A stretch of 64,000 nucleotides of DNA, from the NCBI GenBank assembly GCA_031213475.1, contig JARUPZ010000030.1:745060-809059 (forward strand), read 5' to 3'. The DNA comes from Nereocystis luetkeana (taxonomy: Eukaryota > Sar > Phaeophyceae > Laminariales > Laminariaceae). Both the position numbers and the translations under genes were made by a program. The notes below the pieces were generated by a model. It saw nothing but the letters and a program-made list of their open reading frames with translations, was not told the DNA's origin and did no database searches. Below are positions 1 through 64,000 of the stretch, one piece after another; positions within the stretch are counted from its first letter, which is position 1, and every line of letters starts with the position of its first letter.

Positions 1-288
1 CGCTCTGGTCACCAATCGTTTCTTCGATCATGTCTCGATGTCTCGATGGATTGTCAATTGTATTGTCACTTGCCACGTTGTCTCAGTTGTCAGTTGTCAG
101 TTGTCGGTCGTTTCTGGTCGATTGTCGACAGTTCGTTTGCAACCTCGACGCGGCGAAACGGCTCATTGTTTTGTTTCGCCGCAAGTAATAACGCCACTAC
201 AAGATCATAGAACTCCATGCAAATTGATTGCACCGCTTCGTGGTTGTACCTGCAACCCTTCAACCCAGCGTGCAACCCACAACACCGC
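1..288. other. Upstream region of the OGFOD1-like gene
   Basis: Presumed 5' UTR and promoter-proximal DNA of the first gene. It holds a short run of CAGTTGT-type direct repeats at about 80-125. An in-frame ATG at 217 would add 24 residues to the protein. I preferred the ATG at 289 because it is the first of two consecutive ATGs and the added residues look non-conserved. No TATA box is convincing. Confidence 0.4.
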
Positions 289-3200
289 ATGATGGGCGGC
301 GAGGGCATTGAAAACGGCCAGGACGATGTTGAGGGAACGCGTGAAACCCCGGCACCCCTGCAGCCGCTGCGAGCTAGCTTATTCGAGCCAGATGCAGTGG
401 CTCGGCTACAGGGCGACTACAAGGTTTCTACGCCATACCGACACCTGGTTATACCCGATCTCATGGACGATGCGGTGCTGCGCACTGCATGCGAAGAACT
501 CAAGACCAACATGCAGGCCACGCTAAAGGAGACGGACATTTTCAAGGTCTGGTGTTAGCCTGCAAGCGCATGGCCTGCATATCTGCGGCAGCGTCGCTCT
601 GTGAGAAGACACTGGACTTTGCCGGTGTCATCTGTACGCTGCTGCTGTTGCCGCTGTTTGCAGTACTGTAGTGTACACGTACAGCAGAGTATTTGGTTTG
701 ACAGTCCTGCTGCACCCTACCTATGGTCTGTACCAGGTAGGCCTTTACGTCTACTTTTCAAGGCCCGTAGGTGCACTAGCTTCGAGTGGCCGCCACACGG
801 TTAGGATCTGCTCTATGCGAGAGCGACACAGCAGTTGACCACGACTCCACCTACGTGCGGCATTCTGATCCCGCGCTCGTCCTCAAATCAAACGTGTGTA
901 CCTGGTACGTATTAGGTACCAGTATACCGGATCTGCCTTCCGTGCCAATAGACAACGACGAAGGAGGGTCTACGAGTATCCACTATTATTTTCCATCGTT
1001 GTCCCCGCTGCTTCCCAAAGAGGGTATGGCGTACCAGGCATCAGGTATATTGGTATACCTGATACGCAGCAGTGTGTACGACGAAACCACCCTGAGTTCT
1101 GAACAGTCAGCTAATCTACAATACGCACAGGTTCAGCAATAGCGCCAGTTTCGAGTTTCGAATTCAGCGCGTGAAAAAATCGTCTGGGGTGTTTCGTTTT
1201 GTTTTCTTAGAGACCGCCCCTCTAAAACTCGTATACCTGGTAATTATACCCCTGGTGCGCACGTATCATCTTATCAGGTGTACCAAACCGGCGACCTCGC
1301 AAATATGGACGGCCTCCCGGAAGAGTCTAAGCGCCTCCTCCCTTCCCTCTTCGCTATTCGGGACGGCCTGTACTCCCTGGAGTTTCGGCGCCTGGTGCAG
1401 TCCCTCACGGGGTCTGGGCCGCTGAGCGGAGAGCAAATCGACCTCTCGGCCAACGCGTTCGGCCACACCGGCCACCTGCTGTGCCACGACGATGTAATCG
1501 GGACCAGGAAGGTACGCATCACTGCTTGCATGTTCTACTGTACGAGGTACTATGCCTGGTACAGCAGTACCTCCTACTGCTTGTACGCGTAGGGTGCATG
1601 TGTAAGCATCAGCGTAGATGTCGGTGTCGGTGTTTTTTTGCGTCACGTATACAGTCGGTTCATCGCTGTGCCCTGTGCGTGGACTGTTTCGCTCTTCTTT
1701 CTCCCTTGTCGGTGTTGTGTTTTGCTTCACGTGTGCAGTCGACTTATCCCTACTCTCTGTGAGTGGACTGGCCGGCTCTTCCATTCCCCCTTAGGCGTGT
1801 ACCAGTAGCTGGGTGCGTGCCTACTGCACCTCCTGGTTTAGCTGGGCCGCACGGGGTGTTGATTTGTCCAGTCACCCAATTGCTTTCGCACCGAGTACGA
1901 GTAGCAGTGCGTGCTCGTTGGAATGTTCACTGCTCGTTGAAATGCTCACTGCGTGGTGCTCGGGAAGTCATGGACTGCAATGTCGGCCGCATGAAGCCAA
2001 CCACTCCCCTCAAAGTAGCCTGCGAGGCGTATCCCCCAAACTCGAAAAACTATTTAATACCGTCGTACTATCATGCCAGTGAACATGCAGGGATATGGTC
2101 CAGTATTATTGGCTCGGGTTTCCCTAAGCCGAAGCCGAACAAAGCGTACCAAAACGACGGCGATAACAACAGCTTGTCGGAGATGTAAGGGAAAAAGCTG
2201 CGGTACCTCGAGCTTTTCAAGCATCTGATTGCTCTTCACAAGACTATGTACTTGCTTGACTTGACTTCGTGACTTCCCGCGTTTATCACGCGACGGAACA
2301 AGGTGTCTTACATCCTGTACCTCGTGGACAAGGACTGGGGGTCGGGCGAGAAGCCCGATGGCGGTGGCCTGCAGCTGTACCCACTGGAGACGGAGGGTGT
2401 GCCCGGCATTCCTGCATACGCGCCGAGCAAGACGATACCGCCGAGGTGGAACCAGATGGTGCTGTTCGCCGTTCAACCGGGCGTCAGTTTTCACGACGTC
2501 CAAGAGGTGAGTATGGCTTGGGTACGTAGGGGACGGGACTTCGAAGGGACGACGGGAAGGAGACGCCCTCATGCCGGGCGGGGGGAGGGGAGGGGGGGAG
2601 AGGGGTTAGTGCTTGGTGTTTCTTCCAAGGTGTTGCTGTGATACGGGCAAAGGAGAAGCGTGGGCGGTTTTTCCCTTGTGTGCTGCGATATCGCTCGACG
2701 CGCGATATGGCGTCGTTTGGCGTCACAGTTTTGGCCGTGGTTTGTAAGACGACTGGTCGACACGTTTTCGACATACGGGGGACTAAAGGATATGTGCAGG
2801 TTTTGTGAAGCCTGCTGTTCAGGTACCGCCGTAAGGTTTTAACAAAGAGCCGTTTTGTTCGATTGCAGAACATGATTGTATGCGCCGAGCCCCAATACCC
2901 CCCAGGCGATACGCAGAGCAAACATCCATCGTGGTAGTACGGTCCCGATTTCTCTAAAAGATTGTATGACGCCACCCACACATGCGCGCGGCAGGTGTAC
3001 AACGAGCACAAGCCTCGCCTCGCGGTGTCGGGGTGGTTCCACGCGGCTCTCCCATCAGAAATGGGGGACTGGCCCGACCACACGCTCGACGTCGACGGAA
3101 CCGCTGCCCCCGAGGGCGACACAAGAACGGGAGCGACTTCAACCCTGGAGCAGCTGAAGGGCGCGGCGGGCGACGGGGGGGGGGGGGTGCCGGGCGGCGA

Positions 3201-6200
3201 TGGCTCTGAGTGTGCCGCGTTCGCCGACGATTTCGAGGGTGCCCAGGTGGGGGGAGTCAAAGAAGAGCAGGTGGTTTCGCTGAAGAGGTCAACAAAATGC
3301 GCGTTGAGTTATTCTGTCAGGCCACTTGCTGTCGGGCGATGGGCGCCTCGTTCTTGCAGGTGGCTGGCTGGCACGAGGGTACGGGTGTTATTCATATCGA
3401 AAAACTGCAATAGATGCTCCACTTTAAATTCCGAGTAGTTTGCCGCGAAAAACGCATGAGGGAACACAGTCCCGAAGGGGTAAGGAACAGCTCGTCGTAC
3501 GGGCACATGATTTTTTCTTGTCGTTTTTTTTGTGCCATTGCTGCTGCCCTTCGTACTTCCTGTTTTAACGCGACCGCCGTGATCCTGTGGTTTTTCGTTT
3601 GAATGCTTTAAATGCGACCCGGCAATTCCAGGGCCTGAAAGAACTGGCCGAGTGGGTGAATCCGGAGTACCTCGCCCCATCTATGGCGGACCAGTGTGCG
3701 GCCGCGTTCGCCGAGAACGGTTCCACGATCCAGCTCCACCGCTTTCTGAAGGTACGGAGTCGATGTTGATGCGGAGAAAGGTCGCCCCCGCTTCGAGGTT
3801 TATGAGGCGAACACTTCGTCCGTCACGCCGGGCTACAGTACGAAGTGCAACTTTCTATTCGCCGCTACGCTATTCTGTTACTCTGTACCGTAGTCACAGG
3901 CAGGCTCACCCGGGTTTGCTGCTATAAACGCCGCAAGAAATGGTCGAATGTCTAGACGATTTTGGTCTGCCACTATGAGTTACCGTACGTTCCTTCCAAA
4001 AACAATCAGAACAGTTTTGTTCGCCGTTCTGACGGCCCCTCCCTCCCTCCCTCCCTCCCTCCCTCTCTCCCTCCCTCCCTCCCCTCCCCACCCGCCACCC
4101 CTGACCCTCAATGTTGCTCACGCACTCAACGGTTAGGATGACATCGCCGAGAAAATAGTCAATGCCGTAATCGCCGCGGACCGCGTGGACGGTCTGGGGT
4201 ACATGGAGGCGTCGCCCTTTGACGTGGGGGTGCGGGGGGGGTGGAGGAAGGCGGGCCCGCCACACCGACAACGGATGTTGCGGCTCTCCGCTACGGAGTC
4301 GGGTACGATCGCTTTCGAGGTTTTCCGGACGATGCGCTCCGCTTGCGCGCGGGTCACGTACACATTTTTTCGATGACGGGTTGTTGTGGTTGTGGTTGTT
4401 GTTGTTGTTGTTGCTGTTGTTGTCAGTTTCGCTTGGTGTTATTGCAGGAGGTCGGATTATCTACGAGCAGTGCGGTGAACGACGGATTAACCTAACGAGG
4501 CGAATGGCAGACCCCGCCCGTCGGTTCACTCCCTCTCTTTTGCAGGCAACGAGAAGTGAAGTTCGTCCTGTCCTCTCCTCGTTGTCATAGGGTTGGGATC
4601 ATTCAGCGCTAAGGCTGTTGTTGTTGTTGTTGGTGTTGGTGTTGGTGTTCATGCTGGTATTGTGGTTGTGGTTGTTGATGATGGTGTTGGCGCGGTTGAT
4701 GCTGTTGGTGGTATTGGCGTTGGCGTGTTTTTGGTGGCGGTGGTATGTTGTTGTCTTCCGTAGTTTTAATGTCTGCACGCGCCCATTCAGAGGCGCGCGC
4801 TGGGTTCAATGGTGCTCCCCACTCCACCCCCTACTTTCGCAGCAAACTGCTGTTCTTCCAGGCGCTCAGCCCTCTTCCCGCTAAATTTCAAACCATTTGA
4901 GATTTGCAAGCAAACTGTTGTAATTTCAAATCGAACCCACGAATGCACTCCGCTCCCGAGACCGATTACATATTTGTATAATCGGAATGACGGGTGGTGT
5001 GTCACCCACTTGGGTCGTAACTCGGGCGTTTCTTGCTTTCTCTGATGTTTGATTTACCAAGGTGGCGGACCGGAGGCAAAGGATGACGAGATCGGCGCGT
5101 TGCTCCGAGAGCTTAGAGACAAGGTAACGGTGCGGCGCGCATTGGCCCGCCATACCTTCTAAACACATGCGTTTCTCGTTTGTTTTAGGCACGCTACGTG
5201 TGTTTCGTAGCTTTGAAATGTATCATTTTTGTTATATTCTCCAAAAGTGTATCGAGGTATGATAGGATCCCGGTATATGCATCGTCCAACAATTTACTGT
5301 ATGCCTACTGCCCTGAGTGCCCTTGTTGCCGTAAAATACTTGTCCATACGACGCGACAAGGCGCCGAATAAGGGGTGACTACCAGAAAAAAAACTTGGTA
5401 ATGATAATGCGACTTACGAGCCGTGCTGACCCGAAGCAGGGGGCAAATGCCTTTTCATCATGTTCCGCTTCATTCGCCACCGTAGGTAGCAAGAGAAAAA
5501 AACGTCACGGACTTAGTGCAGCACCTCGTCCCCCCCCCCCGCCACGTTGCTATCCTGGGAAATAGTCGGTCGCCACAAACGATGAAACAGGAAGGAGATG
5601 CGATAAGCCCAAAAACGTTCATGTCCTCTATGGAAAAAACATGATGAGCGCCTAAATGTGGATGTGTCTCTATTAGGAGTAGGCAAGGTGCTATGTCCCG
5701 AAAGAGATGCGTGGCCAATGGTAAAGGGACAAAGGCAAACCACGAACGAGTACGCCCCCTCCTCCCGCGTCGCCCACGCCCCTGTAAATGTCGCAGCTCT
5801 TCCGGGGCCAGGGTTTCAGGGCTTTCCTCCAGAAAATGTTGGGAGATGCGTCGGTGGTGGCCTCTCGCCGACAAGCCCGGCGCTTCCGCCCCGGGCTGGA
5901 CTACACGCTGGCGACCCCTGGGGCACCTTGGAAATTAAAACGCGGTGCAAAAGGTGGCAGCGCTGGTGATGGTAGTGGCGGCAACAGCGGTGTTGAAGAC
6001 GAAGCGCCGCCGAATGACAGAGCGGGCGCACAGGAGGTGGAAGAAAAGGAGAAGAAGAAGGAGGAGGAGGAGGAGGAGGAGGAGGAGGAGTACATGGTAC
6101 TGGATGTGGTGTTGTGCTTCGTGGACGATCGGGAGCCGTACAAAGAGGCGGCGTGGAAGCAGGACGAGGTCGGGGGCTACGTCACTTATCTCGGTGGCGA

Positions 6201-6753
6201 GGACGAAGACGCTGATAAGGGCGATGACTCTGTTCCGCCGCAGCAGGGAGAAGGGGATGTCAGCGGCAGCGGCAGCGGCAGCGGTAGCGGCGGCGGCGGC
6301 AGCAGCAGCGTTAGTGGCAACGGTAACGGTAACAAACAGCAAGACGAAACCGTCGCCAACGGTAACAGCAGCAGCGGCACCCCCGGAGAGAAAGCGGACG
6401 GCCAAAAAAACGACGCTGCCGTGTACAAGGCAGACGAAGGCGGGTCGCTGGTTTCCGTGTCCGCGGCATCGAACGCCCTCAGCCTAGTGCTACGAGACGA
6501 CGCCGAAATCGCGAGTTTTGTGAAGTACTTGAGCTCGGCCGCTCCGGGCAGTCGCTTCGACGTCATGGGGGAGTACCTCGTGGTGGGTGGAGGGAGTGAC
6601 GAGGATGATGATGACTACAATGATGATAGTGACAGTAGCGAAGGTCCAGGGGGGGTGGGGGGGCAGACGGTGCTAGAGACGGTACCGGAGGAAGGAGAGA
6701 GCGGGGAGGAGGGGGAGGAGGAGGAGGAGGAGGGGGGGGGGGGGGGAGAATGA
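289..6753 (+). CDS. OGFOD1: Prolyl 3-hydroxylase OGFOD1/Tpa1-type 2-oxoglutarate dioxygenase
   Basis: Exons: 289-546, 1278-1511, 2303-2506, 2995-3246 (or 3270), 3632-3751, 4137-4302, 5062-5123, 5797-6753; about 750 aa. Exons 1-4 encode the catalytic domain: an entry segment ending TDIFK, then QIDLSANAFGH and CHDDVIGTR carrying the iron-binding HxD, a distal His in FHDVQEV, and the 2-oxoglutarate-binding Arg in PRLAVSGWFH. Exons 5-8 match the C-terminal domain of the family (AEWVNPEYL, QLHRFLK, GPPHRQRML, and a final SNALSLVLRD segment). Family members hydroxylate a proline of ribosomal protein uS12 and affect translation termination and stress responses. The protein is longer than human or yeast homologues (about 540-640 aa) because exon 8 holds Glu-, Gly- and Ser-rich inserts. 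The donor of exon 4 is ambiguous (both options keep frame), and the stop lies beside a long G run, so the extreme C-terminus is sensitive to base-count errors. Confidence 0.92.
4026..4090. repeat. (CCCT)n simple repeat in OGFOD1 intron 5
   Basis: Near-perfect CCCT/CCTC tract just upstream of the acceptor of the exon at 4137. It supplies an unusually long polypyrimidine run on the sense strand and may double as the splicing pyrimidine tract. Confidence 0.85.
4383..4725. repeat. GTT/GGT-rich degenerate simple repeats in OGFOD1 intron 6
   Basis: Two G/T-rich trinucleotide-like stretches, about 4383-4425 and 4615-4725, lie between the exon ending at 4302 and the exon starting at 5062. Apparent open frames here are repeat artefacts. 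Confidence 0.75.
5640..5770 (+). repeat. C-tailed repeat family R2, copy 1
   Basis: Shares CTCTATTAGGAGTAGG, then a GGTGCT block, CGAAAG-GATGCGTGG-CAATGG and a terminal TACGCCCCC with the copy at 63840-63963; a partial copy is at 54127-54220. All three run into a C-rich tail. It lies in intron 7 of the OGFOD1-like gene. Confidence 0.6.
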
Positions 6754-8545
6754 GGACGAGGAGGAGGGAGGGGGGGGGGGGGCACGAGGAGAGGGAGGAA
6801 TCAGACGACGAGCGCCGGCGGAAAAAAATGAGGCCGATTTAAAGCGTGCGTTGCTTTCGCGATCAGAGTTCGCCCCGCGTGGTGCGGCAGGCACTATTTT
6901 TGGTTTCGTTCTGCGCAAGTGACGTCGTCAGGATGGACCCCGGGTTTAGTTTTTAACGAAACGGTAGTTGAAGGGCCGCACATAGGCACTGCAATATGCA
7001 GCTGGAGGATTGAGGATTACCCCCATCACAACTGTCAGTACACTAGTAGTAGTATTTGAAGAGGGGGCGTACATTTTGTAGTGAGTTTGTGTGGTAGCTT
7101 CCCGAGTGTTGTGTCTTTTTTTTGGACTGGCTCTGTCGCCGGCTTGGGTCTTTGGGATTTGAGCGTGCGAGTCCCGAAGACGACAATAATTTAGGATGAT
7201 GAATATTGATTTTTTTTTTACTGAAATGATTTGTTCGTCGAGAACGGGACGAGAAAGTGCATGCCACCAGATACCAGAGCAATTTCGACTGTGGGTCAGC
7301 GGTAGGATGTCACCCTTGCTGGCGGTTACGCTGGGATCCTACTGCAGTATCGGCTGGCGGATTTCTGCAACACACAGGAGCTTTTTGTGACATGCCGATT
7401 TACCTTGTCGTGTCTCCCGAAAAAACCTAAAACCGGATGGTTTTAAGAGTGTTTACCCCCATTGTTGTTCGTGCCTCTTTCCATAAAGCAAGTCGGGCCT
7501 GGAGACAACACAACGCGAAGGATACTCTCCGATTGCTTATACCTGTACTAACACCATTCGAATGTGATCGGCTGATGCTTTTCTGCACACGAGGATTTTT
7601 TTTAATGATTCTGAGTCTTCCGTGCCCCAAAAGTGCGAGAGTGCGCGAGTTGGCAAAACCCGATGCAAGTCGACGAGCAGTGGGAATGCCAAACCCTCCG
7701 CGCGACAGAATGGAAGACACGTACATATATACCGGGGGGAGAAGGGGCGGCAATCACCTTGTGACCACGGCTCATTGTCCAAAAGGCTGCTGAGTGGTAA
7801 AATAAAAGCTACCTACGTACGAGTACGAGTTTTGAGCTAGAAAGTAAAAAGTGATGAAAAATAAAACGTGCGGTTTTCGTACATTCTTTAGTTTGGTTTA
7901 GACGTCCCACCCTGATCTTCCCGCGAGTGCGCGAGCGACCCCCCGCGTCAGCCGCACTCTGACGCACGGCAACATCGCGCACAACAAGCACCATGTGCGA
8001 CCATAAAATCCCAACCATGACCAAAGCGCATGTATAAAACAGTACGCCTCCTTGCCTTCATGCACTACGTAGCCGCGCGCACGTTGACCGCCGAATCTGC
8101 AACCCCCCCTAGATCTAGAGGGGTATAGGAAAGAACCAACCATCCTGTCAGCGGTGGTCGGCACGTAGAGAGCAAAGGAATGCATGCTATCTCACGCACT
8201 GCATCGACTCTACCCCCACAAGAGGCAAAGCGATGCTTCTAATACCATACCACACACCGCACCGGTACTGACCCCGAAAAGGAAAGTAATATCTACCGTA
8301 TCACGCACCGCATCGGCACTGCTGCCCCCACTTTATTTGCAGATCGCATTGTAGCTTTATGGCTGGATTTCGTGAGTCTTTGCACATTTAGCCGAACACA
8401 ACACGAATTCCTAGTTTTCTAAACGGAACTGATTGTTAAACGCCTGCCAGGAATTACAGGAAGTTTTTCGACGAATGAGATTCGCTGCCGGAAACAAAAT
8501 GGGCTCGTACTGGTAAAAACGAGTCACCGACATTTTGGAAGCCTG
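6754..8545. other. Intergenic region between convergent genes
   Basis: Holds the 3' flanks of the OGFOD1-like and kinase genes. Open frames here are short and resemble no family I recognise. A G-homopolymer region follows the OGFOD1 stop (6731-6780). No RNA gene or terminator is recognisable. Confidence 0.6.
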
Positions 8546-11500
8546 TCAAGCCGAAGTAAGAGGCTGTGCAGCAGCAGCAGAAGCCGTACCAGCAGCAACA
8601 GTATCACTAGCGGTAGAAGCAACGGCAGCAGCAGAAGTAGAAGCAGCAGAAGCAGCGGCAGCAGCAAACGCCCGAAGCTCGTCTGCGACGGCACCCGCCC
8701 GAGGACGGTCTCCGGCCTCGAACGCCCAGCAGCGCTCCGCCAACCCCTTCACGTCAGCCTCTGCTTGGGGCGGCCACGGCGGTCTCAGGCCTTCCCTAAC
8801 CTTCGTTCTACACGCCTGCCCTGAGAGGCCGGACATGGGGTTGTCCAACGCCCCACGAGTGAACGTTTCCCAGATGAGAACTCCGAAGCTGAAGATGTCG
8901 GCCGCCGTTCCGTACCCTTCGTCCCCACCAAAGACCTGCGGGGTGGGTGCGTGGCGCATTTCCCGGTAACGGGCCAGGATCGTGGGTGTTGAATAATTGC
9001 TCATGAAGAGTACCGGTGTTAACCCTGATAGGCGCCCGGGATATGCGACGGACAAAAAAGTACAAAAGCGACGACACTACGAGTTCCAGCCATTTACTAT
9101 CATACGTAGTAGAATCGTGCAGAAGCTCGAGGAAGTAATATGCACCGCGTGTAACGTAAGACCAAGTTCGAGAAACTCCAAATGTGCGGCCCCATACAAC
9201 CCAGCGGCAGGCATGGCTGTCTACGTGTGGTCCATGCTGTCCGTAGTCGTCAATATATGTTTGTCACGCATCGTTTTCCCCTCTTTTGGCCCCAAAAGGG
9301 GTACCAAGTATATACCACTCTGACCGCGAATATAAGCCCCGTTCTAAGTATGATATTACCATCAAACGGAGCATATATCCTCGGTCAGAGTGGTAGATAA
9401 ATACTTGAGGGGTATGGTTGTGCTCAGCGCCAGAACTTCCCTGACATGAAACATTACCCCCCCCCCCCGCCCGCTCGTATGATGCCCGCCACCCTTTTCC
9501 GTGGCGTGAATCCTTAAACAGCATCGCGACTGAATACACACATCTGAGTGCGAACACGCGTCCGTCGTCAAAACAGCAAACGTTTTATTCGAGTTCGCAT
9601 TTTTTTTGTCGCAGTTTGCCCTGCGGCGTACATACGAAGCTATTGCGCCACGAACCAAAACTGGAGTGTGGCGAGGATGCCAAAAAATAACTCCTACATT
9701 TCCAATCTGATCGAGTTGTTTTGGATGCGTAGTACAGGCGCCACTTTCGTGCAGACCTGATTATAAAACTGTCGCTTCTCGACAAATCCGGCGTTCACGG
9801 TAACTCCCGCCAGAGTACGACAGGTTGAAAAGAAAAGGTACCCCACCACCTCCCCCCAACATATCGCATAAAACGCCCAACAGTGATGAAGACCGAGGCA
9901 ACGACGAGCCTGTCAAAATGAAGCAATCAGGTGGCAGTGGCAATACCCGTTGTACGGAAGCTCTCGCCATTCATCGCTGTTGACCCCGCACATCGCAAAC
10001 ATTTGGTGCGATTTTCTCGGACACACATCTTGAAAAAAAAGAGGCAACAAGACAAAAAGTCGCTCCCACATACAAAAGACACCTCGTTCGTTCACAATAG
10101 CAGGCAAAATGTGGTGGGGATTAACTGATATTTTGTTGTATTGGTGATCGATGCCCGGGCAAATAAAATAAGAGCTCTACCGGAGGCCAGCGACGGTATC
10201 ACTTGTACTGGACGGCCACCGGCGAGTCCTGTACGTTTTATCGCGTCTCTACCTGAGCGAGTGAAATAGCCACAGGCCAAGCGTATCAAGCGTCCACGCC
10301 CGCTACGTCTGCCATTTGCATATTCACGCGGCGCGTGGAAACAAACATGACACTCTCTGATACAGTGCGTACTTGCAGTAATAAAACATGTCGCAGGTAT
10401 TGAATATCGACCTGCGACGACGCCCAAAGTGCGGAAACGCGACGGTCAGTGTTGACCTGACAAAAAGTGTGCACGCACCCTGTTCTGGGTCGAAAAACGG
10501 AGGCTTTTGTCAGCAGACGCAGTTACGGCCTGCGCGTATGCAGTAACGGACAACGCGTGGTCTGTAAATAGAGATAATGGGCATGTTTGTGTCGGGGGTC
10601 TGGGTCAGACTGAAACTTCGAGTATAGAAACGAGAACGCCCGATCTTTGTTGGGAAGGCGATGGGCCAACAAACCCCACGCCGAACACGAGCGAGATCGA
10701 AAACCATGGCAGCATGGCAGAAAATCAAGTAACTCACCTCCGGAGCCACCCATCCGCTCGTCCCAGCCTCCTCCGTCAAAGCGGTTTGCCCTTGCGTGGG
10801 AACCAACACGGCGCTCCCTAGGTCACCGAGCTTTGCTTCCCACTCCGACCTACCGATGGGGCCACTTTCGATTCCCTTCTCGCACTTGCTTGAACGGCCG
10901 ACAACATCGTCGTTATTACCGTCGTCTACTAGCGGGGGCTGCCGTCGCAGTAGCATCATGACGTTGTGGCTTTTCACGTCACGATGGACAACCCCGGCGT
11001 CGTGGAGTGCGGCGAGACCACCAGCAACCTCCGCGAGGAGCCACGCCGCCCCTGCGGGTGTAAGTCCCCCCCCGCGGCCTTCGTCCTCCCCTAGGCGCGT
11101 TTCTTCGCGGTTGTGGTCGCGGATAAAGTCGTGTAGATTGCCGACGTCCATCGGCTCAAGCAAAAGCGTGACTCGTGGCGTCAGCCACACGCCTCTCAGG
11201 GCGATCACGTGCGCGCAGCCGGCCACACGCAGGTGGGCGCACACCTCCAGACGGGCGTTGCGTAAGATCGACACCGGCGCATCCTGTCGGGTGTAGCGGA
11301 ACTCTTTTGCGGCAAGGCTTAAGAGTTTGGTGGTGGTGTTGTCGTGTTCTCTCGACTTCCTCGCTGCCACCGACGAGACCGAGGCTGCCATCACTGATAT
11401 AACCACGCCCGCCGCCAGGGTTTTTGACGAAGGTTCCGCGGCCGCGTCTGACGTTGTTGTTGTTGTCGTCGCCGTCGTCGCCATGATAGCTCCCACGGCC

Positions 11501-14500
11501 GCCGTCGTGACGATGTCCGCCATTGCCGCCGTTGCCGCCGCTATCACCCCCCCTCCGATCACACACCCCGCAGCGTGCGGATCCTTTTCCTTCTTCTGTT
11601 CCTGCTCTTGTTCCCTTTCCTCCCCAACACGTTGCTTCGCATCTAAGCGGCCTACAGCATCAGCACGGTATACCACCGAGTGCTTGCCTTCCCCGTGCAC
11701 CGCGCCGCGCGAGAAAGACTGCGGAGCGTACCGATCTAACCGCTCGGTGCGCACGAGGTCTTCGAATTCGCACAGCACCGCGACTCTTTGCTTCGCCTCC
11801 GCCTCCATGCGTTCCTTTTGGAGCCGAAGCTCTGACGGACTAGGCCTCACCGACGTGCTGCTCCGAGACGTCGTCGCCGGCACCGCAGGCTTTAAGGACA
11901 CCCGACCCGCCACAATGGCGTCCAAAAATCCTACCGGAAGGCCTTTCGCCGCCATACCTGGATACGCGTTCGGTTCCTGTCGGCGCTCCTCCTCCTCCTC
12001 ACCTAAATTGGCGCCATGAAGGGACGTTAGACGAATAACATCACCCTCAGGGGAGATTGCAGAGGGGGCGAGAGTCTCTGCGGAGTTGGCGCCCTTCACC
12101 GGTGAATCCATTCCGCCCGACCGATGTCCTGGCGAGCTTGATGTTTGCCCCGGCGGCGCCGTGGCATCGTCGTCGTGGATGATATTTCCGTCATGGGCGA
12201 TATTTTCGTCCAGGTGGGGTACGACATCGGCCGATGGTTCACGGCTAGGAGACAACTCATGGGAGGAGCTGCCAGAGGACATCGTCGTCGGTGTCCTCGT
12301 GGCGGTTTCGCTCGAGGTTGTCTCTTCGCCCGAAGCGTTCGATTGCATCGCAGGGGTTGCGCCATTCTTGGGCCGCTTGCTGGTTGCCTTGGCCAGACGC
12401 GCTAGAGGTTCGTCGAGGCCAACGCCTGCCGTCGATGATTCTGAGTACCGCTCGCTCAAAGCTGCGACTACCGCTGCGTGCAAACTTTGCCGCACAGCGT
12501 CGTTGACAACCTGTTCAAGGACGCTTGGTTGTATAGCTCCCGCCGTAGTCGTTAAACTCGATCTCGTATAATCCTGTTCCGCCTCCGTTGATGGTGATGG
12601 GCTTCGGACTTCCTCACCAAAGGCTGCGCGTAGGTGTACCAGCAACACGTCCGATACAACTTCTTCCACGAATCGCTTCGCCTCGCCAATACTCAAGTAC
12701 CCGGAGCCCACAGCCCCCGAGTGCAATCCAATACTGCCTTCCTCCGCATCCGTGGCTGCTGTTACGCATGCTATCGAGGTGTCATTAGCTGCAACTTCCT
12801 CGACATGGCTGGCTTGCGGTATCTCCTTGTTGACGCACTGTCTCTCCATACCCCCCTCCATACCCCCATATTGCCCCGCTGCTGCACCCCCTTGAATGAC
12901 GCAACGCTCAGGCCCCACCTCTGCCGCTTGCGGTCTTGACCTTGTTGTGGTCTCGATAGTCAAGTCTGAGACGGGCTGCGGCCGCAGAAGGTGCTGCGGC
13001 AGCACGTCGTCGACAAATTTCTTGGCCGGAGCGTTTGCTTCTAAAGACGCGATAGCGGCTTCTCCTGAACGGGCATCGTCAGCCTCGGCCGAAGTTGGCA
13101 ACGTGCGCGACCCTGGGGTCGAGACCACCCCAGACGAGGCTGCGACCAGATGCGTCCGCATGCCCTTGGAAACGATTTCGTCCACGCATTTTTCTGCTCG
13201 CACTCGTGCACATTCGGGAATCTCCGTTGCTGGGTGTGTTTCTCCAGACCAAGCGACTGCTGTCCCATCGAGTGCATCTGCAGTCGTTGCAGCGGTGACA
13301 CCGGCAGCAGCAATGGCACGGTCGCCCGAGCGGGTAGTGTCGCGAGGTCCGCCGCCTTCGATGAAAGGAGCAGAAAAAATACTTTCTTCGTTTGTTCCGT
13401 GAGATGCTTCGTGCTGCCCTTGCCCGGAAGTCTCGCCGCGCGCCGTAGTTAGGAGTGAACGTTGCTGATGATCGCTTCGTTCAACGACCTCTTCCGAAGG
13501 TCGCCCATCGGGAAGCTCTTGGCCCCCAGAAGGTTCATTTTCGACTTCCGAACGGCCGCCTCCAACACCCCTCCCACGCTTACCAGAACCCTCGACCGTC
13601 CTTGGGTGCTTCCTGCCCCCGCTCGCATTCTTCCGCACTTTACGTGGCGGACAAGAAGCCGAATACCGACCTGGATAACTCTGCGATTGACCTGCAGCAG
13701 CAGCGGCAGCACTGCTACTTGCTTGCTGAGGATGAGAGCCAAGGCTTATAATTTTGCCGAATGTAGTAGCCCTGGTGAAATCTTGATTTTCTCCGTTGGT
13801 CGGCGTGGGAACACGCAATAGCGGTATCTTCCACGACTCCTGGTTCTTCTTAAAGCGCGGCAAAGGTATCCCGCGGTAGGCGTGGTCAGTCTGCGCGCGG
13901 TGGTGAGTCCCCTTGAACGTGTTCGGCTGGCCTCGCGTACGTTGGTGCAGTTTTCTCCTGTTTCTCGCAAACTTGCGTCGTTGCGCGGCATACGCCGGAA
14001 GCCGGGCCGGCAGCCCCGCCGCGAAGTTGAAAGTGCCGTCATAGAACGTGAAGTCTTCGGGCTCTCCTCCGAGGCGCTCGCCTAGGTTCTCAAATGCCTC
14101 TTCGCGCGACCGCGTGAGCTCGAAAAGCGCATCCTCGATGACACGCTGGTGGATCTTGAGGAGGGTCGGTACTCTTCTCTTCACCCCAGATTTTTTGTTG
14201 CTTCGACCGCTGCTGTTCTTGCCATTTTTGCGGCGTTTTGGGCTCGTTGCTGCTGGTGCTGGTGCTGGTGGTGCTGCTGCTGGTGATTGCGCTGCCACCG
14301 CCTCGCGCCGTACGCTGCCTGTGGTTGCCCCAGCGGCCGCAGCGGCAGCTACACCATCGCTATCATCGGGCTCGCGCTCAACGTAGAGGCTTGATTCTTG
14401 ACACGCTGGGTCGTCAATTTCCCTGCTGAATCCACTTCCGAAATCGCGCTGCGGTGCGCCGGGAACCGATATCAACAGCCCTCTCGATAACGATCCTTCT

Positions 14501-14796
14501 GGAGGCTGAACGTCATCATCACTGCTCATATGCTCAGAAAAACACGTCCTTGCGCTGCGACGTATGTAAGGGCACCCTTCTCCCGCCGGTCGGGCGTATG
14601 GGCAAGGCTTTCTGTACTTCGCTTCCCAGTCAATCTTCCCGCGGTATGCCTCGGACGACAGCCGGCAGGGAGAGTGCGGGGGCAACCACCCAGGTTTCTT
14701 TGCACTCGATTGCTGCTGGTGCTGCTGGTGCTGGTGTTGGTACTGCTGCAGTGAGGAGGAACTGGACGGCCGCGCATGCTGCGGCATCGACGACAT
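8546..14796 (-). CDS. Large protein kinase with long N-terminal extension
   Basis: Two exons, 14796-10738 and 8935-8546, joined in phase 0 (GAG/GTGAGT donor, CAG acceptor); about 1482 aa. Kinase motifs lie near the C-terminus: Gly loop GEGKHSVVY (~1035-1043), candidate beta-3 lysine in LAAKEF (~1164), HRDVKSHN catalytic loop (~1271), DLG in place of DFG (~1325), and GTSGWVAPE split by the intron and continued by YGTAADIFSFGVLIWE. The sequence is most like tyrosine-kinase-like (TKL) serine/threonine kinases of algae and protists. About 115 Ala/Thr/Val-rich residues separate the Gly loop from the lysine. The N-terminus is Ser/Gln-rich and has C65, C75, C85, H89, a CCCH-like cluster with unusual 9-9-3 spacing. 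The C-terminal tail is Ala-rich, encoded by GCA/GCT repeats. The first 1000 residues match nothing I recognise. Start chosen at the first ATG of the open frame; an upstream exon is possible. Confidence 0.85.
9306..9406. repeat. Inverted-repeat element (MITE-like) in the kinase intron
   Basis: Left arm 9306-9326 and right arm 9382-9406 are inverted copies; the core CCACTCTGACCG pairs perfectly with CGGTCAGAGTGG, extended by AAGTAT/ATACTT at the ends. It lies in the 1.8-kb intron (8936-10737). A related TACCACTCTG sequence occurs near 28579. Confidence 0.65.
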
Positions 14797-17724
14797 GGAA
14801 CACGGCTCCTTTTTGCCGACACGCCGTACACTGTTGACAGTAGTTCGTAGCTGTGGTGTCCTCCCATCGAGTTTGCTCAGCTCTGGTGGTGCCTACCACC
14901 GATGCTGTGGCGTGCACAGCAGCAGTATTTCGCCAACGTCCGCATCACCATCCTCCGACAATGATAATATCTTACGCATACAGGTACGTGTCACGGGTGT
15001 TATCGTTCAGTTCGGCGGGCGATGCGGCGTCATTAAATCGTCTCGAGGCTCGAGGTCGACCCAAAATGTTCCGTTTCGTTTTGTTTTGTTTTGTTTTTTG
15101 GAGTCACTTGCGGTTTTTGAGGTGTACAATGTACAAAATGCTTTAATTGTTAAAGATATGTGCAAGGATATCGGACACCCTCCTCGTATGGTAAGTATTC
15201 ATATATTACGTACGAGTAGTACCATACTATTACTATTAATAGTACCAGGTACAAACTACGGTTATCACACATCATACCCTGGTACAAATCAATGTCGTAC
15301 GGATTATACGGATGGCAGAGAAGCATATATATATATATATATGAGGAATACGGCTGATTTCCGGAAGGATCTTCGGTTGATATTGGAACGGCATCATCTA
15401 TCTGATATCATCAGATTCTACGCTGTATTACTATTTATTTATCTTGCCGTCCGACAATGTGCAGCATGATCTTCAGCATTGATCACTCATAACTTTCCCG
15501 AAAGAAGAACACCTCGGAAACAAAAGGAAACCCATGCACCAAGTCTACCTCCCTTCTGTGCCAACTTTAGGCTTGTCTACTCCATGTGCTGTCTTTTTGC
15601 TCCTTCCCTCTCATTACGTTCTATTCTTAAATCCTAAGCTATGCTGTCGGAAGGCAAGCATAATAATAATAATAATGTCATACGAATAATATAATACCTA
15701 CCAGGTAGACCCGAACGAATGTATGTATGCACACGACGTGCAAGATCCTGTATCCCGGAGATACGAACACTCGTACTACTGGTTCCCCGCATTCCCACCA
15801 AAAGGTTGGTGGCGTCGACTGTTGATACGTACGTACGTACGTACTATCATACCTGGTACACGATAATTTCAATTGATAATTGTGATAAGCATGTACCTGG
15901 TACATTTGAGGTGCCGCGGTTTGGCATACGGGCGCGTGTATATACTATTATTATGTGAAAAAAAACAGGATTTCTTTCTATCCACAGCCAACATATATAC
16001 CAGGTATCTCACTTTGCCCTGCTCGTGCCGAGTGTGCCTGGCAAGTAAGCATGATACTGCTGTAATACAGTACTGGGTAGTAAATAAAGCACAGCAGTAC
16101 TACTACGAGTACACGAAAACATAATTGGAATGGCATCTACGGTATATTGTCGGAAGGCAAGCATAAAAATAATTAATTAATTAAAAATTGCAGAAACGCA
16201 AAATATACGAAACACATTATGTCTGCACACCTACATCTATCTACTATTACGGGGGGGCATAGTTAATAGGACCAAATCTTGTTAGTAAAAATGGACAAAT
16301 ATGTAGTTTTTTATGTATACCATAGGTCCTATTAACTATGGTCCCCCGTAATACTACTGCTACTACTATTAATAATAATAATAATAAAAAATATTATTGC
16401 TTGCTGCTTCGTATGCTTTTTCTGCGCACATAAATACTTCCCCTGGTACATAATAAGTGCATGCTCGAGGACTGAAACACTAAGAAGACTTACGATGGAC
16501 TGACGCGTGCTTGTTTTTGTCTCCCTGCGTTCGGATCGGCGACTCATTAGATGATCCTAACCTGCCGGTATGAGATGCTCACAGGAGGATCTGTCATTAT
16601 ACTGGTACTGGGGTTTTCATTTGAGAAGGCCATCCCGTTTTTAGGATCGCCATTTGATTGTCGTATTGAAGTAACCAAGAAGACAGCAAACACGACACGC
16701 CGTTTTTTTCCAACGATGCCCTGAACTAAAAAACGGAACTTCGCGTTCTCGGTTTTATTTTACTTTCCCACCTTTTTTTGTGGTATCCTTTAAAAAATAT
16801 TATAGGTAAGGATCCAAAATGGCCATTTCCGAGATACGAAAATCCTGCAGTATTTATTTATCAGAAAACCACATTCTAGACACGAGATTGAAAATGAAAT
16901 CTACTCACGTACGTAAGGATTCAGGAAATGGACTGAGTGAAAGTGAGTGTTTGGGGCATTATTTATTGGGTCGGCTTGCGCGAAATATACGACACCTCCG
17001 AAAAAGAGATACAAGCATCACACACGTATTCAACTGATGATATATATATATATATACATATTTTATTATTTGCCTTCCGACAATGTGCAGGGCGTTATTC
17101 ATTCAAAATGAAAAAGCTGATATAATTCGTTGTCGGATTCGAGCCCAAAAATACATTGACCAAGTACAACCTCAACCTTGTGCTTAAAATTTAATGCGTA
17201 GGCGTCACTGCCTTCTGCCCTACAACCACAAGACCGAAACTCGTCTCGTCACCCCAAAGACGCTCCCGTAAAGTTGCCTTCTCAAAGCGCCCACCGCCCT
17301 TCGTATAATGTACCTACAGTACCATGAGGTACGTAGCTGTTGTCACTCTACTGTACTGCTATCGTAGAGCCAACACCCCATGCGGCTCGGCAACCCGCCG
17401 TCAATGTTGGTGCCGGCAACTCTTCCCTCGCCCCCCGCCCCCACCCCGTCCTTCCCGCCGACCGCCCCCCCCCCACCCCCCCAGAAAAAAACGGGGCCAC
17501 AGGCTACTCATGCGCCGATGTATATATCCGGACACGAGCCTCCTAGCCGGCCACCCACGTCGTCCGCACTGGCCCCCTTACCTACTGCTGTAATAGTGTT
17601 GCACATCAAGACAATTTGGTCTACTGTAGCACAACAGCACGCGCAACACAGCAGTCCTATTAGACAGAACAGCAGTAGAGCCTCAACAGTTGTAGAGCGC
17701 CAGCAGTAGAGCCTCAACACGTTT
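14797..17724. other. Intergenic region, kinase 5' side to LRR gene 3' side
   Basis: Contains TACCTGGTA/TACCAGGTA motifs (about 15242, 15698, 15848, 15893, 16000), AT dinucleotide runs (15330, 17041), a TACG run (15829-15843) and one MITE (16247-16351). A block with TTGTCGGAAGGCAAGCATAA occurs at about 15648 and 16146, and its inverse (TTGCCTTCCGACAATGTGCAG) near 17071; a shorter inverse match lies near 15440. No coding exon is supported. Confidence 0.6.
16247..16351. mobile_element. TA-flanked MITE, family M1, copy 1
   Basis: 105 bp bounded by TTACGGGGG...CCCCCGTAA inverted ends of about 28 bp, with TA on each side (16245-46, 16352-53). The interior holds the family AAACC/GGTTT and TTTTACTAACAA blocks. 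TA duplications fit a Tc1/mariner-type mobilised MITE; no transposase is present in the window. Confidence 0.85.
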
Positions 17725-18000
17725 CTACCGGGCCTCGTCCATCACCGCCCCGGCGTTCCCAGAATCGACGCCGACCGGAATACAACAGTAGCCCGATATA
17801 TATATAGACGGCAGCGCAGCAGGCCCCCAACCACCTTTCTGCTGGGCCCCGTCCAACATCGCCTCGGCTAGCTCCCAGAGCCGACACCTACGGCAATACA
17901 ACAGTCCAGTACGCACGGCAACGCAGTACAACCTTTTTTTTTACTGGGCCTCATCCATCATTGCCCCATCGTTCCCAGCGCCGGCACTACCGCTGGCGGG
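17725..18000 (-). repeat. Three tandem copies of the LRR gene's 3' coding end
   Basis: The last coding segment of the LRR gene (about 17945-18000, encoding GNDGAMMDEAQ and stop) is followed downstream by two diverged copies at about 17845-17900 and 17725-17790, encoding ELAEAMLDGAQQ and SGNAGAVMDEAR. The period is about 110 bp. Only the first is in frame with the LRR exon. Confidence 0.7.
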
Positions 18001-21000
18001 GGGGGCGTCCCCTTCTTCCGCCTTACCCTCCGCGATCGGATTGCCTCGAATCAACACCTCCACTGTCCTCGGCGACCCAACGGTCGAGGGGTCCAGCTTC
18101 CCCGTCGCGGCATCTGGTCGCCCCCAGGCGGCCTCTACATCGATCGGAAGCGAGTGGATGGAGTTGTTGGCGAGGTTGGCCTTCGAAACGATGTCGCGAA
18201 AACGGCGGGGAAGAAAATTGACGGGCGGACGGGCGGGCGGGCGGTCGCGGGCGGTTGGTCATCGGAGGGGGTTATGGGGAGGGGAAAGAAAGACATAAAA
18301 AATGTACGAGTTGATGTTTCCTGAAGCGTGGTGTCGTGTGGGGGACGGGGGGAGCGGAAGGCACAGGTGAAAATTGAGATACGCGCTAGAGAAGGAGCGT
18401 CACAGTAGCAGCAGCAGTCAGTGCGCGCGTCCATGCGTTTGTGTATGCGTGCGAGATGTGCCCAACATGGACGACCTGAACATGAAACATGAACAGCACG
18501 TTTGTGCCTACAATACAAACATGGCGCGAGAACTTCAGGCGGGGGGGAGGGGAAACTCGTCTGAACAAACTTATTAAAAACACACATGAGATCGAGGATT
18601 TCGTCGAAATCCATCCTTGCAAAGCTGTGAGTGACACATACCTCCGCAAACAAAGACGCCCTCCCTTTCGCAATCGCAACAACAACATCGCAACGCGACG
18701 TTCCGCCGCTCGCTCTATAGGAACGGCAGGCCATTAAAGCCTATTCGTGGCGCAAACAAAAACCGCTGACCGCTGGAAGTCATCCACACGCGCAGCAGTA
18801 GTTTTACGAGTTTTCATACTCACCGAGAATATAAATTCGTCACTATATACGTGCCTCACCTTAGGTTCTTTCCAAAGGACAACCAAACCACGGTCAGAGC
18901 GCAAGCGCGAGAAACAATTCCACAACGCCACAAAAAAACACGACCAGAAAAAAATGCGCGCCCGCAACAAACCCAAACCAAATCGACCCCAAAACGCCTG
19001 CAGCAAGAAAAAACACAAACCGAACCAAACCAAACCCAAAACGAGCTAGCGAATACAAGAACAAAAAAAAACAAAAAAAACGCGCCAGCATCGCAATGCA
19101 ACGTAAAGTAAATGCCATTTCTTCCTCCCATTTTTTCTTTCCTCACCTTCTTGAGGTGCAGTAGCGCGGCGAGCTCCGAGGGAACGGAGCGGAGGCGGTT
19201 CCCGTTGGCGAAGATAAACTCGAGCAGCACCAGCCGACCCAGCGCCGAGGGCAGCGACTCTAAGCGGTTGCTGCTGACACCGAGCGTTCGCAGCTCGGCC
19301 AGCCCCCCCAACTCTACCGGCAGCTCCTCTAGCTCGTTTTGCCTGATTTTCGACGAAAACAAAAAAAGAGGACCTTATATACGTATGTACGTAATATACG
19401 TATATACGTAAGAGAAGGAGGCAGCAGCGTAAGCTTTGGCCGTATGATGCGAGGGATTTCGATTCATCCCCTTTCCAGTCACATTGCAGCAACCGATGAA
19501 AAAAACTTGCGAGGTTGCAACTACAACGATTCAGCAACTCCAGCCGCAAACATCACATTGCGGCAACTGCAAACTGTAACCGCAGCACAGCTACAATACT
19601 ACAGCAGTTCCGTGGTACAGTAGTCTGTAGACCACCGTCACGGGGGGGGCCTTCGGTCGGAAAGAGGTCAACCACGCATCAGTCGACTGGGTCTTAGGGT
19701 CACAAATTGACGTCCTGTGCTTCAGGCGCCACCAACGGTCCTCGCGGAACCTGATCGGCAAGGAACCACCACACCTGTCAGCGACCACACTACTGCAGTT
19801 ACCAGCGAGAGGGTGAAACACAAGTTGTGCATTTCGTTCTTCAGACTCAGGACAAAAAAAAAAACAAGCTCATAGGATATAACTCCCCAGAAGGTACACG
19901 AAGTGGAAATATGAGTCCGCCAGTTCACGGGCGCCAGCAGCGGGTCGTTACAGCGGCAGCGGAAGCACTTGCAGTTGCTCACGAACCTCAGCAAGAGGGA
20001 CCGCAGGTGCGGCAGGTCGCCGATGGCCGCCGGCACGGCCTTGAGGTCGTTGTTGTCGAGCGCCAGGATGCGAAGCTCTGACAGGGCAGCTATGTCCGCC
20101 GGGACCTGCCACCGAGTGGTCGCGCACAACAGCGGATCGAGTACAGCAGCAGCAGCAGCAGCACGCAGCGAGTGGGAAGCAGCGAGTGGGAAGCAGCAGC
20201 AGTAGCAGTATGCAGTGAGTGGGCAGCAGCAGTACGTAGTGGGTAGGCAGCAGCAGCAGCAGCAGCAGCAGTACGCAGTGACTGGGAACCATCGTTAGTG
20301 GGGGAGCCGTGCTCGGCGCATGGATGTCGATGACGTCGATGGTAATAGTGGGCGGAAGCGAGCGGACATCGCCAAGATAACCGAAACGAAAGTAAGCGCA
20401 AGGGCGGTGCCGTACGTAGTGCACCCAAAACAGCCCAAACACGCCACGTGCGGCCCCCACGACGCCGCGATTTTCCTAGAAAAAACAGAAGAGAAAACAA
20501 AAAAACAGAGAGGCTTTCAGGCTAGAGTGGGGAGGCTATCGATCGCAAGCAAAGCAGTGTGCAATGCCGCCCATACTCGCACTCTGCCGCCCAAATGAAG
20601 CTTTTTTTTCTACGAGTGCAGTCAGCTGTGCAGCATTCGCAAGCCGGTGGATCCCAACTCCAGGGTTAGCTACCGCGGTATGAATACCGCGATGTACTGC
20701 TGGGCACATTCCAGAACATACGTTGTGGCGCGGACACCTACCAGCCATTGAATGACGCCATTCGGCGGCTACCCTCGTACAACGCGTGCTGCGCTCGCTT
20801 GTGATATAGCCGGTGAACCCCGTCTTTCCAGCGCGTCACCTCAATCACTTGGACGCTTGCGCGCGCTCACTTACAACACGTCACCGCCCTTACCTCCGAT
20901 ATTCGATTTCCGCTCAGGCGTAGCTCCTGAAGCCGCCTGGGAAAGCAAAACCCGAACAAAGCAAAATCAGAGCCCGGGGGGTGAGACATGGGAGGCACAG

Positions 21001-24000
21001 TTCAAGGAGGTCTTACTTCCGAGGCGACGACGAGATCCTCCCCGAGCGGAACCGTCCAAATATTTTCTCCACGGAGCCCTCTCATCTTTCGCCCTTGGGC
21101 CGTCTCTTCAATTTACTATTCCTATCAGATTCTCTTAACTTGTGCACCATAATTTTGATGAGACGTCGCGAAGCCCGGATTTCTGTACGCGCAACCACTC
21201 TCTCACCACAGGTGGGCCGTCGTGCCCAGCATTCCGAAGTGATGAATGCAACGAAAGTAAAAACCTCACAAGATTATGACATCCCTCGACAGAGACACGC
21301 AAGCACACGTATAACATCAAATACATAGGGCATCCCGAAGCGCTGAAGCAGCGCGTACACAAATCATACGCACAGCCACTAATGCGAGTGACGCCGAGTG
21401 GCTACGCTTGCAAACACACACACCCACGGACGGGCGATCGGCGACATCGCGATGATCGCGACGCTTGTGGCGTGCACGTCTTCGTACACAGCAACAACTC
21501 ACCTAAGGTGCAGAACCGATCGCGGGAAGTCGGTGATGGCGTTGTCGTCAGCCCAAAGAGTCTCCAACGTCTCCACCTGAGCCAGAAACGTAATAATCGT
21601 GCGTTTAACAAAGAATGAAGACCCAGCGGTACTAGCATTTCCGTCCAGATTGTCTTTTAGTTGATACACATTCGTTTCGTACGAGTTGTACGTACGACTA
21701 TCTTTTTTTAGTTGGGATATGCTGCCGAACACAATACGCGGCGAGACTATGTTCGTGTGAGTCCGGTTGTTCCTTCCTCTTCGTACAGCTGGACGTCTGA
21801 CTCGCTTTTATCGGGAAGATGTTTCCAGCACCACGGAGTGGCCAACCCACCATCACACACACGTGTCAGGGCGTACCAGGTATACGTTACTGCTGTAGAA
21901 CTGATTGCCCCGTCGGTGGCGTACCAGGTATACGTTACTGCTGTAGAACTGATTGCCCCGCCGGTACGTACGATACAACATCACGTGAAGCACGTCGATG
22001 TACCCGTGGCGTGTGCATCTTTTACCGAGATGACCAAGCAGTCGTTACGCCTACCTCGACGAGCGACCACTCTTCTCGATCCTTTCGGGGCAACTTGCGG
22101 CCCGTCCCGTCTTGGGGACGAACCAGTCAGAATCTAAGGAACTTGTCCCCAATACGGGACTGACTGCAATTCGCCCTGAAAGGAAGGGTTAAACTTAGTT
22201 TCCCTTCACAGTTTTTCCAATTTTTGGCCACGCAAGCGCGCCTTTTCGGCCCCAATTTCGACTTCTCACAATCATCACAAAAAGTTCTACATATTCACGC
22301 GGTGCCACCTCTGCATCTATATTCTCACCGACCCGCACTTCTAGCAACCGCGGGGGCGCTACAGTACAGTGAGTACGTGTCAGGTACAGTGACTGCTGCC
22401 CTGTTTTTCAGCACGCAAACGCCACCGAGTTACCCCTGATGCCCCAGAGCGCTTACTATAGCACTATCGTGAAGGTGTTACCTACTAAGCTACTGGTATA
22501 GGGGTAAACTATCGATCGATTGCCCAGCCCAGGGTAATCCTTACAACACTCTCCCCCCCTCTGAAAGGCGGGATCTTGGGGGCATCGGTATCGTATACCT
22601 GGCACGGCCGCACGGTGACCTACCCGCTTCGTTTCAATACCTGGGGAACCAGGGAGATATCTGTGTTCAGGGACGCACACGCAAGCGCTTCTACAAAAGA
22701 AACGTTCGGAGTGAGATTTGAACCCGGGTCCTCGACGACGTCAAATGTGAAGGTGTTACCTACTGAGCTATAGGGGCGAAATAACGATCGATTCCCCAGC
22801 CCAGGGTAATCCTTGTAACACCATAGTCTGGTCTACTGTTGTCTACACCGCCGGTAACGGGCAGAAAACAACATTTATGTTGAACACTAGAAACGAACAG
22901 ATGCAATCGAGAAACAAATGACGGGCTGCACACCACCAACGTCTGCCGAAACCAAAACAACGCCGCACCTTGCCCAGCTCTGGAGGCAGAGACTTGAGCT
23001 GATTGCGCCCCAGGTTAAGGTGCTTAAGCGGTGTGGCCGACAGGGCCCCGATACTCTGTTTCAGGATCAGCAACCCGGCCGGGGGCGAGGGCGGGGGGGC
23101 GAAGGGCACAGGCAAGTGAGAGGCCCCTTTGAGCGCATGGATAATCCGTCCGAACGGGCATGCAAGACAAATCAAATACTCTACACCATACGAGTAGTAG
23201 TAGCAGCAGCATCGGGTGATCTAAGAAAAAAGGACGCTGGGATGAAATGCAAGGAAGGAAGGAAGGAAGGGAGGAAGGGAGGAAGGGAGAAAAGGAGGAA
23301 GAAAGGAAGGCAGGAAGGAAGGAAGTAAATATAGGAAGGGAGGAAGGAAGGAAGGGAGGAAGGAAGGAAGGGAGGAAGGAAGGAAGTAAATATAGGAAGG
23401 GAGGAAGGAAGGGAGGGAGGAAGGAAGGGAATAAGGGGTAGGCTATACAAGGCTGAATGCAGCGCTATATTCGCTGCAGCAGCCGCCGAAGAAAAGCGAG
23501 GGGCGCGAATACGGCGCCGCGCGTTTGCGTCGCGAAGGAAAGAGAGGGGCACATCGCTGAACTGTTGGACTACAGACTAATTTTACGTCCGGACTAGAAA
23601 GAAAGCGGCCGTGAATGGGAGACGGACACTTTTTCGTGCTTTGCACTATTAATAGGACACGCTACGTTTGCCGGAAGCCATGGTGTGCACGATACATACA
23701 AAACTGGTTTCGCAAATTCGTTCTGTATTTTGGTTCAGTGCCAGCCAAACCGCCACCACGTGGCGTGCCCGCTCAACAGAACCCGTCCTTAGTGCCTGGT
23801 GCTACACACCAGGTGTGTACTCGCACGAGTATGTTACAGCTGTTACAGGGGAACACAGTAATCAGAACCACATCATGGTGTGTACGCATGCGGGGACAAC
23901 GTGCTTCTCGGGTCCATCCTGGGTTCTGCTTACTGTCCATATACACAAGGCGCCTCGCGTAGCGGGCGGCGTAGCGGGCGGTGCCGCCCGCTACGCTCGC

Positions 24001-26063
24001 TCACGAGGAAGGGCGGAACGGAACAGACAAAGGTCTGAACATGTAGGTGCAAACAGGCGACTCGGTAAATGCCAAGAGCTCCCTGCTCCTTTCCGGGAAA
24101 ACACACCCGGACGCTGCATGCAGTACGTACTTACATACTTTTTTTTTTTTTTTTTTGACATGTACGAAAGAGAAAGCACAGCACGGCACAGCACCGCAAA
24201 AACAAAAAAATGGAAGATAAAATTTGAAAAAGAAGAAAAATCTCCGTCCCCTTTGATGGAATTATTCATCGCCTCATTGCAACACCTTGCGCCGGTCAAA
24301 AAAAAAAACAAAAACAGCAGCGCTTCTCCCAGCCTCGTACGCTGCCCGCCTCTCTTGCGATCACCTCGCCACCGTTTCGGTCGGGGTAATCTTTCCCTTT
24401 TCTGCCCCAGTGAGCCCAGTCGCGCGCCTCGCGTGAAGCCCGGTGCTAACCGTGGGCTTCATTCGCCAGCAACACTAGTGTTTAGATGCTGAGCTCTCTC
24501 TGTGAACTTCAGCTAGAGCGCAAAAATACGCATCGCTTGAATATTATTTTGCAGAATCAAACGGCCCTTAGACCTATGCCAATGGAAACGCGAAGTTGAA
24601 AAGTTTTTTTTCAAATATATGGCTCTAAAAAAACAGCCGAAAATTTTCTCGTACCGCCGCTGTGGGGACAAAAGAGAAAAATGTTTGATTTTTTCTTTTT
24701 TTTTCCCCAACGGTTGCAGGCGGCGCAATTTGTGTTTCTCTGGTCGCAAATTGTCAACACGGTGATCGAAACCAGCTCGTGCGACGATCGACCCTCGATC
24801 TCGACATAGACTCAGCCCACGGCCAACCCACTCGGTATCTGGCAAGCCCAACGAGTATAGATGACGGCCTCGAAGATATCAGGCGGATCCATGGTCTAGG
24901 GGGCGAGAGCTTGCCGGTGGCGTCGTACGGTATCCTCCCAAACCTGAAAAAAAGACTATTTTTTGCCATTCGAGACGGATGGAGAAGTTTTGTCTTCTGT
25001 TTTGTGCAAACCAGCGGCCAAATGTTTTTTTATCACACGCCTGGTCAGCTCCCGCCACATGACACCGGCCATGGTGTAAAGACGATGACCCTAGGGTGGG
25101 TCGGAGCCCCTAACGAGCGCACTCCGTTCAGAATTCGTGGCGCAATCGTTGGTTTTGTTGATCGATGTCTGTCGAGGACTCGGAATCTCGCCGCTTCGAA
25201 CCAAAGATCGGCCTGAGTTTTTCTCAAGCCGATGTTGGCCCAACATCGGCCCCAGATTTGTTTTTTTCGGGCTTTTCCAAAAGTTAGGAACTTTTTTTTT
25301 TTTTTAGGTGGCCCATAGGAAGCGTGTTCTGAATTTTTTTGGCGGGTATCTTTGAAATTCAAACTTTTTATTGCAACTTCGCTGTATCATTGGCATAGGT
25401 ATTATAGACTCGTAATTATGACATCCAACCCCACACCAGGAGACCAGATAGAGCCCATTCATGCTTCCCTCGTGTCTCGAGGCACACGCGACGCCTTGCC
25501 ACGAAAACGGCGACCGCGCTCCGTCCACAACCCTTTTGCTCTACCCGCCAGCGCCCGCTGACACCGGCGACGGTGCCGGGCTCGCACGCGGTGCCTTGCT
25601 CTGGGTACACGCACGCACACAAAACGAACAAAGGAAGAAGGAAAAGAGGGCTCTCGCCGGCAAGTAATATGTAGTAGGAGGCGGTGTCCAAGTGGCAGCT
25701 CTGAGATGCCAGGGACGCACCAACCGAGCACGCTTAGGAGAGAAAAAAATATGTATTAAATAGAAGTAAAGTCTATGCCTTCCCGGAATAGCATACCTGG
25801 TACATACCAGCAGGACTACAGCAGTACCGTTGGGTGGGTCACTACATCAGTATTAATAGTACGTCATCGAATCGCAGGTTACGTTTTCATCGACTCGCAA
25901 GCAAGCGCAGAAATCTACCCTCCTCGCGACCCAATCAGACCTTGACGTTGGTGAGCATGTTGTCGTAGAGCGACAACTTCTGGAGCTTTTGGAGTCTCGG
26001 TGTGTTCCTGCTGCTGCACACCACCTTGATGCCACTGGCCACGAACTCGGACGACCTTTCCAT
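17941..26063 (-). CDS. Leucine-rich repeat protein, 293 aa
   Basis: Exons on the minus strand: 26063-25941, 23055-22969, 21576-21503, 20936-20894 (43 nt), 20105-19987, 19342-19147, 18180-17941. All phases agree and total 882 nt including stop. The product is nearly all short LRRs of about 23 residues with LxxLxLxxNxLxxLP patterns: QKLSLYDNML, KHLNLGRNQLKSLP, ETLWADDNAITDFP, QELRLSGNRISEVP, RILALDNNDLKAVP, RSLLLRQNELEELP, RTLGVSSNRLESLP, EFIFANGNRLRSVP, KKANLANNSIHSLP. A short Gly/Ala/Asp-rich tail follows. There is no signal peptide or membrane segment, so it is probably a cytosolic interaction scaffold, in the manner of LRRC57/SHOC2-like or plant PIRL proteins; the precise orthologue is not identified. 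Intron 1 (25940-23056) is 2.9 kb and repeat-rich. The ATG at 26063 is the first in frame. Confidence 0.88.
20150..20280. repeat. CAG/GCA trinucleotide-rich tract in an LRR intron
   Basis: Interrupted CAG repeats with a GTGGGAAGCAGCAG secondary unit, between the LRR exons at 20105 and 20894. Intronic. Confidence 0.75.
21870..21965. repeat. Tandem 48-bp duplication carrying TACCAGGTA
   Basis: Two almost identical adjacent units read GGCGTACCAGGTATACG-TTACTGCTGTAG-AACTGATTGCCCCG. Each contains one TACCAGGTA and one TACTGCTGTA motif. It lies in an LRR intron. Confidence 0.85.
22078..22192. mobile_element. TTAA-type hairpin MITE, family M2, decayed copy
   Basis: Inverted arms CCTTTCGGGG...GTCCCGTCTTGGGGAC and GTCCCCAATACGGGAC...CCTGAAAGGAAGGG surround a short loop. 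TTAA is preserved on the right only (22189-22192). Homologous to the better copy at 45273-45369. Confidence 0.7.
22460..22550 (-). repeat. tRNA-like repeat pair, copy 1
   Basis: Shares GAAGGTGTTACCTACT-AGCTA...TAGGGG and GATCGATT-CCCAGCCCAGGGTAATCC with 22745-22815. Relative to that copy it carries an extra CTGGTA after AGCTA (motif at 22491-22498). It lacks the B-box half seen in copy 2. Confidence 0.7.
22700..22815 (-). repeat. tRNA-like repeat pair, copy 2 (SINE-like)
   Basis: On the minus strand it reads TAGCTCAGTAGGTAA (like a tRNA D-arm/A-box), then GGGTTCAAATC (like the T-arm/B-box), with about the right spacing. The D-stem and acceptor do not pair properly, so I do not call a functional tRNA. 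More likely a tRNA-derived short interspersed element or tRNA pseudogene. Confidence 0.5.
23253..23440. repeat. GGAA/GGGA purine tetranucleotide array with 56-bp higher-order unit
   Basis: Almost pure GGAAGGAAGGGA repeats interrupted by AAGTAAATATAGG at about 23325 and 23385, showing a duplicated higher-order block. It lies in LRR intron 1. Confidence 0.9.
23962..23998. repeat. GC-rich short hairpin
   Basis: GTAGCGGGCGG followed by TGCCGCCCGCTAC forms an 11-12 bp stem with a tiny loop, preceded by a duplicate GTAGCGGGCGGC. It lies in LRR intron 1; function unknown. Confidence 0.6.
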
Positions 26064-27845
26064 GATGCGAGAGAGCACGCGCGAACAACGAAGCGCGATT
26101 AGACACTGCCGCCGCCACCACCGCCACCGCCACACCTACCGGTGCTTGCAAACCTTGAATTTCGAGCTACCAGCCACCGGGTATATCCTTGTGATGATTT
26201 CAACGTTTTTGCTAAACGGCACGATCCACACAGACAACATACGGCAGATCACATATAAACCAGGTACTGCTGGATGTATATAATTCAGTTACATCTGCGG
26301 CACTCTGCACGTCAGGTTTGTGTGTTCCGAAGCTTGATTGTGGCCCATGCGCGCAGGTCTACCAAACAGATAGACAGACAGTTTTGGCGTGGGGTCGCAT
26401 GGCTCGGAAAAAGCGACTACTAAATAGTCGCAGTACAAAACAGAACTGCCACACGCGCATGGCGTCGCCTGCTGCTGCTGATGGGCAGAGCAGGGTTGCA
26501 ATGCCTGAATGTTGTAGTCACCTGGAGGTAGCACGCTTTCTGGACTGGTCTGGTGTCCGTTGTATTCATGCAATATCACATCATACCAGCTGGAATTTGA
26601 ATTTATACATCGAATTGGGACTCAAAATTCAGAACGTAGGTATGATAGACGCAGCTTGCTGTAGATCCAACTACTTGTTCGTGACCATATCGAAGGCACA
26701 CTCGTAGTCTAGTCTATAGCTGAAGATGACCCGCAGCTCTACGCCAGATGGTGTCTACGTGTCTAGCACAGCTTGTCCAACTTACGAACGTTTCTATTTA
26801 TGACACTTCGCGTATGTAGATTCCCGCGCTGCTCCAGACAGGCTGCGTACATGGACTTGACGTACTGCTGTTTTCAGGGAACAGAAAATTCAAAAATGTT
26901 CAAACCATGCATCCTGTGAGCAAGTCCTAGGCACACCTTCGGCCTAGATGTAGCTCTTCTCGCTCGTCGCTCTCATCACCGAGAATATCGGGGATTTTTC
27001 TGGTGTCCTTCTTGATGAACATGGTGCCCTTCGCTGAGCTCCTTGTGCCTGTCTTCCCTGAAATCTGCAAGCCTGCAAGCAGGGTGGAAGAAGGTGACGC
27101 ACAATGCGCGTATAGATATTGTGGCGTTATCAACAGGGACTTGGGATGAACATACAGCGAAACCGTCACACAGAACGGCGCACGAGGAACGAGGAACGAG
27201 CGAGGAAGTAGTTATCACTGCAAGCAGTGTACTCGCACGCCAATTCGCAGCAACGTCGGCTATCTCGCCGCCTCTGACGAAGGCGGTGTGACCTTCGGTA
27301 CCCGACGAAGCACACAAACACGCCCGGAGGTTGCAGCACACTGCTTGTAGTGGTGGGCTGAGCGATGTCTGCAGTACGGCAACGAGGGGCTACGATCGCG
27401 GCTCATCCTGAGGTCGACGAGGGACATGTAAGAGATTTTGGCTCGAGCACATGGGTAGAATGCGCTCTCAGTACGAGTACGTACGAGTCGGCTTTTTGCA
27501 GCTACTCTGTCGTCTGTAGTCTCATCTCTTCCTGTCTCCAACTGGCCACTCTGTGCGTATGTTTGTTTCATATTAATTAATGCCCATGCTACTCGTACGT
27601 ACCTGGTACAACATGTAGTTTTCTTTCTGCCGTCAAATATGATCCCGTGAGTAGCTCCTATCGTATCGTATCGTGGGTGCGCACTTGCGTCGGTGCGCCG
27701 GAATCAACACATCAGCAGTACACTCTTGCGTATTACAGTATATAATAATCAGCAGACATACCGTCGTCGCCTGTCGGTGTCGAGAGAGAGAGATCGAGCG
27801 AGAGATCGAGATCGAGAGGAGATCGAGATCGAGATCGAGATCGAG

Positions 27846-27888
<43 letters not shown>

Positions 27889-28295
27889 GCTCTCAAATAA
27901 ATCTCCTGAATTTCCATCGCCACATCCGCCACAGTATTTATGTACGAGTACACGTCTGTCTTTATCTGCTCCGACGTTATACAAGCCACCTGTACGTATC
28001 AGTGTGCCAGCATTGGGGTTGGTGGAAACGCCTTCGATGTTCGATTGAAGAGGTGGGGCCCTCTCTGGTCGTTTTGGAAGCTTGGTGCCCGCTACTCGTA
28101 CGAGCACGATGTAAGACTACCGCGACGTCTGTACGTACTGTAGCATGACAGGTTCCCACTGTACGAATTGTAATTTTTATAGCAGGCATACATGGGCAGA
28201 ACCCTTTCGGGCGAAGAAGCAATCACGTATAACATGCGCAGTTAGTTGCTTAATTGATGGATTTGGTGATCGTTTGGACCGCGCAGGATGAAGCC
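26064..28295. promoter_or_regulatory. Divergent intergenic region, LRR protein and CFAP100
   Basis: The two genes point away from each other, so both promoters should lie here. The only clear structures are a GATCGA/GA microsatellite (27782-27886) and one TACCTGGTA (about 27600). A possible splice acceptor (GCGCAG, 28281-28286) just before the CFAP100 ATG means a 5' non-coding or short coding exon may lie upstream. Confidence 0.45.
27782..27886. repeat. (GA)n/(GATCGA)n microsatellite
   Basis: Mixed GAGA and GATCGA units, about 105 bp. Long reading frames across it (poly RE or SL) are artefacts. Confidence 0.95.
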
Positions 28296-31200
28296 ATGGC
28301 CGGGTCAAACCCGACGGGTCGAAACCCGTTCGTGCTGCCTCCCGACGAAGAGGTTTTCCGCATGCGAGAAGCGGACAAGAGCAAGAAAGCGCAGGATAGA
28401 ATTACGCGGAGAGGACAGAAGGTACGTACTGTATGTAAAAGCCATACTGTATTAACAACAACAATAACAGGACATGCATACAAAGTGTATTCGTGGTAAT
28501 GCTGAGTCGATGACGTTTCGTCCCGTGCACTATCCATATGGCCCATCCTTCGTCTATACTGCGAAGGTATTATACCCGGTACCACTCTGTCCCTAAATAT
28601 ATACCCTGCTAGAAATTTTGTACACATAACATTCACAAAAAAAGTTCCTAAGGCCTAGGGAAAAAAGTGGTATATCGTTGCAAATACATGTGTTGGAACG
28701 CGAGAGTGGCGACACCCACCGTTCCCCATGCTGAAATGCTCATATTTACGGTAACGACTGAGCCAAACTTGAAACCCGCACAGCACCAGGTGCCAGGTCT
28801 TTGTTTCACGTACCATGGTATGCGGTGTTCATTATAGTGCCTCAACGGTGATCATAATAGTGCGACGGCCATATCCACCGATGACCAAATACGACCGTTC
28901 GCTTCTGGTGGCCATCTTGATGCATGATAACAGGTCTGGGAAAAGACGACCAAAAATGCGGTTTCCGGTCGTTCGGCGAAGATAGGCGACCTATTGAAAA
29001 ACACCGGGGCGGCCATAGTATCTGGACAGGGTGGCGGCGCCGGAAAACGAGGGCTGGCCAACTCAAAAACGATGCAACAGGTGAGTGTGTGCTGCTTGCT
29101 CGATATTGCAAAAAAATGATTTCCGCGTTTAACCATGTTTGAAGGGTCGGCAGCCTCCAAAAAAACACTTTTGCTGTGGGCTTTAGCACCCTGCACGTAC
29201 TTCTGTCGCCTGCTTGCTTGCGGGGGAAGGTCTATGAAAAGCAATTTGCGCTCGCCTGACGACTGTCTGTTAGCCTTTGGCTTAGGGCGATCTAATTGAA
29301 CGCTCGATCGAAAGTTGAGGTGGACACCGGAGACGATGAAGCGTCATGCACGGTGCACGCGCTCACGGGGAGTGTGGCCCAGCCTCTCGCCCACACGCCT
29401 CGATAAACTTGACACAAAACATGGCGCTCCCAACTCGCTCGGCCCCCGTAGGTGGCCACAGTGATCACGAACGATCGGCAGCAGGAAAAGGAGAGCATGG
29501 CGGAGTTCATCGCCAAGAAGCGGGAGATGTTTCTGGTGCAGATGAGCCTGGACACGAAGCGCGAGGAGATCCGGAAGCTGGAAGAGAAGGCCAGGATGAA
29601 AGAGGAGGCCCTGCGAAAGAGCGAGCAGGCGAGCATCCCTTACGCTTCTCTCGGGGGGATGGTTGATCGAGTTGATGCCGTACGAAACTCTTGCTGGTGT
29701 CGCCACTTCTTCGTGTCATCTCTTGCCTCTCTTTTTTTCCAGTGCTCTCTTAGTTAAGACAGCGTTTCAAAGCATGTGTAAGCGCCACGCTGTGCCCCCA
29801 AGTCTCCCGAGCGCTCTCTTGTGTAGGGTTCGAAGAATAGGAAATTAAGCTCTGCCTCTCTCTAATATATATGTACATACCCTTTTGCAGCGCGATGCCG
29901 CGTTCCCATATGTGCGGGTTATTTAATGTTTTGTTTAGTCTCAAAACACCAGCGGTCGATGGTACAACCCCACACCCGTGTCCTGTTGATGCGAACAGAT
30001 GTTGGAGGAGGATGCGATTCGCTTCGACACGTTCCTTAAAGAGAACGACAAGAAGGCCCACGAGGCCATCAAGAAGGCAGAGCGAGAGACCAAGGTATAC
30101 TTATATATATATGTACAAGGTTCCCCTTCGGGATGTGGTTTACTTGAGATCCCGAGGGTGTCGCGAGTTGAACATGGGGAATCATCATCATCATCATCAG
30201 GCGTTCCTATTTACTCCGAGTAGTGCAGCTGCTGTATGGTGCTGTGTGGCAGGATGAGGTTCGGCGAACGTGCGTTTGATTTCGAACTTGTCCATGTAGA
30301 TGTGAACATAGTCGTATGTACGTATCTCCGGGTGGATACTGCACTCACACATAGACGATCACAAAAGCATCGTGGCTGTCACAGAAGGCCAACATGTGAA
30401 GCGCTGGTGCTGTTGTACTGCTAGCTCGGGACAATCTCGGGTTGTGCGGTTTCCGTTGCCCTGCTTGGCTCTAGCTGGGCTGAAGGCCTCCCCGCTATTA
30501 TTTCGCAGACTTCGACTTTGAACCACCGAAGCACGCGCCACGGACTTCGGCGCGAGTCCAAACTTGAGCCATGTGTACGTTCGGGCCTCTAGCGTGCCCC
30601 GCGGCCGAGAGCACGAGAAAAGACCCCCGGTCGGGAGAGAAACAAAATGTCGACGCCCCGAAAAAACTCAATGTCATACGTATACGTATGATATGTATAT
30701 ATACGTACAACACGCGCTGTTGTCCTCCAAAGGACAACGATAGATGATAGCGACTCCCTTTTCCCCATCAACTTCCACCAAAGCGAAATACGCGCGCGGT
30801 GATACCGTGTTGACCAACCGTCGACTATTTGTTTTGTCTGTGCAAAAACTGAGTGGCGCCTGTGGGTCAGGGCGGGATGCGAGTGGAAAACGGGTCTTAA
30901 CGACTTAGAGCTTAAATGAACTCCACCCGTGTACGTGCGACTCCGCCCTGCGCTCCGCGTACCTAGTACTTCTTAGTTCCGGCCCCTTTTTTGTTTGTCG
31001 AACTGGCGATATTTGTTTGTGCTCAACATACCCCAACCCTTTTCCAACACGACTCCTGTCGCCTGTGGCTTCCCTGTGGTGATTCGTTCAGGGTTTCGAT
31101 GTCCCGACGTGATCGGTGGTCGCTCATTCTTATGGCATACATCGCTACTCGGTTGTCCGTGTTGGCCACTGCTGTCCGTAAAATACCCCGTTGAAATCGC

Positions 31201-31676
31201 AACTAGCCGTTGAATGCTCATCGCGTGTTGTTCGCGGACGGTTCCACCTACGTTTTCTTCGCACCGCAGTTGAAAACTGACAAGGCTCAGGAGATCAAGA
31301 AGCTGAACCAGCAGATTCAGATGGTGCAGAGTGACATGAGCAAACACCGGGAAGCTCTCGAGGACTGCCTCAGGTCAGACCAATGTGTACAAGCACAGCA
31401 TTTTGTCTACTGCAGTACTTCAGTAGTTTGCACCGTGTTCAGCAACATATCGTATTCATTTCCGGGGATAGCATCAAAACGTGTCCTGCTAGTGCGCAAG
31501 TTACTATTCATACTATTATTAGTACAGTACAGTACATTCAGTACGTGACAGTACAGTACAGTACAGCGCACTACTATACCGCACTACTACTTCTACTACT
31601 TCTGCTACTGCTACTGCTACTGCTACTACTACTACTACTACTACTACTACTGCTGCTGCTGCTCCTACTACTACTT

Positions 31677-31741
<65 letters not shown>

Positions 31742-34700
31742 GTTACGAATACTGCATGAACAATTGCGGATGGAAATATATTGTATAGAAGTACGTATTA
31801 CTACTCCTGCGGGACATCGATACGAATCCCGTGCTGCACGAGGGACGGCTTGTTGTCGGCCGTGCACGGGGCACACTCATGCTCACTTCGTCACCGCTAT
31901 TCCTCCAGAAGTAAAAACGTTTCATAGCCGTCGGGGTGAGAGAAAGAAACGGCAGCAACGGCGGCAGGGGCAGGCCCCCTCTCACGTTGCATCACGCCAT
32001 ACTTGCTGCGAGTTAGGCCACAGCCCCTCGCTATTATCACCGCAAACATTACATCACACTAAATAACTCCTACTAGTCTGGTCATAAAAATAATGTACAA
32101 TTGGACTCTTTGTCACCATCTTAATGTATTTTTATATACGCCAGGGTTGTGCACGGGTCGGGTCGGGTCGGGTCGGGTCGGGTCGGGTCGGGTCGGGTCG
32201 GGTCGGGTCGGGTCGGGTCGGGTCGGGTCGGGTCGGGTCGGGTCGGGTCGGGTCGGGTCGGGTCGGGTCGGGTCGGGTCGGGTCGGGTCGGGTCGGGTCG
32301 GGTCGGGTCGGGTCGGGTCGGGTCGGGTCGGGTCGGGTCGGGTCGTGTCAGGTCGGGTTGGGTCGAATAAGAATGGTCCGATCCAACCCGTGAGAGTTTG
32401 AAGCCTCCTGGCCCGATCCGATCCGACCCGATTCGACCCGTGAGATTTTCAAACTTTCCTGAGGTCGGATTATGACGTCATGACTCGTGAAAAGCCCTGA
32501 CATTTGCTATCACGATCAGACAGGTATTGGTGTGTACCCCAAAAGTTGAGTTCTAAAGGTGCTAAGAAACACCATTAGTAGCCCCCCCGCCACGGCGGTC
32601 GCCCACAGCTGGTTGTCGAGTTAGATCATTTGTGCGAGGTAAAGAACCTTTTCTCCGCACAATTGGGAATGATCGTATCACGTGGTGTTCAAGGTAAGGC
32701 ACCCAAGAGGCAGTTACATAGTACTCCCATTGCTGTCTCTGGAAATTCCTACACCGGAAATTAAATCAACTCACTGAAGCTGTCGTCCATATGAAAGTCC
32801 GCCACAAAAGCGGTTCTTAGTAGGATGCAGCTCACCCTTCATGCGACTCGCCAGACACCCCACGGCGCTTCGCGTTTGGTGCAAGCAATGTCTGCCTGGT
32901 CGGTGAAAACCCGACATGCTCCGCCCCGGCATTGTAGGGATGCGAGGGTCTATGGTCATACGACTGCGGCCGTGCATGAGATCGAGTACATCTCTACTAT
33001 CGAGTACACCGCCCCCCACCTACACTTGCATACAGGTTGGGTTGGTGTCGGTTGGCAACGACACTGTAAAACATGCCGCGCACTACCTGAGCTAGGCAAC
33101 CAGTATATCGTTTTTTGTTTGGCGGTCAGGCACAGCTGGAGATCGGGTTATAAATCACTTGTGCGGGGTGGGGAACCTTCACTCCGCACAAAGGGAATGG
33201 TTGCATCACGTAGTGTTTATGGTAAGGCGCCCACGGAGCAGTTCCATAGTACCCCCATTGCCGTCTCTGGACGTGGCCGCACCGGAAATTAAATTAAGCC
33301 ATTGAAGCTGTGATCCATGTGCAAGTCCGCCTCAACTGGCAGTTCTTGGTAAAATGCAGCTCACCCTTCATGCGACTCGCCGAACACCTCACGGCGCTTC
33401 GCCCTTGGTGCACGCGATGTCTGCCTGGTCGGTGAAAACCCGACTTGCTCCGTCCCGGCATTGTAGGGATGCGAGGGTCTATGCTCTCACGACTACGGCC
33501 ATGCATGAAATCAAGCACCCCCCCCCCCCTCCCCGCCCCGCCTCCCCCTGGTCCTCCTCTACTCCAAACCGAAAAGATACAAGGAATTCTTGGACAGCTT
33601 GGTTCCTCAGGAGTGGTTTGAGGAGCAAAACCAAATCAAGCGCGAGAGGCAGGAAGCGCGTAGGCAGGCCCGAATCAAGCAGAAGAGAAAATCGTTCGAG
33701 GTAGATGATACGCGTATACGAGTGCCACTGTGTACCGGCATGAAACACATTGTTCGCGGTGAAAATACTTGTGACAGGAACAATTACGAGCGCTGTAGGT
33801 TGCATCGATTAGGGGAGGGTGCGGGAAACGGCACGCCCGCGCGCTCAATCTTTGCCTCGCCGTTTTCTGCCGGTCGACATGTTGTCAAAATCGCGCGGAA
33901 GCTTGGTCTTGCGTTGCCCTTGCCTTGTGCCTGTCGCATCCTTGCTGAAAGCTGCCGAAGAATCACAATATCCAGTGGGCTTGACCTGCGTCGTCGTAGG
34001 ATGTAAGCGGGACGGGAGAGAGGAGAGGAGTCCACTCGGACTCCATCCACGATCAGGATCGGAGGGAACCTTCAATAGTAACATGAAACCGAGACTCCGA
34101 TCGTCTCCCTCTTTTCCCCCTCTCTAGGGAATACCACACGGCCTTTTGTGACTTTAGGGTGCGTTCAATACTACTGTATTATACCATTCTTCGCAACAAT
34201 GACGACGGTAGCTCACTTTTTCTATCGCGCTGTCCCGCCCTGCAGGAGGCCAAGAAGAGGGCCATGGTGGAATTTGCGGAAGAGGAACGGAGACGAGACG
34301 AGGCTCTGGCCAAGCAGGTGTAAACCGGGCGTGTACAACACGAGCATGACGTAAATATTCCCCCAACATATCGAGGCTCTTGATAAAGCATCAAATGAAG
34401 ACGTGAGAAACAAAAAAAAACATTTTACTGTATATACACCGCGGTGGATAAAGGCGCGCCTGCACACCCCCCTCAGAACGTGGTTGGCAACGAGTAGCAC
34501 AAACGAACGAGAGGGTACACGTCCCGCCGCATCACCTTTGCCCCCTCCCTCCTCTTCCCTCTTCCCTCTATCCCCGGTTCCCCCTTGCCGTGGCAGGGTC
34601 GGGTGAAGAAAAAGAGTGAAAAAAAAGCAAGACAGCCGGACCTCCCTTCCTTGCCAAAGCTAGACCAGGAGCCGCTAAGCTCGAGCGAAGAGGACATCCC

Positions 34701-37700
34701 CATGTTCTTCACGAGGCAGGAGCAGCTTCTCGACATCTTTCAGGTATTCGCCAAACAGACGTCCGTGTTTCTGTCTGTCACTGTTTCTGTCCACCAATAC
34801 TACGACTTCCGTGCTCGATTTAATATATAGCTGCCTGCGTAGGCTGGCGGGTAGTGCTACATAACGCTAACAAAGGGTGGGTCGTGAGTTCGACTCAGGA
34901 ACAGACCTTCATATTTGTTCTTTCCGAGCGTGCGTGCTGGGGATATTAGGAGTTGTTGTGATAGCAGTGTGCTCTATGGGTGAGCAGTAGTGCGTGGCGA
35001 GGGGAAGGCCCCGGAGATCAACGCCGAGACCGAGTCGAGCTGACAAAGTACATTTTGTTTGTTAAGAGATAGCCTACCCAATCAGTGCTGATTATTAGCT
35101 CTACGCGCATATTTCTTTTACGGACTTAAGGCGCAATACAGCGGAGGGCTAGTGCGAGTACTGCATACCAGCCTGCGACGCCCAATTAAAGCTGAATATG
35201 GACAAAGAGTTGCGCCCTGAACTGATCGACGACGAAGGACGCAGAACCCTCGTCTCCCACCTCGACCGATGGGTTCGGCAACGAACCCAGCAAGCACCTC
35301 TTCTTGATATCATCGAAGGGTACGTAGGGTGCAACCAATGCCCCAACTGCAGCACCTACGATGACGCCCACATACTCCCCATAATACCCCCCCCCCGTCT
35401 ACCCACATAATTTCGTTCGTGTACGCGACATAATGTTTCGACTGGTCTTGCGCCGAGGGTGCGGGTATCGCTACCGATCCCTGAGCTTCTTCGGCAACTC
35501 TGACTGCTACCATGTACGCCGAATTTAGTCGGCTCGGACTTTGATCACCAGTCGATGGGGTGCGAGCTATCATGAGTCAGAGCATCCTCCCCTTCGCTCT
35601 CGCTGTGTCTCTGTCCCCCGTCGTCCATGCAACTCAGGCGTTGGAAGAGCAGAACCTGTTCTTCATCCAGAATTCTCAGGAGACGGAACACGCCCTCGAT
35701 GAGCTGAAGCAGAACTTCGGCAAAGTGCAGAAGACAATGGACGCCAAGACACAGGTACTCCACAGGCGCAGTGAGCGAGCCCAGCCCCGAATTTAACAGA
35801 GTACATGCTCAAGGCACGAGTGCACAAAAATAACAAGTATCATATACGGAAGGGACGAGTATCTGCGGAGGACTCGCTCTCGCGTCACTGAATATACTCG
35901 AAAAAGCACGTAGTACAGCCGTCCACTACTAGACAAATACTGCTATCATCTTTTTATTACTACAACAAGCAGCACCAGCTGGCGAGGCAAAACAAGGGTG
36001 TTCTGGATCGCGTTGTCTCACCAGCTGGTGCTGGTGCTGCTGTGCTTGCGGATCACGATTACCCGAGACTGACGCTCGTCGGTTGAAGGAAGCCCCCTAT
36101 CAATCCACGAATTGCAGCCCCCCATGACGAAAGTACCACATGATATGCATGGCGTGGCCGAAATCACCCCGCGAACACCACTGCCCCCCACTCCCACCCC
36201 ATCCCACCCCCCGGATATCTTACATGATGGAGCTTCCTTGTTCACTCCCCATTTTTCCGACAAAACACCTGAATCGAAGCGAACCAAACCGAACCGAACG
36301 GAACAGAACGGAACGGAACGGAACCGCACGAGACCGAACGGAACGGAGCGGAACCGAACCGAACCGAACCGAACCGAACCGAATCGAACCATTCATCCCC
36401 TCTCCTTCTGTTCACCTCCCTTAGTCCGACCAAAAGCCTTACCCGAACCTCTCTCCTCTTTCTTCTTACGTACGTACCTCACTTCTGTGTTGTCTTTACA
36501 TGCCACTGTTTTTTCCACCCAACGACATCAGCACACCCAGTGTCCGTCCTGATTATTCATCCCATACGAGAGATATTCAAATAATGGGATCACAGACCTG
36601 TGACACAGAGAAAATTAAAATTCTTCGCTTCGATTGGAGCAAGGTACGCAACCAAAAAAAAATCCCAACGTACCATGTTCGATCAAATAATACCCGGAGC
36701 CAAAACTTCTCCTCGCCCTACTTTCTTTTTCCTCGCGTGTGTGCGTGCTCTTGCTCTTCGTTCTTCGTCGGCAAAAGACCCTGCGGTCCAACATCAGCGA
36801 GCTGGTGGAAAGCATCGAGGTGGAGGAGGCGAAGGCGGAACAGCTAAGGAAGAGGATCGCTGCGAGCACGGGGGACACGTTGGACCGCCAGGAGGAGCTA
36901 CTGCGGCAGCTCAACAAGGAGGTACGTTATCGGTGGGAGGGCGGATTGACCTCAAATGTACTCGTGTTGTTGGTTTGTATCTGGTGAAGTCTATATAAGC
37001 CACTGAATCATCCACTAAGTCAGCAACGAACAAGGTATAAAGGGGAGGGCTTGTTGCGCGGTCTGGCGCTGTTACTGCAACCGATACACATACATCTCCA
37101 AAAATGAAAGAGTAGTTGTTTTGCAACCCTCGACCCCCGTGGAGATGAAACGCGAACGCCAAACGGGACACGTTGAGGCCGCCAGGAGGAGCTGTTGATA
37201 GCTGCTTCGGCTTCGTACCTGGTACGCAACGAGGAGGTGTGCTATGAAGAAGGGCTTGTTGCGCAGGCTGCTACTACTATTGGTGTGCAAACTGCTGCGT
37301 GTGGCTTCCTTCGTCTTTCTGGAACTCAAAGGGAGAGGTTTTGCCACACCGCTGCCGGCGCAATGCCCAAAACGAATTGCAAGTAGTAGTCTATGGGATC
37401 TATTGGGATGGTGACAAGTGAGCGTGTTGCCATTCCAAGGGGCGGCGCAATCGGTCGGAGGACGACGAGTTTAGGGCGTGGGTTGGTCGGGGGGGGGGGG
37501 GGGGGGAGAGGAGTCGAGCTCTTACACCCATGTTACCCCCGAATTGTGTTGTGTTCGACGTTGGCAAACCTATCATGGTTCTGTCACATCCTCAATATGT
37601 ATTCGGCGAAGAAGGCGGTCCGCTCGCGGGCTGGTATCATGACCCCACCACAAATGATGTCAGTGCCCGGTAAGCACCTTTGCGCGAGCTCTGCATGGGT

Positions 37701-40700
37701 GGGTTTTGTGGTCGCACCACACCTGATACGGGGTTGGAGGGTTCCCATTCTGTTTGGGGATTTGTTTTTCGTGCTTTCTTCTTCCACTTGGGGAAGACGA
37801 GATAAGGTTGGAATCGCAGGACAGCACTGCCACTAATACGAGGGTCCTACAGACCTTAGCTCAGCTTCGATGAAGCCATTGGAATACGCTTGGCTTTCGA
37901 CACCCATCCTAACCCTGTAACTCAAACCCTAACCCCGACCGCGTGGGAGTTATCTGGCATTGAAGTTGTGCACAAGTGAGGAGTCAGCTACTGTATACGT
38001 CGTTTGCTTGTGTAAAAAAAAATAAAGCTGAGCCAAGTACGCAAACCCTGCTGAGCAATGAAGCGGTGCCAAAATTTATGTGCCGAGAAAATTACCGGAC
38101 ACGACAGGCCTTGCGCACGCGCAGTGTTCGTGTAGCGGTTGACCGCACGCCCCGCCGCTTGCCGACCGCCCCGTTCGGCGTCCGTCCGTCTGCCCACCCG
38201 TCCGTCCGTGTCTCTCAAGGTGAAACACGTGTATGAGCGCTGTGGCTTTGATGCGTCATCCAGCCCAACAACCCTCTATATGCTGAGCGACTTGGAGGCC
38301 CGCTTGGAAGACCTTCTCAGCGATATCAGCCAGATGCCCGAGGAGTACGTTGCCAAGGCTGAAAAGGTGTGGAACAGCTGCAAGGATAGTTGGGAAGAAA
38401 AACCTACGCCGAAAAATGACGTTTTGTACGCGTTTGCTGCGCCCGCATACAGCAATTAACTAGTACGCGGCACTACCGAAGAAACTTCTATTCTGTGTCC
38501 GCGCAGAAGTACACCTATAGCACACCAGTACGTAACAACACAAGTTTGGGTGAGACAACGCAGCGCCCGGTAGGTGATCAGTTAAAAACCAAGGAACACA
38601 CGGAAGTTTGGGTAGAACCACCGACCGGGGCAGGAGGTCTCATCCAGTCCAACACTTGCATTGAATGATCGGCGGCAGCGTAAAACAATACAGTAGGAGT
38701 ACAATCGTCACGACGCCACTTGTTAAGATCAGAGCATGCGGGACACTTTGTATCCCTGGATAGGTCTGCTTATGAAGTCGGTACTCGTTGGTACTCACGT
38801 TTGTGGTTTGCTTAGAGATAGAAGAGGAGCAGCTTTATTCCTTTCGTGCACGACGGAGACTGAGACCACGCTCGTGCCTCTCCGGAAAACCAGGGGTTTT
38901 CCACCTAACATACGCCTTCCAAGTACTTCAAATACGATCCCAGTGCCTGAACCCAGGTAATTACAGGGTTTTCAACCTCATACAAAGCAGTATCATAACA
39001 CAATCAGATGAACTCAAATTTGGCACAAAATGAGGAGTCACGATTTGATTTGATCAACTATGAAAATGAACGCCCAAGCCGATCATTTTGTTGAAGGCTA
39101 GCTCACCTGCCAGAATATAGGTTGACAGGCACAGGAGAAATACAGACCTGCCCATCCACCCTACAGCTTTAGCAGTCTTTTTCTGCAAGATCGTTTTCAG
39201 TCCCAGGGATGGGCGCCGCGCTGAGAATGCACCAAGCGTGGAGTTTATCCCGGGCGAGGCCCCCCTGCTTCGAGGCAGGAGGCCTCATCCCATTCAATAC
39301 CCTGGTACTTGCATTGAATGATCGGCGGAAAATTTGTATCCTCGGTCCAGGATCAGAATATGATGAATGGCAGGGTGTATCGTGGCCTAATTTAAGCGTA
39401 CACCTAAACATTTTCGAATTTTCGTTTGATGTTCATTATATGTGGCTTCGTCGGAACGCCGACAATATATTGCCACAAAGATACATCAAAGAGCCACCAG
39501 CGTTCTGTAATACGGCGTGGGGTAAATCAAGCCTTACAGCGTGCATCTTACCACGTTGATCGAATGTCGTTACTCCCATGTACTTATAGATCGCTACAGC
39601 AGTATCTACTCTCTCTCTGTCTCCCCGCGCTTTCGTGTCTTGCCGGCTCCGCCCGGACTCTATTAATAATAGCGGTGTGCCGTTGTCCAATGCTTTGGGC
39701 ACAAGCCGAGGTGTCGATATTCTAGCACAGCTGTTGCTGCTGTATGCCACAGCAGTATTGCGCTTGGTGAAGCCTCACTCTACCAACACCAGGCTTCGCA
39801 GCTACCTTTACGTGCGGAAAATAGTAATGCTCGCATCTTTTAACAGGTAATGAGCCTCGTTTTAGCTCAGCGCTGGTAATAGCAGTGCAGGACAGATCGA
39901 GAAATAGCGTCTTCGACTTCGAGGACCTAGCACAAAGGAGCTTCATCAGACAACCGGTGGGATGGTATTCGTCCGACAACGGCGGAAGTAACACCGACCC
40001 CTCCCTCCCCTCCGCGCTCCCGCCCATCCCCACCCGCTCGCGGGTGTACAACCCCCTGGCAACCCGGGTAAAAAAATCCAGGAAAAGGAGAAGAAGCGGC
40101 GAGAAAAGAAACGGGCGGAGCAGCAGGCGCTTCAAGAGCGTATGCAGGCGAGTGGACCCCACCTTCGCTCTATGTTGGTTCTCTCGGTCTTCCTATCAAG
40201 CTTGCTGCTACAGCTACTGCTGTGAAGGGGAGGCCTGAGCATTCCATTTCCGTACCCGAGATCCAATACGCGCAACGACGGATCGAAGTCAGGACTCAAT
40301 TCCCTCGCACGCAATGAGTACACAGGAAGGACGGTCCCAAGGGCCTGGGATATTCGCATGGACTGAGTGTAAAAGCGCTGGAATGCTCTCAGCATGCATT
40401 TTTCGTGTTACACTGGAGGCTCTCCGTGGCATGTCATACTCCACTTATTTATGGTGATAATCATAACTAAATTACTGTACCCCGCGCCGTGTATCAACTC
40501 CAGGAGGAGCAGCGCACTGTGGTCAAGGGAGAAATAACGTACGCGTCCACAGAGCGACGCGAGTTGCGAGTACATAAGGGAACCGAAAACTGGAAACCCT
40601 ATCTTACAGACCGCAAGCAACACTTCTCGGAGCTGGACTAACCCCCTCCCCCACCCACGTACGCCTCTCTCCGCAGGAGGAGCGCAATCGCAAGGCCATC

Positions 40701-40838
40701 CAGCGCTCCCTTCAGGCTCCTCGAAAAAAGGTCGGCCGGCCGGTGATGTTCCGGAGCCGCCTGCAGAAGAGGCGTGTAAGCAAGAACAAGGACGATTCTC
40801 ACGGCGAAGACCTCGACGAGATCAAGCACCTCACCTAA
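28296..40838 (+). CDS. CFAP100: Cilia- and flagella-associated protein 100 (CCDC37/MIA1)
   Basis: Exons: 28296-28421, 29452-29628, 29999-30094, 31270-31373, 33577-33700, 34246-34317, 34597-34743, 35638-35754, 36596-36643, 36778-36921, 38220-38366, 40082-40147, 40677-40838; 1530 nt, 509 aa. The N-terminal NPFVLPPDEEVFRMR box is the family hallmark. It is followed by the DUF4200 coiled coil (REMFLVQMSLDTKREEI, MLEEDAIRFDTFLKEND, EIKKLNQQIQ, RYKEFLDSLVPQEW), a coiled-coil centre, and a basic C-terminus with GRPVMFRSR. In Chlamydomonas the orthologue MIA1 pairs with FAP73/MIA2 to regulate the inner-arm I1 dynein, so this protein should act on the axoneme of flagellated cells. Introns after 29628 and 40147 appear to use GC donors. 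The 16-residue exon at 36596 is the least certain. An upstream exon may exist, because a CAG precedes the ATG-containing exon. Confidence 0.92.
31565..31742. repeat. (ACT/CTG)n trinucleotide array
   Basis: About 178 bp of ACT/TACTGC/TTCTAC units in CFAP100 intron 4. It reads as poly-Leu or poly-Ser in false frames. Confidence 0.95.
32155..32345 (+). repeat. (GGGTC)n pentanucleotide array, about 38 units
   Basis: An uninterrupted GGGTC array of about 191 bp on the CFAP100 sense strand in intron 4. It is followed by diverged copies of the complementary unit (GATCCGACCCG, about 32410-32440) and a direct repeat CCCGTGAGA-TTT. GGG runs with 2-nt loops are strong G-quadruplex formers. Confidence 0.95.
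32585..33025 (+). repeat. C-tailed dispersed repeat R1, copy A
   Basis: Contains the family core: TTGTCGAGTTAGATCAT, GCTGTCTCTGG, CACCGGAAATTAAAT, GATGCAGCTCACCCTTCATG, CTGCCTGGTCGGTGAAAA, GGCATTGTAGGGATGCGAGG and CATGCATGA-ATCGAGTAC-like end. The first ~70 bp of the longest copies are missing. Confidence 0.85.
33035..33540 (+). repeat. C-tailed dispersed repeat R1, copy B
   Basis: Nearly full-length copy directly after copy A. Starts GGTTGGGTTGGTGTCGGTTGG and ends CATGCATGAAATCAAGCA followed by a C13 tract. About 85% similar to copy A by eye. It ends about 40 bp before the CFAP100 exon at 33577, so the C tail contributes to that exon's pyrimidine tract. Confidence 0.88.
36285..36392. repeat. 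(GAACC/GAACG)n pentanucleotide repeat
   Basis: About 108 bp of GAACC, GAACG and GAGCG units in CFAP100 intron 8. Same unit class as 57622-57679. Confidence 0.9.
37900..37945. repeat. Short interstitial telomere-like CCCTAA motifs
   Basis: CCTAACCCTG...AAACCCTAACCCC, only two to three degenerate units, in CFAP100 intron 10. Too short and internal to be a telomere. Confidence 0.5.
38590..39340. repeat. Diverged direct repeat pair in CFAP100 intron 11
   Basis: GGCAGGAGG-CTCATCC and ACTTGCATTGAATGATCGGCGG occur at about 38628-38675 and again at 39275-39330. The second copy carries TACCCTGGTA where the first has CA. Confidence 0.75.
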
Positions 40839-43800
40839 TTGATGGCGACGAGGATGATGAGGAGGATGATGATGATGATGATGATGATGCTCTTTTTTGC
40901 TCTTTCCTTACCCACTCATTGCACCTTTAGAGGTTGGTAGTCGTGATTGTTCCTGTTGATAGTTAATAAGATGTGCTTTCTAATTCCTGCGCCCCCCGCT
41001 TCTCATTTTGCAATGTTGCCGTACAAAACCACCCTAATTAGGGGGTGCACAGCAGGAGGAGGCTGTTATTGAGCACAGCGGTTTCTCTGCGTGGGGCTTT
41101 GCTCTGCGCGCGTCACTAGTACTTATTCATGTAGCAAAGCTAAGGGGAAGGGCCCACGAGGACGGTCTGGTAACCACGCTCAACCCAAGGCCTGCATCGC
41201 TGAAGCACTGTGGACTGAGATGACCACCTTACGTCAACACGAGTGAAAGATAGACATGGACTACCAACTCAGCGTGAAGAACACCGGACTGTTCGTGTTT
41301 TTTTTTTTTATCAACCACTGAGCGACTGATTCAGCACTATCCCAAACAAACGAAGAAAAAAAGTACGGTGGTACCTTTTGGCTCGATACAGCCTCCCGCC
41401 AAACAATATCCTCCGGAGTTGATCAAACCCCCAAAATAAGCGCCTGTTTTTTTCTTCCTTGATATGGCCTCCTTGCCTATACGTAGTCGCGCGTTCTTTT
41501 ACTCTACGAACAGTGGCTCACTCTACTTTCGACTCTCTGATCGAGTGTGGTCTTTTATCGTGGCTCTCTCCACTTACAGTAGTATCCTTTTTTCTTCACA
41601 GAAAAAGCGGGAACGCGATGTCTTGCGCGGGACTCGAACCCCGGACTTCATTTTTCGAAATGTTTAGGATTAACCACGAAGTAAGCAACTCGGTCAGTCA
41701 GCGCTCAGAGGTTTATCACAAACAAACGAACACATTTACTTCTGGCGGCGGGTGTTGATCTTGACAGCATGATAGGAACAGGGTCACTGCTGAGCGATTA
41801 GACCCCATCGTTGGTTTTGATCTTCGTTATTTCCGATTGATCTACAGTAAAAACTCGTAATCGAGGTATTATAGGGCTAGTCACGTACGTGGGTTGAGAC
41901 AAAAAGGCACCTCGGGAGATGGGAATTGACGCATACATGCGGTCGGTCTATGTGTCGACTATCGGTTTCTCTCGTAGCATCAAGGTATCGATTTTTTTTT
42001 GTCAAGCCTGGCACAAAACGCGCTCGAAAAACTCAAAAACGCTCGCAGAAAAATATGTTGCAGGTTTGCTCGAGTAGGTACAAGTGTTTCAAAAGTGTAC
42101 TATTAATAAGTATGGGTTACGACACAGAAATCCTCTCAAAGTTTCTATATTAATAGCGTTTTTTTTCACGATTGAGAGCCTAAAAGTAAAACTCTTTTTA
42201 GGAATGTACGTACAAACATATATTTCGTTTGACTCCGGGTCGTTCCAGGTTCACGAGAGGGTGGTAAATAATTTCAGACCCTGTTTCGTTTGATATTTCT
42301 GAGTCACCATCACGTTACCGGCCTTCTGTGCTATCCCGTGGCCGGAGGCAGGATACCTAAAACCTTGCCAACGTCAGCTCAAAAACGGCCGGCAAGCTGT
42401 GCGCTTGATACGTAGTAGTGGAATTGATAGCTGCAGCCCCTCCTTTCCCAAAACGAATGAGGCAGGCCAAAGCCGGTCAGCGCTCGAACGGACTCTACGG
42501 ACTGTGGTCTCGACAAGCAACCCCATCACTTTTCCGAAAGCATGATGAGCTTGCCAGGAAAAACATTCCTCGGCGATTTGGACAAGGGGCGCGTGAAGCA
42601 GAGGGACAACAACCGAAATTATTACACGGCGGCGTCAGCTGCTACCATACCGAGCAACCATACCACCCCATTCACTTCCCGCAACTGACGGTCAGCCCTC
42701 GATCGACGGCGCATTAAAATGTTCGATTTCCCAACATCGATTGGTTCGAAGGTTATAGCCCAATGCCCCTCACTCCCCCCCCTCCCCTCCAACCCTCTCC
42801 CTGCATAGAGAGACATGGGGTGCAAGAAATTACCACGAATAAAAACAAAAATCTACAAAACGAAAACAAGTGTGTCCAGCCCAGAGAGACTACCTCACGT
42901 GCTTCGTCCATGTGAGACCGGGAAGACACGGCAAAGCAGCCCCCCCCCCCCCCCTTCCCCCCCCGCCCCCCTACTCTCTCCGCACGGCTGCATGACATTC
43001 TCCGCCTCCCCAGGCGTCGAGTCCATCATTCACTCGGACAGGGAAAAAATGTTGATATTCTGCCGCCAACGCCGCCGCTGGCGCACCCTGAATGAACACT
43101 GCAGCAATCGAGAATCCATGTGTAACCGCCGGGAACGGCCAGCTCGCTCTAACCAAGTTCCACACTACTCCCTAACCCCCCCCCCCCCCCCCGTACCCCG
43201 TTAAACTCTCCGAGCGCCCCCGACACCCGTACTGCCGCCGCGTGAGCGCCGCAAAACTATGGGACACTCACCCGCCCCATGGGCCATAAAAAAAAGGTTT
43301 TCGCGTTTTTGGAGGGAGGATGTTTTCCGCGTTTGCCCTGTCCCACCCACCCACCCACCCTACAAACGAGCGCAGACGCCGCCGCGGCCACCGCTGCCGC
43401 TGCCGCTGCTGCAGCTGCTGCTGCTATTGCGCAAAAACCAACCAACCAAACAACCAAACAACCAAATTGTGGTGCCTGCCTGCCTGCTCTCCCTCCCGCG
43501 TTTCGAAACGGTTGGGTGTGAGGCACGTATGAATCCCCGCATCCTGCCATCAATCTACCCAATCACCCACCTACCCGCCCGCCGGGCTGCTGGCCGCACC
43601 GCGAGGGGGGGTGTGAGGTGAGCACGAACGAGCTGAGCACAAGGGGCGCGTCGACACACCATCGGTACTTCGCATGGTGGCGGAGGTTTTGCGGACGGAA
43701 ACCCCGTCGGCCTAGCCTACAGGCAGGGTCGGCCTCGGGAGCGGAACGTCGCTGCCTCCTCCTTTCCGCGGCCACCTACACCCTCTTCGTGCGTGTTGGT

Positions 43801-44139
43801 TCCCGTGTTGACCACCCTCCCCTCCGCCCCCCCCCCCTTTTCTCTTTCCTCTTTTCTCTTCGCTTCACTACAAGGCAAACACAGTATATCGCAGTACCCA
43901 AGGCGAAGCCACGACTCCTCTGGAACGAGAAGAGTGCAGCCGCCCGACAGCCCCAGCCGCCCACAAGGCACAGGCAGCAAAATCATCAGCATCCTCGGCA
44001 TCAGCAACAGCAGCAGCAGCAGGAGAAGCACGCTCGCACGCACGCTATGCGCATGCGTTCTCACCCAAGACAAGACAATAAAAAAGTCACAGCGACCAAA
44101 ATTAAAAAAAAAAACTGGTACATGTTCTTTCTGTTTTGT
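40839..44139. other. Intergenic region between convergent genes CFAP100 and the PHD-bromodomain gene
   Basis: Contains a GAT/GATGAT microsatellite directly after the CFAP100 stop (40847-40890), a tRNA-like element (41618-41720), C homopolymers near 42935-42965 and 43170-43192, and AACC and CCAC short repeats (43345-43365, 43437-43465). The long plus-strand open frame beginning at 43618 is antisense to the acidic exon of the neighbour. No gene is supported. Confidence 0.6.
41618..41720 (-). repeat. tRNA-like sequence with Pol III B-box
   Basis: The minus strand has GACCGAGTTGCTTACTTCGTGG, then GGGGTTCGAGTCCCG, a perfect B-box core. The T-stem does not pair over five bases and I cannot fold an acceptor stem, so this is a tRNA pseudogene or SINE head, not a confident tRNA. 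Confidence 0.35.
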
Positions 44140-47100
44140 TCACCGCCGCCTGCGCTTCACATGTGGCGGCCGCGGTGCCCCGTCACTATCCTCCCCGCCC
44201 TGCCCCGCACCGTCGCTATCGCCACGCCCGCTCCCACGCCCTCCCCTACCCCCTCCACCCCCAGCACCTCTGGGGCTTGCCCGAGAGGAGCTAGCCCTCG
44301 AGGGACTGGCCCGCTTCGCCCGCCGCCGCTTCGACACCGGCTCCTCCTCATAGTCGCTGTCTGCATCCTCCTCGGCCGCCGCCGCCGCTACCGCCGCCGC
44401 TGCCGCCGCCGCTGCCGCCCGTCCACGCCCCCGTTTCGACGACGCCTGAGGTTTCTCTTGGAAATCCTCGTCATCCTCGTCGTCTTCCTCCACTTCCTCC
44501 TCCTCCTCTTCCTCTTCCTCCTCCTCCCCCTCCTCCTCCTCTTCTTCGTCCTCTTCCCGAGGCGCGGGAGAGCGGCTGCCGCTGCCGCCGCCGCCACCTC
44601 CCGCCCCCCCTCTCTGAGACTTCTTCTTTATGGTCGGGGTGGCGGCGGTGCCGTTGAACGAGGAGAGGGGCGAGGAACGAGAGGATGATCGCTGGGAAGC
44701 CTCCCGGATCGCTCTCTCAATCCTGTCCTTCATCGTGTCGAGGCCCTTCTGCGCCCGGATGAAGCAGTCCGACTCGTCCTGCATACACAGAGTGTATATA
44801 CCGGTACATATCATCCCACAACAAGAAACATGAAAAGAAAAAGGCGACGCGAAGCGAAGAAGAAGGAAGGGAGGAGAGAAGGAAGGAAGGAAGGAAGGAA
44901 GGAAGGACGCTGTTATCAATCGTATAAAAACACGCGGTCTACGAACCCGTCTGAGGCTTGCAGAAAGAGAAAAAATGAACACGAAACAAAGTGACACAAA
45001 CGTCTATTGCCGTTTGAACCACGCCACATCGCACACTTCCTTGGGGACGAAATTTCCGACGCAGCAAAAAAGTCACCGCGTGATTGCGGGGGAGATATAG
45101 TACACAGATTGGTGCCCCGAGGTTTACACACTACAAAAATAGTCGGGCGGGACGGGTGCAGGCAGCATGACCCTCTACCCGTACCCCGAAGCGCTCACGT
45201 CGGTTCGTGGACAATCAGCAAACACCACATTAGTTACTGTTTAGGTCGCTATCTTGGGAGTCCCGAAAGCAGTTAACCCCTTTAGAACCACAGTCCCGTT
45301 TTGGGGACAAACCACTCAAATTCCAAGTAGTTTGCCCCCAAAACGGGACTGCGGCTCGAAAGGGATTAAAAGCCTTGGAAGGAGGCGAGGGGGGGGGTGT
45401 ACTCGATAGGAGAGATGTACTCAATCTCATGCATGGCCGTAGTCGTATGACCATAGACCCTCGCACCCCTACAATGCCGGGACGGAGCATGTCGGGTTTT
45501 CTCCGACCAGGCAGACATTGCTTGCACCAAGCGCGAAGCGAAACGTGAGGTGTCTGGCGAGTCACATGAAGGGTGAGCTGCATCCTACTACGAACCGCTT
45601 TTGCATACGAATTATAGCTTCAATGAGTTGATTTAATTTCCGGTGTATATAGGCGGGGGGGGGGGGGAGGTCTTGAAATTACGGGGAGGGGGCAATGGGC
45701 GACGGGGCAGGGAGCGGGTGTAACTCCGATGCCATGCTATGGTCGTAGTCGTACGACCAATACACCCTCGCATTCCTACAAAATGCCGTGACGGAGCAAG
45801 TCGGGCTTTCACCGATCCAGGCAAACATTTTGCCTGCACCAACGCGCGAAGCGCCGTGAGGTGTTCGTCGAGTCGCAAGAATGGTGAGCTGCATCCTATA
45901 CACTAAGAACCTCCTGTGAGGCGGAATTCGGCATCTTGTGCGCACTTTCTAGCACGTAGATGACAGCGTCGAACGCAATTGGGGAGGAGGCGTTACGGGG
46001 GCGGGAGGGAGACGCACAGGACACCCGCGAAGCTTGAGCTGACCGGTCACCCCACCCCGCCGGTTATATCTGCTTGCATCAATACTTGACGCGTGCTGGG
46101 ACAATCAGCAGGCACGGCACGGAGAGCGGGTGCATTGAACGGCATCGCCAACAACAAACAATACCCCACCCGCGCTTCTTTGCGCTACCAGATGCCAGCG
46201 TCTTGGATCATCCTGCAAAAATCGTGGCTCGAGCCAGCTGCTGCTCCGGTCCGTACAACTACCCGTTCAACTACTGTACCCGTAAACCTGCACCACTTGG
46301 GCAACGACACACACACCACCCCAGGGAGTGAGTGAGTGAGTGAGGGGGGGGGGGGAAGGCAACAACCGAAACCGACAAACCCAGGAAAAAGTGTGGGGAG
46401 TAGCAGCCTTGATGATCGGTCCACTAGAGACCGAAGCTGCTGTCTACCGACATCTTCTGCCTACATACTACATACATATGTATACCAGTACCAGGTACAC
46501 GAGCGCTCGTGCTTACAACAGCAGTAGCGCTCGCTCGTGCGCACTGACCTGGTTGTAGAGCTGCGCGTTGGTGTAGACGGTGATCACGTCCTCCCACAGC
46601 TTGGACACGCCGAGCTTCGCGTAGCGCCCCTTCTTCTGGCGCTTCTTGATCGTGCTGAAGTCCAGAGGGCGCGCGACCTTTGTCCGGGAAGAGGTGGCAC
46701 GCGCACACACATACGCAATGCAGTTGAGGGCCAAATATTACACAAAAAAAATATTTCTCCCTCATCCCTGATTTTCCTCCTTTTTTTCTTGAAAAGCAAG
46801 AGGAATTGAAAAAAGAGAGGAAACATATCGTACTCGTAGGAAGTACTTCCTGAGTCAGAGGGCAACAAAAAAAGAAGAACGCATACAGTAGCTCCCCCTC
46901 TCTTCATGAGGAAAACAAATCGGGAAGATCAAAAATCGAAAATACAAAAAATATATATATATTATATATATACAAAAACACGGGAAACATCCAGGAAACA
47001 TCCAGGAAAATCAGGACAAGAGAACACTGCGTACGGTACGTATTTTGGGAACATAACGGCCCTATATACGTACGACGACGACGGCAGCGAAACTTACTAC

Positions 47101-50100
47101 TGATAGGCTTACCACCCGGCCCGGCGCCTCGATCAATGGTTGAAAAGCCTTTTCGGGCAGATATATCATCCAATGCTGATCCGCATGATCTACAGCAGTA
47201 CCTGGTATGGTATATAGCTCAAGTTGCCGGGAGCCGTACATATAATCTGCATACCTACCTGCTATAGGGACATGTTACCTGGGTCGGGATCTGTACCGTA
47301 CAGATCCCGCACAGCACACCTCGTTACGGCAGGCTGAGATCTGTAGATAGATAGATATATAGATAGGTAAATAGACCATGATAATATCTGTCCGATGTGA
47401 GATATATAAAAAAAAATGGTNNNNNNNNNNNNNNNNNNNNNNNNNNNNNNNNNNNNNNNNNNNNNNNNNNNNNNNNNNNNNNNNNNNNNNNNNNNNNNNN
47501 NNNNNNNNNNNNNNNNNNNNGAAGGCTACCTGGCACCTGGACTATATGTACGCACGTGTACATACCGGGAAAGGGTACATGCGAGCAACAGCTTTTTCAT
47601 CCAGCAGGCGAGAGGGTGCCACACAACCATTTTTTTTTAACAAGACACATACATAATAATTACATCATACCTGGTATACATATATATCGACGAGGCAAGA
47701 AAGGGGGGAAGGCACGAACCGTAGAAAAGAAGCACCTAAATAATAAATGGGATAAAAAAGTGAATACCTGGTATATATATATATATGCATACATATCTGG
47801 TGGCATTTAAGTTGTCTCCAGGAACCCGCGCGACACGATACTTATAACTATCACCACCTTGTGTGCGTTGCGCTAGTGGTGGAGGTGGTGGTGTTTTTTT
47901 GTTTTTTTTTGCTTTCTCTTTTTTTTTTTACAGCGATTTCGAAAGGGGTATTTTTACTTCTCGGCGTATATGAAAAAAAATCGCTGTAAAAAGAATCGGA
48001 CCCCCAGGTTGCACGAGAGGGGTTTTTACCTTTAACCAACACGTCAACAAGAGACACGGGGTTAGGCAAAAGAGCATGCGGCGTAAGAAGCCAAACCACA
48101 GCAGCAGCGGTACTGCTGCAGGTACCTGCGGACTCGTACGACAAGCTGCAAGATAACGCTCCGCCCTCTTCGGACAATTTTCCGAGCTGATTTACCTCGA
48201 CAAAAAATGGGGGAAAATAGCGCAGTGCAGACGCTCGGCGAGTAGCGATGCGTATACCTGGAAACAAAACATTCCCACAACATCTTTCCACAAAATAGGC
48301 CGCCATGTTTCGGTGTCCCCCCCACCCCCTTCCCTCCCTCCCCACTTGCTATTAGAAGAAAATAGGCTCATAAAATCGTCTGAGGGGTGGTCGGAGGCCT
48401 ATTATTAATAATGGAGCTCTGCCGTGTTTGGTAAGGAGTCATGATTCATGTTATTGTACCCCCCCCCAAAAAGAAGCAAACTTTTCGAAGTATGCCGCTA
48501 TTTCGGGGGACCACAGTTAATAGGACCTATGACACGCATAAAAACCTATCTATTTAACCATCTTTACTAACAATAGTTGGTCCTATTAACTATGGTCCCC
48601 CGTAATAGTTGTATGGGATGCCATGGTCGGGATTCAGCCACCACGGGACGAAAACGGGATATTTTTTCGACATCTAGCCACGACGGTATTCGACGACTTT
48701 GTTGATGCGGTACCGGGGAGGGGGGCGGGGGTCCTCTTATCACTCGTGTGATATATATATATATAGGGTGGGCGGTGCGGCGCATTATATTACCATTCTG
48801 CCCCGAAGTATAAGGACCATTTATCCATTAATATTCCATATAAACGGTTGTATATATAGGGACAGTGTGGCAATATAAAGTAGTTTGTCTCAAAGAACCG
48901 GACCGCAGTGCTAAAAGGGTCTACACGTAGAAGAGGCGACCCTAATGGCCACCTGGTACCTGTTTTTTTTTTGCAGCTTGTTCTTTTCAAGTGCTTGCCA
49001 CATCGTCTGCGGGGGGGCAGGCGACAGTTCGTTCATTCTATTTTTTCTTTGTTCTTTTTTTCTTCCTTCTTTCTTTCTTTTTCTCTTTCGATTTGTCTTC
49101 TTTGTTTTTGTTTTTTCTTCGTTTGTTTTCTTTTCGTTTCTCTATTTCATAGAATGTGCATGTAGTGCCTGCCGTATCCAGTACGATGACATGGCATTGC
49201 ACTGCCCACTGCTGTGCTTACTGCATACGTGGCAACGTAGCATCTCTGTGGCGTAGCTTTGTGACCACAGAACTCTTATCTCTTCTAGTATTGAAGAATC
49301 GGCACGGACACTGGTTGTGCTGGATGTCGACGGGGAGAAAAAACGGTTTAATGTGAAGAGCACACACCTCGTATACGATACGGCTGCCACTCTGCCGCCC
49401 CACTATACACAAGGGACCGGTTACCATTACAGTTATCGACACACAAACGGGCCGTAGACAGCGGGAGCCCGGGTGTTAAAAAAAGAAGCGTCAAGTTTGG
49501 TGTCCAGGCTTTGGTGTCCAGGCTCTAGCGTCTCCTTTTTCTCCGTTTTTTTTTTTGTCCAGGCTCAAGCGTCTCCTCGATCTCTCAACTCGAAAAAGTA
49601 CAAGATTTTAGAGTTGGCTCCACCACTATTTTCGAGCTGTGAGCTGCCTTTCTTATGTAAACTTTGAAGCGTTTCTTATGTAAACTTTGAAGCGTTTCTT
49701 ATGTAAACTTTGAAGCGTTTCTTATGTAAACTTTGAAGCGTTTCTTATGTAAACTTTGAAGCGTTTCTTATGTAAACTTTGAAGCGTTTCTTATGTAAAC
49801 TTTGAAGCGTTTCTTATGTAAACTTTGAAGCCTTTCTTATGTAAACTTTGAAGCGTTTCTTATGTAAACTTTGAAGCGTTTCTTATGTAAACTTTGAAGC
49901 GTTTCTTATGTAAACTTTGAAGAGTGTTCGTGTCGTCGACTCAGCGTTTCTTAGCCGCGAGCGCCCACCACATGTAAGGGCAACGTAGGTACCGGTACAC
50001 GTCAAGAGGCCAAAAGCTAAAGAGACGCTGCCACCTATATATGTATACAAGGTTCCCCTCCGGGACGTGCCTAGGGGAGCGGCGCAAGAAATTATTCTCG

Positions 50101-53100
50101 CCTTCGTTCGCAATACCTGCACACCTGTGTCTGTTCAGAACTGAAGTATTACGGGGGACCATAATAAATACCTGGTAGGACCAAATATTGTTCGTTAAAA
50201 AAAAACGAAATATATAGGTTTTTGTGTGTACCGTAGGTCCTATTTATTATGGTCCCCCGTAATAGTAACTGCGTCCACCGTGAAGAACACACACATATAT
50301 TTTGGAGGACAGACTCGCTGTTTGTGGCAATAGTAGTGCGGGGCCATTGCTACTATAATAATATATAAGAGGGTGTACGGGTAGCAAGTGGATATTGATC
50401 GTAAACAGATGTGACGCGGCGATCAACCCTCCAATGCTCGCGGCGTAAACGTAAGTACAAAAAGGTGCGCGAGGTCGAGGTTGCGACACGATACTTTATG
50501 ACCGGCTGAGTAAAATCCAGGATATACAAAATATATTCCCGCAAAATAAATGTTTCTTCGCGCTCAGGGTAAAATAAACATAACATCGAGATACTGAGAG
50601 TATACTCGCAGTACATACTCCTCGCAATACATATTCCCGAAATACTGCCAGCGCTCCAAGTATTCGAGTTGTCCCCAGCGGAAGTAATTTGCTCCAACTC
50701 CCACTCGTCGGACCATCTGTGAGGATTTTTGTCGACACGCGGTGCGCAGACGGTCGAAGTATACTTCGCACTCCAAGTATTACTGAGCATATTGAGAGTA
50801 TTTCGGTACTGCGAGTACTTGCAGTACGAACCAACGGACGAAATATCTGGTACTTACTTGCAGAACCCCGAAATACATAAAAAATCACTTGCAGTATCTG
50901 CTACATGCAGCAGTACAAACCCGAAATACTGCGAGTGCACGAAGTACCTACTCCACATACAGCGTTTTCTCGAGCACACTTTGCTTTAGTCCCAAGTAAT
51001 ATTACGGGGGACCATAGTTAATAGGACCTATGGGATACATAAAAACCTATATATTTACCCATTTTTACTAACAATATTTGGTCCTATTAACTATGGTCCC
51101 CCGTAATAGGAGCAACTGTGAAAGGTTGAGGTATGCACGCCCGCCACACGTAAAAGCGCGCCCAAACTCCGCGGTCTTCCTTCCGAAAAAACACACTAAA
51201 ACTTTTACGACCATAGTCAAAAGGATCCGACCTATGGTACACCTAAAAAACTATATATTTACCCATTTTTACTACCAATATTTGGTTCTATTAACTATGG
51301 TCATTATAAATATTAGTAGGTCAGAAGAGCAAGGTGGATGTACTGCTGTGGTACAAAAAAAGGTGAACATAAAAATACGCGAGGATATTTTAGAGTAGCT
51401 TGTACAGGTACAACTGCATGCATGTACAGCAGTACTGCTACTCCTGCTGAAAAAATGCCATGTTGTAAGATACGGCAGCAGAAGATACGCGTATACTGCA
51501 ACAAAGGAACGTGTACTGCTGTGCTCTTTCATTCAGCTGGCGCTAGGACCCATCGGTCAGCAGTGTAGACACACAGGAGTGAGTAACTACTGTAAGTATT
51601 TTTGTACGAATGCTGCTGTACACGATGCTCGTACGACCGATTGGTTGTGAATGAACACGATCCAGAGATGATCGGTACGGAGCAAAAAATGCCGGAAAAA
51701 TGCCAGTCACACAGCAGCAGCAGGTATGTATGTGTGTGCATAGATAGGCCAATGCCGACGACAACAACAAACAATACTGCTGTAGTAGCACTGAGAGTGC
51801 AGCGCGCATCTGCCGTATGCGCACTGTGCCGAGCACAGCTGGAGCAGTGGCATTGTTGGATCACACACAGGAATACCCAGAAGAAGCAGCAAGGAGAGAA
51901 GGGATGATACAGGTACGCCAGCCTGGGTGTGTACGTAAAAAAGTATGAAAAAAAAATCAGGTACGTACCTGGTAAGGCAGATGGTGAAATACGGACGGCA
52001 GACTCCGACAAACACAACGAGCCACAGCGATACTGCTGCGCATATGGGTGTGTCGCACACGCACGGCGCGTGGGCGGCAGCGTTGGAACGATGGGATCTA
52101 TCTGTGATTGTCTGTTGCGTACTTGGTGTGAGGAAAACAGACGCATAGACCTGGACAACAATTTACCGATACGTACGTACAAAATAACGCCTCTCGTGCT
52201 GAAACCAGGGAAATCGTCTTATCCACTCCCGCCGAGACCTCGACCAATGTGTCCGGCCGGGCTTCCCGTGTCCGAGCATTTGGTGTTTCGCCGAAAAGTG
52301 CTTTATACTGTAGTATTCTGTCTCTCTACCGTGGATCATTCAATGTAAGTATTGGATTGGAAGAGGCCTCCTGCGCCGGCCTGTGGTCCCGCCCATACTT
52401 CGTTACGCCTCCTTTAAGATTGCCTTTGTAGTTGACCGCTGGTCCGGGGCAGAATAGTCTCACCCAAACTTCTATCACCTGAACTCAAGTCTTAAAAAGT
52501 TGGCAAAAGTACGAAAATTTGACAAACATACGTACACATATATATGCGTGCCACTCTGTTCATAAATTTAAGGCCCTATTAATCAATAAATTAACCTCCA
52601 AGTGTTCCTTAAATTTACGGACATATAGATACCACGGGAAAAAGCGCTGCGGATAGCGCGAGGGAGGAAGGGAGAGAGGGGAGGGAGAGAGGGAGGGAAG
52701 GAAGAAAAGGGTGCGACTTCTGACACAAAAAAAAAACAAAAAGCGGAAGGTGGGGGTTGGAAGGAGAGGGAGAAGCAACAAAACTGAGCAAGACCTCGCA
52801 CGCGCCTCTCCAATTCTCTAAGGGGATAAAACAAATATACCCGCACACGCCCGCCCGTCCCTCAAGCAAGCGGCCAGACAGTCCAGACCCCACCCCATCC
52901 GATCCAAACGCCTCCCCCCCCCCCCCCCCCCCCCTCCCTTCCCTTCCTTTGGCTTACCGCTCCAACAAAACATTCACAATTCCGTCCTCACTTTTTCTGC
53001 AAAGCGTCGAGCTTCTCCCACCCTTCCTCTAGCGATGCCCACGGAGGATCCCCCCCCCCCCGGTCCGCCTCCCGCCTCCCTCCTCCTCCCCCTGCCGACG

Positions 53101-56100
53101 CCGCGCCCCCCTTCTTCGTCGGCGCCCCTCCCCCCTTACCCTTCGACCCCCCACTCCCACTCCCACTCCCACCACTCCCACTCCCACCACCACCACCACC
53201 ACTCCCCTTAGCCTTCGCCACCTTCGCACCGGAAGCCCCCTTCGCTCGTTTGGCGGAGCTAGGCGCGCCCGAGTCGGCATCGTCCCCGCCCCCACCCCCA
53301 CTCCTAGCAGCAGCAGAAGAAGACGGCTTGCGCTTCGCCGACGACCCAGACCCGCCGCTGCCACTGCTACCGCCGCCGCTGCCGCCGCTGCCGCTGCTGC
53401 TGCTGCTGGCGGTGCTCATGCTGCTGCCGCCGCCGCCACCTTTGGACGGCCTACCGCGGCGCGTGCTGCTGCTGCCAGTGCCGCTGCCAGCGCAGTCTCG
53501 GCACAGGGAAGAGCCGGCGCCGCGAGCTTTGGCGGCGGCCTCTGCAGTCGTGCCCGCGCTCTCAGAGTGCTGCAACAGCTGACATTCCTTGCACTGGATG
53601 TAATCCTACAAAAAATACGGACGACGGGGGAGAAGTTACGAAGAACGTAATGAACTCGTACCAGGTACGTACGTACGTACGCAAGTGTTTACACATAAAA
53701 AACGGAGCGAACATAAATCATAACAGGAGTTTGAGGTACGTGGGTGGCGTTTGGTGGATCCGTGTGTGCGCGCACTCCCAGGGGCTGGCGGACAGGACGT
53801 GAAGGGCTTCGTGTTGAGTGACTTCTCGTTGTCCTGGCCCCCCGCAAGGGCGGGTAGAACCGAGGGTCAGGCGAAGTCACTTGCCCTGGGAGGCAAACCG
53901 ACCAATAACAGCGCGAGCTCGTTCGAATGTTCGTCTCTCGCCAATCCATTCCTCCCCGAGACCGAGGTACGCGATGATCGACGACCTCCTTCCGCCGACG
54001 CACTAAATAAACACAACCAGGACGCACACAAAACGCGCACACGCACGTAAACTCACACACGTTGAACACCCATACATCGACGCATCTACTCAACAGCACT
54101 AAAAATATCCCAACCCGCGGATTACCCCCCCCCTCTCCATCTCGAAAGGGATGCATGATCAACGGCCAAATGACTACAATTCAAGCAACAAATCAGTACC
54201 CCCCCCAACACCCCCCCCCCCCCTCCTCCCCTCCGACACCTATCACACCAGTCTCCTAAACACGTCTCCCTCCCCTGCCCGAGTACACCCCCCCCCCCCC
54301 TCCCCCGCCCCCTCCTCCAACCCCCTGCCCACCCCCCCAGCCCAGTCCAGCCCACCCACCCACCCACCCACCCACCCACCTGAGCCTCGCCCTCCACCTC
54401 CCCGTCCTTCCCCACGCGCGGCGTCGGCCCTGGCCGACCCCCTCCCCCGCCTCCTCCTCCTCCTCCTCCTCCTCCCCCTATCCTGGAGCCGTCCCCCGAT
54501 TTTTTCGAAGACCCCGACGACTCCGACTTGAGCCCCCCCGCCCCCCCACCCCCCCCCCCCCCCCCCACCGCCTCCATTAGACCCCCCCCTTCTCGATTTT
54601 TTCGTCTTGGGTGTCTTATTACCCCCTCCTCCCCCTCCTCCACCACCACCACCACCACCACCACCACCATCCGCCGCCATTGCCGTTGCTGCTGCTGCCA
54701 CTGCTGCCACCGCCGCATCCTTACCTCTGGTCTTAGCATCCTCCTCGTCTCCGCTCGCCTCCTCCCCGACCCCGGCACCGTCACCCGTCAAAGGTGACCG
54801 TCTACCGCCATCGCCATCCTCACCACCACCACCACCACCACCGCCCTCTTGCTGGGCGTTCGAGGAGCGGTCTCTCGCTCTAGACTTGCCCTTTGAGGAG
54901 GAGGAGGAGGAGGAGGAGGTGGTGGTGGTGCCAGTGGCCGAGGAAGGTGCGGCGGCGGAGGAGGAGGAGGAGGAGGACCCCTTGCTTTTGCTGCCTGAGG
55001 TGGGGGGAGGGGAGCGACGAGGAGGGAAGGGGGCGAGGTAGAGCGGACGGGGGGAGGAGCGGAGGGGAGGGGAAGCAGGAGGAGGAGGAGGAGGAGGAGG
55101 TAAGACGGGCGGGACGGGGCGGGGGGGGAGGCAACGAATAATATCGAGGGGCGAGCAGGACTGAGATCGACCTGTGTTGGTTGTTGGGAGTAGCGGGGAA
55201 ACGCACATCGACGACAAATCTAGCGGTCGGCACGGACGGATGAGAACAACGGCACTGCAAGTCACAGCTCCAGTACTGTACCGTGCCGTACAGGTACTGC
55301 TGTAGAGACTACCTGATGATGTTGTTGCGACGATGCCATCGTTGGTGATGGCGGTGACAGCGGCGGTCGGGACCTATCCCCCCGCAAGCAACCAATCAAT
55401 CAACCAACCAACCAAATTAACCAACAGCCCAACCAACCAACCCAATCACCGCAAAAAAAAACCCCAGCAATAATCAGACATTCAAGAACAGAAACGAAAA
55501 CCGCCAAATTACTGAACAACGTCAAACAAACAACCACCCACACAACCCCCCCCAACACACCAAATGAGACCATCCAACGACCACGAAGCCATCGAGCAAC
55601 CAACTGACCCACTAACCGACCAAGCAACCAAACCATCCAACAACCAAGAAGCCGTCACGCAACCAACGAACCCAGTGGAGTTTACCACTTATTAGAGATT
55701 GGGTTTGGCTTAGGGTCAGGGTTAGGGTTCCTCTGATTGGCTCAGGGTCAGCGTTAGGGTTGCTCTGATTGGCTTAGCGCCAGGGTTACTTCTATTGGTC
55801 TCGTACACAGTGTGTGTGTCAACCATTTTTTCGAATAAATGGTAAGCAATTCTGAAAAAAAAAAAAAAAAAAAAAAAAACCGAACCGAACCCACCCAGCT
55901 AACCAACCAACCTGATATACACTCACCTGCTTTCTTGGAGGCTTTCTTCGCCGGCGGCTTCCTCTCGAACCTTACCTGCCCCTGCTTGCGGTGCATGACG
56001 CACAGGAACAGCTGGCGGCAAGGGCAACGGCAGCAGCACAGCACAGGACCGTAAAAAGTCGCAAAACATTACAAAAAACATCAAACGTGAATAACAACGG

Positions 56101-59100
56101 CAACCAAACGGAGAGAGGTTGAGTGGGAGGGTAAGATAGAAAGAGCGAGAGGGTGAGAGACAAAAAAAATATAGCGAAAGAGAGAGAGGGGGGGGGAGGG
56201 GGTGTACTCGATAGGAGATATGCACTCGATCTCATGCATGGCCAGGGTCGTATGACCATAGACCCTCGCATACCTACAATGCCGGGACGGAGCATGTCGG
56301 GTTTTCACCGACCAGGCAGACATTGCTTGCACCAAGCGCGAAGCGCCGTGAGGTGTCTGGCGAGTCGCATGAAGGGTGAGCTGCATCCTACCAAGAATCG
56401 CTTGTGAGGCGGACTTTCTTGCATATGGATGACAGCTTCCATGAGTTGATTTAATTTCCGGTGTAGGCATTTCCAGAGACAGCAATGGGAGTACAACGTA
56501 ACTGCCTCTTGGGTGCCTTACCACAAACACTACATGAGGGGGGGGGGGGCGGGCTTCGGTCCACAATCTCAACGCGAGACACAATACACGATACACGACA
56601 CTGCGTTACCTCTCTCAGGCATTCTGTAAGACTCTAGTGCGCGCACACAGAGGGGGGTGGGGGGGGGGGGGGGGTGAGCTAAGTATCCGAGCGAGAACAG
56701 ATGCCGTCGCCACGCGGAAAAAAAACAACACAATACCCATCGTTTAGATTCAAACCACTCAGCCCAGCCCAGCCCAGCCGGCGAAAAATCAAGTCGACAG
56801 ACAGAACAAGCAAACCAACAACAAAACAAAAACACACAAACACACACAAACAAACAAACAAATCAAAACAATACAAACAAACACACAAACAAACAATACA
56901 GATGAGAGCAAACAGGCGCACCTTTCCATCAGCGTCCGGCTCGCCGAACTTCCACCCCTCCCTGATGGCGCACGCGTAGTGGGTGTTGACCTGGCACGAC
57001 TGGACGTGGCAGCCGATCAGAGCTCCCTGATGGCCGCAAGACGTACACTTCAGCGCCACCCTCTTCCTCGCCTCGTCCACGCCGTAGTACACCGGGTTTC
57101 GCTCGACAACACCACCCGCATCACCACCCGGGGACGAAGACCCAGCAGCTCCCCCCCCACCCTTCTTCTTGCCTCCGGCAGCCGACGACGGCTCCGTCTT
57201 TACCGACGAAGACGAGGTCGTGGTTTTCGAGGAGGCGTTCTTTTCTCCACCGGGCTTGGTGGTGGTGGAGGAGGAGGCGTCGGGGGCGGGGTCCAGGTAC
57301 TCCACGAAGCACTCCGGGGTGTAGAGCATGCAGTTGATGTGCAGCCAGATGGGGAGTTCGCCGTGCTTGATTGTCCTCTGGACGAAGGGTGGCTGCGTTG
57401 CGTCGAGCGTCGCGTTGCGTAGCGGTGAGTTTTTTGGGGTACGCAGCGTTGTGACGAAGAGCCAAGAGCATCAGACCAACCCAAACCATGACCAACCCAA
57501 ACCATGGCACAAAGGGGCAACAACAGCGATATCAGCGACAGGAGACAGGCACAACGCAGGTCGGGGCGAGTTTGGGGCGGGGGGGGGGCTTGGGGGGGAT
57601 TTTCGGGTCCTCCATCAGTTGACGAACCGAACCGAACCGAACCGAACCGAACCGAACCGAACCGAACCGAACCGAACCGACTTGGCCGCTACGACCTCTG
57701 ACCGGAAATACGAGACACATTTGTATTCTGTTAGAAACACCGAACGGAGCTTGTATTCCCGCTCATAGCGTTGAGTCATTACTCGGAGTGGCCGGATAAA
57801 GGCAACTAGAAAATAACTGGCTCAACTTGTCTCCAAAAAAAAGAGAAAAAAAAAAACAGCACGGGCATGGCCAAAGATGCACGACCTGCGTACCAAAAAG
57901 ACGAAGAGAACCTCCGCAATTTTTTTTTACCGGACGCAACTACTGTATTAATCAGCTGCCTGTACGAACAATCTGAATACATCGTGTATGCCCAATTTTG
58001 AGGGAGAGGCGCACAGCGACGGCCCTGCCGCAGCAGTAGATCATGCACTAGAAATGACGGGCGATGCAGCAGAAAACATACCAGTATAGTATTACAGGGG
58101 GGGGCATACTAAATACCTGGTAGGGCTTACGGTACACGCGAGAAACCTATATACTTCGCGCTATTTTTACTATTCTAATAACAATATTTGGTCCTATTTA
58201 CTGTGGTCCCCCGTAATACTAATAGTAGCTATAAAGCGCTGAGTAGAGGTTCGGGCAGAGTTTAAAAACAGACTTGAACACACACGTATCTGAGAGCACA
58301 GGCGTCGAAGCTGCAGCACCGAAAACAATCACTTCGGCGACTCACGCGCGGACTAACCGGTTGACACCCCTCTCTCACCCTGATGAAGGCCCCCTGGAGC
58401 GAGTCGGCATCGTCCACGTCTCCCTTGCAGAAGTAGCACACCGGGGCCCGCCCGTCCTCGAGCTGGGCCTCCTGCTTTTTCGTGAACTGGGCCGCCGGCT
58501 GGGGCGGCGTCTTGGGCTGCATACGAGGATGCAAGAGGCAGGAGGAACCAAAATAAAGGCGACAAGAAGGCGAGTGGCGGTGGCGGCAACTAAACATCGG
58601 CGTCAGTATGTACGCACGAAAAAGAGGGACAAAAACCTATCACACGTGCAGATAAATCATCCACAGATCATCCACCGATCATCCACATATCATCCACCGA
58701 TCATCCACAGATCATCCACGTACCATCCTCAGATCATCTACAGATCGCCCAGACCCGGAGCTGCGGTTGTAAGATGCTGCGCAGGATCTGCGCGGTTAAA
58801 ACACTACAGATCCATCCCAGGGAATACACGTGCTGCCGTCGTATACCATGCAGATCACACCGATCAGGAATATATGATCTATCTGCCCTCGGGAGGAGCT
58901 ACCGTACAACAGATCACTAGGTGGGAACGATCTGTAGATGATCTGTTGCGGGGTGGGAAACCCCCCACCACTATGGGCGTAAACATAAGGAAGCTTTACT
59001 CATTAACATGAAGACCAAACGGTCCCGTTGCGGGGGGTCATAGTAAATAGGACCTACGGTACACACAAAAACCTATATATTTTCTTATTTTTACAAGAAA

Positions 59101-61070
59101 TATCTGGTCCTTTTTACTATGGTCCCCCCTGATAGTATTCGCGCCGAGAGCGGCTGTGGTGGCAACAGAGAACCGGAGTCCCCCTGTAAAAAAGCAAAAA
59201 AAGCACACACACAGATTTGCATTGACAAACCACTCGCAAAAAATCCGTTCCAACGCGCACTCTGGTACTCAAGAAAAAACTACACGACAACCAGTACATA
59301 ATACCTGGTGCTTTTTAGGGCTAAAAGCGTGACAAACAGTATTCTTGGAAGCTCCCGAGGGTGACAGCTATCAACTCTCCCCCCCCCCCTTTACGGCCCC
59401 CATCCTTCCTCCTACAACTCCCTCCATCTCTCTCGTCCCTTCCACAACTTCCCCGCTTTCTTCCCTACACAACTCCCCCTGCCCTTCCTTTTGTAACTAC
59501 TTCCCTCCCTCCTACACTCTACGACAGCCTCCTGCCTCTACACCCCCCCCCCCCCCCCTCCCGCCCTTTTACAACCCCCCCTCCCGTCCTTTTACAACCC
59601 CCCCTCCCCCCACAGCAATGTTCACCTGGTCGGTGCAAACCGTGCTCAGTCCCGGCATTGCAGGGTTCCTAGAGGCCAATGGTTATACATACGACTACAG
59701 ACATGCACGACAATCAATAGCCCCCCCCCCCCCCCCCCCGTCCTGGTATCGTATACAGGGATGCGAAGGTCTATGGCCACACGGCTACGGCCATGCATGA
59801 TAATGAGTACCCCCCCCCCCCCCCCCCCCCGAGCATGCCTGCCTGCCTACCTTCCGCTTCCCCTTCTCGCTCCCGCTGTTCCTCTGCCTCTGCTGCTCCT
59901 CAAACAGGGCGATATCTTGCGGCTCCCAATCGTGATCGTCACATACCATCCACTTGCCCTTCTTCACGTAGCGGGTTCCGATGAGGCACTCCGGGCAGCG
60001 TGCTTTGGCGCAGCGCAGACACTAAAAAAAAAATAAGAAACGCGAGTTCGTTCGTCAGGTTACGGCAGCGGCGGCGGCATTTTGTTTCGTTGGCTGGTTT
60101 GGGTAGTTGGTGAGTCGGCCACTACAGTAGTTGGTTAGTTAGGTCGTTGGTGTGTTGAATAGTTAGGTACCGGTAGTTGGTAAGTTGGTAAGCTACGTCG
60201 TAAGTAGGTCGGTTAGTTTAGGTAGTTGGGGAGTCGGTTCGTTGGTTAGATAGGCCGTTGGTATGTTGAATAGTCGAGGTGGTTGGCAAGTTGGTTAAGT
60301 TAGGTAGGTGGTTAGCTACGTCGTAAGAAGGTCGGTTAGTTTAGGTAGTTGTTGAGTCGGTTAGTTGGTTTGTTGGGGCGCTGATATGTTGATTAGTTAG
60401 GTAGTTGGTTAGTTAGGCACTTGGGTACTTGGTAAGTTGGTTACTTTAGGTAGTTGGTAAGTTGGTTAGATCAGGTAGTTGGTAAGGTAGGTAGTTGATC
60501 AGTTAGGCCGTTGGTAAGTTGGTAAGCTAGGCAGTTGGTTACTTTAGGTTGGTGACTGCAGTAGTTTAGGCAGCTGGTAAGTAAGTCAGTTGGTAAGCTG
60601 GTTACAGCAGTTTTAGGCACTGTAGTTGGTTATTTATAGGTTAGGTAGCTACAGTAGTATACAGTAGTCCGTATTTGGGACTTTACAGAAAAAACACGTC
60701 GAATCCAAAGCAGAGGATAATTAATGGTAGAGATAGTGAACCTTCCACCTATGCTCCGAGTACTACAGCAGTAGCGAATAAAGTTACGTACCAGGTATTT
60801 CCGAGAGAAACTGCTTCAGGTACTTCCGTGTACTCGCAGTATTCGGGTTTTGTGTATCGCGAGTACTCGCAGTATTTCGAGATTCTATGCTGCGGACACT
60901 GCCCTACTCGCAGTATTTCGGGGATTACAAGGCATATTGAGGCGTGTTGGTTCATATATTCTAGGCTCGTTAGTTTAGATGGTTTGTTAGTCTGTAGTTG
61001 TCGGGAGACTTGAAACAAATTGGAAACTACGTCGAAAACAAAAAGTGACGGGCTCTCGCACACAAGCGTC

Positions 61071-61106
<36 letters not shown>

Positions 61107-62264
61107 CGCTTTTTAGGTCGGCATACCTAGGTCCCACGAGGGCTCAAGGTTGTAAACACGACAGCGAACCCTCAGCCAAACACCACGAGTGCTACAGGCT
61201 GCAAAAACGTCACCACGAAAGACGAAACGAAAGAAAAAAAAAAAAAAAAACTAGAAAAAAAAATCACCTTAGAGAGCGTGCGGGGCCCGAGGTTGGTCGA
61301 GGTCTTGCCGCAGTCGATGCAGAAGTGCTGGGGGCACTTGAAGTTCCCCTCCTTCGAGTACAGCGTCCGGTCCGGGGTCATCTTTTTCAGACACTCCTGT
61401 GCCGCGCCAACGCAACAAACCAAGAAATCACAACGCGCAACACCAGCAGGCGGCGGCAGGAGCAGAAGCAGCGCAGCAAGCATGAGCCACAACATCACCA
61501 TGACCTTCACCACCACCACCACCACCACCACCACCACTACTACCACCACCATCCTGAATACAATCAGAGAATCGCCACTAACACCACGATCATCTTCCCG
61601 CCACCACTACCAACGTCATCACCACCATCAACCGTTATCACCACCGCCGCTATCATTCGCCACCATCGTCGTACCCTTCGCTATCTCCTCCAAAACACCG
61701 TCCGGTCTTCCACGGCCCAACGAAGCTTGCAGGGAGCGCCGCAGTTAACAATAAAGTGCCAGGCCCAACCAGAAATCCCAACCAAAAATCTCCACCAAAC
61801 GCAAAGACCACAAGCCCACACGCCTTTCCTGCATGAGCCCGAGGCCACGTACAAGCCAAGCCAAACCAAAGCCGAACCGGAAGAGTTGATTGAGCTCAAG
61901 CATGAGCCCTAGCACGAGCCCAAAACAAAGCATGACTAAGAGCCCAGGTTCAAGCTCAAAAACCAAAATTCCAAGCTCAACCAAGCACAATCAAGCATAG
62001 GCCCAAATAAATAAAAGCGAGCAACAAGCCCAACCACAACACCAAGCGCGCGCCTAACCCCAATTCGAGCCTGTGCCTATAACCCCCAGGCCCCAGTCCA
62101 CGCCTGAGCCGAAGCTTGAGCCCAAGCACCGTCCTGACCTTGTGGTAGAAGCGGCCGCAGCTGCTCAGCTGACACCTAGAGACGCCTCCCGGCACCTTCA
62201 CGGCCCTGTCATGCGAGTCCATCTCAGGGCCCTTCTCTCCGCACTCCAAGCACTTCAGCATCAT
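44140..62264 (-). CDS. PHD - extended PHD - bromodomain chromatin protein
   Basis: Exons: 62264-62139, 61396-61268, 60021-59851, 58516-58379, 57392-56922, 56011-55927, 54994-54380, 53605-52992, 48283-48196, 46677-46549, 44778-44140; roughly 1067 aa. Exons 1-3 form an NSD/EDM2-like PHD plus Cys/His module (CLECGEKG, CGRFYHKECL, FKCPQHFCIDCGK, CLRCAKARCPECL). Exons 4-6 form an extended PHD (VCYFCKGD, WLHINCMLYTPECF, LKCTSCGHQGALIGC, THYACAIREGW, LCVMHRKQG) interrupted by a Ser/Gly-rich insert. Exon 8 adds CKECQ and CRDC pairs. Exons 8-11 assemble a bromodomain: WEKLDALQKK, FFVEVARPLDFSTIKKR, LWEDVITVYTNAQLYNQ, and SDCFIRAQKGLDTMKDRI. The tail is acidic then Arg/Ser-rich. It should be a nuclear reader of histone tails. 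Exon 9 is the least certain. Exon 7 needs a frame change inside a G run. The ATG at 62264 lies directly before the PHD, so further N-terminal exons may exist. Confidence 0.85.
45273..45369. mobile_element. TTAA-type hairpin MITE, family M2, intact copy
   Basis: 97 bp with TTAA at each end (45273-76, 45366-69). Inverted arms TTAACCCCTTTAGAACCACAG / CTGCGGCTCGAAAGGGATTAA, then GTCCCGTTTTGGGG / CCCCAAAACGGGAC. TTAA target duplication and CCC-starting termini are features of piggyBac-mobilised MITEs; that assignment is inference. Confidence 0.8.
45385..45655 (-). repeat. C-tailed dispersed repeat R1, copy C (5'-truncated)
   Basis: Minus-oriented. The C tail is at 45389-45397 (GGGGGGGG on +), and the 5' end stops within the CACCGGAAATTAAAT block. 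Lies in the last intron of the PHD-bromodomain gene. Confidence 0.85.
45660..45925 (-). repeat. C-tailed dispersed repeat R1, copy D (5'-truncated)
   Basis: A second minus-oriented copy directly adjacent to copy C. More diverged, 5'-truncated near the CCGCCTCACAAG block, with a degenerate tail. Confidence 0.75.
47421..47520. other. Assembly gap of 100 N
   Basis: Exactly 100 unknown bases, a typical placeholder length, in the intron between the bromodomain exons at 46677 and 48196. Flanked by AT-rich repeats and TACCTGGTA motifs. Confidence 1.
47925..47992. repeat. Short inverted-repeat element
   Basis: TTTTTACAGCGATTT (47925-47939) and AAATCGCTGTAAAAA (47978-47992) are perfect 15-bp inverted repeats around a 38-bp interior. 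Possible mini-MITE. Confidence 0.7.
48501..48605. mobile_element. TA-flanked MITE M1, copy 2
   Basis: 105 bp, left end TTTCGGGGGACCA, right end CCCCCGTAA, TA on both sides. Interior CTTTACTAACAATA-TTGGTCC as in the other copies. It has no TACCTGGTA insertion. Confidence 0.85.
49649..49921. repeat. 23-bp minisatellite, about 12 units
   Basis: Unit TTTCTTATGTAAACTTTGAA plus GCG. Copies are essentially identical apart from one G-to-C variant (about 49831), which indicates a recent or homogenised array. Intronic in the PHD-bromodomain gene. Confidence 0.95.
50040..50092. repeat. TATATATGTA-CAAGGTTCCCC repeat shared with 30100-30145
   Basis: TATATATATGTA(TA)CAAGGTTCCCCTYCGGGAYGTG occurs here and near 30101 in CFAP100 intron 3. 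Origin unknown. Confidence 0.6.
50149..50262. mobile_element. TA-flanked MITE M1, copy 3, carrying TACCTGGTA
   Basis: 114 bp, ends TTACGGGGGACC / GGTCCCCCGTAA, TA flanks at 50147-48 and 50263-64. Its left arm contains an extra CCTGGTA relative to other copies (motif at 50169-50177). Confidence 0.88.
50530..50960. repeat. TACTGCGAGTA / TACTCGCAGTA degenerate repeat cluster
   Basis: Dense scattered inverted motifs such as GAAATACTGCGAGTAC, CTCGCAGTAC and CCCGAAATAC. A second cluster of the same motifs is at 60785-60930. Confidence 0.7.
51002..51106. mobile_element. TA-flanked MITE M1, copy 4 (best-preserved)
   Basis: 105 bp with inverted ends of about 29 bp, TTACGGGGGACCATAGTTAA outward-facing on both sides, and TA on each side (51000-01, 51107-08). 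A useful consensus for the family. Confidence 0.9.
51203..51308. mobile_element. TA-flanked MITE M1, copy 5 (decayed)
   Basis: The interior CCTATGGTACACCTAAAAA-CTATATATTTACCCATTTTTACTA-CAATATTTGG is preserved. The terminal GGGGG/CCCCC blocks are lost. About 95 bp from copy 4 in the same orientation. Confidence 0.8.
54127..54220 (+). repeat. C-tailed repeat family R2, partial copy 2
   Basis: CTCGAAAGGGATGCATGATCAA, then GGCCAAATGACTACAATTCAAGCAA and AGTACCCCCCCC, aligned with 63890-63963. The 5' half is absent. Intronic. Confidence 0.6.
55385..55665. repeat. Degenerate AACC-rich repeat in PHD-bromodomain intron 6
   Basis: About 280 bp of AACCAACC/ACCAATCA units on the plus strand, i.e. GGTTGGTT in the transcript sense. 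Confidence 0.85.
55700..55800. repeat. Degenerate TTAGGG-like and TCTGATTGGCT repeats
   Basis: Three units of about 38 bp, each with (C/T)TCTGATTGGCT(T/C)AGGGTCAG-GTTAGGGTT. Telomere-like but internal and interrupted. Confidence 0.7.
56195..56535 (-). repeat. C-tailed dispersed repeat R1, copy E (5'-truncated)
   Basis: Minus-oriented. The tail reads as a G9-plus tract on + at 56190-56205. The core is close to copies A and C, and the 5' end stops near the GTAGTGTTT block. In PHD-bromodomain intron 5. Confidence 0.87.
57622..57679. repeat. (CCGAA)n pentanucleotide repeat
   Basis: About 11 near-perfect CGAAC units, the same class as 36285-36392. Intronic. Confidence 0.92.
58092..58216. mobile_element. 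TA-flanked MITE M1, copy 6, carrying TACCTGGTA
   Basis: 125 bp, TTACAGGGGGG...CCCCCGTAA with TA flanks (58090-91, 58217-18). It has an extra CCTGGTA at 58114-58122 and a further small interior insertion (ATTCTAATAAC). Confidence 0.85.
58655..58745. repeat. 13-bp ATCATCCACAG minisatellite
   Basis: About seven units of ATCATCCAC(A/C)GATC with single-base variants, in PHD-bromodomain intron 3. Confidence 0.85.
59029..59134. mobile_element. TA-flanked MITE M1, copy 7
   Basis: Ends are diverged (GCGGGGGGTCATAG / CTATGGTCCCCCC). The interior GGACCTACGGTACACACAAAAACC is preserved. No TACCTGGTA at the position where copy 6 has it. Confidence 0.8.
59345..59620. repeat. C/T-rich tract
   Basis: A long pyrimidine-only-like stretch with CCTTTTACAACCCCCC repeats. 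Plus-strand frames across it are proline-rich artefacts. Confidence 0.7.
59618..59822 (+). repeat. C-tailed dispersed repeat R1, copy F
   Basis: Keeps ACCTGGTCGGTGCAAACCG, CCCGGCATTG, GATGCGAAGGTCTATGG and CGGCCATGCATGATAATGAGTAC followed by a C17-18 tract. An internal insertion or duplication (59690-59760) has its own C run. It lies immediately downstream of exon 3 in the transcript sense. Confidence 0.75.
60085..60660. repeat. Degenerate GTTGGTTAG repeat, about 575 bp, PHD-bromodomain intron 2
   Basis: TAGTTGGT, AAGTTGGT and GTTAGGTAG units throughout. On the transcript strand this is ACCAACTAACC, roughly complementary to the intron-6 repeat at 55385-55665. Confidence 0.88.
61074..61101. 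repeat. (CT)n microsatellite
   Basis: About 14 CT units in PHD-bromodomain intron 2. Confidence 0.95.
61505..61560. repeat. (CAC)n trinucleotide repeat
   Basis: CACCACCAC array in intron 1 of the PHD-bromodomain gene, followed to about 62130 by degenerate AAGCCC/GAGCCCAAG units. Non-coding. Confidence 0.85.
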
Positions 62265-62839
62265 AAAACATCATGACATCATGGGAGTGGGATCAGGAGG
62301 GGGTGGGATGGGTGCAAGGGTGGGGGGGGGGGGGGGGGGAGGGAGGGATGAGGGGGGGGGGGAAGCACGCCAAATAACAAGCAGCAATAAAATACCAGAA
62401 AGAGACGAGGCGTAAAAACATCGCACGTACAACAAAATACCAGGTACTCCGTCAATGCCGCAGGTGGGGTGGAGAGTACTATTCATGCTTCCTTCTTGTG
62501 CGGGGCCGTAAAAAAACGAAAGCTGAGAAAAAAAAAAAAAGAGGGCAGAACACGCTTAGATTCCAAGCACACTCAAATATTCAACACCCCCAAACACGCA
62601 CAGCAGCAACGGCAGCAGCAACGGCAGGAGCAGTAGAAAAGCACAAGCACAGCAGCAGCAGCAGGAACGGCACACAGACACCATGCGCTACCCTAAATGC
62701 CTCTCCAAGGCACACGCACACACGAACAGACACATGTCGCCCGAAGCTGGGGGCAAGCACAAAACCAAAACGACCCACCCACCCGGCTCCCACCATCTCC
62801 CCCGCCATCAAACGTACCGTGCACCCTGCAAATCGCGTG

Positions 62840-62870
<31 letters not shown>

Positions 62871-62990
62871 AACCGAACACCAAAAACCACGCACCCCTCC
62901 ACGGTCCATAAATACACCGCAAGAGCAAGATCATGACCACGACCATCACTATTCTATGTACCTGGTATACTACTGTATACCAGGTATATA
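62265..62990. other. Region upstream of the PHD-bromodomain start
   Basis: Contains G homopolymers (about 62320-62362) and an exceptionally long G run of roughly 31 bases (62839-62869), CAG/AGCA short repeats, and the inverted TACCTGGTA...TACCAGGTA pair at 62959-62987. No upstream coding exon is recognisable. Confidence 0.55.
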
Positions 62991-63750
62991 GGTTGGGTTA
63001 GCGTCGGTTGGCGAAGACGCTGTAAAAACACGCCCGTCACTGCGTGAGCTAGACAACCAGGGTATCGTTTTTTTTTTTTTTTTTTTTTTTTTGGCGGTCA
63101 CCACGGCTGGCGGTCGAGTTAGATCATTTTTTGTGGGGGGAGAACCTTCGCACCCCACAAGGGGGGGGCTATCGTATCATCACGCAGTGTCACGTTCTAC
63201 GATAGAGGTAGCACACTTTCCGCAAAAATGTTTTCTGAAGGACGGGGTTCCTTAACCCCCAAATCGTCGGGATGCCAATCTTGTTTCGAGAAAAAAAATC
63301 CGTTTTTTGTATACTTGGGACATGGGATTATTCATCGGGATGCGATTTTGATTTTTGCTCAAGTCAGTTTTCGGGTGAGGTATGGAGCTCCTTGAGTGAC
63401 GAGCCTCAGAACATTGAGGGCGAACCTCTATCGTAGAACGCCTCCCATGTATGATATGGCACCCACGAGGCAGCTACAAAGTAAACCCATTGCTGTCTCT
63501 GGGAGTGACCAAACCAGAAAATAAAACCAACCCATTTGACGCCGTGAATCCACAAGCAAGAAAATCCGCCTCACAAGCGGTTCTTAGTAGGATGCAGCTC
63601 GCTCAACACCTCACGTTTCGCTGCGCGCTTGGTGCAAGCAAACGCCTTTCTGGTCGGCGAAAAACCGACGTGCTCCGTCCCGGCAATGTAGGGATGAGAG
63701 GGTGTATGGTCATACGAGTACGGCCATGCATGCTACTGAGTACACCCCCC
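62990..63750 (+). repeat. C-tailed dispersed repeat R1, copy G (longest, interrupted)
   Basis: Starts GGTTGGGTTAGCGTCGGTTGG and ends CATGCATGCTACTGAGTACA followed by C9. It is split by a T22-like run (63069-63091) and a nested 248-bp inverted-repeat element (63193-63440). Confidence 0.85.
63193..63440. mobile_element. Nested 248-bp MITE, family M3
   Basis: Perfect 17-bp terminal inverted repeats CGTTCTACGATAGAGGT / ACCTCTATCGTAGAACG. It interrupts R1 copy G between blocks that are contiguous in copies A and B (GTGT...ATGG/ATATGGCACCC). No coding capacity. The target duplication is not obvious. Confidence 0.88.
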
Positions 63751-63779
63751 CCCAGCGAGAAAACGATCGCTTTCCTAGG

Positions 63780-63963
63780 AGACAGATGGTGTCCACAGGT
63801 GGCCAAGCAGGAACAGGATAAGACTAGCAACGTAATGAGCGCCCAATTGTTGGCTCTATTAGGAGTAGGAACGGTGCTCCGCCTCGAAAGGGATGCGTGG
63901 TCAATGGTCAAATGACTTAAGGCAAGCAATACATGACTACGCCCCCCCCCCCCCCCCCCCCCC
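63780..63963 (+). repeat. C-tailed repeat family R2, longest copy
   Basis: GGCTCTATTAGGAGTAGG through CGAAAGGGATGCGTGG and TGACTACG followed by a C20 tract. It begins just after the C tail of R1 copy G. Confidence 0.7.
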
Positions 63964-64000
63964 GCACAGCGATAGGGCCAGGGACCACCGCCAGCCCCCT

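Follow-up and report, generated by a model that had tools for sequence, protein, structure and literature searches.

How did one short near-palindrome come to be scattered through the genome of the brown alga Nereocystis luetkeana? The stretch analyzed here, 64,000 nucleotides of contig JARUPZ010000030.1 (hereafter the window), carries repeated copies of TACCWGGTA, in which five bases, CC(A/T)GG, lie between two copies of a duplicated TA. The initial annotation regarded these copies either as scars of a TA-targeting transposon family or as the products of a micro-insertion process. It took the alternation of A and T at the centre as a sign of footprints; the alternation is by itself no such evidence because the second form, TACCAGGTA, is simply the first, TACCTGGTA, read on the opposite strand.

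Abundance of the motif

The window contains 25 exact copies of TACCWGGTA against 0.25 expected from 100 shuffles, the most populated of which had 2. After low-complexity filtering it is the most over-represented 9-mer of the window (25 vs 0.57 under an order-2 Markov model). When up to one mismatch is allowed the count rises to 44 against 9.6 expected, and the 'about thirty' occurrences initially reported are therefore a fair figure for the motif together with its close variants; the positions given for them are correct to within about 5 bases. The mismatch classes of the window are near chance, with 19 copies at one mismatch (12.3 expected, sd 4.0) and 128 at two (127 expected).

The excess extends genome-wide, as the initial proposal demands. 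The alga's own 465-Mb genome holds 182,395 copies and 1,744 of the motif written backwards, a 105-fold excess, and beyond the window 68 sites were found in a sample of 25 regions of 10 kb each, 23 of which have at least one. Three bacterial MAG genomes, which served as incidental negative controls, gave 2 vs 5, 5 vs 8 and 23 vs 14 for the motif and its backwards control. Copies decayed by one base are present, and in a 200-kb sample the excess of one-mismatch copies (∼48) stands beside ∼59 exact ones. Steady-state neutral decay, apparently excluded by the window alone, is rejected less firmly in the light of this sample. Double scars also occur: 100 sites among the matches listed include eight pairs spaced 7 bp, three of them in opposite orientation.

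Table 1. Putative scars, their length variants and copies of the MITE M1 in the window.
Feature	Position	Strand	Remark
Scar TA-CCTGG-TA, one arm of M1 copy 50147-50264	50169..50177		7-bp insert vs empty arms
Scar TA-CCTGG-TA, other arm of M1 copy 58090-58218	58114..58122		7-bp insert vs empty arms
Length variant TA-CTGG-TA, two-copy repeat	22491..22498		empty copy at 22747-22821
Length variant TA-CCCTGG-TA, repeat 39271-39328	39298..39307		empty copies 38626-38675, 52313-52471
Length variant TACCCTGGTA	15275..15284		
Scar TACCAGGTA	731..739		motif match
Scar TACCTGGTA	899..907		motif match
Scar TACCTGGTA	1234..1242		motif match
Scar TACCAGGTA	15243..15251		motif match
Scar TACCAGGTA	15699..15707		motif match
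Scar TACCTGGTA	15850..15858		motif match
Scar TACCTGGTA	15894..15902		motif match
Scar TACCAGGTA	15998..16006		motif match
Scar TACCAGGTA	21874..21882		identical site and right flank 48 bp away at 21922
Scar TACCAGGTA	21922..21930		identical site and right flank 48 bp away at 21874
Scar TACCTGGTA	25794..25802		motif match
Scar TACCTGGTA	27600..27608		motif match
TACCTGGTA, in possibly coding sequence (by inspection); may be a chance match	37216..37224		motif match
Scar TACCAGGTA	46489..46497		motif match
Scar TACCTGGTA	47199..47207		motif match
Scar TACCTGGTA	47668..47676		motif match
Scar TACCTGGTA, edge of (TA)n run	47765..47773		motif match
Scar TACCTGGTA	51966..51974		motif match
Scar TACCAGGTA, at (CGTA)n run	53659..53667		motif match
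Scar TACCAGGTA	60789..60797		paralog alignment 7 score units better for empty form
Scar TACCAGGTA	62438..62446		motif match
Scar TACCTGGTA	62959..62967		motif match
Scar TACCAGGTA	62978..62986		motif match
M1 copy without scar	16245..16353	-	
M1 copy without scar	48499..48607	+	
M1 copy with scar	50147..50264	-	
M1 copy without scar, perfect 29-bp inverted repeats	51000..51108	+	
M1 copy, degenerate ends, 5-bp TCCGA insert, no CCWGG scar	51209..51302	+	
M1 copy with scar and second insert TA-TTCTAA-TA	58090..58218	+	
M1 copy without scar	59028..59134	+	

Filled and empty sites

Copies of repeats with and without the motif show how it is gained. The filled arms of the resident MITE M1 at 50169 and 58114 equal the empty arms plus exactly 7 bp (TA becomes TACCTGGTA); they are opposite arms, as initially described, and the two events occupy the same homologous TA. 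The repeat at 22491 differs from its empty copy by 6 bp, so that all three of the original comparisons hold. The 'tRNA-like' label given to this repeat found no backing from ARAGORN (no tRNA, bacterial setting) or Rfam (no match at the gathering threshold). A fourth case, at 39298, has a six-base insert and two empty copies. Wherever a gain is seen, it consists of a whole TA-duplicating insert of 6–8 bp rather than point mutation.

A wider paralog comparison took in 83 sites, overlapping double scars being counted once; among the 22 informative sites the empty TA state was favoured at 8 and the filled state at 3, and 11 were undecided. TA was the most frequent duplicated dinucleotide (33; next GT, 11) among 185 insertion alleles, a set that includes alignment-shifted duplicates of some events and lost the known event at 58114 to a filter. 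Both screens dropped low-complexity or poorly flanked alignments. In the comparison of orthologous loci, which covered two haplotypes, three of three motif sites are filled in both, and one extra insert differs between them and could also be a 6-bp tandem duplication. Some scars are thus common to the two haplotypes and are therefore inherited.

Inserts at a MITE target site

A search at one TA of M1 for five-base inserts of any sequence yielded 1,496 of them, and 11,052 sites are empty. Among the 100 five-base matches listed, counted by hand, 94 are CCWGG and the other 6 are one substitution away; the inserts listed are not random sequence, in line with the original proposal. The CCWGG inserts listed are biased 62:32 in orientation. 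Among the 100 six-base matches listed, CCAGGG (44), CCCTGG (18) and CCATGG (10) account for 72, and CCTGGG and CCCAGG for 2 and 0, an asymmetry of 62 vs 2. Three TA positions of M1 carry inserts, which occur in either orientation, and some filled MITEs may share descent from one filled copy.

The four- and six-base variants fit well with CCAGG and CCTGG overhangs, left by the putative ends of an element, that were joined one base out of register. In a 314-kb sample the predicted products one base short number 50 against 15.5 expected and those one base long 14 against 1.5, and the forms predicted only by mirror-image ends are CAGG (14 vs 12.1) and CCCAGG (2 vs 0.8). CCCGGG, also predicted by misregister, is absent from the 100 matches listed at the MITE TA and occurs 3 times against 0.4 in the 314 kb. 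The observed length variants are predicted neither by slippage in homopolymers nor by mirror ends. Their match to misregistered joining favours footprints over the direct insertion of a 5-mer.

The flanks of the motif, with both sides pooled, show a symmetric target preference reaching 7 bases out: a pyrimidine at +1 (.81 vs.60), T at +6 (.48 vs.24) and A or T at +7 (.85 vs.52). Such a palindromic preference around TA is found in Tc1/mariner footprints. The length variants carry a weaker form of the same signature. Alternation of purines and pyrimidines in the flanks is strong in the window and weaker in the 314 kb.

Search for a source element

No inverted-repeat family with TA-CCWGG ends was recognised in the 314 kb, searched with 16-base ends at most 3 kb apart, although the initial annotation had pointed to elements with such termini; half-sites in the same sequence have no element-like extension. 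Inspection by eye of 100 MITE junctions among the matches listed, of 381, gave no recurring new end after CCAGG, a design that misses ends reading CCAGGT. Inverted pairs of motif-bearing 16-mers number 12 (9 outside locus L131) and direct pairs 6 (4 outside L131), with no common end. The resident M1 itself ends in TTACGGGGG, unlike CCWGG. The element is absent or rare in the sequence searched.

Several candidates were rejected. The interval 21874-22604 has imperfect inverted ends and a body that recurs in the 314 kb merely as short pieces. A half-site repeat at 38959 of the window, L138:2672 and L149:6762 was dropped as an element end because its similarity continues beyond the TA. A viral origin was pursued by a two-motif scan of viral_contigs, which returned at least 120 stretches; motifs were densest in two tandem arrays (L100, L023) and in what inspection suggests is a collagen-like coding repeat (L031), and the remaining stretches, with 2–5 motifs, tell little because they were chosen for having a close motif pair. 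No M1 ends were found in viral_contigs.

Discussion

The genome-wide excess, the CCWGG insert spectrum and the empty paralogs support the proposal that TACCWGGTA stems from a TA-targeting family. We consider it probable, at roughly three chances in four, that the motif marks where a cut-and-paste DNA element with CCAGG ends was excised and the break repaired. Such an element would have inverted repeats starting 5′-CCAGG and adjoining the TA duplication. A staggered cut would leave five-base overhangs, CCAGG and CCTGG, on the flanks; these could pair through four base pairs around one central mismatch, which repair would turn into A or T, and the re-joined flanks would read TA-CCWGG-TA. TA targeting suggests a Tc1/mariner-like transposase. 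More tentatively, and with the balance tilted against it, one may picture a ghost transposon with CCAGG ends and an unusual five-base stagger that visited about 1 TA in 130 and was then almost wholly removed, either because excision ran away and re-insertion did not follow or through a dedicated system of elimination, even a programmed one, leaving ∼182,000 scars.

It is unlikely that an enzyme puts a fixed 5-mer directly into TA with no larger element involved, whether the 5-mer is copied from a template or a short oligonucleotide is joined by strand transfer. The uniformity of the insert and the failure to recognise a source element in the 314 kb or at the 100 MITE junctions among the matches listed agree with this idea, but a single oligonucleotide does not predict misregistered joining of two inverted overhangs, and CCATGG holds parts of both ends. 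CCWGG is a known methylase and restriction site, and the motif is sharp in the window, where its mismatch classes lie near chance. Both points suit a motif that arises through mutation and is maintained by selection, be it a protein-binding site or an iterated palindrome linked to CCWGG methylation. This is nevertheless very improbable: the gains seen are whole inserts, the one-mismatch excess of the 200-kb sample resembles that of decaying copies, and preferences sit outside the motif, at +6 and +7.

EcoRII cleaves before CCWGG, and an EcoRII-like enzyme with its five-base 5′ overhang, cutting out an element bounded by TA-CCWGG, would yield exactly this junction upon re-ligation of the ends. 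Mariner elements have been described in algal viruses, one of them, in the part of the source consulted, with an EcoRII-C domain and a cytosine methylase (PMC3627910). The length variants, however, require imprecise annealing and the target signature requires an integrase in any case, and restriction-type excision has very little probability. Least probable of all is that the filled MITEs are a subfamily, multiplied from one inserted copy by MITE transposition and varied by slippage. It could explain part of the MITE counts, the same TA in several filled copies and the orientation bias among the matches listed; yet most sites lie outside M1 and are spread over nearly all sampled regions, M1 itself is filled at several positions in both orientations, and the asymmetry of the six-base inserts listed runs against slippage.

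Among known systems, the A/T centre of the Sleeping Beauty/Tc1 footprint, TAC(A/T)GTA, arises by mismatch repair. From the sections consulted, that footprint resembles the present one in its TA duplicated on both sides, in an odd-length palindromic insert drawn from both transposon ends (putative ones here), in heterogeneous end joining and in an AT-rich palindromic target preference (PMC8151067, PMC7913693). It differs in having three bases (CAG) and a known element, whereas the dominant remnant here has five bases at ∼182,000 sites and the element would be known from scars alone; the Tc1/mariner remnant is quoted as 2–4 bases in one passage (PMC7913693). TA duplication around the remnant, seen here in the filled/empty pairs, is common to both. 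Plant Mariner/Stowaway MITE footprints (Osmar) are described, in the portion of the source consulted, as likewise combining TA duplication with short terminal remnants after excision (PMC4561436), unlike the present case in that no source MITE was recognised here and the ends of M1 differ.

Cyanobacterial HIP1 is also one short palindrome at extreme density; TACCWGGTA differs in that it enters a eukaryotic genome by insertion with duplication of TA, and a HIP1-like or binding-site motif would be gained mainly by point mutation. Ciliate internal eliminated sequences resemble the proposed element in their very many TA-bounded excisions, each of which leaves a single TA rather than TA-CCWGG-TA. 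HIP1 has been linked to methyltransferases, as far as the part of the source consulted goes (PMC4390886). Literature searches on the motif strings gave, among the titles of the matches listed, none on a dispersed genomic motif; those on such footprints gave nothing relevant among the matches listed, and those combining brown algae, Tc1 and MITE found nothing. By term search, 'excision' and 'footprint' are absent from the main text of an Ectocarpus transposon paper (PMC12477816).

In assays, footprints are usually sequenced singly. Inside the MITE, identical target sites present joining products of seemingly one type of break by the thousand, and, if these are footprints, sequence by itself would allow the length of the overhangs, the register of their joining and the bias of mismatch repair to be measured. 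Should the element truly be gone, its scars are the sole means of detecting it, and a census of transposons that counts intact copies could overlook major activity in the past. Being inherited, the scars can also serve as markers when strains are compared. A separate three-base class, TA-CWG-TA, exists as well; together with TA-CTGCTG-TA inserts it has a different flank signature and was set aside as a second class.

An abundant, dispersed insertion at TA

The motif TACCWGGTA (TA-CCWGG-TA, hereafter the scar) occurs 25 times in the window, against 0.25 expected from shuffled sequence, and is its top enriched 9-mer after low-complexity filtering. A search of the alga's own genome (465,085,209 bases, 1,987 contigs) yielded 182,395 sites, or 392 per Mb, compared with 1,744 for the reversed motif, confirming a genome-wide excess; the window density equals the genome average, and scar frequency is estimated at ∼0.0076 sites per TA. 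Twenty 10-kb regions, 2 adjoining the window and 18 from other contigs, contained 61 sites versus 2.0 in simulations, with at least one in every region. Five further regions held seven sites and two of these held none, so that 23 of 25 sampled regions carry the motif. One-mismatch copies were in excess in the 20 regions (88 versus 40; window only, 19 versus 12.3) and two-mismatch copies were not (399 versus 419, s.d. 25; window only, 128 versus 127). The visibility of the first decay class but not the second suggests that the scars are young by point-mutation scale or that the process has been short-running.

Twenty-seven window sites, comprising the 25 exact motifs and two length variants, were compared with their paralogs. 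Four had a deciding paralog, and all four aligned better without the insert (gain 9–11), a gain of at least 8 being reached by 0 of 300 control deletions; the remaining 23 were uninformative (gain ≤2). Together with the excess over shuffles, these four filled and empty pairs bear out the description of TACC(T/A)GGTA in the initial annotation as a dispersed insertion. Across 264 kb (the window and the 20 regions), 22 of 83 sites were informative, the empty state being favoured by at least 5 in 8, the filled state in 3 and neither in 11; among controls (48 of 250 informative), empty was favoured in 1 and filled in 30. A motif-blind screen of 2,683 paralog alignments from 314 kb (the window and all 25 regions) and the contig L123 recovered 185 insertion alleles of 3–16 bp, a figure that includes alignment-shifted duplicates of single events. 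The duplicated flank contained TA in 33, with GT next at 11, and the commonest inserts between TAs were CCWGG (7) and CWG (4).

The resident MITE M1, a 109-bp element with inverted repeats bounded by TA and ends TATTACGGGGGACCATA, has seven copies in the window and 53 related matches overall, of which 45 come from the 314 kb and the remaining 8 from three contigs of bacterial MAGs. At one M1 TA, five-base inserts (pattern AAACCTA-N5-TATATATTT) occur at 742 + 754 places genome-wide and the empty form (exact 14-base core) at 5519 + 5533, or 11,052; ∼12% of places at this TA are filled, and some of these inserts may have been passed on within M1 instead of arising afresh. The insert is not random sequence: among the 100 matches listed, counted by hand, 94 were CCWGG (62 CCAGG, 32 CCTGG) and the other six were single substitutions of it.

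Length variants and the joining register

Six-base inserts occupy the same M1 TA at 96 + 95 places. The 100 listed consist of CCAGGG (44), CCCTGG (18), CCATGG (10), CCTGGG, CCTAGG, CCTTGG and TATATT (2 each) and 20 different singles, with CCCAGG and CCCGGG both absent. In the proposed mechanism, excision would leave five bases of the element ends in place, the left flank retaining CCAGG and the right flank CCTGG. Joined in full register, four positions would pair around a mismatched centre, giving CC(A/T)GG. Ends one base out of register would give CC(A/C)(G/T)GG (CCAGGG, CCCTGG, CCATGG or CCCGGG), and a one-base shift in the opposite direction would give C(C/T)(A/G)G (CCAG, CTGG, CCGG or CTAG). 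Of the four predicted six-base products, three account for 72 of the 100 listed inserts, to which the model was fitted post hoc; the 314-kb counts (M1 included) provide a second data set. There, predicted six-base products numbered 14 versus 1.5 expected and four-base products 50 versus 15.5 (CTAG alone, 4 versus 2.2), and mirror-only products were near chance (CAGG 14 versus 12.1, CATG 5 versus 5.6; CCCAGG 2 versus 0.8, CCTAGG 0 versus 0.2).

Homopolymer slippage would produce CCCAGG as often as CCAGGG and CCTGGG as often as CCCTGG; the listed counts, 62 versus 2 for both pairs together, do not fit it. The same asymmetry is the strongest evidence from these sequence comparisons favouring the joining of two staggered ends over insertion of a ready-made five-mer, and it cannot discriminate between 3′ and 5′ overhangs.

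Target signature and known footprints

The flanks of 93 scars, both sides pooled and counted from the TA, showed pyrimidine at +1 (.81 versus background.60; A just.04), T at +6 (.48 versus.24) and A or T at +7 (.85 versus.52). This signature lies outside the 9-mer and has the form expected from a symmetric integration complex. It recurs, weaker, around CTGG/CCCTGG variants (+6 T.47, +7 A or T.66) and one-mismatch copies. Scar flanks also alternate purine and pyrimidine more than other TAs (4.72 versus 3.24 of 6 in the window), a difference smaller in 314 kb (4.06 versus 3.15). A second class of inserts, TA-CWG-TA and TA-CTGCTG-TA, lacks the scar signature and avoids A/T at +1; for this class, TACTGCTGTA or its complement occurs 39 times in 314 kb, versus 0.8 expected.

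CCWGG is the EcoRII site, an identity that may be coincidental. Mariner elements that carry genes for endonucleases and methylases have been described from algal viruses, and one of them bears an EcoRII-C domain (PMC3627910). Ectocarpus is described as having 17 Mariner-Tc1 families with almost 12,000 copies, mostly non-autonomous (PMC12477816). The scar resembles in its working those of Sleeping Beauty, in which staggered cutting and end joining leave CAG at TA sites (PMC8151067), of Tc1/mariner elements (2–4 bp; PMC7913693) and of the pogo-type Passer (0–4; PMC9976928). At five bases, however, it exceeds the ranges quoted in these sources.

Search for a source element

The interpretation as a footprint of a TA-targeting element with CCWGG ends gains support from TA duplication, empty paralogs and register asymmetry, and its source element is missing. 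Half-sites in 314 kb had no element-like common extension, and inverted 16-base TA-CCWGG ends up to 3 kb apart shared no end between loci (12 inverted pairs, nearly all of motif copies or near-copies, versus 6 direct pairs). A repeat common to window 38959 and the sampled stretches L138 and L149 was rejected as an element end, its similarity continuing past the TA. Among 100 of 381 junctions of AAACCTACCAGG + non-T, a pattern that misses ends reading CCAGGT, no recurring end was seen by eye; those listed comprised scars, some of them decayed or double, and unique sequence. No element was recognised at any of the 93 sites in 314 kb, a search that could overlook any element with degenerate termini or a length beyond 3 kb. 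Although cut-and-paste movement can, we infer, leave many scars per element, the ratio of scars to elements is striking.

Double scars and a second haplotype

Double scars 7 bp apart, TACCWGGTACCWGGTA, formed 8 pairs among the first 100 genomic sites listed. Their centres were equal in 5 and opposite in 3, so the latter are not simple tandem duplications.

Three bacterial MAG contigs carry DNA of this alga: L121 (JALZVB), assigned by its M1 match alone, L122 (JALZVY) and L123 (JALZWD). The last two are contaminated or chimeric, since algal DNA is joined to bacterial-looking genes. The algal part of L123 (JALZWD010000061.1) is orthologous to C4 of the assembly (3,703 columns, 31 substitutions, 6 indels). 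In this one comparison of orthologous loci, each of the three motif sites carries the insert in both sequences, and at one the assembly has an additional CTGG-TA that is either another scar or a duplication of 6 bp. This ambiguous allelic difference would fit recent activity. The 99-bp repeat at the start of L122 is possibly a satellite or unplaced repeat.

Other features of the window

The window, at C30:745060–809059 of the assembly, looks eukaryotic (GC 53%) and matches a protein kinase and a PHD-like zinc finger (zf-HC5HC2H). It also holds an exon for an Ofd1 C-terminal domain, whose best named relative comes from Ectocarpus sp. 12 (52% identity), which makes a brown alga the likely source; the Ofd1 frame itself gave no oxygenase domain match. 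Ends like TTGTCGGAAGGCAAGCATAA are possibly termini of another element that encloses an M1 copy.

Coordinates of repeats, inserts and other features
Feature	Location	Remark
TA-CWG-TA / TA-CTGCTG-TA inserts	L134:2417, L139:9674, L140:270, L148:8783, L147:4614	Sampled stretches
M1 copies	window 16245–59134	
99-bp sequence	L122:1–99	Recurs at 96–98% in many small genome contigs
Ofd1 C-terminal domain open frame	window 5788–6753	PF10637, E 4.6e-27
Four ends like TTGTCGGAAGGCAAGCATAA	window 15438–17084	Both orientations
300–400 bp repeat family	window near 32.6–33.5, 45.4–45.9, 56.2–56.5, 59.6–59.8, 63.5–63.7 kb	
4-bp inserts TACA, TATA, ATAC	window 45898, 59684, 59753	Between copies of the 300–400 bp family
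Minisatellite	window about 49800–49920	Unit ∼23 bp (cttatgtaaactttgaagcgttt)
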